Below, in pieces: positions 1 through 64,000 of a stretch of DNA of 64,000 bases; position 1 is the stretch's first letter, and each line of letters begins with the position of its first letter. The notes beneath the pieces are model-generated. The model was not told the DNA's origin and ran no database searches. It saw only the letters and a list, made by a program, of their open reading frames with translations. The stretch comes from Crambe crambe (Eukaryota; Porifera; Demospongiae; Poecilosclerida; Crambeidae), in assembly GCA_963924555.1 (NCBI GenBank), contig OZ004598.1:186001-250000 (forward strand). Direction: 5' to 3'. A program made the translations under genes and the position numbers.

Positions 1-188
1 GCATGCATATAGCTTGCTGAGTAGCAATATCCATCAAGTGTTCACTCACAGTGTGCAGTTAAAATTGTTGTTGTTACTAACAGAAGACTCTGGATAACCC
101 TCATCTTACTTGTAGCTATAAATCTAATAGCTTATTGTTAACAGAATTGATGCCTCATTCTCTGCAGCATCCTTTTAAAGGACTTGGC

Positions 189-224
189 TAATTATGATGT
201 CATTGATAGCTGACATCATAATTA
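189..224. repeat. Short perfect inverted repeat
   Basis: The 14-bp arm TAATTATGATGTCA at 189-202 is followed after 8 bases by its exact reverse complement at 211-224. It could form a hairpin or cruciform. No neighbouring gene explains it. Confidence 0.6.
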
Positions 225-706
225 TGACCATAATAGTGTAGCATGATAGCCTAATAGATTGAGCCATGAGTAAAGTTTTATGCAATGAAAAATAATAATA
301 AATTTTAGCATATAAAGTTTGAGCTGTGAATAACCATAAAGTTCTAGCTATCTATATTATATTAGCAAAGTTATAATATCCATGTGATTTCAGCAAGTAC
401 ATAGCTACATAGTATTATGGTATCAGCTGAATGTTATCCCTTGCGAGAACAAGGTGGACTGTAACACTTGAAATTTGATGATAAAGTGTTCCACGGCTGC
501 ATAGAAAACAGAATAGTGTTAGAGACATGGAGTCCAGGAGTGTTCACTTGCATGATAACATGACCTATGACTGCATAGTGACAGTGCAGTGGCAGGTCCT
601 GACATCCTTAATCATCGTCATGACATCACTTAGCTCCAGACTACATTATGTCATCACACGTCATTATGTCACATACATGCAATGGATGTGCAGCCCCACC
701 TTCTAT

Positions 707-866
707 CTAAACTCTAAGTTACATTAATACTATTGATGCTAAGTGGTAAGTGACAATGCTATCACTACAGCTACAATATTACTACATGTCATAATATGAA
801 GGTACTGGCAAGCTGGCTGGCTAGATATGACCCTAAACTCTAAGTTACATTAATACTATTGATGCT
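707..866. repeat. Direct repeat pair, about 34 bp
   Basis: A segment beginning CTAAACTCTAAGTTACATTA occurs at 707-740 and again, identical, at 833-866, about 125 bp apart. It is probably a local duplication; no coding content is seen. Confidence 0.7.
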
Positions 867-1064
867 CTACATGGAGATCACTATGACTACACCAACATGC
901 TGTATAGCTATAGCTCAGGCATGGCAGGTGAGGAGGTGAATCAGCTACAGTGAAACCTCTGATAAAGGACACTCTGAAAGAGGACAAAATTAAGATACCT
1001 CCAAGCTGTCCATTATTCAGAGGTTCAACTGTAAATCACCAGCTTGAAACCCATTCTTACTTAC

Positions 1065-2902
<1,838 letters not shown>

Positions 2903-2985
2903 CTTAGACAGAAAAAGCAGAAATTAAAAATGAACTGATTCCGTGCTGAGATGTTCTCTTTTAACCAGTTAGCCACAGGAAACGG

Positions 2986-3008
2986 AAAAAAAAAACAAAA
3001 AAAAAAAA
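2986..3008 (-). terminator. Pol III terminator of tRNA-Ser
   Basis: Directly downstream (on the minus strand) of the tRNA 3' end lie runs of 12 and 10 T residues separated by one G. This is a strong RNA polymerase III stop signal. Confidence 0.8.
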
Positions 3009-3090
3009 CGCTGCGAACAGGGTTCGAACCTGTGCGGGGAGACCCCATTGGATTTCAAGTCCAACGCCTTAACCACTCGGCCATCGCAGC
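3009..3090 (-). tRNA. tRNA-Ser, anticodon TGA
   Basis: An 82-nt type II tRNA folds on the minus strand. The acceptor stem pairs GCTGCGA with TCGCAGC and is followed by discriminator G. The A box (TGGCCGAGTGG) and B box (GGTTCGAACCC) match RNA polymerase III promoter consensus. The anticodon arm reads TTGGACT-TGA-AATCCAA, and a long variable arm (GGGGTCTCCCC) is typical of serine tRNAs. There is no intron and no encoded CCA, as expected for a nuclear tRNA gene. It lies between the TIL/Kunitz gene and the LRRCC1-like gene. Confidence 0.96.
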
Positions 3091-3268
3091 AGACGACTAA
3101 TTTAAGGCGCAATAGACAGTTTTATCTGCCCACTGCATGCATGCATGCACTGGCTATCGCTTGAAGAAATTTTGAAATCAAAATCCGATGAATTCCCATG
3201 ACGGCAAGTCCTTTATACACTCACTGTGTGGGTATGGCTTATAATTTCACTTCATACTTCTATGTCAG

Positions 3269-6200
3269 CATTAGAAACATACTTGGACTTCCTTGAAACC
3301 TCTAGCAGCTCAAACCAGACTAAGGTAGCTGACTTTTAATACTGTTTGTATGACAGGTAGCCAGTAGGTTTATATCTTATAGGAGAACCAGTCCACCCAC
3401 CGTATAGATAATGCCCTACGGTTATATCGACAGAGAAAAGGGAAAGGAAAAGGGGTGGAGTCTGATGATGGTTCAGCAGTACTGGCTGAAAGGAATGGAG
3501 AATTATCTTATGAGTCTCGTTTGATACAACTGGAGAAGCAGCTCACTGAGCTCCTCACCAGATCCAAAGTATAAAGTTATAATATTTTGGGAAGTCATTA
3601 CTAACAGTGCTGATATCAAACATTCATTCATAGGGTGATCACAAGGCAAAGGATGCCTACACTACCTCATCCTTGACAAAAGGTGTGTACTCACTTTGCC
3701 TAGTAGGCATATCCTGATCTTCCACCTCTGGTGTCAGTATCCTCACTTAATCAATATACCATATCCTAGTGCTGACCAAGCCTTTGGTAGCTAGCTACTT
3801 ACTAAGTGATCTCATTGACCATCTTGCATAACTTTATCTGCACTTTGACTTAGTATGGACACTCCTAAATCATCACTAGCTTTGATTTTTAATTACATCC
3901 TCTTATGATTTACCATCTCTTTCCCTATCCCAACTTACATCACATTACTTACCTTTTAATTGCATCCTCTCTATTATTGTACAGATTTATCATCTTGTAC
4001 CGACACTGATGGCACTTCTTCCCCTCCCCCCAAATCAAAGTCAAAGCCACACCCCTCATCAGCAAGTCTCAAGCAGTCATCAGTTAAAGGAACTCGCAGG
4101 GTCACCAGGAAAAGAGGTGTGGCAAGAGGTGCTGCCACCAAAATCAGTTCTGCTGATGAGGACAGAAAGAGAAAGACGGAGTTATTGATGGGTTGCAGGA
4201 GTGTCAAGGAGGACAGGAAGAAGGAGAATCCTTCAGTACAGGTAGAATAGAGTAGGGAAGATTATTCACCTATAAGTGCACTGGTTTCGAACTATTCCCT
4301 CCCTCCTCCTCTCCCTCTTCCCCTCCTCCCCTGTCTTCCCCCTCCCCCATTTATTTTATGAGCACTATAGATTGCAATGCACTTTGACCTTACTTATTAT
4401 GCCACACCCTTTCCCACTGATGGTGATATGGTTGCAGGTGTTGAGTGGTGAACTGGATGGTGAGAGAGAGAGGAGATGGAAGGCAGAGCAGGCAGCCAGT
4501 CGGTTGGTGGAGCATGTGAAGACACTCCAATCCCGAGTCACTGAGACAGAGAAGAGACATGAACTCACTTTAGTGCAAAGATCTAAACTGGAGAGAGCTC
4601 TGGAGGAAGAGAGGGGGATGAATGAGACTCTGAAGAAGCATATCCAACAACTGGAAGACGACATTACTCATTACCAAAAGGAGAAGGAAGAATTTCATCA
4701 TCAGAATAACCAGCAAGTGAAACTTCTGGGTGAATTGGAGAAAAATTATCGCTTCTTAGAGGAAGGGAAAGTGAGAGAAGCTGTGGAATTCAGATCACGT
4801 ATTCGGGAGAGTGAAGCAGAGGCTGCTGGTCACAGGAGAGAGTTGGAGGTAGTGAAGAAGAGCTTAAAACAGACTAAGGCACAAGTGCAGCAATTGCAAG
4901 AGCTGCTGGCTACAAGAGAGACTGAACACCAGAAAAACATGGAGAAATGCCGGCCTCTTGATGGCAAAGAAGTGCGGGTATTGGTAGCAAATGAAGTGAA
5001 AGAAGAACGCAAAAAGATGGAGGCTTGTCAGACTCAGCTACAATTGAGACTCTCAGAACAGCAGAAATCTTACCAGAACCTTGAGGACGAGTTTCGAATG
5101 GCTCTCCGGATTGAAGCCAGTCGGTACAGTGAGTTGGAGCAGTCATACAAGGAAGTGTGTAGTGAAGTGGAGGCTACCAGAGAGACAGCTGTGGCAGCAG
5201 TGCAGAAGGAGCAGAGAGCTACTGCCATGGTGGCAGAGCTCACCTCCATGGTTAAGGAGCAGAGGGGCAAGATACGGGAAGTATCCAGGAGCAAGCAGGA
5301 ACTAGTGTCTGGATTAAAAGAGAGGGTTTCTGAGCTGGAAGCCCAAGTCATGGATAAGAATAAAACTGAAGCCAGAATGATTTCACTGCAAGAGGTAATG
5401 TAAGAGCTGGAGGGATCACATCAATAATATAGCCATGTATCCAGGCTCTCTGAGTTCCTGGGTACAGCTTGATATTTGACTGCACTTTCCCTTGTACCAA
5501 CGATCGACCATTGACATCCAGTACTTGAAGTCCCCATAGTGTTAGGAGTATAACTGATTTATAATTTATATATCTTACAATTTTCTTGCTGCAGGACAAG
5601 GCCAAACTGCAGTCTCAAGTGTCGGCCCAGGACTCGGTGATTGAGGGATTGAGGGAGGAGAGGAAGTTATGGGGGAAGGAACTGGCACACCAAGGAGCAT
5701 CTCTGGCACAGGATAGAGGCAGAATGGAGGCACAGCTTGACTCCCTCATGGAAGAGACAAAAACCCTTGGCCAGCAATTGCAGCGGGAGAGAGATGCAGT
5801 GCGAGTGAAGGAGAAGCAAGTGGACGACCTGACCCACAGTCTGCAGCAGTTGAAGCAGAGTTCAGCCCGCAAAGAGGAGGAGACACAAACCCAGTGCTCA
5901 AAGTACGAGAGGGAACTGCAGGACCTCGTATTCAGACTGGAGCAAGAGCAGACCACCAATAGAGACATACAGGTGTGAGGGACATGTAGGTTTGGTTCCA
6001 CCAATAGGTATGTGTCTAGGTGACACCAATAGGAACATAGAGGTATGTATCTGGGGAGGTTCCATCAATAGGGACATGTAGGTATGTGTCTAGGTGACAC
6101 CAATAGGGACATACCGGTATGTATCTGGGGAGGTTCCATCAATAGGGACATGTAGGTATGTGTCTGTTCCTCTGTGAAAGATACTTTGTGGAATAGGATC

Positions 6201-6916
6201 AGCTTGAGGCTCTCCTGGAACGGAAAGAACAACTGAAGGAAGAACTGGCAAGTGCAAAAGAAGAAGGAGACCAATGGAAGAAGAAATTCAAGTGAGATTT
6301 AAAGGCATGGCATGATAGTTGAGGAATAAACTCCTTGGCAAATGGCATTATTAGCATGGCTGATATCTGTCTCTATGTAGCAAGCTGAAGTCTCAGTGGG
6401 AAGAGAAGGTGAAAATCATCGACTCTCTGGAAGAGAACCTTCAAAAGCTCCAAAAGTCCTTCAGTGAGAAAGAGAGTCAGCTAGTACTGGAAAAGGAACA
6501 AGCAGTAAAATCTGTATTGTAAGTGTGCACTTATTTATTATTGGGTGTTGTTAGGACAGACAGTGATTTACATTAATTGGTGTAGGGATCACCAGCAGAG
6601 ACTGAAATCATGTGATGATGCATTCAGAGAACAGCTGGAGACCAAGGAGAAGGTCTACCATGAAAATCTCACCAGGCTAGCAGCTCAGAAAAACAAGGAA
6701 ATTGATGCAGCTAATGAAAAGGTCAGCCATCGATGAGTGTTGGAGTGTACTGTAGGCTGATTCAACTGTTAATTATAGGTGGTGGGGGTGGAGGAAGAGA
6801 TGAGGGTGCTATTGCAAGAAGTGGCCAGGGAGAAGAAAAATATGGAGGCAAAGTTCTTCAAACTCTCTTCAGTCATTCAAGATCTTCAAGAGGACATTTC
6901 AAATCCTCAGACTTAA
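3269..6916 (+). CDS. LRRCC1: LRRCC1-like centrosomal coiled-coil protein (coiled-coil part; LRR part not seen)
   Basis: Exons supported by phase and splice sites: 3269-3324, 3383-3568, 3634-3682, 3985-4241, 4438-5394, 5595-5972, 6197-6291, 6381-6518, 6586-6721 and 6779-6916 (TAA). A lysine/arginine/serine-rich linker (exon at 3985) is followed by about 600 residues of nearly continuous coiled coil. I recognise segments typical of LRRCC1/CLERC C-termini: EFRMALRIEASRY, KEQRGKIREV, EERKLWGKELAHQGASLAQD, CDDAFREQL and the terminal EMRVLLQEVAREKKNME with IQDLQEDI. In animals LRRCC1 is a centriole/mitotic-spindle and ciliary protein. The N-terminal leucine-rich repeats are not found between the tRNA and 3269, so the start is missing, unusually placed, or this homologue lacks them. 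A possible short first exon starts at an ATG at 3188, but I am not sure of it. The 302-bp intron 3683-3984 holds nothing recognisable. Confidence 0.75.
5953..6160 (+). repeat. Intronic tandem array carrying copies of the adjoining splice donor
   Basis: The exon ends ACCAATAGAGACATACAG and then GTGTGAGG. Downstream in the intron the unit (C/T)CACCAATAGG.ACAT..(A/C)GGTATG recurs at about 5996, 6022, 6061, 6096 and 6134, in an alternating 75-90 bp higher-order repeat. Most copies keep an exon-like end followed by GTATGT. Confidence 0.75.
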
Positions 6917-7314
6917 GACTTGAATTCCTAGCGAGTAATTTTATACCACTAGAATGTCAGCAATGCAATTCATTGCTGGCTCTATCCTTGGTTACCACAG
7001 CACCTGCATTCAAGCACTTGATTTACTCCGTCTGGATCTCTCAAAATGTGATAGCAAAGGAACTTCCCCACACTGCCCACAGCCTATTCACAAGACAGTT
7101 TTATAATCACTATTTACAAGTGTAAAGAATGTGCATGATGACAAGGAGGGAGGGGATGGGATGATATCTGATGGTTTCTCATACAAAATTACAGTGTGAT
7201 ATGGTTATAGTTACACAGTAGGCAAAAGGTTGATAAAGCTAGCTGGCCCAGCCTGCTGCATGGCTCTGTATGATACCAGTATACAAAAGGTGTAGTTGAG
7301 AATTGAAAAGGTCG
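6917..7314. other. Convergent intergenic spacer
   Basis: This is the tail-to-tail gap between the LRRCC1-like gene (+) and the RPRD1-like gene (-). It should hold both 3' UTRs. The open frame at 6733-7125 is a read-through of the last LRRCC1 exon in another frame and is not a gene. No repeat or RNA gene is recognisable. Confidence 0.6.
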
Positions 7315-7908
7315 TCAATTGAAGAGGTCTCCAACAGTCGGGAGGGGAGCGAGTGAACCAGTTTTGTGACCAGCAGCCATAGAGAGCTGGTTTAAATCAG
7401 GAAGGTTAGCCAGGTGAGATTTGAGCTCTTCCTTCACTGAAGTAACTTTTGACATCTTGTCCTGGTACTCTTTCAAGTTCTTTTTAGCATTCTTTAGTAT
7501 GGACTTCTGCTGCCAAATGAAAGCATCCAGAAGTTCCTGGATCTCCTTCCTCTCCTTCAGTTCAGACTCCAGTCTCCTGTTGTATTTCTCCAGCACACTC
7601 GCAGCTTCCTCCACTCGTGTGATAAGACTCTCAGCAGCTGCTTTATCTGCCCATAAAATAATTATAATTTAATTTGTGATTCATAATAATTATCCCCCCC
7701 CATATTATTGTATGATAAGACCAGTCCTGATTAGTTTCTACTGACCTTTGACCTGAGATAAGAGAGAAGGGTCATGAATCTCTGGAGGGAAGCTGGCAAT
7801 CTGTTGTCTGGTGCTCATGTCCTGAATAGCAGATTTCTCTCCATCAATGGCTTGCATCCTACGAAGCAGCTCCTCAGGCTGTAAGTCAACAAATATGATG
7901 AAAAGACA

Positions 7909-7962
<54 letters not shown>

Positions 7963-8795
7963 ATATATATATGAAATATTGATATCTATTTCTAATTAGA
8001 AAATAATCTCACACTCTTTCCTTCAAACGAATCACAAGACTCTGAGTCTGTGGTGACATGATGACTTACCTCAGGTGGTTTCCTGTTATTGGGTGGTGGG
8101 TCCTCCTCACTGTCTCTCCTCTTATCCAACTTGGACCGCTTGGCCTCAGGGACAGAGTGCTTCATGTCTGACTCACTTCTTGTCCTGCGGTGAGGCTTGA
8201 GGGTACCTGCCACTAAAACACACAACAATGCAGAATGACAGAGTTATAAGAAAATTGGTTTGGACATCAAGTACCCTTATAAAACAAGTTGCTTGATTTC
8301 TTAAATCATTTTCACTGATATGGCAACTAGCATCACATCGTTCCATTACCTAGTATGGACTTGAAGCGCAAAATGACATCGGAATCGAATACTTTTCTTT
8401 CCTCCCATACGCTGACTATCCTCTCCACCGACTTGACCAGAGAGCTGTCCTTCTCTCGCGAAATCAACTGAAAGACGCGTGGCAATATCCTCAAAAACTC
8501 CGATTTATATTCAGGTCCCTTCTTCTTACTATTCTGAATGACATCATTAGCCAGGTATAGCAGAGTCAATTTCCGGTTAGATTCAGCTATGATTATGTCA
8601 ATTATAAGCACAAGTAATAATTTGCACTTTGACCTTACCTTTCTGGACTTCTTTGTACCAAGAGCTGACTATAGTTTTAGCGCTTTTCCTGTAGTGAATG
8701 AGCCATTGAGCCGTTCCTTGGATGCTCTGCAGCGTGCTGTTCAAAATCTTCAGCTTTTTGTCCAACGCTGCAGCAGAAAATCCCTGAGAAGTCAT
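7315..8795 (-). CDS. RPRD1: RPRD1A/RPRD1B-like CID-domain protein (regulation of nuclear pre-mRNA)
   Basis: Five exons: 8639-8795 (ATG at 8795), 8350-8586, 8070-8212, 7746-7878 and 7315-7646, joining into about 335 codons, close to the ~326 of human RPRD1B. Residues 1-130 form the CTD-interacting domain (MTSQGFSAAALDKKL..., QSIQGTAQWLIHYRKSAKTI, LTLLYLANDVIQNSKKKG, FQLISREKD). A basic linker (KPHRRTRSESD, AKRSKLDKRRDSEEDPP) follows. The C-terminal half is coiled coil (EEAASVLEKYNRRLESELKE, LKNAKKNLKEYQDKM) ending TVGDLFN. The family binds the phosphorylated C-terminal repeats of RNA polymerase II and recruits phosphatase and termination factors in the nucleus. It starts 120 bp from the oppositely oriented TBC1D31 gene. 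Confidence 0.93.
7911..7956. repeat. (CT)n microsatellite
   Basis: About 46 bp of CT dinucleotides followed by a TATA-rich run, inside the intron between the third and fourth exons of the RPRD1-like gene. Confidence 0.95.
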
Positions 8796-8915
8796 TTTAT
8801 CATTTCTTGGTTGGTACGGGTCGTTTCAGAATTACGTAATTCGCGGAATCGGCTTTTTTTGGCGGGAAACTTGAACAGATAATGTCAGAGGTGTGACTTG
8901 CTTTGTTCGTTGGAA
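8796..8915. promoter_or_regulatory. Bidirectional promoter between RPRD1-like and TBC1D31, with E2F-like site
   Basis: Only 120 bp separate the two divergent start codons, so both promoters must lie here or overlap the first exons. The stretch contains TTTGGCGGGAAA (8858-8869), a full match to the E2F consensus, and the palindrome ATTACGTAAT (8831-8840), a bZIP-type motif. No TATA box is evident. Function is inferred from motif and position. Confidence 0.55.
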
Positions 8916-11900
8916 ATGGCTCAGGCTCGGGTGGACATTTGTGGCAAGGAGAAGGGGCCTATATGGATGAGAAAACCGACTCCTGACATAGATAACGGGT
9001 AAGTTTTTTACATAGTGCTATGGTTTTAACACAGATTTTATTCAAATAAAAGCACACCAAGGCAGTATAGTTGCATGTTCTGTATTGTGTTTCAGGTTGT
9101 TGTCTGAAGTGAAGAACACCAAACCTGGCCTCACCCCCCAGGGAAAGCACTTGCAATTCACCAAAGTAGCCTTTGGTTGCCATGGAAACTGGTTTGTAGC
9201 CGGTAACCAGTTGGGCAGTGTGTATTTCTTTGACATCAGTAAGAATAGGTGAGAAAAAATAACAAGTCCCTTTATTGACAACCTCGTTAAAAGGAGGTTG
9301 GAGGGGAATCCCCTAGAGTAGTGCAGTAATTTTGTCGGTTGTGCAGGTTTAGACTGATTCTGAAGACAGGACAAGCTTGTACGGCCTTGATGTGCTGCAT
9401 CTCTAGGCCCAGTGAAGTGCTGGTAGCACTGGCTGACTACTCCATCAAATGTGTGGATGTAGGTGAGATTAGATATTCTATTATGACTGCACTTTGACTG
9501 CTTTGTTTCGTAATAATGGGATATCAATTGTGATAACACTTTGCACCTATTGACAGATACGAATGAGATTGTGGCCAACTTGCAAGGACATGAAGCATCT
9601 GTACATTCTATCTCCCTGCACAGCTCTGGTCGGTTTGCACTGGCAGTGTCTGTCCGAGACTCAGTCCTCTGGGACCTAGACAGCTTCACTCGCTGCAGGA
9701 CACTCAACGGTGGACAGGAAGTGGGAGTCCAGGATGTAAGTAAAGCAGGTGTCCTTATAACAGAAAATTGTCCTAGAGGTTGTTTTTTTTTTTACATTGT
9801 CCAAACTACAGAGGTTTTAATTATCCTAACTAATGATTTTTTCATTGTCCTAGTAGAGATTTCATTGTCCTACTATCAGCTTATCTTCAATCGTTCCTAT
9901 GTATATGTGTGTAGGTTTTCTTTGTGCCTCTAACGAATATCATCCTCTCGTGTTTCAAGGATGATTCCATCCATGCTTGGGAATCTGAAAGTCTCGAGTA
10001 CAAGTACCAGATCCCGCCCCCATTTGGCCCCACTCCCCACTACAGGGCATTTGCTGTGCCTCAGGACGGGCGTTTGCTGGTGGCTGGGGGGAGGTCGGGA
10101 TTCCTGCACGTTTGGACAATGGAGAACAGGCAGTTGCTAAGGATCATCCAACTCCCATCCAAAATACGTACAGTAAAACAACTCATTTTCTTACCAGACA
10201 GTTATGATGGTGGTTCCAGTGAGGTAAGTAATGTTGGGTAACTTGTTTTGATCATTATATTAAGTATGTGTGATAAGAGTTTAGGGTTTCTGGCTCAGGA
10301 CGGCATCATGCGTTTCATCAATGTTCATTCCTGTAAACATCTCTTTCAAATTGGCTCTCTCCAGCAAGTAAGTTATTGAGACTAGTTGTCTCAGGTTTGA
10401 GGTTTGATGATGAAACTGTTTGTCCACTGTGTAGCAACTGGCTACTGTAGGAGTGTGTCCAATGGGAAAGTACATTGTGGGTGTCTCGGACATGGGAAAC
10501 ATCCTCATCTTTGATGCAGCCACTCTCATGCAAGACTTCCACCAGGTAAAGGTCATGGAGGAGTAGTTGTAGTGTGTGGGGGGTATGGGTGGGATAATAG
10601 AAACGAGTTCTGATTTCCTAGTGTCTAGCATGACTCATCTCATCCCATAGCCTCCTGCTCCGCTGGTGAAACTCATGGAGGAGGAGGATGATGTTAGGCC
10701 TCACTCCAAAGTCAAGGTCAGTAAAGTCTCCTCCACCTCAGTGCACAAAGCTCCGCCTTCTAAAGTCATTTCTCTGGTACCAAAGAACAGACCTGCTAAT
10801 GGGGCTGGAGTTGTAGTGGATGACCCCAAGATAAGATTGGATAGGGAAAAGCTCCTCTCTGTTCTTAAGGGCTATGGAGAGTACCCAGCCAAGTACAGGT
10901 AAGTACTGTTTGTATACAAAAATGCACACTAGTGATATACCAGAGACAGTATACAGGGATATGTATTATGAGTATACAAAGTGGGAGTAAGCCCCTTTAA
11001 TTACTTTGCAGGACTTTTATTTGGCGGTGCCTGTTGGAGCTTCCTGAGAATCACGTGGCATACGGCTCCCTACTTGAGAGGGGGACCCACGCCTCTTTCC
11101 TCACCCTCCACCAACAGTACCCAATCAAGAGCAGGAAGCTGCTGAGAGTGTTGCAACGAGCCCTCTCCGTCCTGGCACACTGGTCTTCCATCTTTGGACA
11201 GACTCACTACCTACCTGGCTTTATCTTTCCATTCGTCAAACTCTTCCAGAACAATCAGCTGGTCACTTTTGAGATATTGGCTACAATCCTCAGTAAGTGT
11301 GGATAATACAGTGTTTCATCCTATATATATTATCGGCAATTGTTTTATATTGATGGCCTCAACTATTTGCTGCTGGTGGTATTATGCCATTTTTATAGTG
11401 AACTGGTGTGGACAATGGTTTGAGTACTTTCCCAACCCTCCACTCAACATCCTGGCCATTGTGGAGAACTGTCTGGCACATCATGACCCTCACCTTCTGG
11501 AACACTTCATCAAATTCAACATTTCCTCACAGGTATATTCAGTGTGTGTCATAAGTTATAATGATGTATATAGCATTTTGTGTTTACATGATCAGACCCT
11601 CTAAATTGATCAATTGACTATCATTACTTTAATAAGATCACCATCCATCTCTATATTGGGAGTGCGTATACTAGGCATGGATTGGTTTGTGCATCATCTT
11701 GGATAGCAAAAGTTTTCACTTTACAGATTATTATCATGGCTACTTGGGCAACTCATTTCAGCACTTAAGAACTAGCAAATACTTAATATATCAGCACTCT
11801 GAGATTGCATCAGCTATACAGTGAGTAGTTATTTCAACAAACAAACCAAACAGTTCATGTACACATAAGATAAACATAATAGGATCAGATGAATTCCTTG

Positions 11901-14900
11901 CTGCCCCAGCTTGAGTTCATGCTTGGAATATCGTCATGCACGTTGAGTTTGTGGTTACGAGACTGTTTGAATTTCTTGATGGAGACATAGCCTAGTGCAA
12001 TGCACGCTATGATCAGGAAGATACCTGCGATCCCAATGCCGACCCCAGCCCCTACCCAGATGTAGGTCAGTACTGTGGGTCCCCTACTTCCCGAATCAGT
12101 TGTTGTGTTCATGGTGATTACAGGACTAGGGGTCCCTTCATGAGTAGGGGTAGAGGAAGTGGCAGGTGGCAGTCGTGTTGAGGAGATATGGCAGTAATTG
12201 CTAGTGTTGAGTGATTGAATGGGAACACCGAACTTTTCTGCAAGATCATTGATATTATCAAATTATCCTAATTTTCATGCTAAGCTAGTTAAGGGTGAAA
12301 AATACCACATCAAATACAATAACCCACTTCAAAGGTAAGGGCGGCTTTAAAATCATTGACTCTAAATAAAGATCCTTGGGTCGAAATTCGTACTCTGCAC
12401 TAGTGGTGGTCTATGGTACGTACCTCTGGTGAGATCAGTGCTGCCGTTTAGCTTGAAGAACACACAGTCTACTTGATTGTTCCTATCACACTCTACACTC
12501 ATACGAAACACTTCACCATCATAATCAGTCCTAGCATATGCAAGACTATTGGCAGTAACCTATGTGTGTACCATAGAAATGTGTGTAAGGTCAGAGGGCT
12601 TACGGAAGAAGTGGCTAGTGTATGGTAGTGTGTGCTAGCCCTATAATACATCTGGTAATGTGATATGGTTCAAACACACAATGAATAACTGGACTACACT
12701 TGCCTGAATGGTTATTCCTATATGAGTGGTTCGAATAGAAAACCCAGTGTGATTTATCTGAGCAGCTAGATTCCTTCCTTGTATCACCTCCAGACGTCTC
12801 ACTCTGCACTGCCCTCCTCCAGGACCCTGCCTCTCTCCTTGGCGATTGTACATCCTCCCCACACCGTACATGTTAGTGGTAGAGTCCAGCACCATCAGAG
12901 TCCCATTCCCAACAATGAAGACAGCAATGCTGTCAGTTTGAAATGTATTTGGTAATGCAGGCACCAACTGAATTGTACAATCTGCAAAATTTCATGAAGA
13001 TAAGGCCATTATTATAGTTGCCATAATCAAGTATGCACTGCAGGTCTATAACCTGAGTTAGAAATAACTGCTGTCGTTTTCTGACCAAATGGCTGAGTAT
13101 TTTAAGTATTACAGGATACTGAATCTCTGTTATGATGACCAATCAAATAGAGTATCTTCTTTTATAACTTGCTTACTTCTCTGTAGTGTAGTATCATTTT
13201 CACACATTCTATCCTCCACTAAGTAAGTGGCAAATCTCCTAGCACACCTCTCATCTCTACAAGAGCCTTCAGGTGAAGCAACTAAAACAGTATCTCCATC
13301 TCCACTCCTTGTAACATTCACCATCTCCTCCTCTTGAGCTGATGTTGCAACAAATTGATCACTCACCAGTATAACCAGTGCTATCACTAAAGCCATCATC
13401 ACATTGCTGCCATAAGTCATGGTTTCTACTTTGCTTATTGATACACTGAGCAGACTCCACAGTAGATGTAGTGCTAGCATATTCTAAAATTTTGTTGGTG
13501 TAAAAACATCCATCCATTCTGGAGTAAACTGTTGTATGTTTATGATAATAATCACCTTTTAGAAATAACAGAAGAAACTTGATTTCATGATGATTGTTTT
13601 GACGTAGTACAAAATCTATAACTCACTACTTCAGCCTAACTGTGTACGTGGTGTAAGGTTGTGATTATAAATGATCACAAAAAGTTTTAAAATACTGTGG
13701 CCTCATACCAAACTAAACCCTACATTTTACATCCACTGCAGCTGAAATGTTAGGGTTTGGTTTGATATGAGGCTGCAGTACATTATCCAGCTAGATTTTG
13801 GGGGCCATCAGCCTAACTGTCAGCCATGATTTTTAGCAAGTAGTGTGGTAGTGCTCACTACTATGCTGCATAGCATGAAATTTTTGTAACTGTTAGAAAT
13901 TTTGTTATTACTATCATTATCTCAACCTAGTAAACCATTTCCTTCTCTGCAGCAATATGCATGGCCTATTCTGGAGACACTGTTCAGCGAGGTGCTGTCC
14001 AAGGGGGAATGGTTGAGGGTGTGGGACAATGTGCTTTCACATCCCCCTGGCTACCTGATCCTCATGCTGGTGGCTTACCTTATCTCTGCGAGGCACACCC
14101 TCTTCAAATGCTCCCAGAAAGAAGATTTTGAGGTCAGTATGTTCTCTATAAGTATGTCAAGAGCTCATTTCAGTAATTCCATGTACATTCTTGTTTTTGC
14201 AGTACTTTTTGCATCATCAGAACTCTGTGGACATAGGTGGGGTTATTTCTGAGGCCAATCTCCTGCAACAATCCACATCTGCTGAATTCCACCCGGAGAA
14301 GCTTCTGGGCTCATTTGTGCCGCTAACTAAAGGAACATACCCAGTCTTCAATAAATACCCACAATTCATAGTGGACTACCAGGCCCAAGAAAGAGCAAAG
14401 ATGAAGTTGGAAGAGCTAGAATACCTCCGAGAAAGGTGAGTATGAGGGTAAGGGGTCCTCACTATATATTTTGGTCATTTTCTAACCATCTCATGGAAAT
14501 AGACAGCATATTTTATAGGGTGTAAGGTGCCTGCCTGATTTTGCTTATGACCAGCTAGTTTTGGTGTACTGCATATTTGTATTGCAGACAAAGTGCCCTT
14601 GAGTTGGAACGTATGACAGAGCAGAGGAAGCAAGAGGAAGAGGCATGGTATCGTCAGCAGCAGCTGCTAATGGATGCAGAAGACCAGAGACGCAAGATTC
14701 TCGAAGTTGAAGAGAAAAAACTCACAGATCAACGTGTTAGGTCAGTTATAAAATGGGATCTGATCAGAAGGGAGTCCCTCCCCCTCATTATAAAGGCGTA
14801 GCTTTTTGTAATAATAATCCTATATTGAATCCTACTGTGGTGTTCTGATTGTGCTGGGTTGATGAATGCTGGTGCAGTATTAGGGGGAGAACCCTTTTAA

Positions 14901-16237
14901 TCATTACAGTGGAACCCCAATCTATATTATTCAGGACACTTTTTGGCTGTATAGATTACAGGCATTGAAGCGTGAACTGAAGGTGAAGGAGTTACATGTT
15001 TTGGATGCTGCACGTCGGAGATTCCTCAACCACCAGCAGACGGTCAGGGAGGCAGAGCTCAAGAGGATGGACCAGCAGATCCAGAAGAAAGTGCTGCAAC
15101 GTGACAAGGAGACGCAGGCTGTCATGGATGATGTGGAAATAAGGACCATCGAGTTGGAGAGACAGAAAGCTCTACTGGAGCAAGAGTTGGCTCGCTGTCA
15201 AGAAGAGGTACAACTGAAGAATAATGAGACTCCCTAAAATGTTTTCTTGTTTATTTATTAATTTGTTTGTTTATGTAGATGCGTTATAAGATGCGTGCTG
15301 AGACAAGTGCAGATCAGCATGGTCAGGAGGTTGAGAAGAGCATGCTGGAACAAGCAGTGGAGGAGGCCACTCAGAGAGAGAGAGAGAGGCTGGATGATGC
15401 TCACTTGAAGCTAGCCAAAACACAGGCCAAGCGAACCAACCAAGCAGTCATCGATGAAGCCATGGCCAGGAGGATGCTACGAGATACTCATCAAAGACTC
15501 AAACTAGAAGAGGTCAGTTCTATTTGTGAATACTGTACACCTATAGCTGGGAAATGAATTTAAGTCATGTGACTTCTACAAATTCTCTACAGCTGACAGG
15601 AAAGGCTCAACTGAATAGCCTTCGAGAAAAACAGATCGGAGTACTTTTGCATGGACTGGGAAATGAGAGTAGTGGATTGAACTCTGACCCCAGCACATTC
15701 TCGAGTTCGACAAGTGGTGGAGTAAGTGGTACTGGTCAGGACTACACTAATAGCACCAGTCATATGAGACCCCCTGGAAGGGTTAATGGAGCCAATGCCA
15801 CAAGTAAAGACAGAACAAACACAAGCCTTTTCAGTAGCATTCACCCCAGTAGTCCTCGACCACATGACACCACTACCTTCAGCAGCATCAACCCCAAGGA
15901 GTATGAAAGCTCCTCTTCCAGTAGCGTCGAGGACAGCACTGTCAGGGAAGGAGCAGGGGTGTCTTCTAGCATGGATCGCTCCACTCTTCTTCCACAGAAA
16001 CAAGCTAGTCTAGCCAATTCAGGTATCAATAATACTGTAGGAGTAACACTAGCTTGGGGTGGAAGTTTATTCTCATGAACTCTTGCAGCACTGCAGTGGT
16101 CTCACCGACGAGACTTACTGGACCAGCAAGAATCAGAAATGTTGCAGCGGATCAGGGAACTCAGGAAGAAAGTGGCAAGTCAGATGCATGACACCACCAG
16201 ATCAACTCAAACGTCAAAACAAACACCATCACACTAG
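8916..16237 (+). CDS. TBC1D31: TBC1D31 (WDR67): WD40-TBC-coiled-coil centriolar satellite protein
   Basis: Seventeen exons: 8916-8998, 9096-9248, 9347-9462, 9557-9735, 9915-10223, 10299-10367, 10435-10545, 10651-10898, 11012-11292, 11399-11532, 13953-14132, 14203-14435, 14588-14740, 14962-15207, 15279-15512, 15593-16022 and 16089-16237 (TAG). They give about 1,100 residues, against 1,066 in human. The N-terminal half is WD40-like (HEASVHSISLHSSGRFAL, ILSCFKDDSIHAWE, DGRLLVAGGRSGFLHVW). The TBC domain follows (LKGYGEYPAKYRTFIWR, PIKSRKLLRVLQRALSVLAHW, FPFVKLFQNNQLVTFE, WFEYFPNPPLNIL). The canonical Arg and Gln finger motifs are not evident, so GAP activity is doubtful. The rest is coiled coil (LKRELKVKELHVLDAARRRF), with a Ser/Thr-rich insert and a conserved terminal IRELRKKV. 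In vertebrates it acts at centriolar satellites and in cilium formation. The 2.4-kb tenth intron contains another gene. Confidence 0.95.
11885..13480 (-). CDS. Single-pass membrane protein nested in a TBC1D31 intron, family not recognised
   Basis: Four minus-strand exons: 13177-13480, 12704-12981, 12424-12559 and 11885-12237, in consistent phase, about 355 codons. The N-terminus has a signal peptide (MMALVIALVILVSDQFVATS); translation may start at the ATG at 13480 or, more typically for a signal peptide, at the one at 13420. The ectodomain of roughly 230 residues has several Cys and N-glycosylation sites (NVT, NDT, NGT, NHT, NGS, NTS) and a Thr/Ser/Pro-rich stalk. A transmembrane helix follows (YIWVGAGVGIGIAGIFLIIA), then a short basic tail ending SSWGSKEFI. 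The second exon appears to end at a GC donor (CAG|GCAAGT, 12703-12702). I recognise no named family; a cell-surface receptor or adhesion role would be a guess. Confidence 0.75.
13697..13777. repeat. Imperfect inverted repeat with ~33-bp arms
   Basis: The left arm (13697-13730, containing GCCTCATACCAAACTAAACC) and the right arm (13744-13777, whose complement contains GCCTCATATCAAACCAAACC) pair with a few mismatches around a 13-base loop. It lies in the large TBC1D31 intron upstream of the nested gene. It may be a small MITE-like element or a structured RNA. Confidence 0.65.
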
Positions 16238-16292
16238 AAAACAAGGCAATCGTAATAATCCATTTTACAATGTACTGACAAAATTACAACAC

Positions 16293-16306
16293 ATTAAATT
16301 TTTATT
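16293..16306. promoter_or_regulatory. Poly(A) signals of two convergent genes
   Basis: ATTAAA on the plus strand (16293-16298) lies 56 nt after the TBC1D31 stop. AATAAA on the minus strand (16301-16306) lies 25 nt after the cathepsin Z stop. The 93-bp gap means the two 3' UTRs probably overlap. Confidence 0.55.
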
Positions 16307-16330
16307 CCCTTATTCTTTTTAAAAATAATT

Positions 16331-17227
16331 TTACTTAGGGACAGCCCAAGCACACGTGTGAGCTTCAATGTCCAATGCATTGACTCCTCTCTCAAGTTTG
16401 AACCATCCTTCTTCCCCCCATGCAGTTCCAAACGAATTTCGACCAATCCAATACTGGAGTCCCTTATCGGCAGTGACTCCCCAGCCGGTGATGACCACCA
16501 CGTGTGTTGTGTAGTTATATGCTACAGGATCCTGGATGACTCCATTGCCCGAGTACTTCTCGAAGGCATCACTGTGTGCATACACAGAGCAAGCCACAGG
16601 TCCTCTGCTATAGATCTCTGCTTTCATTGCCTCCTCACCTGTCACTGGTCCGTACTCCGACACGTAATACTTAGTCCCATTGATAAAGTCACAATGTCCA
16701 AATATGTCACATGACCGACACATCATCTCACCACATGGCAACTCCGCCCAGTAATTGTCATCTACTCCCATATAAGGAGAACAAGTGACATCTGTAATGC
16801 CGTTTTCTTTGATGAATGCATATGCCCCTAGAGCACTTCCTCCTCGACATGAGCCAAGATTGTCATCTTTGCAATCTAGAAGGACTTGAGGAGTAAGGGG
16901 GACTACAGTTGCGGGCAAATCGGGATCAGACTTCTGTTTGGAAATGATCATTCTATCGGTGAGGGCACCTACAGCAGCATGAGCCCAGCAGCTGCCACAT
17001 GGGGAAGGGAGGAACTGGTTGGTAGGGGGAGACAGAGGAGCTTTCTCTCTCCAGTCAAAGTGGTCAGGAACATCTGTAGAATGCAACAGCTCTCCGGGCA
17101 GTTTAGTAATAATGTGACTCGGTAGCGGAGGGGGAAGTTCGATGTAGCAACCTGTACTAGCTCTTTCAGGCTGGGAAGTCCAACAGAGCAGAGGCAGTGT
17201 TGAAAGAATATTTAACAGTAACTTCAT
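16331..17227 (-). CDS. CTSZ: Cathepsin Z/X-like cysteine protease, intronless
   Basis: A single 298-codon exon. Residues 1-24 are a signal peptide (MKLLLNILSTLPLLCWTS). A very short propeptide with a cysteine (GCYIELPPP) is typical of cathepsin Z. The mature papain-fold domain has the oxyanion Gln and catalytic Cys in NQFLPSPCGSCWAHA, the catalytic His in THVVVITGWG, and the catalytic Asn in YWIGRNSFGTAWGEEGW. The usual NSW motif is NSF here, a conservative change. LLDCKDDNLGSCRGG and CRSCDIFGHC fit family disulfide positions. A lysosomal or secreted carboxypeptidase role is expected from the family. It is unusual in this intron-dense window in having no intron. It is divergent (157-bp gap) from dynein gene A and convergent with TBC1D31. 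Confidence 0.93.
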   Translation of the reverse strand: MKLLLNILSTLPLLCWTSQPERASTGCYIELPPPLPSHIITKLPGELLHSTDVPDHFDWREKAPLSPPTNQFLPSPCGSCWAHAAVGALTDRMIISKQKSDPDLPATVVPLTPQVLLDCKDDNLGSCRGGSALGAYAFIKENGITDVTCSPYMGVDDNYWAELPCGEMMCRSCDIFGHCDFINGTKYYVSEYGPVTGEEAMKAEIYSRGPVACSVYAHSDAFEKYSGNGVIQDPVAYNYTTHVVVITGWGVTADKGLQYWIGRNSFGTAWGEEGWFKLERGVNALDIEAHTCAWAVPK

Positions 17228-17384
17228 GTTGTTGCGACATTAACGAATAATCACGTGGCTGACCCCGCCCATTATGTTTGTGGTGGTGGGCGGTAGCAAC
17301 AAAAGAGGGCGGATCTCGATTTTTGTTGTAGAAACCAACACGCCCTTCTATTCTTGGCGGTTGGTCCAATAAAGAAGCACAGTT
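17228..17384. promoter_or_regulatory. Bidirectional promoter between cathepsin Z and dynein heavy chain A
   Basis: A 157-bp gap between divergent start codons. It contains an E-box (CACGTG), a CCGCCC box, and a weak RFX X-box-like string GTTGCGACATTAAC next to the cathepsin start (9 of 14 positions match the palindromic consensus), as well as GGTAGCAAC. RFX control would fit a ciliary dynein but is only suggested. Confidence 0.35.
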
Positions 17385-20300
17385 ATGACAGACTCGACGA
17401 CTGAATCTGCCAATAAAGTGCAGATTCAGACTCGCACTGCCATCACACGCAAACACTTGCGTAGAGGCCAGACAGCAGCAAGATCCTCCAAGGGAAAAGT
17501 CGCTGTCACTGATTCCTTAAAGGAAAGACAGGTAGGTCTCAGATCATTGCAGAGAGTGGAGTAGGGCTAGTATAATCAGTTCTAGCTAGGCTAACTAATT
17601 ATTTTAAAAATTCAGCAAAAGTTGAGAGAAGAAAAAGAATCCAAAAGAGCAAGTTTGGATGCCCGACATCAACATATCTTTGCCACTGTAGCAACAAAGC
17701 TGCAGATACCAGATGATGAAGTGGAAGATTTCATTTTGGAAGGAAACCAGGTAAGACACTTTAATTTCAATGTTTCCTAGCTAGCTATGACCTCTTTGAT
17801 TTCATTTCAGCTTCAATACATGGACAGTTTCTTTGCTGCAAATGGATCAAGATGCCTGCTATTTTACTATGAAGAAATAACAAGTGGGGAAGGAGGTAAA
17901 CAGCATCTAGTTCTGTAGCATAGGTAAGTCATCGTCATATAATTGTGCAGATAAAAAGAAAGTGACAAAGAACCTTTATCTGACTGATGGCACTGAGGAA
18001 GCTTTTCCCGGAATGGGACTTTTCTTTCTTCGCACAACAGCTAAGGCAATCACAAGTGCCAATGTTGCTGCAGAAACTTTCTTCGGAGTACTGGAATCCA
18101 AAAATGGAGGTTTACTGGAGGCTATCGAGCTACTACTTTCTAATGTTTTCTTACCAGCTCTCAAGAAGCAGACCAATTGGGGCACACTCTCCTCTGATGC
18201 AAATGGCCACATGATGAAAGAAGCATTCCTCAACAAGCTTTCTTCATTTGTAGCAGTCCTATCCAATGCCCGTGCAAGCATAGCAGATGCTGTGAAACTC
18301 TCCCCCTGCACTAACGAAGCATTGGCTGCTGTCACATCACCAGCCGAGATCCTTGCAGCTGCCGGGAACCCTGAACTGGTGGAGGCAGCTGAGGATTGCA
18401 CACAGACCTGGTGCAAGGAGATTGAGCAGATCCTTACCAAGTCAGAGCAGATGAGGAAAGAATCGGACGATTTGGGGCCACGTGCAGAATTGGAGCATTG
18501 GAAGAAAAGAATGGCAAAGTTTGACTCACTCACATCATCCCTCAAAGATCCTCAATGCAGAGCCATCATTAATATCCTAGTGGCTGCAAAATCCAAAGTC
18601 CTTCAGGTACATGTGTATTGTACAATTTGATATGCATATATCAATGTTCTATATGCAGACATGGAAGAAATTGGACATCACTATCACAGACTTCACTAAT
18701 GAAGCTAAGGACAATGTCAAGTTCCTCTACACATTGGAAAAGTATTGCGAGCCTCTCTATAACTGCAATCCTGTAAGACGTCAATCGTGATGTCACTCAC
18801 TATCCAGTGCTAGCCATTTTCTTTTTCATTAGGTGACTATGCTGGAGGCCATTCCTGGACTGATTAATGCCATTCGTATGATCAACAGTTATTCTCGTTA
18901 CTACAACACTTCAGAGCGAATGACGGCCCTCTTTGTCAAAGTGACCAATCAGATGATCACAGCCTGCAGAGCCCACATCACCGACAGTGGCTACCACACC
19001 GTGTGGGACCAGGAGAGGTCAGAAGTGCTGAGGAAGCTGGCCAACTGCAAGAAACTGAACCAGGAGTATCAACTCTGCTTCCAGAGGACCAAAGAGAAAT
19101 TAAAAGATCACCCAGATGAAAAAGACTTCGATTTCTCAGAGATGTACATTTTTGGAAAATTCAACAATTTCTGCAGGAGGTATATTATAATTATTATTAG
19201 CTTCATAGAAAAGTTGCTAAATTGTTGTATTGGGAAGCCAATGTATATTTGTTGGGTAGGTAATACTGTACTGCATGCATGGTTGTATAATCTATGACAG
19301 ATGAGCAATGAATATTATACTTGCTAACTCTGTTGTTCAATCCCATTGCACGTCACAGGGTTGACAACATCATGGACTTCCTCCTGATCTCCCAGACCTA
19401 TTCAACTCTTGGCTTGTCTCGGATTGAAGGCATCGACACTTACCACGGTCGCTTCAGCTTGTTAGTGACCAACATAAAGAAGAAATCGTACGACCCATTG
19501 GAACACAGAAAGAAAGACTTTGATGTTGACTATGTAGACTTCAAAGCACAAGTGGTAGAACTGGAGGTATGATAATCTAGTTAGAGTCATGTGTGTGGAA
19601 TCAAGTAACTGGACGTGCATCTTCCAATTGACAGGTTCAACTACAGGCACATATGGAACAATTCTTTGAGAGTGCTAAATCTGTGCGAAGAGCCATTGAG
19701 TTCACCCAGCGTTTTGAAAGGCAAGTAGTTTGCAAAACCCCTTCTTTAAAATGATTATGCAATCACTGGGGATTTCCCTGTCATTATGGCTCTCTTAATG
19801 CAGACTCCAACTTCCTTGTTTGAACACTCTCGGGAAATGGAAATATGCTGTCAGTCTCTTTGTGAAGGACCTCCAGTTTGTGCAGGATGAGTATAATGAG
19901 CACAAGGAGAACCCTCCACTGGCCCGAAACCTTCCTCCTATATCAGGCAAGATTGCCTGGTCCCGCCAGCTGTATCACAGGATTGCAACCCCAGTGGCAG
20001 TATTCCAGAAGAACAAGCAACTGATGCAGCTCCCTGAGACAAAGAAGGCCATCAAGCACTATAACCGTCTTGCCCGAGTGTTGGTGGAGTATGAACTGGT
20101 GTTCCTCCAGGTCTGGACCAAACAAATTGATGCAGCCAAGGCCAGTATGAATAGCACTGTCCTGGTGAGGAATCCAGAAACTGAGGAACTTCTGGTCAAC
20201 TTTGACCCTAAGATCAACACGGTCCTCAGGGAGATAGAAGTGCTGACTAAGATGGGGCTGCAATTACCCCCTCAGGCTAAAGTCTTTGTTGGAAAGAAAG

Positions 20301-23300
20301 CAGAAATGAAGAAGAAGTTTGACTTAATTGAGGTATGACTTGGTCAGTAGATTCATTCACCCTCGTTCAATGAATTCGACAACCCATGCCTGATATTAAG
20401 ATAGCCTCGTACCCAGGCCCTGCTTTTTTTGTGGGGCGTGGAGGTCTGGGTACAAGCCTAGACAACCCCCTGCAATATAGAGGGCGTGTATGCATGATAT
20501 ATACTTCCACTTCTCCTGCAGACTGTAATGCTTAATAACAAGCGAGTGCGTGAGAAGATTCCTGAAGTTCTGGTCCCCCTGATGACCCCTCACTTTGAGA
20601 AGCTAGATGAAGTCCTGAGCCCAGGACTGACTCTTTTGCGCTGGACCTCCCTTAACTTGGCCCACTATGCAAGCTCGGTGGAGGCTGCTCTAGACACGCT
20701 GGAACTCCTGGCAGACAGGGTCACTGACCTTCTCACCATCCAGATTGAAGGAGTCTTAAAGGAGATCAGCTCCACCATCATCTGTGAACTTCCAGACAAT
20801 GACCCATGGACTGTGGATGAATTTGTGTCTAGAAACAAGGTCCGTGCAACTATTATAAATGTAACAAGGACCCCCTAATTATGTGAACATTGTAACAAGG
20901 ACCCCCTAATTATGTGAACATTGTAACAAGGACCCCCTAATTATGTGAACATAGATGTAACAAGGACCCCCTAATTATGTGAACATAGATGTAACAAGGA
21001 CCCCCTAATTATGTGAACATAGATGTAACAAGGACCCCCTAATTATGTGAACATTGTACATAGATGTAACAAGGACCCCCTAATTATGTGGACCCTTAAT
21101 TGAATGGCATAAGGGAGAGCTGAAGTGATCGTAATCATAGGGAAGGAATTCCAAAGCTAGAGATTCACAAAAATTAAGTGTAATAACTCCCCCCACCCCC
21201 ACCTCCTAAAAAAACAAGCTTTCCACTATAATAGCTGGTGGTAATAAGTTAATATCAAACATTTCAGACAATTTGTGACAAGACTGGGCCAAGACTCAAC
21301 ACTTTGTGTGAGAAGGTTGAAATGGCCATTTCCAGCCTTCTGACCTTCATCCTCCCAGAGGGAGAGAAAGAACTCCAAGAGGTTCTCAACACTACCCGTC
21401 CAGACTCTGCAGGCAAAAACACGCCAAAGAATATGTCAATGGTACACCTCTCTCCTGTAGAGGAAGAAGAGGAAGACTTACGTCCTGGGGAGGTAAGTCT
21501 CCAGCGACAACAACAGAAGAAGAAAGAACTGCACTCAGAGGCTCTGCTACTCCTTGAACAATACAACAAGCAGATGGTGATGGCACTGATTCGATGCACC
21601 AGGCGGACCCTGGAGGCAATCAAGAGACGAGTGGCTTCACCCTCAGCTATAGTGTATGGTGACTCTGCGGAAGATAAAAAGAAGCTTGATCACCGTCCTG
21701 CCATCAAAGTCAAGTTGATCCTTGCTGTGCCTCATGTAGGTTTGAAGCCAGCATTGGATGAGATCCAGGCATGCCTCACTACCACAGTTCAGAATGTCCT
21801 CAACGTGCACAAGTGTGTCATACAGTGGGGGCAGAAACGAAGTGCACCTGAACCTTACTTGCTTCATGGTGGTCCCTCAGGTTCGCTGATGGCACAGTCC
21901 AGTGTACTAGCAACTCAATCGGGTGTGCTGGGAGCAGCATCTGGTGTACTTGGAGCTCCATCTGGTGTACTTGCAGCTCAATCAGGTGTGCTGTCAGCAG
22001 CTTCTGGAGTTCTTCATGCAACTTCCTTCATCAATTCCAAGAAGCAGGAACTTAAGAACTATTACAAAGCCGTTTCTGATCACAAGGAGATCATCAAGCT
22101 TGTTGCTATCATGAACACGACAATCAGCTCGGCTAAAGTCCTTGTGACACAATCCTTGGAGCACTTCAAAGTCTACGAGCACTTGTGGATCACTGATCGT
22201 GATAAATACATGACCGAGTTCATGGAGAAGGAGCCAGATTTGTCCGAGTTTGAGGCTGAGCTCAAAGAGTACACTGCAATGGATGATGTCATAGCAGAGG
22301 AAGAAGACTTGCTCATCTGTGGCTCACTAGCACTGCAAACAGGTCAGGATAAGATACAGTGGATTGGGATAACAACAAGTTAATACTTTGACACATTACT
22401 ATGTACTATTCTCTCCATTATCACTATGCACAGAATAATATGTACTATTTGTTGACTTCATTTAGATGACTTGAAGATTGCCATGAAGGCTGAGGCAAAG
22501 AGCTGGAAAGTTCAGTTCGGGAGGAACATGAACACCAAGTACCTCTCACTCATGGACAAGATTGTGGAGATGGTAGACGACTACACCAAACGTCTCTCAC
22601 GTCCAATCAATGACCTGGATGATGTGCGTCAAGCCATGGCATCTCTCAAGGCTGTCAGGGAAAATGAAATCTTCATTGATTCTTCCCTAGATCCAATTGA
22701 GGTGAGTAGCTAGTTACTCTCCAAATAGATCACAGCATTAGGTAGAGTGGCTCTATAAATGTACATGCATATATATGTATACAGGAGTCTTATGCACTTA
22801 TGGTGAAGTACCAGATATCGGTTGCCAGTGAAGAAACTGAAAAGGTGGATACCATGCGTTTTGCATGGCAGAAACTCAACACACTTGCTGTAAGACTTCT
22901 TGTCATAATGATCATACTAGCTACCATGGCATGTGTGCTTCTTTAGACTGAGGTGCAGAACCACTTGATCAAGATTCAGAACTCTTTCAAAACTGATCTG
23001 CTCAGCAAGGTGGAGAACTTCAGGAGTGAGACAGATCAGTTCTACGAGTCCTATGCAAAAGTAAAGGCAGCGTTATGGGTATTAGCTGCGAGGTTATTAT
23101 TTATCCCATAGGAAGGGCCAATGGCAGAGGGGATTTCCCCCAGAGAGGCTAGTGAACGTGTCAACATCTTTCAGACTCAGTTCGATGAGTTGTGGCGTAA
23201 ATACCAGATTTACAGCGATGGTGAAGAGTTGTTTGGTCTTCCCGTAACTGACTATGCTGAGCTCTCTCGTATCAAGAAGGAGTTCAACCTGCTCCAGAAG

Positions 23301-26300
23301 CTGTACAGCTTGTTCAATGCTGTCATGGACTCTGTTGATGGTTACTATGAGATTTTGTGGGCTGAAGTTGACATAGAGAAGATAAACCAGGAGCTGTTGG
23401 ACTTTCAGAACAAGTAAGTATATCTGACCATTAAAAATGCTTATCATGTTTCACTGGACTTCTTTAGATGTCGGAAGCTGCCCAAGGCTCTCAAAGAGTG
23501 GCAAGCTTTCAACGAATTAAAGAAGAGGATTGATGACTTCAATGAAACATGTCCACTCCTGGAGATGATGTCCAACAAGGCCATGTTGGAGCGACATTGG
23601 AAGAGAATGGAGGAGCTGACTGGACACACCTTTGATGTGGAATCAGAGTCCTTTCAGCTAAGGAACATCATGGAAGCACCAATACTCAAGTTCCGGGAAG
23701 ACATAGAGGTAGGCACAAAATCACTTAACTATCTTCAAGAAGCTACTTGAAAATATCTAAATGGTTTGTTTTTTGTTGCTAGGATATTTGTATTAGTGCT
23801 GTAAAGGAGAAAGACATTGATACCAAGCTGAGGCAAGTGAAGGCAGACTGGGCAGTGCAAAACCTGGCCTTCTCTGGATTCAAGACTCGTGGTGAGCTGC
23901 TACTGAGAGGGGAGGAGGCCTCAGAGACCATTGGCTTGATGGAGGACTCACTCATGGTTCTTGGTTCTCTTATGAGCAACAGGTGAGTCGCTAGCTATGA
24001 TCATGACATCCACACAGGAATTTAAATTGCCCTTACTGATAGATACAATGCTCCTTTCAAGAAGGATATTCAGTTATGGGTGCAGAAGCTGTCAAACTCC
24101 ACAGAAATCATCGAGAATTGGTTGGTGGTCCAGAACCTGTGGGTGTACCTCGAGGCCGTGTTTGTGGGTGGAGATATTGCCAAACAGCTGCCCAAGGCAA
24201 GGGGGATGTCTTAACTAGTAGCTATCAATGTACTCACTATCATGTGATTCATGTCTTTCACACAGGAAGCCAAGCGTTTTCAGAACATCGACAAGTCATG
24301 GGTAAAGATCATGACTAAAGCCCACGAGACTCCCAATGTGGTGCAGTGCTGTGTGGGGGATGAGACACTGGGTCAGCTGCTCCCTCACTTGCTGGAGCAG
24401 CTGGAACTCTGTCAGAAGTCACTCACTGGCTACCTGGAAAAGAAACGCCTCGTCTTCCCAAGATTCTTCTTCGTCTCTGACCCAGCACTGCTGGAGATTC
24501 TGGGACAAGCATCAGACTCTCACACCATCCAGTCACACTTACTAAGTGTGTTTGATAACATCAAGACTGTCACTTTCCATGAGAAGGAGTACGACAGAAT
24601 CACTCACATACACTCCCGGGAGCCAGAAACCATAGAGGTGAGGACCCTCAGTAATCTTTATAGCAAATTTAGTTAGTTATTGAGTTACTAAGTTGTTCCA
24701 TGCAACCCTGTAACCCTGTAACCACAGAGCTTTGTAATCCAACCAAACTTTGAATCCTAAGTTGTTCTGTGCGTGATTTCCTTAACAATCACACCTCCCT
24801 CATGGTTGTGGTCAACCAAACTTTGAATCCACTGTATATAATACTGAGTCCTTAAAGAGGATGCCTTGGGCACTGACCTGAGAGGGTATAATAGGGTACC
24901 TTTAATTATACACCTAATTATTGTGCAGTTGGATAAGCCTGTGATGGCTCAGGGGAATGTGGAGAACTGGCTGGGAGCCCTCTTGAGGGAAGCTCTTCAT
25001 TCCGTCCATGTTGTTATCAGGAATGCACACATTGCCGTTGAGGATCCAAACATGGATTTGATCGAGTTCTTAAACACTTTTCCAGCACAGGCAAGTATTG
25101 TATGAGCCACGATAATACTTGGAGATTGGGTAATTTATTGTATGAGCTTGGAATGAGTGCTCGAGTCTCCCTAAACCATGGCAAACTGGTCCTACTAAAA
25201 TTATGGTAGCTCTAAACTAGGTACTGCTATGGTAGCTAGTGACATGTCATAATAATTTTGCCATGGACACAGATTGGGATTCTGGGGATCCAGTTTGTGT
25301 GGACCAGAGATGCTGAAATAGCTCTGAACAATGCCCGCACAGACAAGAAGATCATGAACAACACAGACCAGGTCTTCCTGGAGATGCTCAACATGCTCAT
25401 TGATGTCACCACTCAGAACCTCAGTAAAATTGAGCGTAGAAAGTTTGAAACGCTCATCACCATTCACCTCCATCAAAGAGATATCTTTCATGATTTGGTG
25501 AGTCTTAAGTACTACACTACATGCATATGTAATCATTACCATTCATAATCGATGTCATTTCAGGTGATTCTAAAAGTCAAAATTCCAACTGATTTCGAAT
25601 GGCTGAAGCAAAGCAGATTTTATTACAAGGAAGAGAATGAAAAAACTGTCATCTCCATCACAGATGTGGATTTTGTTTACCAGAATGAGTTTCTTGGCTG
25701 TACTGAGCGTCTGGTCATCACTCCACTCACAGATCGCTGCTACATCACTCTTGCTCAGGCCCTCGGCTTCTCCATGGGTGGAGCTCCTGCTGGTCCAGCT
25801 GGGACTGGCAAGACTGAAACGACTAAAGACATGGGAAGAGCACTGGGGAAGTATGTGGTGGTCTTCAACTGCTCAGATCAGATGGATTTCCGAGGCCTAG
25901 GCAGAATCTACAAGGGTCTAGCCCAGTCTGGGAGTTGGGGCTGCTTTGATGAGTTCAACCGCATTGAATTGCCAGTGCTGTCAGTGGCTGCCCAGCAGAT
26001 AGCAATTGTCCTAATGTGTAAGAAGGAGAAGAAACCAGAGTTCATCTTCACTGATGGAGATATTGTAAAGATGAATCCGGAATTTGGACTCTTTCTAACA
26101 ATGGTTAGTCATAGTAGGCACTAAGGTGAGATGATGTCATTAATTTTCTCTGCCCTTTCACGTAGAATCCTGGCTATGCTGGGAGACAAGAACTTCCTGA
26201 GAATTTGAAAATGAACTTCAGACCAATGGCTATGATGGTTCCTGATAGGAAGGTAAGAAAATCAGAATAATATAACTATGTAATCTGATCTTTATACTTG

Positions 26301-29300
26301 TTACCAGATCATCATTCGAGTGAAGCTTGCTAGTTGTGGTTTCCTCCAAAACATCGTGTTATCAGAGAAATTCTACACTCTGTACAAACTCTGTGAGGAC
26401 CAGCTCTCTAAGCAAGTTCACTATGACTTTGGTCTAAGAAACATCCTCTCAGTGCTCAGGACACTTGGAGCAGCAAAAAGAGCCAACCCTGAAGACAGTG
26501 AACAAACTACTGTCATGAGAGGTCTTCGCGATATGAACCTCTCGAAACTAGTTGATGAAGATGAGCCTCTCTTTATGTCTCTCATCAACGATCTCTTCCC
26601 TGGCCTCGTCCTGGAGAAGGCTGGGTATCCTGATCTAGAAGCAGCCATTGAGAAAAATGTGATTAGTGCGGGTCTGATCAACCACCCATCGTGGATTCTC
26701 AAGCTTATCCAGCTCTTTGAGACAGAGAGAGTGAGACATGGCTTCATGGTGCTTGGACCAACTGGTACCGGCAAGACCAAGTGCATCATTACTCTCATGA
26801 AAGCACTGACAGACACTGGGACACCACACAGAGAGTGGAGGATGAACCCCAAGGCCATCACTGCATCCGAAATGTTTGGTCGTCTGGATGTGGCAACCAA
26901 CGACTGGACAGATGGCATCTTCTCAACCCTCTGGAGGAGATCACATAAGCTAAAGAAAGGAGAGCATGTGTGGTTAGTGATGGATGGGCCAGTGGACACC
27001 CTCTGGATTGAAAATCTCAACAGTGTGCTTGACGACAACAAGACCCTCACCCTCGCCAATGGAGACAGGATCCCCATGTATCCCGACAGCAAATTAGTCT
27101 TCGAGCCAGACAATGTCGACAATGCCTCACCTGCCACAGTGTCTCGTAACGGGATGGTCTACATGAGCTCTTCAGGGTTGGAGTACCATCCCATTATGGA
27201 GGGCTGGTTGCTCCATATGATCGCAGAGAAGAAGATCACCCAGCAGGAATCAGACATCCTTCTGGAGCTTTACGAGTCAACTTTCATCGACCTTTACCGT
27301 TTTTCTACAATCAACCTGAATGCCAAGATGAAGTTACTAGAGTGCAATTTCATCTGGCAATCTTGTCAGATGATGGAGGGTCTCATTCCACAGAAGGAAG
27401 AGAACACTTCCATCTCCAAGAGCTACCTGGAGAGGCTCTACATCTTTTCTCTGATGTGGAGTGTGGGTGCTTTGCAGGAGCTGGATGACAGAGCCAAGAT
27501 GGAGGAGTGGATGAGAACAAACACAGAGCTAGATCTCCCACCGGTTGAAGAAGACTCAGGTGACACCATTTTTGAGTTCAAGGTGGACAAAGAGGGGAAC
27601 TGGGAGCACTGGAAGAAACACGTGGAGGAGTATGTCTACCCAAAAGACAGCACTCCACAATATGCTTCCATCTTAGTCCCCAATGTGGACAACGTGCGTA
27701 CAGACTTCCTCATCCACACCATCGCCAAGCAGTCCAAGGGAGTGCTGTTGATAGGGGAACAGGGCACGGCTAAAACTGTCATCATCAAGGGCTACATGTC
27801 TAAGTATAACATCGAGGAGCACCTTGGGAAAAACCTGACCTTCTCCTCAGCCACACAGCCTGGTCACTTTCAGAGAGCTATTGAGAGTTATATCGACAAG
27901 CGTGTGGGTAGTACATATGGCCCACCTGCTGGAAAGAAGTGTACTGTGTTCATTGATGACATCAATATGCCCACCATTAATGAATGGGGTGACCAGATCA
28001 CCAATGAAATTGTGCGTCAGTTGATGGAGATGAAAGGAATCTACAGCCTCGAGAAGCCAGGAGACTTCACACACATCCAAGACTTGCAGCTTATGGCAGC
28101 CATGATCCACCCTGGAGGAGGTAGAAATGACATCCCTTCTCGACTCAAGCGACAATTCTCGATCTTCAACTGCACACTTCCTTCAAATGCCTCTATCGAC
28201 AAGATCTTTGGCGTAATAGGTCTTGGCCATTTCTGCAAAGAGAGAGGATTTTCTACAGAAATTAGAGAGCTAGTTGAAAAGTTGATATTTGTCACCAGGA
28301 TCTTGTGGCAACACACAAAGGTGAAGATGCTTCCAACACCGGCTAAATTTCACTACGTTTTCAACTTGAGAGATCTGTCTCGAATCTGGGAAGGCATACT
28401 GCACATTGATTCAGATACTTGCAAAGACTTGGGTACAGTGTTTGGGCTGTGGAAACATGAGTGCACTCGAGTCATTGCTGATCGTTTCACCAGTGCAGAA
28501 GACAAAGAATGGTTTGACAAGTGCATCTACAAAGTTGTAGAGGAAGAGCTGGGCCCAGAACACAGAGACATGGTTCCCGAAGAGCCTTACTTTGTGGACT
28601 TCTTAAGGTTAGTGTTATATAGCACAAATTAGGATTGATAGGTCAAACTGCTGTCTTTAATTATTTAGGGACCCTCCTGAACCCACTGGAGATGAACCAG
28701 ATGATTTTGAGTATGAAGCTCCAAAGATTTATGAACCTGTAAGAAGACAGATTTCTTAGTGGCTATAGCTGCTAAATTATCTGATGTATTCTAAATTGAC
28801 AGATTCCACCTTATGCTGAGTTGATGGAACGAATGACCAACTTCATGACCCAGTTCAATGAGACTGTACGAGGATCTGGAATGGACCTGGTGTTCTTCAA
28901 GGATGCTATGGTCCATCTGATAAAAATTTCTCGCATTATCCGGACAGATTGTGGAGCAGCTCTCCTAGTGGGAGTGGGAGGTTCTGGGAAACAGAGTCTC
29001 ACTCGACTAGCCTCCTTCATTGCAGGCTACAAAACTATCCAGATCCAACTCTCCCGGTCCTACAATGCCAACAACCTGTTGGAAGACTTGAAGATCCTGT
29101 ATCGAATAGCTGGAGAGCAAGGCAAAGGTGTTGTATTCCTCTTCACTGACAATGAGATTAAAGATGAAGGTTTTCTTGAGTATATCAACAATGTGCTCTC
29201 ATCAGGAGAAGTCTCCAATTTGTTTGCTCGTGATGAAATCGATGAAATAAATTCTAACCTTATTCCAGTCATGAAGAAAGAATTCCCCAAGAGACCACCA

Positions 29301-32300
29301 ACTCCAGAAAACCTCTACGATTATTTCCTCAGCAGAGCAAGGAAAAACCTCCATGTCGTACTCTGCTTCTCTCCCATTGGAGAAAAGTTCCGCAGTAGAT
29401 CCCTGAAATTCCCTGGTCTGTTCAGTGGCTGCACAATGGATTGGTTCAGTCGTTGGCCTAAGGATGCTCTGATTGCAGTGGCTGAGCACTTTGTAGGATC
29501 ATTTAACATCGTCTGCTCTGAAGAGACAAAGGAGCAAGTGGTGCAGACTATGGGAGTCATCCAAGACTTTGTGGCAGAATCCTGTTTGGAGTACTTTGAG
29601 AGGTTCAGGAGAGCCACTCATGTGACACCAAAGTCCTATCTCTCCTTCATCAACGGGTACAAGTCCATTTATAACTCACAGAAGAAGAACCTGGATGAAC
29701 TTGCAGATAGGATGAATACTGGATTGGAGAAGCTGCTGGAAGCCAGTGAGAGTGTCGCCCAGCTGTCAAAGGAACTAGAAGTGAAGGAGAAGGAGTTGGT
29801 TGTAGCCAATGCAGAGGCTGAGGAAGTACTGAAAGAAGTAACCACTAAGGCTCAAGCAGCAGAAAAAGTGAAGGCATCTGTCCAGGTAGTCAAGGACAGA
29901 GCTCAAAAAGTAGCTGATGGCATTTCCCAAGACAAAGTTGTGGCTGAAGGCAAGCTTGAATCTGCACGACCAGCCTTGGAACAAGCCGAAAAGGCACTGC
30001 AGACCATCAAGGCTGCAGACATATCCACAGTTCGCAAACTGGCAAATCCCCCCCACCTCATCATGAGGATCATGGATTGTGTGCTCCTCCTCTTTCAAAA
30101 ACGTCTCAATCTCAACTCACTGGACAAGGACAAGCCAGGTCCAAAGCCTTCATGGGGGGAATCCCTGAAGATGATGAGTCAGACTGGATTTCTCGCAATG
30201 CTACAGAGTTTCCCGAAAGACACCATCAATGATGAGACAGTGGAGCTGATGCAACCTTACTTCGACATGGAGGACTACAACCTTGAAACAGCCAAGAGGG
30301 TGTGTGGCAATGTGGCTGGTCTGTGTTCATGGACGCAGGCCATGAGTGCTTTCTTTTCAGTTAACAAAGAAGTGCTTCCCTTGAAGGCTAATCTTATCAT
30401 CCAGGAAGGTCGCTATGAAAAAGCTGCAGCTGAATTGGCTGAAGCCAACGCCAAATTAGAAGAAAAAGAGAAAGAAGTGGCAGTGGTGAGAGCCATGTAT
30501 GAAGAAGCAATGACCAAGAAACAAACACTCCAAGATGATGCTGACACCTGTGTGAGGAAAATGAAAGCAGCATCGGCCTTGATTGAGGGACTCAGCGGAG
30601 AAAAAACCCGATGGACTGAACAGAGCAAGGAATTCAAAGCTCAGATTAATAGGTATGTTAATCATATAGTGAGGCATGACTCACTGACATGTACATAATG
30701 AATGCTCCACTAGATTGGTTGGTAACGTGCTGCTTGCATCTGGTTTCCTGTCGTACTGTGGTCCTTTCAACCAGGAGTTCCGGGCACTTCTCATAAATCA
30801 GTGGAAGAAGGAACTTGGGAATCGGAAGGTTCCTTACGATGAGAAGCTGAACCTGACTGACATGTTGTCCGACAGTACCACAGTTGGAGAGTGGAACTTG
30901 CAAGGATTGCCCAACGATGAACTCTCAGTTCAGAATGGAATTATCGTAACCAAAGCCACCCGTTTCCCTCTGCTGATAGACCCACAGGGTCAGGGGAAGA
31001 ACTGGATCAAAAACAAAGAGTCTGGTGGCGAGTTAAAGATCACTACTCTCAACAATAAATACTTTCGGCCACATCTGGAGGACTGTTTATCACTTGGCAC
31101 CCCTCTGATAATAGAGGATGTGGAGGAAGAGTTGGATCCTTGTCTGGACAATGTTCTGGAGAAGAACTTCATCAAAGCAGGGTCAACTTACAAGGTAGTT
31201 AAGAAACAAGCACATTTAGGCTATGGCTGAAAAAATGTTTCTTTGATATCTTCTTTTTTTTTTCTCCATGTTAATGTAGGTTAAAGTAGGTGACAAGGAA
31301 GTGGATGTGATGAAAGGATTCGCCTTGTATATCACCACTAAACTACCAAATCCTCGATACACTCCTGAAGTAAGATTATGACCACATGCATGCAACTCAT
31401 GTCATGTGACCATCTAAGACAGGCTGCTTGTGTCATGTGACTATTTCACTGTATCTTGACACATTAATAGAGAAAAAAATTTGAGCTTCATGTTGATGTA
31501 TTATAGGTCTATGCTCGTACTGCCATCATCGACTTCACTGTGACCATGAGAGGTCTGGAAGACCAGCTGCTGGGGAGAGTCATCCTGACAGAGAAGAATG
31601 AACTGGAGTCCGAGAGGGTGAAGTTGATGGAGGAGGTGACTGAAAACAAGAAGAAGATGAAAGAGTTGGAAGATAGTTTGCTCTATCGCCTCACTACCAC
31701 CAAAGGCTCACTTGTAGATGACGAATCATTGATTGAGGTGCTGAGAACAACAAAGAAGACAGCAGAGGAGGTGACACACAACCTTCTAGTGGCTGCAGAG
31801 ACAGAGGTGAAGATCAACACAGCAAGAGAGGAATACAGACCTGTTGCTGCCAGAGGCTCTGTCCTGTACTTCCTGATCATGGAGATGTCCATGGTCAACG
31901 TCATGTACCAGACATCTTTGCAGCAGTTCTTGGGGATCTTTGACATATCCATGGCTCGTTCAGCTAAGTCTCCCGTCACAGCTAAGAGGATCACCAACAT
32001 CATAGAGTACCTGACCTTTGCTGCATTCAGCTACTGCAGTCGAGGTCTTTATGAGGAACACAAGTTCCTCTTCACTCTCTTGCTGGCCTTGAAGATTGAC
32101 ATGCAGAAGGGCTATGTGAAATACCATGAGTTTGGGACATTGATCAAGGGAGGAGCTGCTCTTGATCTGAAGGCGTGTCCTCCAAAGCCGGCCAAATGGA
32201 TCACAGACATGACCTGGCTGAACCTTGTGGAGCTGAGCAAGCTTCCTCAGTTCTCTGAGATTCTCTCCCAGGTGGGGAGGAGTGACAAACTGTGGAAGGC

Positions 32301-34890
32301 ATGGTTTGACACTGAGGCTCCTGAAGAAAGTCCAGTACCAGACAACTACCACTCTCTTGATACATTCCGCAAACTATTGTTGATTAGGTATGCAGGGGGG
32401 GGGGGGGGGGGGGGGTGGGGGGCTCCATAGGAAGAATAATCTATTTAGTATATGCTTGTTCCTCTGCCCCTGCATTAATATGTGTACCCTCAGGGTATTA
32501 GCTACAACCCTTATGGACTTTCATAGTTCTTACCTTTTCCTTTAACAGATCCTGGTGTCCAGATCGTGTTCTCCCACAAGCACTCAAATACATCTCAGAG
32601 TCAATGGGTGTGAAGTATGCTGAAGGAGTTATTCTCAACGTTGAGGAAATGTGGAAGGAATCGAATAAGCGAGTTCCTATGGTTTGCTTCCTTGCAATGG
32701 GCTCTGATCCCACCAATACAATTGACAATCTATCCAGAAAACACAATCTCTGTAAGTCAAGAAAATAATTTCACAACTCGCAAAGTAATAATATCCATGC
32801 TCATACAATTATAAATCATTATGTTCATTTTTGCCTCAGATTTTGGTTCAGTTTCCATGGGCCAAGGACAAGAAGTTCATGCACGAAGACTTCTTAATCA
32901 ATGCCAGCAGCAAGTATGTTTAACAAAAGGCCTTTTAAGTGGCACCACTTCCATCTTATTCCTTTCACAGGGTGGGTGGGCTTTGCTTCAGAACACTCAC
33001 TTGGCTCTGGACTTTCTGGATGAATTGCTAGCAAATGTGCTTGAAACAGAGAACATGGACGACAGCTTCCGTCTGTGGCTCACCACTGAAGTCCATCCCA
33101 AGTACCCGATAAACCTCCTGCAGGCCTCCATCAAGTACACCTTTGAGCCTCCACAAGGAGTCAAGGCCGGATTGAAGAGGACTTACACCAACACCAGTCA
33201 AGAGAACTTGGACTACTCCAATCTCCCTCAGTGGAAGCCAATGTACTACACTGTGGCCTTCCTCCACACCACAGTCCAGGAGAGACGCAAATTTGGGCCT
33301 CTCGGTTGGAACATTCCATACGAGTACAACCAGGGTGACTTCAACGCCAGTTCCCAGTATGTGATGAACCTCCTTGATAACCTTGACTTGAAGCAGGTTA
33401 GTGAAAAGGTGTCACCTTAAAGAGCTAGTAAGAGTATTGGTCCATCTCTGTAGGGAGTGTCATGGGGAGCAGTGCAGTACATGATTGGGGAGATCCAATA
33501 TGGAGGGAGAGTGACAGATGACTATGACAAGAGACTGCTCAACACCTATGCTAGGGTAAAGTTCATCATGTGACTTCTGTTTATTAGCATACTATAAACT
33601 TACCACCCCTTACTACTTAGCTGTGGTTCTTTGACGGCATGTTCAAACCTACCTTCAAGTTCTATAAGGGTTACAGCATTGCAGTATACAAGACTATAAA
33701 GGAATACATGGACTACATAGACTCTCTGCCACTAGTGGACACTCCCGAGATCTTCGGACTTCATCCCAATGCTGACATCACGTAATCACAAGAAGTGTGT
33801 GGTATACATACATAACACTTCTTCTTTGTTGTCCTTACAGGTACCAGAGCAACACTGCCAACAAGAGTCTGGACACCATTCTCTCCATCCAGCCCAAGGA
33901 CAGCTCCAGTGGTGGGGGTGAGACCAGGGAGAGCATTGTGTACCGCCAGGCTCAGGAGATGTTGGACAAGCTTCCTTCAGACTACATCCCACACGAGGTG
34001 AAAGCTCGGCTCCAGAAGATGGGGGCCATAGCTCCCATGAATATCTTCCTGAGACAGGAGATCGACCGCATGCAGAGGGTGATCAGAATTGTCCGTAGCA
34101 CTCTGAAGGACCTCCAACTGGCCATAGATGGTACTATCATCATGAGTGAGGTCAGTGAAAATTGGTTGTATAAGTAGCTGACTTTATTTTAATTATCTCC
34201 CTCTTCAGAACTTACGTGATGCTTTGGATAACATCTACGATGCAAAGGTGCCCAAAATATGGGGAAAGGTAAGTCATACTGCACAGCACAATCATAGGAA
34301 GTCTCTGAGTGTGTGTGATAGGTGTTCTTATAATAATAACTATGCAGATTTCTTGGGATTCTTCCACTATTGGATTCTGGTACACAGAGCTGCTCGAGAG
34401 AGACACTCAGTTTCGTAGCTGGGTGTTTGAGGGTCGTCCCAAGTGCTTCTGGATGACAGGCTTTTTCAATCCACAGGGCTTTGTGACGGCCATGAGGCAG
34501 GAGGTGACACGAGCACACAAAGGCTGGGCCTTGGACAGTGTCATTGTGCACAATGAGATGACCAAGATGATGAAAGAAGAGATAACCTCTGCCCCAGGTG
34601 AAGGCGTATACGTATATGGTCTATACTTGGATGGAGCCGGCTGGGACAAGCGAAACAGCAAGCTGGTGGAACCAATACCTAAAGTATTGTTTATGCAGAT
34701 TCCAGTGGTGCACATCTTTGCTGTCAACATGAAGGATTATGTCAACGACCCAAAGCTTTATATCTGCCCAGTCTATAAGAAGCCACGTCGCACTGACCTC
34801 ACTTACATCACAGCACTGAGTCTCCGCAGCAACACGAGTCCAGACCATTGGATCTTGAGGGGCGTAGCCCTCCTTTGTGATACTAAGTAG
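17385..34890 (+). CDS. DNAH5/8-like: Axonemal outer-arm dynein heavy chain, DNAH5/DNAH8 type (copy A)
   Basis: Complete gene with 37 exons and about 4,660 codons, close to human DNAH5 (4,624). Exon starts: 17385, 17616, 17811, 17951, 18659, 18833, 19359, 19635, 19804, 20522, 21268, 22466, 22785, 22947, 23112, 23468, 23783, 24043, 24266, 24929, 25273, 25564, 26166, 26308 (to 28607), 28669, 28803 (to 30652), 30714, 31280, 31507, 32549, 32840, 32971, 33454, 33621, 33841, 34209, 34348. The tail and linker precede six AAA modules. P-loops: AAA1 GPAGTGKT (25792-25815), AAA2 GPTGTGKT (26755-26778), AAA3 GEQGTAKT (27754-27777), AAA4 GVGGSGKQ (28971-28994), all intact. The stalk and microtubule-binding domain are at about 29690-30650. 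The C-terminus ends [10 protein letters not shown]. It drives ciliary beating as an ATP-powered minus-end motor. Three introns use GC donors (after 19720, 24196, 25090). Confidence 0.96.
20834..21090 (+). repeat. Minisatellite in dynein A intron, 7 copies
   Basis: Seven near-identical copies of a 31-36 bp unit beginning TGTAACAAGGACCCCCTAAT lie between about 20860 and 21090, at the start of the 428-bp intron 20840-21267. The core AACAAGGACC resembles the exon/intron border AACAAG|GTCC at 20834-20843. Confidence 0.92.
21893..22020 (+). other. In-frame 7-residue repeat (A.SGVL.) within dynein A
   Basis: Inside the 1,075-bp exon the protein reads a run of six heptad-like units with the core SGVL ([21 protein letters not shown] and similar). 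It is inserted in the stem/linker region between conserved segments (CVIQWGQ and [15 protein letters not shown]-like). Dynein B has an unrelated Ser/Thr-rich linker here. It is probably a flexible, recently expanded loop. Confidence 0.8.
32395..32422 (+). repeat. Poly-G run (21 G, T, 6 G)
   Basis: The run starts eight bases into a dynein A intron, directly after donor GTATGCA. It could form a G-quadruplex in the pre-mRNA. Sequencing length error is possible. Confidence 0.85.
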
Positions 34891-35004
34891 ATTTTTTACT
34901 TCTATACTCAAAAGGACTTAGTTTTTCGTTTATTTTATATTTACCTGTTTTGCTAGTATACAGTATCTTATCAGGTACGGATCGTTCGATTCCTTTGATT
35001 TGAT

Positions 35005-35013
35005 TTTCCCGCC
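35005..35013. promoter_or_regulatory. E2F-like site upstream of the CCDC142-like gene
   Basis: TTTCCCGCC lies 87 bp upstream of the proposed ATG at 35100, within a short GC-rich island (CCGCCGCGCC). A short upstream open frame starts at an ATG near 35036 and stops before the main ATG. Confidence 0.35.
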
Positions 35014-35099
35014 GCGCCATACATCTACGTTGCTATGCAACAGTGCGCGCGCAAGAAAATAATAAAGAAAGTGTGCTTCAATTAGAAATCCACCCATCA

Positions 35100-37389
35100 A
35101 TGGATCTCACTTCTCATTTGCGCTATCTGCTATCAGTTTTACGTGACAGATCATCCAGTCTCAGTTATCAATCCAGTATTCAAACACTAACTTCCTTGAA
35201 CGAACTAATATCTTCAACTTTCCGAAAAGTAGGCGTGGACGGAGTAAAACATTACTCCATACTTCTCCTGAGAAAGATCCTTTTGACTACCTTTGAACTC
35301 TTGTGTGTATCAACAGAGTTGATACAAGACATTCAATACTCCTATGTGGAGTGTAAGAGCATCTTGGTTGCAGTGGAAGAGTTTAACAGCCATTCCGTCT
35401 CCATCTCTTCTGGCCAAACCTTTCCTGGAAGAAGAAAATCAATATCCTTTCCAACATCATTACATAAAAGTAGTTTAACTATTGAATTTTCTGATCTCGT
35501 TGATGTGTACATAACATCGCATGTGGAATGGCTGTCTTCACTTATATTTGATCAACCATCTGTGGAGAATCTACTCCACCTTGCATGCTTTGAGAAGAGC
35601 TTTGCCAGAGGCTTTCTAGGGATTGTAGCTACTTACACTTCAATGTTGAACATTGGGATTCGGGATTCAGGGAAGCGAAGGGTCTATGTCTCTGAGGAAA
35701 TGTTTGCTCTCAATTCTCTAAACACCAGCTGGTTGGACTGCCTAGTTCCAGGGGCTCAGTCAGAACCACTGAGGCTAGCCTGCAGGGACATCCTGAACAT
35801 TCTTTGGGGGAAAGTGGCTGAGAGCTTACTCTCTAGAGCTCAACCCATATTGCAAGGAGGCAGAATTGTGGTGAAGTTGATACCTCAGCTCACTGAGGCA
35901 TCCCGGCATGCAGGTTGTTTTTTATTCAGATTTGTGTAATGTAGTAATTAGCTATAATCATTTTAGATTTGGAGTCATACCCAATGGTAATTCGATGCAT
36001 GAAGCTTTTTGTATCTGAGTGTACTGAAAGGCATTGTCTTGCAAAGTGGGACATTGGTAAGTAGCTATATAGGTAGTGGTAATTGTGCCATACTTCAGAT
36101 TGTATCCATGCAGCTTTCCAAGACTTGCTGGTTGCTACACTGGCAGCATATCGAAAGAGCTATAGAGTATTCAAGGCCCAAACTCCAGCATTTAATGCAG
36201 TGTATGCAAGCACTTTATCAATCTTAGGAGATCACACTCTTAACCAAATCAGAGACCTTACTACTCCAGTGGATATTAACTCTTACAAGTCTGTTCTGCA
36301 CCATATAGATGTCCTCAAGCACTCCCTGTCTCTTTCTTGCTCCCTCAATGCCTCAGCCAAATACATCTCCTTCACACTCTTGCAAAGTCTAAGCAGCAGC
36401 ATTTCTTCATGGAATATCTCAAATTTGGCTTGGCTGGTGTTCAATGAAGCTCCAGTCATCACACATGCTCTGACAAGATGTGTGGCTCTCTTGATTTATG
36501 CTACTAGTCCAAAGCTATCTTTCCCACCTTGTTCCAGCCTGCATAGCCTTGAGTGTGCTGGCAGAGATGTATGTACTTCACTCCATGAAACAATCACATT
36601 TTTAAAGGTATGTATAATTATTGCTGTGATGTCATCAGGATAACCTAATAGTAAGCTAGCTATGTACCTTTTATCCAGGAGACACTGGAAGATGTCTACA
36701 CAAGATTCCAAGATATATGGGCAGGAAAATGTATACAGTTGCTGAATTCATCCTTCCCCCAAGCAAGTCACTGGAAATCTCTTGGCAGAAAAAGTAATGT
36801 TCTATTCTATTGATAACTACATAGTAAATTATGATTATTTCGTCTGTAGGAGCAGTACGTCATAGTAAACCTAGCCACTACTGTGAGCTTGTGGTTGAGT
36901 ATTTGCTGTTTCCAGTGGTGGAAGCTGGTGCTAAGCTCCCCACACTTCCACAGAAGACTTTTGTGTACCTGTTGGTGGCCATCTTCTACAATGAATACCG
37001 TGGACTTATCACATCCAATAAGAAACTCTACACGTAAGCTGGAATGGAGCAATCTCTAGAATCTGATATACTATAAATCAATTATATACAGTGCTTCTTC
37101 TGGTAGACAGCTGCTCACTGATCATCGCTATATCCATCAATGGCTTACCTCAAGTGACCGAAATCTTGATGACACAACGCTCCAATTGTTAACAAGAGCA
37201 CCCGTCTTCACAGAGGTGGAAGAAGGACTGCTATTTGTGTGTGGCACAGCAGCCAATGTGGACATGACAGACTCGGTTGACATCCCCAGAGGACCTCTTG
37301 ATATTTCCCTACCTTTTCAACATGCTCCTATTCTTAAGAAAACTGCTTGGCATTTAAAACAAGACTGGCAACGGGTTGTTTCAGAATAG
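35100..37389 (+). CDS. Probable CCDC142-like protein
   Basis: Six exons: 35100-35913, 35967-36056, 36114-36607, 36679-36793, 36850-37033 and 37092-37389 (TAG), giving about 665 residues. The start is the first in-frame ATG (MDLTSHLRYLLSVLRDRSSS). The protein is predicted almost entirely alpha-helical and lacks a signal peptide or membrane segment. The C-terminal third resembles what I recall of CCDC142: HYCELVVEYLLFPVVEAGAK, an alanine/tyrosine helix (YLLVAIFYNEYRGLI), then a short segment ending in a leucine-rich helix (EVEEGLLFVCG). That assignment is by remembered layout, not by alignment. CCDC142 has no well-defined function. The gene sits between two oppositely oriented dynein genes, 210 bp after A and 132 bp before the stop of B. 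Confidence 0.6.
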
Positions 37390-37412
37390 TCCTAATCATG
37401 TGATCATCTAAA

Positions 37413-37465
37413 TTTTGTTTGTTTGTTTGTTTTTTTGTTTGTTTGTTTGTTTGTTTGTTTGTTTT
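37413..37465. repeat. (GTTT)n microsatellite
   Basis: About 53 bp of GTTT repeats with one T-rich interruption, in the convergent gap between the CCDC142-like gene and dynein B. Confidence 0.95.
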
Positions 37466-37521
37466 AGATGTGAGATTAATTATTATTTTTTCAATAATCA
37501 ATGGGGGAATATTCTCATTAG

Positions 37522-40500
37522 TTATTTGATGTCACAGAGGAGAGCCACTCCCCTCAGAACCCAATGTTCAGGAGGATGGTTGCTACGCAAACTCAGTGCT
37601 GTGATGTAGGTGAGGTCAGTGCGACGTGGTTTCTTGTAGATTGGACAGACATAGAGCTTGGGGTCATGGACATAGTCCTTCATGTTGACAGCATACAAGT
37701 GCACCACTGGAATAGGGACAAACAGCACTTTTGCTGGTGGTTGTATCAGCTTACTAGACCTCCTGTCCCAGCCTGCACCATCCAAGTACAAACCATGAAT
37801 ATAAACTCCCTCATGAGGAGAGTGAGTTATTTCTTCTTTCATCATCTTGGTCATCTCATTGTGCACAATGACACTGTCCAAGGCCCAGCCTTTGTGTGCT
37901 CGTGTCACCTCCTGTCTCATGGCTGTCACGAAGCCCTGTGGATTGAAGAAGCCTGTCATCCAGAAGCACTTGGGACGACCCCCAAACACCCAGTTACGAA
38001 ACTGAGTGTCTCTCTCCAGCAGCTCTGTGTACCAGAATCCGATCGTAGAAGAATCCCAAGATATCTAGTAGAAGAGCCAAAAAAAAAATTTAAAAAAATC
38101 CCACCGTTTATTCTACACATTGTAGCTATATAGCTACTGGCTGCATACCTTTCCCCATATTCGTGGTACTTTTGCATCATATATGTTGTCCAAAGCATTA
38201 CGCAAGTTCTGCAAGTAAGAAAAATCTCATGAATGTGGTAGGAATAGCTACTGTTTTGATGACTGACCTCACTCATTATGATGGTTCCATCTATGGCCAG
38301 TTTTAGATCCTTCAAAGTGTTACGGACAGTAGTGATCACCTTTTCCATGCGGTCGATCTCCTGTCTCAGGAAGATGTTCATAGGAGCAAGGGCCCCCATG
38401 CTCTGCAACCTCTCTTTCACTTCATGTGGGATGTAATCTGAAGGCAGCTTGTCCAACATCTCCTGGGCTTGGTGGTACACAATGCTCTCCCTGGTCTCAC
38501 CCCCACCACTGGAGCTGTCCTTGGGCTGTATGGAGAGAATGGTGTCCAGACTCTTGTTGGCCACATTACTCTGGTACCTGTAAGGACACAGATGAGTAGC
38601 CATTACAAAAAACTGATTTAGACTTTACGTGATATCAGCATTGGAATGAAGTCCAAAAATCTCAGGAGTGTCCACTAGTGGCAGAGTGTCAATGTACTCT
38701 AAGTACTCCTTCACAGTCCTATGGACAGGGATGCTGTAGCCTTTATAGAACTTGAAGGTAGGTTTGAACATTCCGTCAAACAGCCACATCTGAGGTGAGG
38801 AAAAACACACAATAATATAGCCAGCTAGCTAGCAGCTATTGGGGGAAGAGGATTGTATTGTTGCCCTTACCTTGGTATAAGTGTTGAGCAGCCTCTGATC
38901 ATAGTCGTCTGTCACTCTCCCTCCATATTGGATCTCCCCAATCATGTACTGCACTGCTCCCCATGCAACTCCCTATGCAGATAGTGCAACCAGCAATTAA
39001 TGACATTGTGATAGCTAGCTACAAGGAAGTTTGTGCAATAGCTACAATTGTAGCTATCTACAATTTTTGACATGGCTAGCTACGTACCTTTCTAAAGTCT
39101 AGGTCATCCATCAGATTCATGATGTATTGGGAACTGGCATTGAAGTCACCCTGATTGTACTCATAGGGGATGTTCCAACCAAGTGGCCCAAATTTGCGTC
39201 TCTCCTGGACTATTGTGTGGAGGAAGGCCAGAGCATAGTACACTGGTTTCCACTGAGGATGACTGGTGTAATCCAAGATCTCTTGGCTAGTGTTGGCATA
39301 GGTTCTCTTCAAACCAGCCCTCACACCCTTTGGAGGTGCAAAGGTGAACTTGATGGAGGCTTGAAGGAGGTTTATGGGGTACTTGTTGTGGACTTCAGTG
39401 GTGAGCCACAGGCGGAAGGTGGGGTCAATTTTACTGATTTCTGTCTCGAGAACAGTCTTCAACAACTCCTCTAGGAAGTCCAGAGCCAAGTGAGTGTTCT
39501 GTAGCAAAGCCCAGCCACCCTGCATGAAAATGAAGATATGTATAAATAATGCAGCAAATTTATGGTATTAAAGTATATGGCTACTTGTAGCTGGCACTGA
39601 GCAATCAGTCTTCGTGCATGTACTTCTTGCCCTTGGCCCATGGAAACAGATCCGAAGGCTGAAATGAAAAAATATAGAAAGTTTTAAAGCATGCCACTCT
39701 CACAGAATTGATGGTCATTCTACTTACTCAAGTTGAGCTTCTTTGCCAAAGCTTCAATATTATTCGTTGGGTCAGATCCCATGGAGAGGAGACAAATCAT
39801 GGGAGTGCGGATGTTAGATTCATTCCACATTTCTTCGATGTTTAGAATAACACCCTCTGCATATTTGACTCCCATCCTCTCAGAGATGTACTTCATTGCC
39901 TGAGGCAGGACCCGATCAGGACACCATGCCCTGATCATTAGGAGCTTTCTGAATGTATCGAGTGCTGCATTGTATCCATCTGGAATGGGATTTTCTTCAG
40001 GGGAATCAGAATCAAACCAAATTCTCCATGTCTTATCATTGCGACCAATCTGTTTAAGGAATGAAAATGTTTATGCTTGCCTTAGGGCATGTTGCAATCT
40101 ATCTACTTAGAATTCCCTATAATAGTTAGACACTGAGACCGAGGGATCTACGGCATTTAAGAGACCCAAAGGCCCTGAGGGTCTCTTAAATGCCGTAGAT
40201 CCCATTGGTCAAGGTGTCTAACTAATTTAGACCATAGCCATCTAGTTTAGCTCTAGGAAGTGCGAGAAAACAGTTTTATAGCTACTTGTTCAAGCAGGAA
40301 AAACGCCATTGCTATCTGCATCCACAGTAAACACTCCATAGGAATGACCATGCCCTTAGAGGCGGGGCACTAAGTGAGCTACTTAGTGGCTGCCATGCTA
40401 AGTGAAAGCAGCAGGCACTGACCAATCAGATTGCTCCATTTGAATCAACTATAGTCTAAGTTATGGTGGCATGGTGGGAAATTTATGTTTTGAAAAATAT

Positions 40501-43500
40501 TACGCTCAATTTTCAGCTATATCTAGGGCCCACCTGGTTTAGGACTTCATGGAAATGAGGGAGCTTGGTGATGGCCACCAGGTTCAGCCAAGTCATATCT
40601 GTGATCCATTTGGTTGGCTTTGTAGGACATGCCTTCAGATCAAGAGCGGCTCCTCCCTTGATCAGTACTTCAAACTCTCTATGCTTCACATATCCATTCT
40701 TCAAGTCAATCTTCAGAGCCAGCAAGAGAGTGAAGAGGAACTTGTGTTCCTCATAGAGACCTCGATTACAGTAGCTGAATGCAGCAAAGGTCAGGTACTC
40801 TATGATGTTGGTGATCCTCTTAGTTGTGACAGGAGATTTGACTGAATGAGTCATGGATATGTCAAAGATCCCCAAGAACTGCTGCAAAGATGTCTGGTAC
40901 ATGACGTTGACCATGGACATCTCCATGATCAGGAAGTAGAGGACAGAGCCTCTGGCAGCCACTGGTCTGTATTCCTCTCTTGCTGTGTTGATCTTCACCT
41001 CTGTCTCTGCAGCCACTAGAAGGTTGTGTGTCACCTCCTCTGCTGTCTTCTTTGTTGTTCTCAGCACCTCGATCAATGATTCGTCATCTACAAGTGAGCC
41101 TTCGGTAGTAGAGAGACGATAGAGCAAACTATCTTCCAACTCTTTCATCTTCTTATTAAAGGCAGTGACTTCCTCTATCAGCTTTACCTTCTCAGCCTCC
41201 AGCTCGTTTTTCTCTGTCAAGATAACTCTTCCCAGTAGTTGATCTTCAAGACCTTGCATCGTCACAGTGAAGTCAATAATGGCAGTGCGAGCAGAGACCT
41301 GCAACATGAAACCAAGCTCAATTGGCAGGCACAAACAGACAAATTGAAAGGACATAATATAGATTTGAATCACTTACTTCAGGTGAATATTTGGGATTTG
41401 GCAGTTTTGTTGTTATATAGAGCATGAATCCGTTCATCACATCAATTTCCTTGTCTCCCACTTGCACCTTCTGCATCGAGCCTGCTTTGATGAAGTTCTT
41501 CTCCAGAACATTGTCCAGACAAGGATCCAACTCTTCCTCCACATCCTCTATCATCAGAGGGGTGCCAAGTGATAAACAGTCCTCCAAATGAGTTCGGAAG
41601 TATTTGTTGTTGAGGGTAGTAATCCTTAGATTGTTATCAGACTCTTTGTTCTTGATCCAGTTCTTCCCTTGACCCTGTGGGTCTATCAGCAGAGGGAAGC
41701 GGGTGGCTTTGGTTACAATGATTCCATTCTGAACTGAGAGTTCATCGTTGGGCAGTCCTTGCAAGTTCCACTCTCCAATGGTGGTAGTGTCAGACAACAT
41801 GTCAGTCAGGTTCAGCCACTGTGAAAAGGGGATCTGTCGAGTCTTGAGTTCTTTCTTCCAATTATTCATTAAAATGCCACGGAACTCCTGGTTGAAAGGA
41901 CCACAGTATGACAGGAAACCAGACGCAACCAGCACGTTACCAACCAACCTGCAAAATAATCATCATAGAATATTAAAAGTATGTGGCAGATTGAAAATGG
42001 GTACAGTAGAACCTGGAATGTTTTCATTAGAGATGGGTGAATTAACTCATGACTATATGTAAATGTGTAGTCCACATTAAGGGTTCCAAGAATTATATAC
42101 CTTATTCATAGCTAATGGTTGGACTAACTCTGCAGTAACTTAGCTATGGGTACTACGTACCTTTGGATCTTATCTTTGAAATCTTTGCTTTGCTCAGTCC
42201 ACCTCACTTTCTCATCACTTAGTCCTTCAATAAGAGTTGATGATACCATCATCTTTCTCTCACAGGCTTCAGCATCATCTAAGAGGGCCTGCTTCTTGGC
42301 CATCGCCTCCTCGTACATAGCCCTCACTACTGCCACTTCCCTCTCCTTCTCTTCCAACTCAGCATTGGCTTCTGCCAATTCAGCAGCAGCTATTGCATAT
42401 TTCCTCTCCTGCACAGCAAGATTAGCCTTCAGGGGAAGCACTTCTCTATTAACGGCAAAAAATGCAGCCATGGCTTGTGTCCATGAGCATAGACCTGCCA
42501 CATTGCCACATACCCTCTTGGCAGTTTCGAGGTTGTAGTCTGGCATCTCAAAGTATGGTTGCATCAGCTCCACAATCTCACCATTGATGAAATCTTTTGG
42601 AAAGTTCTGTAAGAGCATCAGGAATCCTGTGCCACTCATCATCTTCAGGGACTCACCCCAAGTAGGCTTTGGACCTGGCCTGTCTTTGTCCAACGTGTGG
42701 CTGTTAAGACGTCTCTGAAAGAGGAGAAGCACACAATCCATGATCCTCATGATGAGATGGGGAGGATTTGCTAGCTTGCGAACTGTGGCTATGTCTTGAG
42801 CCTTGATGGTTTTCAGCGCTCTCTCTGCTTGTTCCAAGGCTGGTCGTGCAGCTTCCAGCTTGTCTTCAGCCACAGCTTTGTCTTGGGAAATGAGATCAGC
42901 CACATTCTGAGCTTTGTCCTTGACTACCTGGACAGATGCCTTCACTATTTCTGCTGCTTGAGCCTTAGTGGTTACTTCTTTCAGTACTTCCTCAGCCTCT
43001 GCACCAGCTTTGACTAATTTTTTCTTCTTCACTGCCAGTTCCTCTGAAAGCTGAGCAACATTCTCACTAGCCTCCAGCAGCTTTTCCAATCCAGTATCCA
43101 TTCTCTCTGCAAGTTGATCCAGGTTCTTCTTCTGTGAGTTATAAATGGACTTGTACCCATTGATGAAGGAGAGATAGGATTTTGGTGTCACATGAGTGGA
43201 TCTCCTAAACCTCTCAAAGTACTCCAAACAGGATTCTGCCACAAAGTCTTGGATGACTCCCATAGTCTGCACCACTTGCTCCTTTGTCTCTTCAGAACAG
43301 ACGATGTTAAATGATCCCACAAAGTGCTCAGCCACTGCAATCAGAGCATCCTTTGGCCAGCGACTGAACCAATCCATTGTGCAGCCACTGAACAGACCAG
43401 GGAATTTCAGGGATCTACTGCGGAACTTTTCTCCAATGGGGGAGAAGCAGAGTACGACATGGAGGTTTTTCCTTGCTCTGCTGAGGAAATAATCGTAGAG

Positions 43501-46500
43501 GTTTTCTGGAGTTGGTGGTCTCTTGGGGAATTCTTTCTTCATGACAGGAATAAGGTTAGAATTTATTTCATCGATTTCATCACGAGCAAACAAATTGGAC
43601 ACTTCTCCTGATGAGAGCACATTGTTGATATATTCAAGAAAACCTTCATCTTTAATCTCATTGTCAGTGAAGAGGAAGACAACACCTTCACCTGCTTCCC
43701 CTGCTCTCAAGTAGAGCTTCTTCAAGTCCTCCAACAGGTTGTTGGCATTATAGGACCGGGAGAGTTGGATCTGGATAGTTTTGTAGCCTGCAATGAAGGA
43801 GGCTAGTCGAGTGAGACTCTGTTTCCCAGAACCTCCCACTCCTACTAGGAGAGCTGCTCCACGATCTGTCCGGATGATGCGAGAAATTTTTATCAGATGG
43901 ACTATTGCATCCTTGAAGAACACAAGGTCCATCCCAGATCCACGTACAGTCTCATTCAACTGGTCCATAAAGCCATACAACCTTTCCACCAACTCATCAT
44001 ATGGAGGGATCTGTGGAATTAAAATGGTTTGGTAGTAAGTTGCCTTTGGCAATGGGTGGGTGACCAGTCATACTTATGAAGAGAGTGGGGTGGGAATTAC
44101 AGAATAGAAGTGCATGTGTAATTTTTTTATCAGATACACTAGCTAGTCAAACAGAGCATCACTTTTACCGGTTCATATATTTTTGGAGCGCTGAAATCAA
44201 AATCGTCGGGCTCATCTCCAGTGGGTTCAATTGGTTCTCTGCATGAAATAAGAATTAAAGTAGCTATATTCAATGAATTCCTTAGAAGGTTTAGTTATTT
44301 TACCTTAAAAAATCGACAAAATATGGTTCTTCTGGTAGGGCTTGCTCAGTCTCCTGATCAAACTCTTCCTCAATGACACGGTGAATGCAGCGCTTGAACC
44401 ACTCCTGATCTTCAAAACTTGTGAACCTATCGGCAATCACACGCGTGCATTCATGCTTCCACAGGGCCAAGAGCACATTTGTACTGGAGCAAACCTGACT
44501 ATTAACATGTAGAATACCCTCCCAGATGCGAGAGAGATCACGGAGGTTGAAAACGTAGTGAAATTTGGCAGGAGTAGGAAGCATTTTGACTTTAGTCAGT
44601 TGCCACAGACGTCGTGTGGAGACAACCATTTTTTTCACATGCCCTATCACGTCACTGCCAAACCCTCTCTCTTTGCAAAAATGGCCAAGACTGATCACAC
44701 CAAAGATCTTGTCGATAGAGGCATTCGAAGGAAGTGTGCAGTTGAAGATCGAGAATTGTCGCTTGAGCCGGGAAGGGATGTCGTTTCTACCTCCTCCAGG
44801 GTGGATCATGGCTGCCATAAGCTGCAAGTCTTGGATGTGTGTGAAGTCTCCTGGTTTCTCGAGATTGTAGAATCCTTTCATCTCCATCAACTGACGCACA
44901 ATTTCATTGGTGATCTGGTCACCCCATTCGTTAATGGTGGGCATATTGATATCATCTATGAACACAGTACACTTCCTTCCAGCAGGTGGGCCATATGTAT
45001 TACCCACACGCTTATCAACATAACCCTCAATTGTTCTCTGGAAATTAGCTGGGGTTGTGACTGAGGAGAAGGCAAGAGTCTTTCCGATGTGTTGTTCGAG
45101 GTCATATTTAGACATGTAGCCCTTGATGATGACGGTTTTAGCTGTGCCCTGTTCCCCTATCAACAGCACTCCCTTGGACTGCTTGGCGATGGTGTGGATG
45201 AGGAAGTCTGTACACACGTTGTCCACATTGGGGACTAAGATGGAAGCATATTGTGGAGTGCTGTCTTTTGGGTAGACATACTCCTCCACGTGTTTCTTCC
45301 AGTGCTCCCAGTTCCCCTCTTTGTCCACCTTGAACTCAAAGATGGTGTCACCTGAGTCTTCTTCAACTGGTGGGAGATCTAGCTCTGTGTTTGTTCTCAT
45401 CCATTCCTCCATCTTGGCTCTGTCATCCAGCTCCTGCAAAGCACCCACACTCCACATCAGAGAAAAGATGTAGAGCCTTTCCAGGTAGCTCTTGGAGATG
45501 GAGGTGTTCTCTTCCTTGCGAGGAATGAGACCCTCCATGATTTCACATGATTGCCAGATGTAACTGCATTCTAGTAACTTCATCTTGGCATTCAGGTTGA
45601 TTGTGGCGTAGCGATAAAGATGAACAAATGATGCTTCATAGAGATTTGATAAGATTTCTGCTTCCTGCTGTGTGATTTTCTTCTCTGCGACCATGTGGAG
45701 CAACCAGCCCTCCATAATTGGACGGTACTCCAGCCCTGAAGAGCTCATGTAGACCATCCCGTTACGAGACACTGTGGCAGGTGAGGCATTGTCGACATTA
45801 TCTGGCTCAAACACCAACTTGCTGTCAAGGTACATGGGGATCCTGTCTCCATTGGCGAGGGTGAGGGTCTTATTGTCGTCAAGCACACTGTTGAGATTTT
45901 CAATCCAGAGGGTGTCCACTGGCCCATCCATCACTAACCACACATGCTCCCCTTTCTTCAACTTATGCGACCTCCTCCAGAGGGTTGAGAAGATGCCGTC
46001 TGTCCAGTCGTTGGTTGCCACATCCAGACGACCAAACATTTCAGATGCGGTGATGGCCTTTGGATTCATCCTCCACTCCCTGTGTGAGACCCCGCAGTCG
46101 GTCATTGCCTTGATGAGGATTTGGATGCACTTGGTCTTGCCAGTTCCAGTAGGTCCAAGCACCATGAAGCCATGTCTCACTCGCTGCGTTTCATAGAGCT
46201 GGATCAACTTGAGGGTCCATGATGGGTGGTTTATCAGGCCTGCTTTGCACACTTCTTTCTCTATAGCATCATCAAGATCTGGATAGGTGGCTTTTGCAAT
46301 GCCAATGCCAGGGAAGAGATCATTGATGAGGGACATAAAGAGAGGCTCATCCTCGTCGATCAGCTTTGAAAGATTCATGTCACGAAGACCTCTCATCACT
46401 ATTGTCTGTTCACTATCACTAGGGTTGGCCCTTTTTGAAGCACCAAGTGTCCTGAGCACTGAGAGGATGTTTCTTAGACCAAAGTCATAGTGAACTTGCT

Positions 46501-49500
46501 TAGAGAGCTGGTCCTCACAGAGTTTGTACAGAGTGTAGAATTTCTCTGATAACACGATGTTTTGGAGGAAACCACAACTAGCAAGCTTCACTCGAATGAT
46601 GATCTGGTTAATACGAAACTAAGCATGAATATTTGCTGCTTCTAATACTCTCTCTTACCTTCCTATCAGGCACCATCATTGCTATAGGCCTGAAGTTCAT
46701 TTTCAGATTTTCTGGCAACTCTTGCCTTCCAGCATAGCCAGGATTCTGCATAATAGCAGGGACAGATATGAATACATTATGTAGACTACTTATACATTCA
46801 TGAGTAGCTATTAGCTAGGTACCATGGTTAAGAAGAGGCCGAATTCAGGGTTCATTCTTACTACATCTCCATCTGTGAAGATGAACTCGGGTCTCCTCTC
46901 CTTCTTGCATGCCAACACAGTAGCTATCTGCTGGGCAGCCACTGACAGCACTGGCAATTCAATGCGGTTGAACTCATCAAAGCAGCCCCAACTCCCAGAT
47001 TGGGCTAGACCCTTGTAGATTCTGCCTAGACCTCGGAAATCCATCTGATCTGAGCAGTTGAAGACCACCACGTACTTTCCCAGTGCTCTCCCCATGTCTT
47101 TAGTTGTTTCAGTCTTGCCAGTCCCAGCTGGACCAGCAGGAGCTCCACCCATGGAGAAGCCGAGGGCCTGAGCAAGAGTGATGTAGCAGCGATCTGTGAG
47201 TGGAGTGATGACCAGACGCTCAGTACAACCAAGAAACTCATTTTGGTAAACAAAATCAACATCTGTGATGGAGATGACAATAAGATTAGTATCGGTCTTG
47301 TAGTAAAATCGTGTCTGCTTCAGCCACTCAAAGTCCACAGGTGACCTGATGCGAAGCTCGAACAGAGCATGGAAAATGTCTCGCTGATGGAGGTGAATAG
47401 TAATCAAGGTCTCAAACTTGGTCCTGTCAATTTTGTTGAGGTCCTGAGTGGTGAGTTCAATGAGCGTGTCCAGAATGTTTTGGAAGCTTCTGTCGGTGGT
47501 TAGCATGATGGTTCTGTCTGCACGTGCACTTTTCAGAGCACGAGTGGCATCAGTGGTCCAGATCACTTGCAGACCAAGCAAACCAACCTAAGTACATGTA
47601 ATTCACAAAAACTGAAATACTGAGTTGCTGTTTTAACTCTAAGGAAATTGCTAGCTAATACCAGTTGAAGCTACTCACCTGTGCTGGATAGTTATTTAAG
47701 AACTCAAGTAGTTCAAAGTTTTGGTCTTCTATGGCAACCATTGCATCTTGAATCACACGATGCACTGAGCGTAGGGACATTTCCAGTAGTTTCCCAAGCC
47801 AGTTCTCAACATTGCCCAGAGCCATCACTGGTTTCTCAAGCTGAAGTAAACATGTTCCATGCATGTACATGTATAAAACATAATGTGCATCACTAACCTC
47901 AATGGTCTCTGGTTCTTTGGAGTTGATGTGAGTTATTTTGTCATACTCTTTTTCATGGAAAGTAACTCTCTTGATATTATCAAACACACCAAGCAGATGA
48001 GCTTGTATGGTGTGTGAATTTGAGGCTTGTCCCAGAATCTCCAGCAGTGCTGGGTCAGAGATGAAGAAGAATCTTGGGAAGATGAGGCGTTTCTTTTCTA
48101 GGTAGCCAGTGAGTGACTTCTGACAGAGTTCCAGCTGCTCCAGCAAGTGAGGGAGCAGCTGACCCAGTGTCTCATCCCCCACACAGCACTGCACCACGTT
48201 GGAAGTCTCGTGGGCTTTAGTCATGATCTTAACCCACGATTTATCAATGCTCATAAAACGCTTGGCTTCCTGTAATAATTAACAGTCATGTGCATGTGAT
48301 AGATATAAATACTGCAAGAGTGCCCCCAAGAAGTTCTATGATCCATAGGGTTAATTAATAGGGAAAGGGGTTGGAGGATGTTGCTATCCAGCCTAAAAGT
48401 TTAGGGTTAATTAATAGGGAAAGGGGTTGGAGGATGTTGCCTCATAGCTACGGTAGCTATCCAGCCTAGAAGTTTTATCTACATAGCTACATAGTATACA
48501 TGTACCCTGGGCAGCTGCTTGGCAATGTCTCCACCCACAAACACAGCTTCGAGGTACACCCACAGGTTCTGGACCACCAACCAGTTTTCCAGGATCTCTA
48601 TGGTGTTGGTTAAGTTTTTCACCCACGTCTGAATGTCCTTTTTGAATGGAGCATTGTATCTGTACACATAATGCAGTTAACCACTTACAATGTGGTCCTA
48701 TTAAGGCATGGATTCCATTATTTTTTTACCTTGACTCAAGATGTATCCCCCTCCCAGACAGCTACATGCACTGACCTGTTGCTCATGAGAGAACTGAGCA
48801 TCATGAGAGAGTCTTCCATCATTCCAATGCTCTCTTGTGTCTCCTCCCCGCGAATCAGCAGCTCTCCCCGAGACTTGAAAGTGGCAAAAGTGAGACTCTG
48901 GACTGCCCATTCAGCTGTGATCTGCTTGAATTTGCTCTCAATGTCCTTCTCCTTCACAGCACTGATACAGATATCCTACATAAAAAGTAGCTAGCTATGA
49001 CATATTAATTATTATGTATGAAATTTGATGTACCTCAATATCATCAATATTTTTTATAAGTGGTGCTTCCATTACATGTCGGAGAAGGAAATTCTCATTG
49101 TGGTGGTCAAATTTCCAATTTGTGACCTTCTCAATCCTATCCCAGTGACGGTCCTTCATTGACCTGTCCAGCATTCTCTCCAGTACGGGACACAGCTCAT
49201 TGAAGTCATCAATCTTCTGTTTCAGATCAATGTAAGCTTGCCACTCCTTCATGCCCTTGGGCAGTTTCCGGCACCTATACAGACAATATCACACCTTAAT
49301 CAAATATTATACAGCTACAGTACAGTACAAACCTGTTCTGTTAATCTAATATTATACAGCTACAGTACAGTACAAACCTGTTCTGTTAATCTAATATTAT
49401 ACAGCTACAGTACAATACAAACCTGTTCTAATATTATACAGCTACAGTACAATACAAACCTGTTCTAATATTATACAGCTACAGTACAATACAAACCTGT

Positions 49501-52500
49501 TCTAATATTATACAGCTACAGTACAATACAAACCTGTTCTAATATTATACAGCTACAGTACAATACAAACCTGTTCTGAAAGTCAAGAAGTTCATTGTTG
49601 ATTTTCTCTATGCTCACTGAAGGCCATGGGATGTCAAAGTACCCGTCAATAGACTGCATGACCAGGTTATACAGTCCATACAACTTCTGTAGCAGACTCA
49701 ATTCCTTCCTTGCTTGCAAGATGTGGGGATATTCAGTCACAGACATGCCAAAGAGTGCCTCTCCTCCAGTGTACGTCTGATACTTGCTCCAGATGTCATC
49801 AAAGCGAGCCTGTGCAGCAGCTCAATATTATAACAGTGTAGCTAGCTACTAACAGCTAAGGCTTCCCTGTGGAACAACACCTGCCACTTCCCTTCCCTTA
49901 CAAGGTTAAAGGTAACAGTCACACTCATGCGTATGCAAGAATCTGACCTGGAAAATGATGAGTCGGTCATTGGCCTCTCCAGGAGGAATACCATGTACCA
50001 TAGGACCTTCCTACACCGGCAAAGAAAGAAAGAAAGAAAGAAAAGTAGTGGCAAGAATATTGTATTATAATAAAAACGGCTACATTGTATATATGTTACA
50101 TCAATTTGTGATTCCACATGAAGCTGTATCTATACACTACATAAGGTGTCCATATAATACACAACATGAAGTTGTATCCATGGTGTGTACTATGGTGTAC
50201 TGTGTTGTGTATTATGATGATTTATGTTCTCTTTCAGCAGCCATTAATTCTGTGCTTGTACAGTGTTGCTAGGTGATAACTGACTTACATTCAAATACTC
50301 CTTGATGAATAGGTCAACTTGGACCTTGTACTGCTTCACACTGTCAACTAGAGCTGTGCGGAATTTGGGCTGGATCTCCAGCAGAAGGGAGTTGAGTTCT
50401 GTCACTTGCTGGCGAACCTTGTCCCACAAGTAGCGCAAAGTGTCAACACACTCCACATTCTCACGGGACATATGAATATTGTGTTTCTGCATCAAGCTGT
50501 AACTCTCCTGTGTTTAATTAGAAATTAGTGAATAGTCGCAAGCAAATCTGTGTCAGTGCTCTAAATAGCAAAATTATGTTGTCTTTTTCCTTGAAATGGT
50601 TGGGAAAATGATCGAAAGATATACTGTTACAAGAACTTATGTTTATAGTACCTCAATTGGATCCAAAGACATATCAATCTCTATTTCTTTTTCTCGGATA
50701 TCCTTCAGGGTGGCCATGATGCCTCTGATGTCATCCAGGTCATTGATTGGATGGCTGAGCTTCTTGGCCCATTCCTCAACAGTCTTGAACACATCATTCA
50801 TGATTGCCTCGTACTTGTTGTTCATGGCGTGGCCATAGCACAGAAGCCATGCCCTTGTCTCTGCAAATAATCCAAGCTTAAGTGGCTCCACACTCAGGGC
50901 AATGGGACCTGCATTAATCAGATCTGGTTCCATGGCTATCTCTTCATCTAGTTGCACAAATTCTTTCATCATTTCATTATAGTCATCCACTGCAGGGTTG
51001 ATAGATATGAATTCTGCAATCTTTTCTGCTTTCACAACATCCCAGAGGGGGAAATATTTAGAAAATCTCTGCGTTATTGCAGTAAGGTATTGTCTTCCAG
51101 AACTAACCACCATGGAAGAAAGAGCTGCCACCATCTTTTGGATCTCTTTATTGTCGGCAATGATAGCATAAAAGTTCTTTACTTTGGAAGCATCGGTATC
51201 TGTACTGATGGTGCGACTGCGAAATGTCACCCCAGAGTGACTGCTGGGCATGGTGGAATCTGGAGGAACGGGGCTGACGTCACCTCTGGGGTGTCCCCAT
51301 TTGTACACTGATTTAGTGACTGACATTATGGCATTTACTGTCTTGTTCAAACACTGCTGTATGTCCTCTAAACTTGGCTTCACCATGATATTGGGAATGG
51401 CTAAAATGAGGCTGGCCTCAAATAGTGGGTTTTCAGATTTATGTTTCTTTGTCACATCATAAGACACTATCTTAATAGAGAGTCTTTTACGGATGATTTC
51501 TAGTGCAGATTTTGTGAGCTTGAGTTGAGCTTCAGTTACCATCTGCTCATAAAGGACTCGCAGGTTTTCTGCCTCATGTAGTAGGCGTGTCCTTTGGTTC
51601 ATTTTCTTATGAGCTGACACAGCCCCAGGTTCTCCATGATGCAACTGTTCCAGGATAACCTCTGGCCCCACCAGCAGTCCAATCATGTCATCCACAACTC
51701 TCTCAATTGAATGATTCTTCCTGTCCAACTTCTCACTTGCTTTTAAACACAGCTCTTCAGCAATTGAACAGAACTTAGTTGCCTTCATAGCACTTGATTC
51801 CGGAATCCAGAAGAGTGAGATTTTCTGTATCTCTTGGAGTGGGGCCAGAATTCGATTCTCGATCATGCCTAGGAGGCGATCAATGAGAAGTTCGAGATCA
51901 GACAGAGCTGTGTTCACATCTTCAATGTATGTCTCAAGGGAAGGAGACGTCCAACGAATCACTGTCAGACCAGGACTGATTGCCTCATCCATTTTTTCAT
52001 AGTGTAGATTCATGAGATGTCTCAGTTGGTGAGGAGTTTTTTTACGTATTCGTTTATCTTCCGTCACGATTCTCTGTAAAAAAATGATGCAAAAGCTTAA
52101 TCAAATCAGCATTTTCATTGCTATTAAAAGTAAGCCACCAATACTGTCAATCTATCAGTTTTACACTCACAGTGATCTGGCCATATTTCTTCATTAGAGA
52201 TAATTTTTCAGCATAGAACAGGAGTCCTTCAGTAGGTACATCTATACCCATTCCGTTCAGCACCTGAATATCTCGCAGCAACTCCTTAATCTTAGGGTCA
52301 AAGTTGACTATCAGTTCTCTTGAATGTGGGACCTTTAATAACACAGTACTGTTTATACTTGCTTTGGCCATGTCTAGCTGTTGATTCCATATTCGAAGGA
52401 ACACTAGTTCGTACTCCACCAACACTCGGGCAAGACGGTTATAGTGCTTGATGGCTCTTTTGGTCTCAGGGAGCTGCATCAGTTGCTTGTTCTTCTGGAA

Positions 52501-55465
52501 TACTGCCACTGGGGTTGCAATCCTGTGATACAGCTGACGGGACCAGGCAATTTTGCCTGATATAGGAGGAAGGTTTCGGGCCAGTGGAGGGTTATCTCTG
52601 TGTTCATTATACTCTTCCTGCACAAACAGGAGGTCGGTCATGAATTTTGTTACCAACTCCTGATACTTCACCTCAACCTTGAGACCAGGAAGATTTAGCC
52701 TGGAATAAAAATTAATGGCTATCATGCTACTGCTTGCAATGCTAGTCGAGTGTACATTCATAACTACAAATCTTAGTTACAATATGTACCTCTGAAATCT
52801 TTGAATAAGTTGAAGAGCCAATTGAGTGGTAGGCATTATTGCAAATCTTTGATTCAGCAGTTTTTGTGTTTGCTCCTACAAAAATTAATGAACCAGTGAT
52901 TTGTAAATAGTGGGTAGCTAAAGAGAGAAGGCAAAAGGGTGCATCACTAAGGTGAACTCACATGGCCCACCCAACTGTTTGAGTTTCAAATTTTGTATAA
53001 CAGAGCAACAAAAACTCACAAGAATGTCTTGAATAGATCGTTTGAACTCATCAAAATCATCATAGAAGTCTCTCTTGCGATGGTCCAGCAAGTTGTAAGA
53101 TTTTTTCTTCATTGCAGTCACAATAAGTTGGAAGCGACTGTGTATGACGTCAATGCCTTCAATGTTGGAGCGACCAAGGACAGAGAAGGTGTTGATGATT
53201 TCTAGCATCTGTGTAAGGTCATCACACCTATATGGCATGAGTACGCTTTAATCAAGGGACTCACCCTATTATTGCTACACACTGCAATGTGGTTAACTAT
53301 AACTATGTATACCTTTGCATGAAATTGTTGAATTTTCCAAACATGTACATCTCTGAGAAAGCAAAGGGTCTCTCTCCTGGGAGTGTTTTTAGCTTCTCTT
53401 TGGTCCTCTGGAAGCAGAGCTGATACTCCTGGTTCAGCTTTTTGCAGTTGGCCAGCTTCCTCAGCACAACCGACCTCTCCTGGTCCCATAAAGTATTAAA
53501 ACCATCATTAGTAATGTGGATCTTGCAGGCTGTAATCATCTGATTGGTCACTTTGACGAAGAGGGCCGTCATTCGCTCTGAAGTGTTGTAGTAACGAGAA
53601 TAACTATTGATCATACGAATGGCATTAATCAGTCCAGGAATGGCCTCCAGCATAGTCACCTAATGAAAAAGAAAATGGCTAGCACTGGATAGTGAGTGAC
53701 TTCACGATTGACGTCTTACAGGGTTGCAGTTATAGAGAGGCTCGCAATACTTTTCCAATGTGTAGAGGAACTTGACATTGTCCTTAGCTTCATTAGTGAA
53801 GTCTGTGATAGTGATGTCCAATTTCTTCCATGTCTGCATAGTAACAAGTGGATAAAGTCTACTAGCTTCTAGTAAACTAAAAGAGTCTATATACTATCAA
53901 AATAGCTAGCTAGATTTAAAACTTAGCTACACATTTGGTAAACCGGGGCTATTTCGAACGGTGGGTATAGTTCCAAACAGTTCAAATACTTCTAAAACTA
54001 CTGAGCTCAGTGTTGGAGGATATAATCTAGAACGATATCTTTCAAAATAGAGCTTGGAGTTTTGAAAATATCTAGCCCTGCTTTATCTTACCTTTATGAT
54101 TTTGGATTTTGCAGCCACTAGTATATTAATGATGGCTCTGCACTGAGGATTTCTGAGGGATGCTGTGAGAGAGTCAAACTTTGCCATTCTCTTCTTCCAG
54201 TACTCTAACTCGATATGTGGTCCCACATCGTCTGATTCTTTCCTCATCTGCTCTGACATAGTGATGATCTGCTCTATTTCCTTGCACCAGGTCTGAGTAC
54301 AAGCCTCAGCTGCCTCCACCAGTTCAGGATTTGAAGCACATTTGAAGATATCAGAGGATGAGTTCACACCCTTCAATTCTTCCTTCTTGATGGGGGAGAG
54401 TTTTATTGCGTCATCTATACTAGCACGGGCATTGGACAAGACTGAGACATATGCTGCGAGTTTTCTCAGGAAATTCATCTTAATAGCTTGTCCTTCTGGT
54501 CCGGAGAGATAGCCCCATTTTGTTGTTCTGGTGAGAGACGGGAGAAAGACTTCCCCTAAAAGACGTTCCACGGCTCCCAATAGACCTTCCTCCTCAGATT
54601 GTAGGGATCCAAATTGCACATCCTAAATTCAGAAGAGGTAGGATCATGACTGCAGGCTTAGCAAACCTCTATGACTTAATAGGAATCATACCTGTACGTT
54701 TGTGTTTGTGATCTTTTTTGTCACGTCAAGGCGGATAAAGAAGAGACAAGTTCCTGTGTAAACATCGTTGACAGCGTCAGTAATCCAGAGCTTTCTGCCA
54801 CCTATGCAGTGATGTGGTACTGATAGTGCCAACTTATTTTCATCCTCAGAAGGACGGTAGAAAAAAATGAGAGCAGGACGACCATTAACAGAAAAGAAGT
54901 CATTAAGATGTGCCAGCTGCAAATTGAATATCAATCCTTCAATAAAAATACACTTTCCCAATAATCCTGTTACTATGTTATTATTGTAGCTACCCACACA
55001 TTAATACGGAGTTGACTTACTTGGTTGTCATCTAACATGAATTCTTTAGCATCATGCAGAGTCATATTCAGTCGTTCAGCCACAGTGGTAAGAATGTATT
55101 CATGTCGCATGTCCATAGAACATCTCCTAGCTTCTCTCTCTATTCGAATCTTTTGCTGCATAAAATTATCAGAATATTGCTGAACTCTTAGCAGCTGTAT
55201 TGAGAAGTTGCTAAGTGACAGTAACAATATTCAAGGTTTGACCAGATGATTATGGGTATGAATAATGTGTAAACTACAAAGCAAAGATGTACTAAATAGA
55301 CTTCCCAGGAGTAGCATTGTAATATCAATAGGGAATTCTGACCTGCTGTTCTCTTATTGATTCCCCTGGTAAAATGCTACTGTGTCTCTTCCTCTTGGCT
55401 TCTGCTCTTCTTCGAGAGTAGCGTCGGAAGTCACGAGAGCTTATACTTCCTTCGGATGATGCCAT
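37522..55465 (-). CDS. DNAH5/8-like: Axonemal outer-arm dynein heavy chain, DNAH5/DNAH8 type (copy B)
   Basis: Complete minus-strand gene, 33 exons read by eye. Exon high ends: 55465 (ATG), 55155, 54916, 54622, 53833, 53659, 53227, 52875, 52699, 52073 (to 50652), 50507, 50010, 49809, 49274, 48975, 48659, 48269, 47841, 47587, 46745, 46604 (to 44304), 44238, 44010 (to 42161), 41948, 41298, 40049, 39658, 39519, 38972, 38789, 38577, 38208, 38064 (to the stop at 37522). P-loops: AAA1 GPAGTGKT (47111-47134), AAA2 GPTGTGKT (46133-46156), AAA3 GEQGTAKT (45134-45157), AAA4 GVGGSGKQ (about 43819-43842). No frameshift or stop is seen, so it looks functional. It is a paralogue of copy A in inverted orientation. 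The motor is very similar, while the N-terminus ([15 protein letters not shown]) and tail are more diverged. Likely ciliary outer-arm motor; it could serve a different cell type or ciliary zone. Confidence 0.96.
40125..40222. repeat. Long near-perfect hairpin in a dynein B intron
   Basis: Arms at 40143-40167 and 40179-40203 are perfect 25-bp reverse complements around an 11-base loop. After an imperfect stretch, outer arms GTTAGACAC (40125-40133) and GTGTCTAAC (40214-40222) pair again. The whole 98-bp unit could be a stem-loop RNA precursor or a MITE-like element. The surrounding 484-bp intron (40050-40533) shows nothing else recognisable. Confidence 0.8.
48347..48476. repeat. Tandem duplication in a dynein B intron
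   Basis: A segment starting AGGGTTAATTAATAGGGAAA and ending ATCCAGCCTA(A/G)AAGTTT occurs at 48347-48402 and again at 48403-48476. The second copy carries an 18-bp insertion. Confidence 0.85.
49318..49580 (-). repeat. Tandem array of exon-end/splice-donor units in dynein B intron
   Basis: On the minus strand the exon ends AGAACAG and the donor starts GTTTGTATTG. The same string AGAACAGGTTTGTATTG (or ...TACTG) recurs six more times into the intron, with period 37 bp and then about 45 bp, within a unit containing CTGTAGCTGTATAATATTA. The array fills nearly the entire 296-bp intron (49275-49570). Confidence 0.9.
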
Positions 55466-55819
55466 GGTCTATTCTGTATTATAAACTAGAGAGAGAAATC
55501 TTGATGATGATCATAGCAAATCATTCTACCATTTAAATCTAGTAACTCACTATTTTTGTTTTATTTTTTTATTCCTTTACTTTGCTTGTAGTTTCACAAA
55601 GCTTAGCCATAAAGTTTTGCCAAGAACATAAACATAGCCAAGCCTAAGCGTGCACATAATATCAACAACAACGAGCCCAGCCCCCCTTTTTGGCTTTTTT
55701 TGTTTACTTTACTTGAAAAGCGCGCCATGGCGACGGAATTTCCCAACTCCGCGACCTTTGAACTGTAACCGTGTCGATCGAGTAGTAACATTATCTATAG
55801 TAGTAGTGAGTCTGAAAAA
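55466..55819. promoter_or_regulatory. Bidirectional promoter between dynein B and RMDN1-like, with X-box-like site
   Basis: A 354-bp gap between divergent start codons. CGCGCCATGGCGAC at 55721-55734 matches the RFX X-box palindrome (GTTGCCATGGCAAC) at 10 of 14 positions, including the central GCCATGGC. RFX factors control ciliary genes in animals, so the site would fit dynein B, although it is closer to the RMDN1 start. The rest is T-rich with no TATA box at a suitable distance. Confidence 0.4.
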
Positions 55820-59058
<3,239 letters not shown>

Positions 59059-59403
59059 ATACAGTCTGTTAATTATTTTTTTTTTCATCATGTCTGTTTT
59101 GGCACCATAATATATCAGTCAGTCTATTATTTATTGGCACAAGAATTATGAAATTTAATTTTTCAACAATGTGAGGGGTTGGAGACCAGAATTAGAAATG
59201 AGATACAAAGGAGACCTTATTTGCTGAGTCAACTTCATTCAAGTATAGAAGGGAGAATCCCTCAATACACTTGCATGGAATCCTTCTTGGAAGCAGAAGT
59301 GAAAAAATAACTGTTTAAATATACAATGAGTGACTGAATAACTAAACAATATCACATTTAACAGTCGGTGATGTTTATGTGGCATGATAAGTGATCTCTC
59401 CAT

Positions 59404-59781
59404 CTATGATGTTGTTGCTTCAATGGAGTTAGTGTCTTTTTGACTGGTTGCATCCTCTGGAGTGTAACGTGGAGCTCTCTCCACTATCTCTTTCACAATA
59501 AAGTGTTTTTTCTTGCTGATAGGGTGACAGGACTGTATTCTAACCACATCCCCTTCAACACAATCTTCTTTCGCATCATGGGCAAAGAAGACTTTCCGTT
59601 TACGAATATACTACAATAGTACAATATTGGTGTACACACTAAAGATGAACATTCTATTTAATGCCCATCAAGTTCTTACCTTTAGAACTTGAGGATGCAA
59701 GGACATTCTAGATACCTCGACCTTAGCAGTCCTCTGCATCTTTGTGCCTATCACTCTCCCTATAAACATGGTACCAGACAT
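59404..59781 (-). CDS. MRPS17: Mitochondrial small-subunit ribosomal protein bS17m
   Basis: Two exons: 59680-59781 (ATG at 59781) and 59404-59610 (TAG), about 102 residues. The sequence matches the S17 fold: FIGRVIGTKMQRTAKVEVSR in the first exon, then YIRKRKVFFAHDAKEDCVEGDVVRIQ and an HPISKKKHFIVKEIVERAPRY strand. The family binds small-subunit rRNA in the mitochondrial ribosome. No long presequence is evident, as in several S17m proteins. It lies tail to tail with the RMDN1-like gene and divergent from the copine gene (120 bp). Confidence 0.92.
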
Positions 59782-59901
59782 GGTGCTTGCTTGCCACGTG
59801 GAAGTAGGAGTGGCTTGACTAACATTAGCCCCACCCTTCTTTTAGATTCCGCCTCCTCCTATATATCGAGCTGACACTCCTTGGTAGTCTCGCTCAGCAA
59901 C
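59782..59901. promoter_or_regulatory. Bidirectional promoter between MRPS17 and copine
   Basis: A 120-bp gap between divergent start codons. It contains an E-box (CACGTG near 59796), a CCACCC box and a TATATA string near 59861-59866, about 36-41 bp upstream of the copine ATG. The TATA string is probably too close to the ATG to be a standard TATA box. Confidence 0.4.
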
Positions 59902-63047
<3,146 letters not shown>

Positions 63048-63055
63048 CTATTGAC

Positions 63056-63195
63056 CAACCTTAACCAACCTTTTTATTACTAGCAAATTTAGTGGGCGTG
63101 GTCTGCGAGCTTAACCAACCCTAACAAGTTTAGTGGGCGTGGTCTGCGAGCTTAACCAACCCCTAACAAATTTAGTGGGCGTGGCCTGCGAGCAA
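63056..63195. repeat. Three-copy tandem repeat after the copine gene
   Basis: The unit TTAACCAACC...AA(A/G)TTTAGTGGGCGTGG(T/C)CTGCGAG occurs three times (about 42-50 bp each) in the 258-bp spacer between the copine stop and the next start codon. It contains three GGGCGTGG boxes, which could be promoter elements or simply repeat sequence. Confidence 0.85.
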
Positions 63196-63305
63196 TGTGG
63201 TTTATTCACGAGCGTGATGAAAGAATGAGAGGGTGGAGTATATGGTATATTATAGGCATGTAGCTAATCCTGGACCGTCAGTGTTGAGTGTAGCATAAAG
63301 TGGCC

Positions 63306-64000
63306 ATGAACCTACTTAAGAGAAATACCGGCACTTCTTTATTCAAACAGAAAAGTAAGTTGTTTTGTTATTATTCTAAATAAAGCACGTTAACTAGCTG
63401 ATCTGATCTGGCTGGCTATTATGCAGACACGCAAGAGTTCCTGACAAGTCAGGCTAAATGCAAGAGTTCTATCCTAAATGCACTCTCCAGAGCCATCAAG
63501 GAGGTATGTTAGCATATATGCCTAGGCTTCTGTTTTGTGGGGACATGCATGGAACCAACTGACCTCAGTGGCCTGCCTGCTTTTCAATGCTAGCTACCTT
63601 ACATGTCCATAAGCTATATAATATAGATACATAATAGGAATCATCATCAATCATGTATTGAGATGCTGTCCATATGGGCATGGCTTATTGCGACTATTGG
63701 CAAGTCTAAATACTTTACTAGTAGTAGTCATAAAGAGTCCACACACCTAGACTCCTCCCCTATATTCTATTCTATTTTATCACCAAACAAGTGAACATTA
63801 GCAATTCACAATCTTGTTTTCTTGTGAACTCTACATGTGATGATCATGCTGACTTACACCTTGCATGCCTAAAACATAGGTGCAATATCTATTTGCCAGC
63901 CAGGATCCAACAAGCAAGGGGATGGGGACAATAGGGGATTGCCGGGGGTCTCAGCAGCTGTGCTCTGCCTTTGAGGAGGTACTTCGCCACGGCCTGAAGC
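63306..64000 (+). CDS. RUN-domain protein, 5' end only (runs off the window)
   Basis: Three exons visible: 63306-63354 (ATG), 63427-63503 and 63880 to the right edge, in consistent phase. The protein starts MNLLKRNTGTSLFKQKN and continues with an amphipathic helix (LTSQAKCKSSILNALSRAIK) and EVQYLF, then a linker and QQLCSAFEEVLRHGLK. The last segment is the typical first conserved block of RUN domains (compare LCAQFEAVLQHGLK in SNX29-type and PLEKHM-type proteins). RUN proteins usually bind small GTPases in membrane traffic. The subfamily cannot be decided from this fragment. The 376-bp intron 63504-63879 holds nothing recognisable. Confidence 0.7.

Follow-up and report, generated by a model that had tools for sequence, protein, structure and literature searches.

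A block of 317 bases that is nearly identical in two neighbouring dynein heavy chain genes (A and B) of the sponge Crambe crambe is in all likelihood an interlocus (non-allelic) gene conversion tract between convergent, inverted DNAH5-type paralogues, a reading to which we assign a probability of about 0.94. Gene conversion is the best explanation because silent divergence between A and B is low in the block, an intron is shared within it, a third paralogue (C) is diverged there and lacks that intron, and the right border is abrupt. The claim of conversion, as drawn from the DNA sequence, carries no statement on which copy was the donor, on non-reciprocity or on absolute age. A preliminary description of this DNA had proposed recent homogenisation of one short block. 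Our analysis supports that interpretation as right yet too narrow: the tract is real, but it is one of many in a mosaic covering about 39% of the aligned codons.

Two convergent dynein heavy chain genes

The window, i.e. the entire 64,000-nucleotide stretch analysed (C21:186001-250000 in a genome of 143 Mb and 119 contigs), contains a convergent pair of dynein heavy chain genes, both with introns.

17929..34890, + strand: gene A, DNAH5-type axonemal dynein heavy chain, 34 exons modelled (Pfam and PDB DNAH5)
34891..37521, no strand: spacer between the 3' ends of A and B, 2.6 kb (from gene models)
37522..54823, − strand: gene B, convergent paralogue, 31 exons modelled (Pfam)

The 5' end was left unmodelled in both genes, and one small exon near 22945-23060 was omitted from the model of gene A. 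The gene-finder output, which included a two-base exon and read-through introns, was corrected by hand, and the codon alignment was assembled separately for each exon. The resulting A–B alignment comprises 4338 codon pairs, with an agreed C codon for 4005; comparisons with C omit 92 codons with disagreeing positions, plus unmapped ones.

A Pfam scan of 10 ORFs, which did not include the C-terminal ORF of gene A, identified DHC_N1 and AAA domains in gene A ORFs and Dynein_C in one gene B ORF; a DHC_N1 match in another gene B ORF fell below the curated cut-off. In PDB searches, DNAH5 chains were the best solved relatives for three stretches of gene A (the second-best chain listed bears another protein's name yet has dynein length). 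With DNAH5 as top match and the DHC_N1, AAA and Dynein_C domains, the two genes are predicted to encode outer-arm dynein heavy chains of the DNAH5 type. Gene C, a third DNAH5-like gene of the same genome, is located on contig C12 (about 51.8-67.7 kb, − strand). A 601-base query against the genome itself gave a listing of two places, A and B, and plasmid records contained nothing similar. For duplicated flanks around A and B, there was no DNA match with the low-complexity filter on, and two short translated matches.

Several other elements were observed in the window. The spacer contains a 311-residue open frame without Pfam match (35004-35939, + strand). Directly upstream of gene A, on the opposite strand, lies a papain-family cysteine protease ORF (16331-17239, − strand), which presumably resembles cathepsin Z, and a Kunitz/BPTI domain closes an open frame at 1806-2600 (− strand). 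Repeats at 1320-1474, 7911-7972 and 58773-58873 match themselves and each other at two-base steps, with 1361-1461 identical to 58773-58873 across 101 bases. Short local direct repeats are present at 20855-21093 (inside a gene A intron), 49278-49578, 6005-6165 and 48346-48440.

A near-identical block with an abrupt right border

18652..18968, + strand: very probable conversion tract, A copy; 5 mismatches to B, A–C strongly diverged, dynein tail
53524..53840, − strand: very probable conversion tract, B copy (sequence comparison with A)
18773..18832, + strand: tract intron of gene A, 60 bases, GT-AG, 59/60 identical to B, absent from C
53660..53719, − strand: tract intron of gene B, 60 bases, pairs with A 18773-18832

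The near-identical block of the preliminary description was recovered by ungapped comparison of A 18652-18968 with B 53840-53524, with mismatches at five of the 317 bases (A 18769, 18791, 18886, 18934 and 18958). Position 18791 is the sole intronic difference, and the four exonic mismatches are all silent; the coordinates and counts given in the preliminary description are upheld. The A copy consists of the final 7 bases of an intron, a 114-base exon, the 60-base intron and the opening 136 bases of the next exon; this second exon aligns with DNAH5 residues 365-478 of a PDB chain.

Sharp divergence had been claimed on both sides of the block, and on the right it is evident: the tract ends at A 18968, the first mismatch is at 18969, and 23 of 100 bases mismatch beyond the edge. 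On the left, the tract takes in the final 7 bases of the upstream intron, the point from which the two sequences can be aligned, so that border sharpness is informative mainly on the right. As described previously, the upstream introns differ in length (52 bases in A, 258 in B); they are unalignable. In the upstream exon, A–B mismatches number 11 and 17 in the final two steps of 100 bases, and an adjacent low-divergence stretch in the hidden Markov model (HMM) analysis described below, 18508-18606, carries replacements and may represent a separate, older event.

Both silent and non-coding identity are far higher in the tract than in its surroundings. The tract window contains 4 mismatches in 78 silent-informative codons, a value equalled in 1 of 5000 shuffles of all 3148 such codons; this figure is conservative, since the pooled rate includes other tracts. 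Conversion as such is upheld by the comparison with C, the intron and the border, whereas 'recent', as the event had been called, applies in a relative sense only, on the basis of the 4/78 codons.

The third paralogue as a control for constraint

Paralogue C, being encoded in the same genome, was used as a control for constraint. Within the tract, codons for the same amino acid differ at 4/83 positions between A and B, at 26/54 between A and C and at 25/54 between B and C; amino-acid differences number 0/83 for A–B and 29/83 for A–C. Gene C has no intron at the position of the tract intron. The silent divergence of A from C and the lack of the intron in C indicate that silent sites of the tract are free to change and that the likeness is private to A and B, i.e. 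it is not explained by constraint. An ultraconserved element was rejected on the same grounds. It is true that the protein is conserved at the tract, with the PDB DNAH5 chain aligning through the second exon; however, the idea that a splicing element, RNA structure or overlapping code keeps block and intron alike is scarcely credible given the strong silent divergence of C in the same codons, the missing intron, the abrupt right border and the like behaviour of many other A–B blocks.

The absence of the tract intron from C also led us to consider an intron gain that then spread via conversion. Of the 29 gene-A intron positions with mapped C sequence on either side, however, 10 lack additional C sequence within 8 codons, so the absence of this particular intron is not singled out as a gain.

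Introns inside and outside the tract

In the models, 27 of the 33 gene-A introns have a single gene B counterpart and were compared. One pair is alike, namely the tract intron. The remaining 26, previously described as unalignable by eye, show identities that do not exceed about 0.66 relative to the longer intron; in a null set of 702 non-homologous intron pairs the maximum was 0.71 and the 95% point 0.639, which three of the 26 exceed. One of these 26 introns, A 22890-23111, contains the exon missed by the model, so that its comparison is not clean. The gene-A introns without a B partner are 20840-21462, 21817-22047, 22343-22465, 25498-25563, 31195-31279 and 32388-32548, and gene B introns without an A partner include 40050-40533 and 49810-49947. 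In the models, gene-A introns 19721-19803 and 24197-24265 begin with GC and their B counterparts with GT.

Partnerless introns are of interest with regard to cDNA- or RNA-templated conversion, in which spliced transcripts of one gene would have patched the exons of the other. The six could be cDNA losses, intron likeness is confined to tract 18652-18968, and the tracts described below are mostly exonic. Yet at no position of the six do low-divergence codons lie on either side of the intron site, intron heterology is a simpler account of the exon bias, and tract 18652-18968 carries its intron in both copies instead of missing it. The shared intron refutes cDNA templating for this tract unless the template was unspliced RNA, and we regard such templating as very unlikely overall.

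A mosaic of low-divergence segments

Silent divergence between A and B varies along the pair from near zero to saturation. An earlier HMM that took replacements as observations biased the in-tract amino-acid identity and was replaced by a silent-only HMM. The latter delineated 27 low-divergence segments comprising 1671 of the 4338 codons (about 39%), several of them short and with weak posterior support; its log-likelihood was -1702.6 with two rates versus -1890.2 with one. Four segments span an intron position, and the intron is alike only in tract 18652-18968. In the permutation analysis, 10 segments passed the 95% limit at a mismatch penalty of 6 and three at a penalty of 3, one of the latter merging 25624-30035. 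Segments of gene A (all on the + strand), together with the region that has none, are listed below.

19007..19096 (B 53485-53396): low-divergence HMM segment, silent 4/29; weak, posterior at most 0.86
19868..20089 (B 52635-52414): low-divergence HMM segment, silent 5/67; not individually significant
20333..23708: mid-tail without tracts; no HMM segment, A, B and C equidistant
24308..24508 (B 48227-48027): low-divergence segment, silent 2/63; HMM and permutation segment score
25633..26001 (B 47293-46925): low-divergence segment, silent 9/114; HMM and permutation segment score
26303..26468: B-identical segment from the last 5 intron bases onward; preceding intron not common to A and B
26241..26466 (B 46670-46445): HMM span of the 26303-26468 segment, silent 0/57
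26869..27078 (B 46042-45833): low-divergence HMM segment, silent 6/63; not individually significant
27307..27801 (B 45604-45110): low-divergence segment, silent 10/148; HMM and permutation segment score
27871..28209 (B 45040-44702): low-divergence segment, silent 9/100; HMM and permutation segment score
28884..29087 (B 43929-43726): low-divergence segment, silent 6/66; HMM and permutation segment score
29136..29720 (B 43677-43093): low-divergence segment, silent 12/185; HMM and permutation segment score
29811..30032 (B 43002-42781): low-divergence HMM segment, silent 6/63; not individually significant
30844..31023 (B 41818-41639): low-divergence HMM segment, silent 8/54; not individually significant
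31078..31179 (B 41584-41483): low-divergence segment, silent 0/33; P about 0.04
31645..32097 (B 41160-40708): low-divergence segment, silent 12/136; HMM and permutation segment score
34375..34575 (B 38037-37837): low-divergence HMM segment, silent 5/56; not individually significant

At fourfold degenerate sites, A and B differ at 53/684 positions inside the low segments and at 358/667 outside; the corresponding values for A and C are 318/521 and 351/520. The amino-acid difference between A and C is 0.247 inside tracts and 0.406 outside. The tracts therefore sit where the protein is more conserved, which weakens amino-acid identity as evidence for conversion; conversion itself would favour conserved protein regions.

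Over 611 codons of the mid-tail, amino-acid differences are 0.558 (A–B), 0.549 (A–C) and 0.549 (B–C), and this equidistance indicates that the A/B duplication is old. Elsewhere, we observed that the A exon 24043-24196 shares 94% amino-acid identity with C, B–C identity being 75% over a slightly longer span, and that on the linker side the A–C difference (0.212) is smaller than the A–B difference (0.235). A recent inverted duplication, whose diverged stretches would have come in afterwards from other paralogues or alleles, would agree with the homogeneously low divergence of the tracts. It would, however, require replacement of the 26 other compared introns and of the 53 of 66 exon edges at which the low-divergence posterior is below 0.5 as well, and C, being equidistant in the mid-tail, was no donor; we therefore give this scenario very little credence. 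Even less can be said for an error of assembly or polishing that copied sequence between the genes. The tract is known from one assembly, but the contig measures 5.67 Mb, the window is without N, and the 21 larger segments hold 111 silent differences, with only two of the 21 holding none.

Tract placement, introns and GC content

Among motor codons, the share lying in tracts rises with distance from the nearest intron, from 19% (<45 bases) through 32% (45-100) and 48% (100-200) to 65% (>200), and the A–C amino-acid difference in the same bins is 0.29, 0.32, 0.26 and 0.28. This scarcity near introns has a circular-shift P of 0.008, a statistic that leans largely on two very long exons. The clean tracts 18652-18968 and 26303-26468 start at a 3' splice site, and the clean tract 31078-31179 starts inside an exon. 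The scarcity of tracts near introns fits diverged introns that probably act as barriers to conversion. Tract density is 0.37 in the N-tail, 0 in the mid-tail, 0.27 on the linker side, 0.64 in AAA1-AAA4, 0.29 on the stalk side and 0.35 at the C-end; distance between the partners was considered as a cause and does not explain these regional densities.

Silent-site GC, which is commonly but not obligatorily raised by conversion, is elevated in the tracts of both genes when these are pooled, rather than in tract 18652-18968 taken alone. Inside versus outside tracts, fourfold GC is 0.503 versus 0.442 in A (difference +0.061, CI 0.016 to 0.111, shift P 0.015), 0.501 versus 0.422 in B (+0.079, 0.033 to 0.126, 0 of 1000) and 0.452 versus 0.469 in C (-0.016, -0.067 to 0.036, shift P 0.675). 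The rise in A and B matches what GC-biased repair predicts.

In the mechanism that we propose, sequence of one gene would have replaced that of the other over an exon, the short intron behind it and a portion of the exon that follows, the tract ending at the unalignable upstream intron and within the downstream exon. The process was presumably homology-directed repair of a break, templated by the other copy on the same chromosome, the sister or the homologue. Around 20 tracts would make up the mosaic that includes this block, and long motor exons hold the majority of them. Heterology barriers would probably be formed by the diverged introns, so that exon interiors continue to exchange whereas the edges of exons, the introns and the mid-tail grow apart.

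Timing of the tracts

The larger tracts, 21 in all and each offering 19 or more silent sites, contain 111 mismatches at 1463 silent sites (about 8%), at rates that are indistinguishable (chi-square 20.0, 20 df, P 0.46), and mismatches inside the larger tracts show no clumping. In simulations that included the HMM step (150 runs each), a value no greater than the observed one was obtained in 74% for one age, in 4% and 7% for uniform mixtures of ages and in 0.7% for an exponential mixture. Such similar silent divergence suggests one episode or an equilibrium, and could reflect a single event, a burst or a balance between mutation and conversion.

One possibility, which we hold tentatively and consider less probable than its competitors together, concerns timing within gene conversion: all tracts would have arisen at once, either through one patchy conversion event (a long heteroduplex, or template switching, with patch repair) or through a short burst. 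The indistinguishable rates, the unclumped mismatches and the best fit of one-age simulations favour it. On the other hand, a modest spread of tract ages is still compatible with the data (P 0.078, power 0.53), and a conversion–mutation equilibrium predicts the same homogeneity. Models with two, three and four rates gave BIC values of 3437.5, 3441.8 and 3496.7. The three-rate model contains a layer at 38% silent mismatch where A–C is at 57%; although BIC slightly prefers two rates, the C control suggests that this layer consists of older events, which would imply earlier conversions. Finally, a single heteroduplex over 16 kb would be hard to form across unalignable introns, and since this seems unlikely, an equilibrium or a burst is favoured over it. 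That the roughly 20 tracts stem from one patchy exchange between two inverted 17-kb genes, rewriting some 5 kb of exon sequence, is improbable. If true, an old pair would have been reset in part within one generation or a brief burst, with unrelated introns skipped and just one carried along.

Comparison with known systems and implications

In humans, RHD and RHCE form an inverted pair whose 3' ends face each other and which undergoes frequent conversion. The A/B pair resembles it in both respects, but RHD/RHCE is younger and its introns are alignable.

Mammalian BMP8A/BMP8B, DDX19A/B and TUBG1/2 are two-copy pairs described as mosaics in which some regions are concerted and others diverged (PMC2720389). 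BMP8A/B is inverted, converted fragments cover exons and introns, and GC rises in the concerted regions, significantly at third positions in DDX19A/B and TUBG1/2 and not in rodent Bmp8a/b (PMC2720389). The dynein pair shares the mosaic, the inversion seen in BMP8A/B, exon–intron fragments and the GC rise. It differs in that the mammalian fragments include several introns and several species were compared (PMC2720389), whereas here one intron pair and one genome are concerned. In GOT1p1/GOT1p2 of the copepod Tigriopus californicus, high-divergence regions persist despite apparent ongoing conversion (PMC3728101), as diverged regions do beside conversion in A/B; that study used population data, whereas ours concerns one genome and a much longer gene. 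For Caenorhabditis paralogues, including adjacent inverted hsp pairs, conversion between adjacent genes has been described in either orientation, tail-to-tail too, along with tracts that reach into short introns, and the idea has been put forward that diverged introns may impede conversion (PMC3966223). The A/B pair is similar in its adjacent tail-to-tail conversion and in a tract running through a short intron, and differs in that tract scarcity near introns was measured within one gene pair. The same article cites same-orientation pairs as converting more often (PMC3966223), which, A and B being inverted, counts against conversion here.

Among the papers listed, judged on titles and abstract openings, which does not prove absence, we recognised none that deals with conversion among genes for dynein heavy chains and none that describes a matching case from a sponge. 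That inverted paralogues undergo conversion, and that it can run through short introns, is already known; the present pair is a clear and unusually patchy new example, in which an uninvolved third copy is seen together with tracts, a GC rise and apparent barriers. It offers, within one pair, a view of how introns that have diverged may keep conversion out.

An old duplicate takes on a young appearance through patchwork conversion. A–B identity in the motor region is 87% over two long exons and would misdate the duplication, because the mid-tail is as diverged as the third paralogue. The mid-tail of dyneins sets partners and docking. That the motors stay alike while the mid-tails separate is a pattern bearing on possible selection against conversion.
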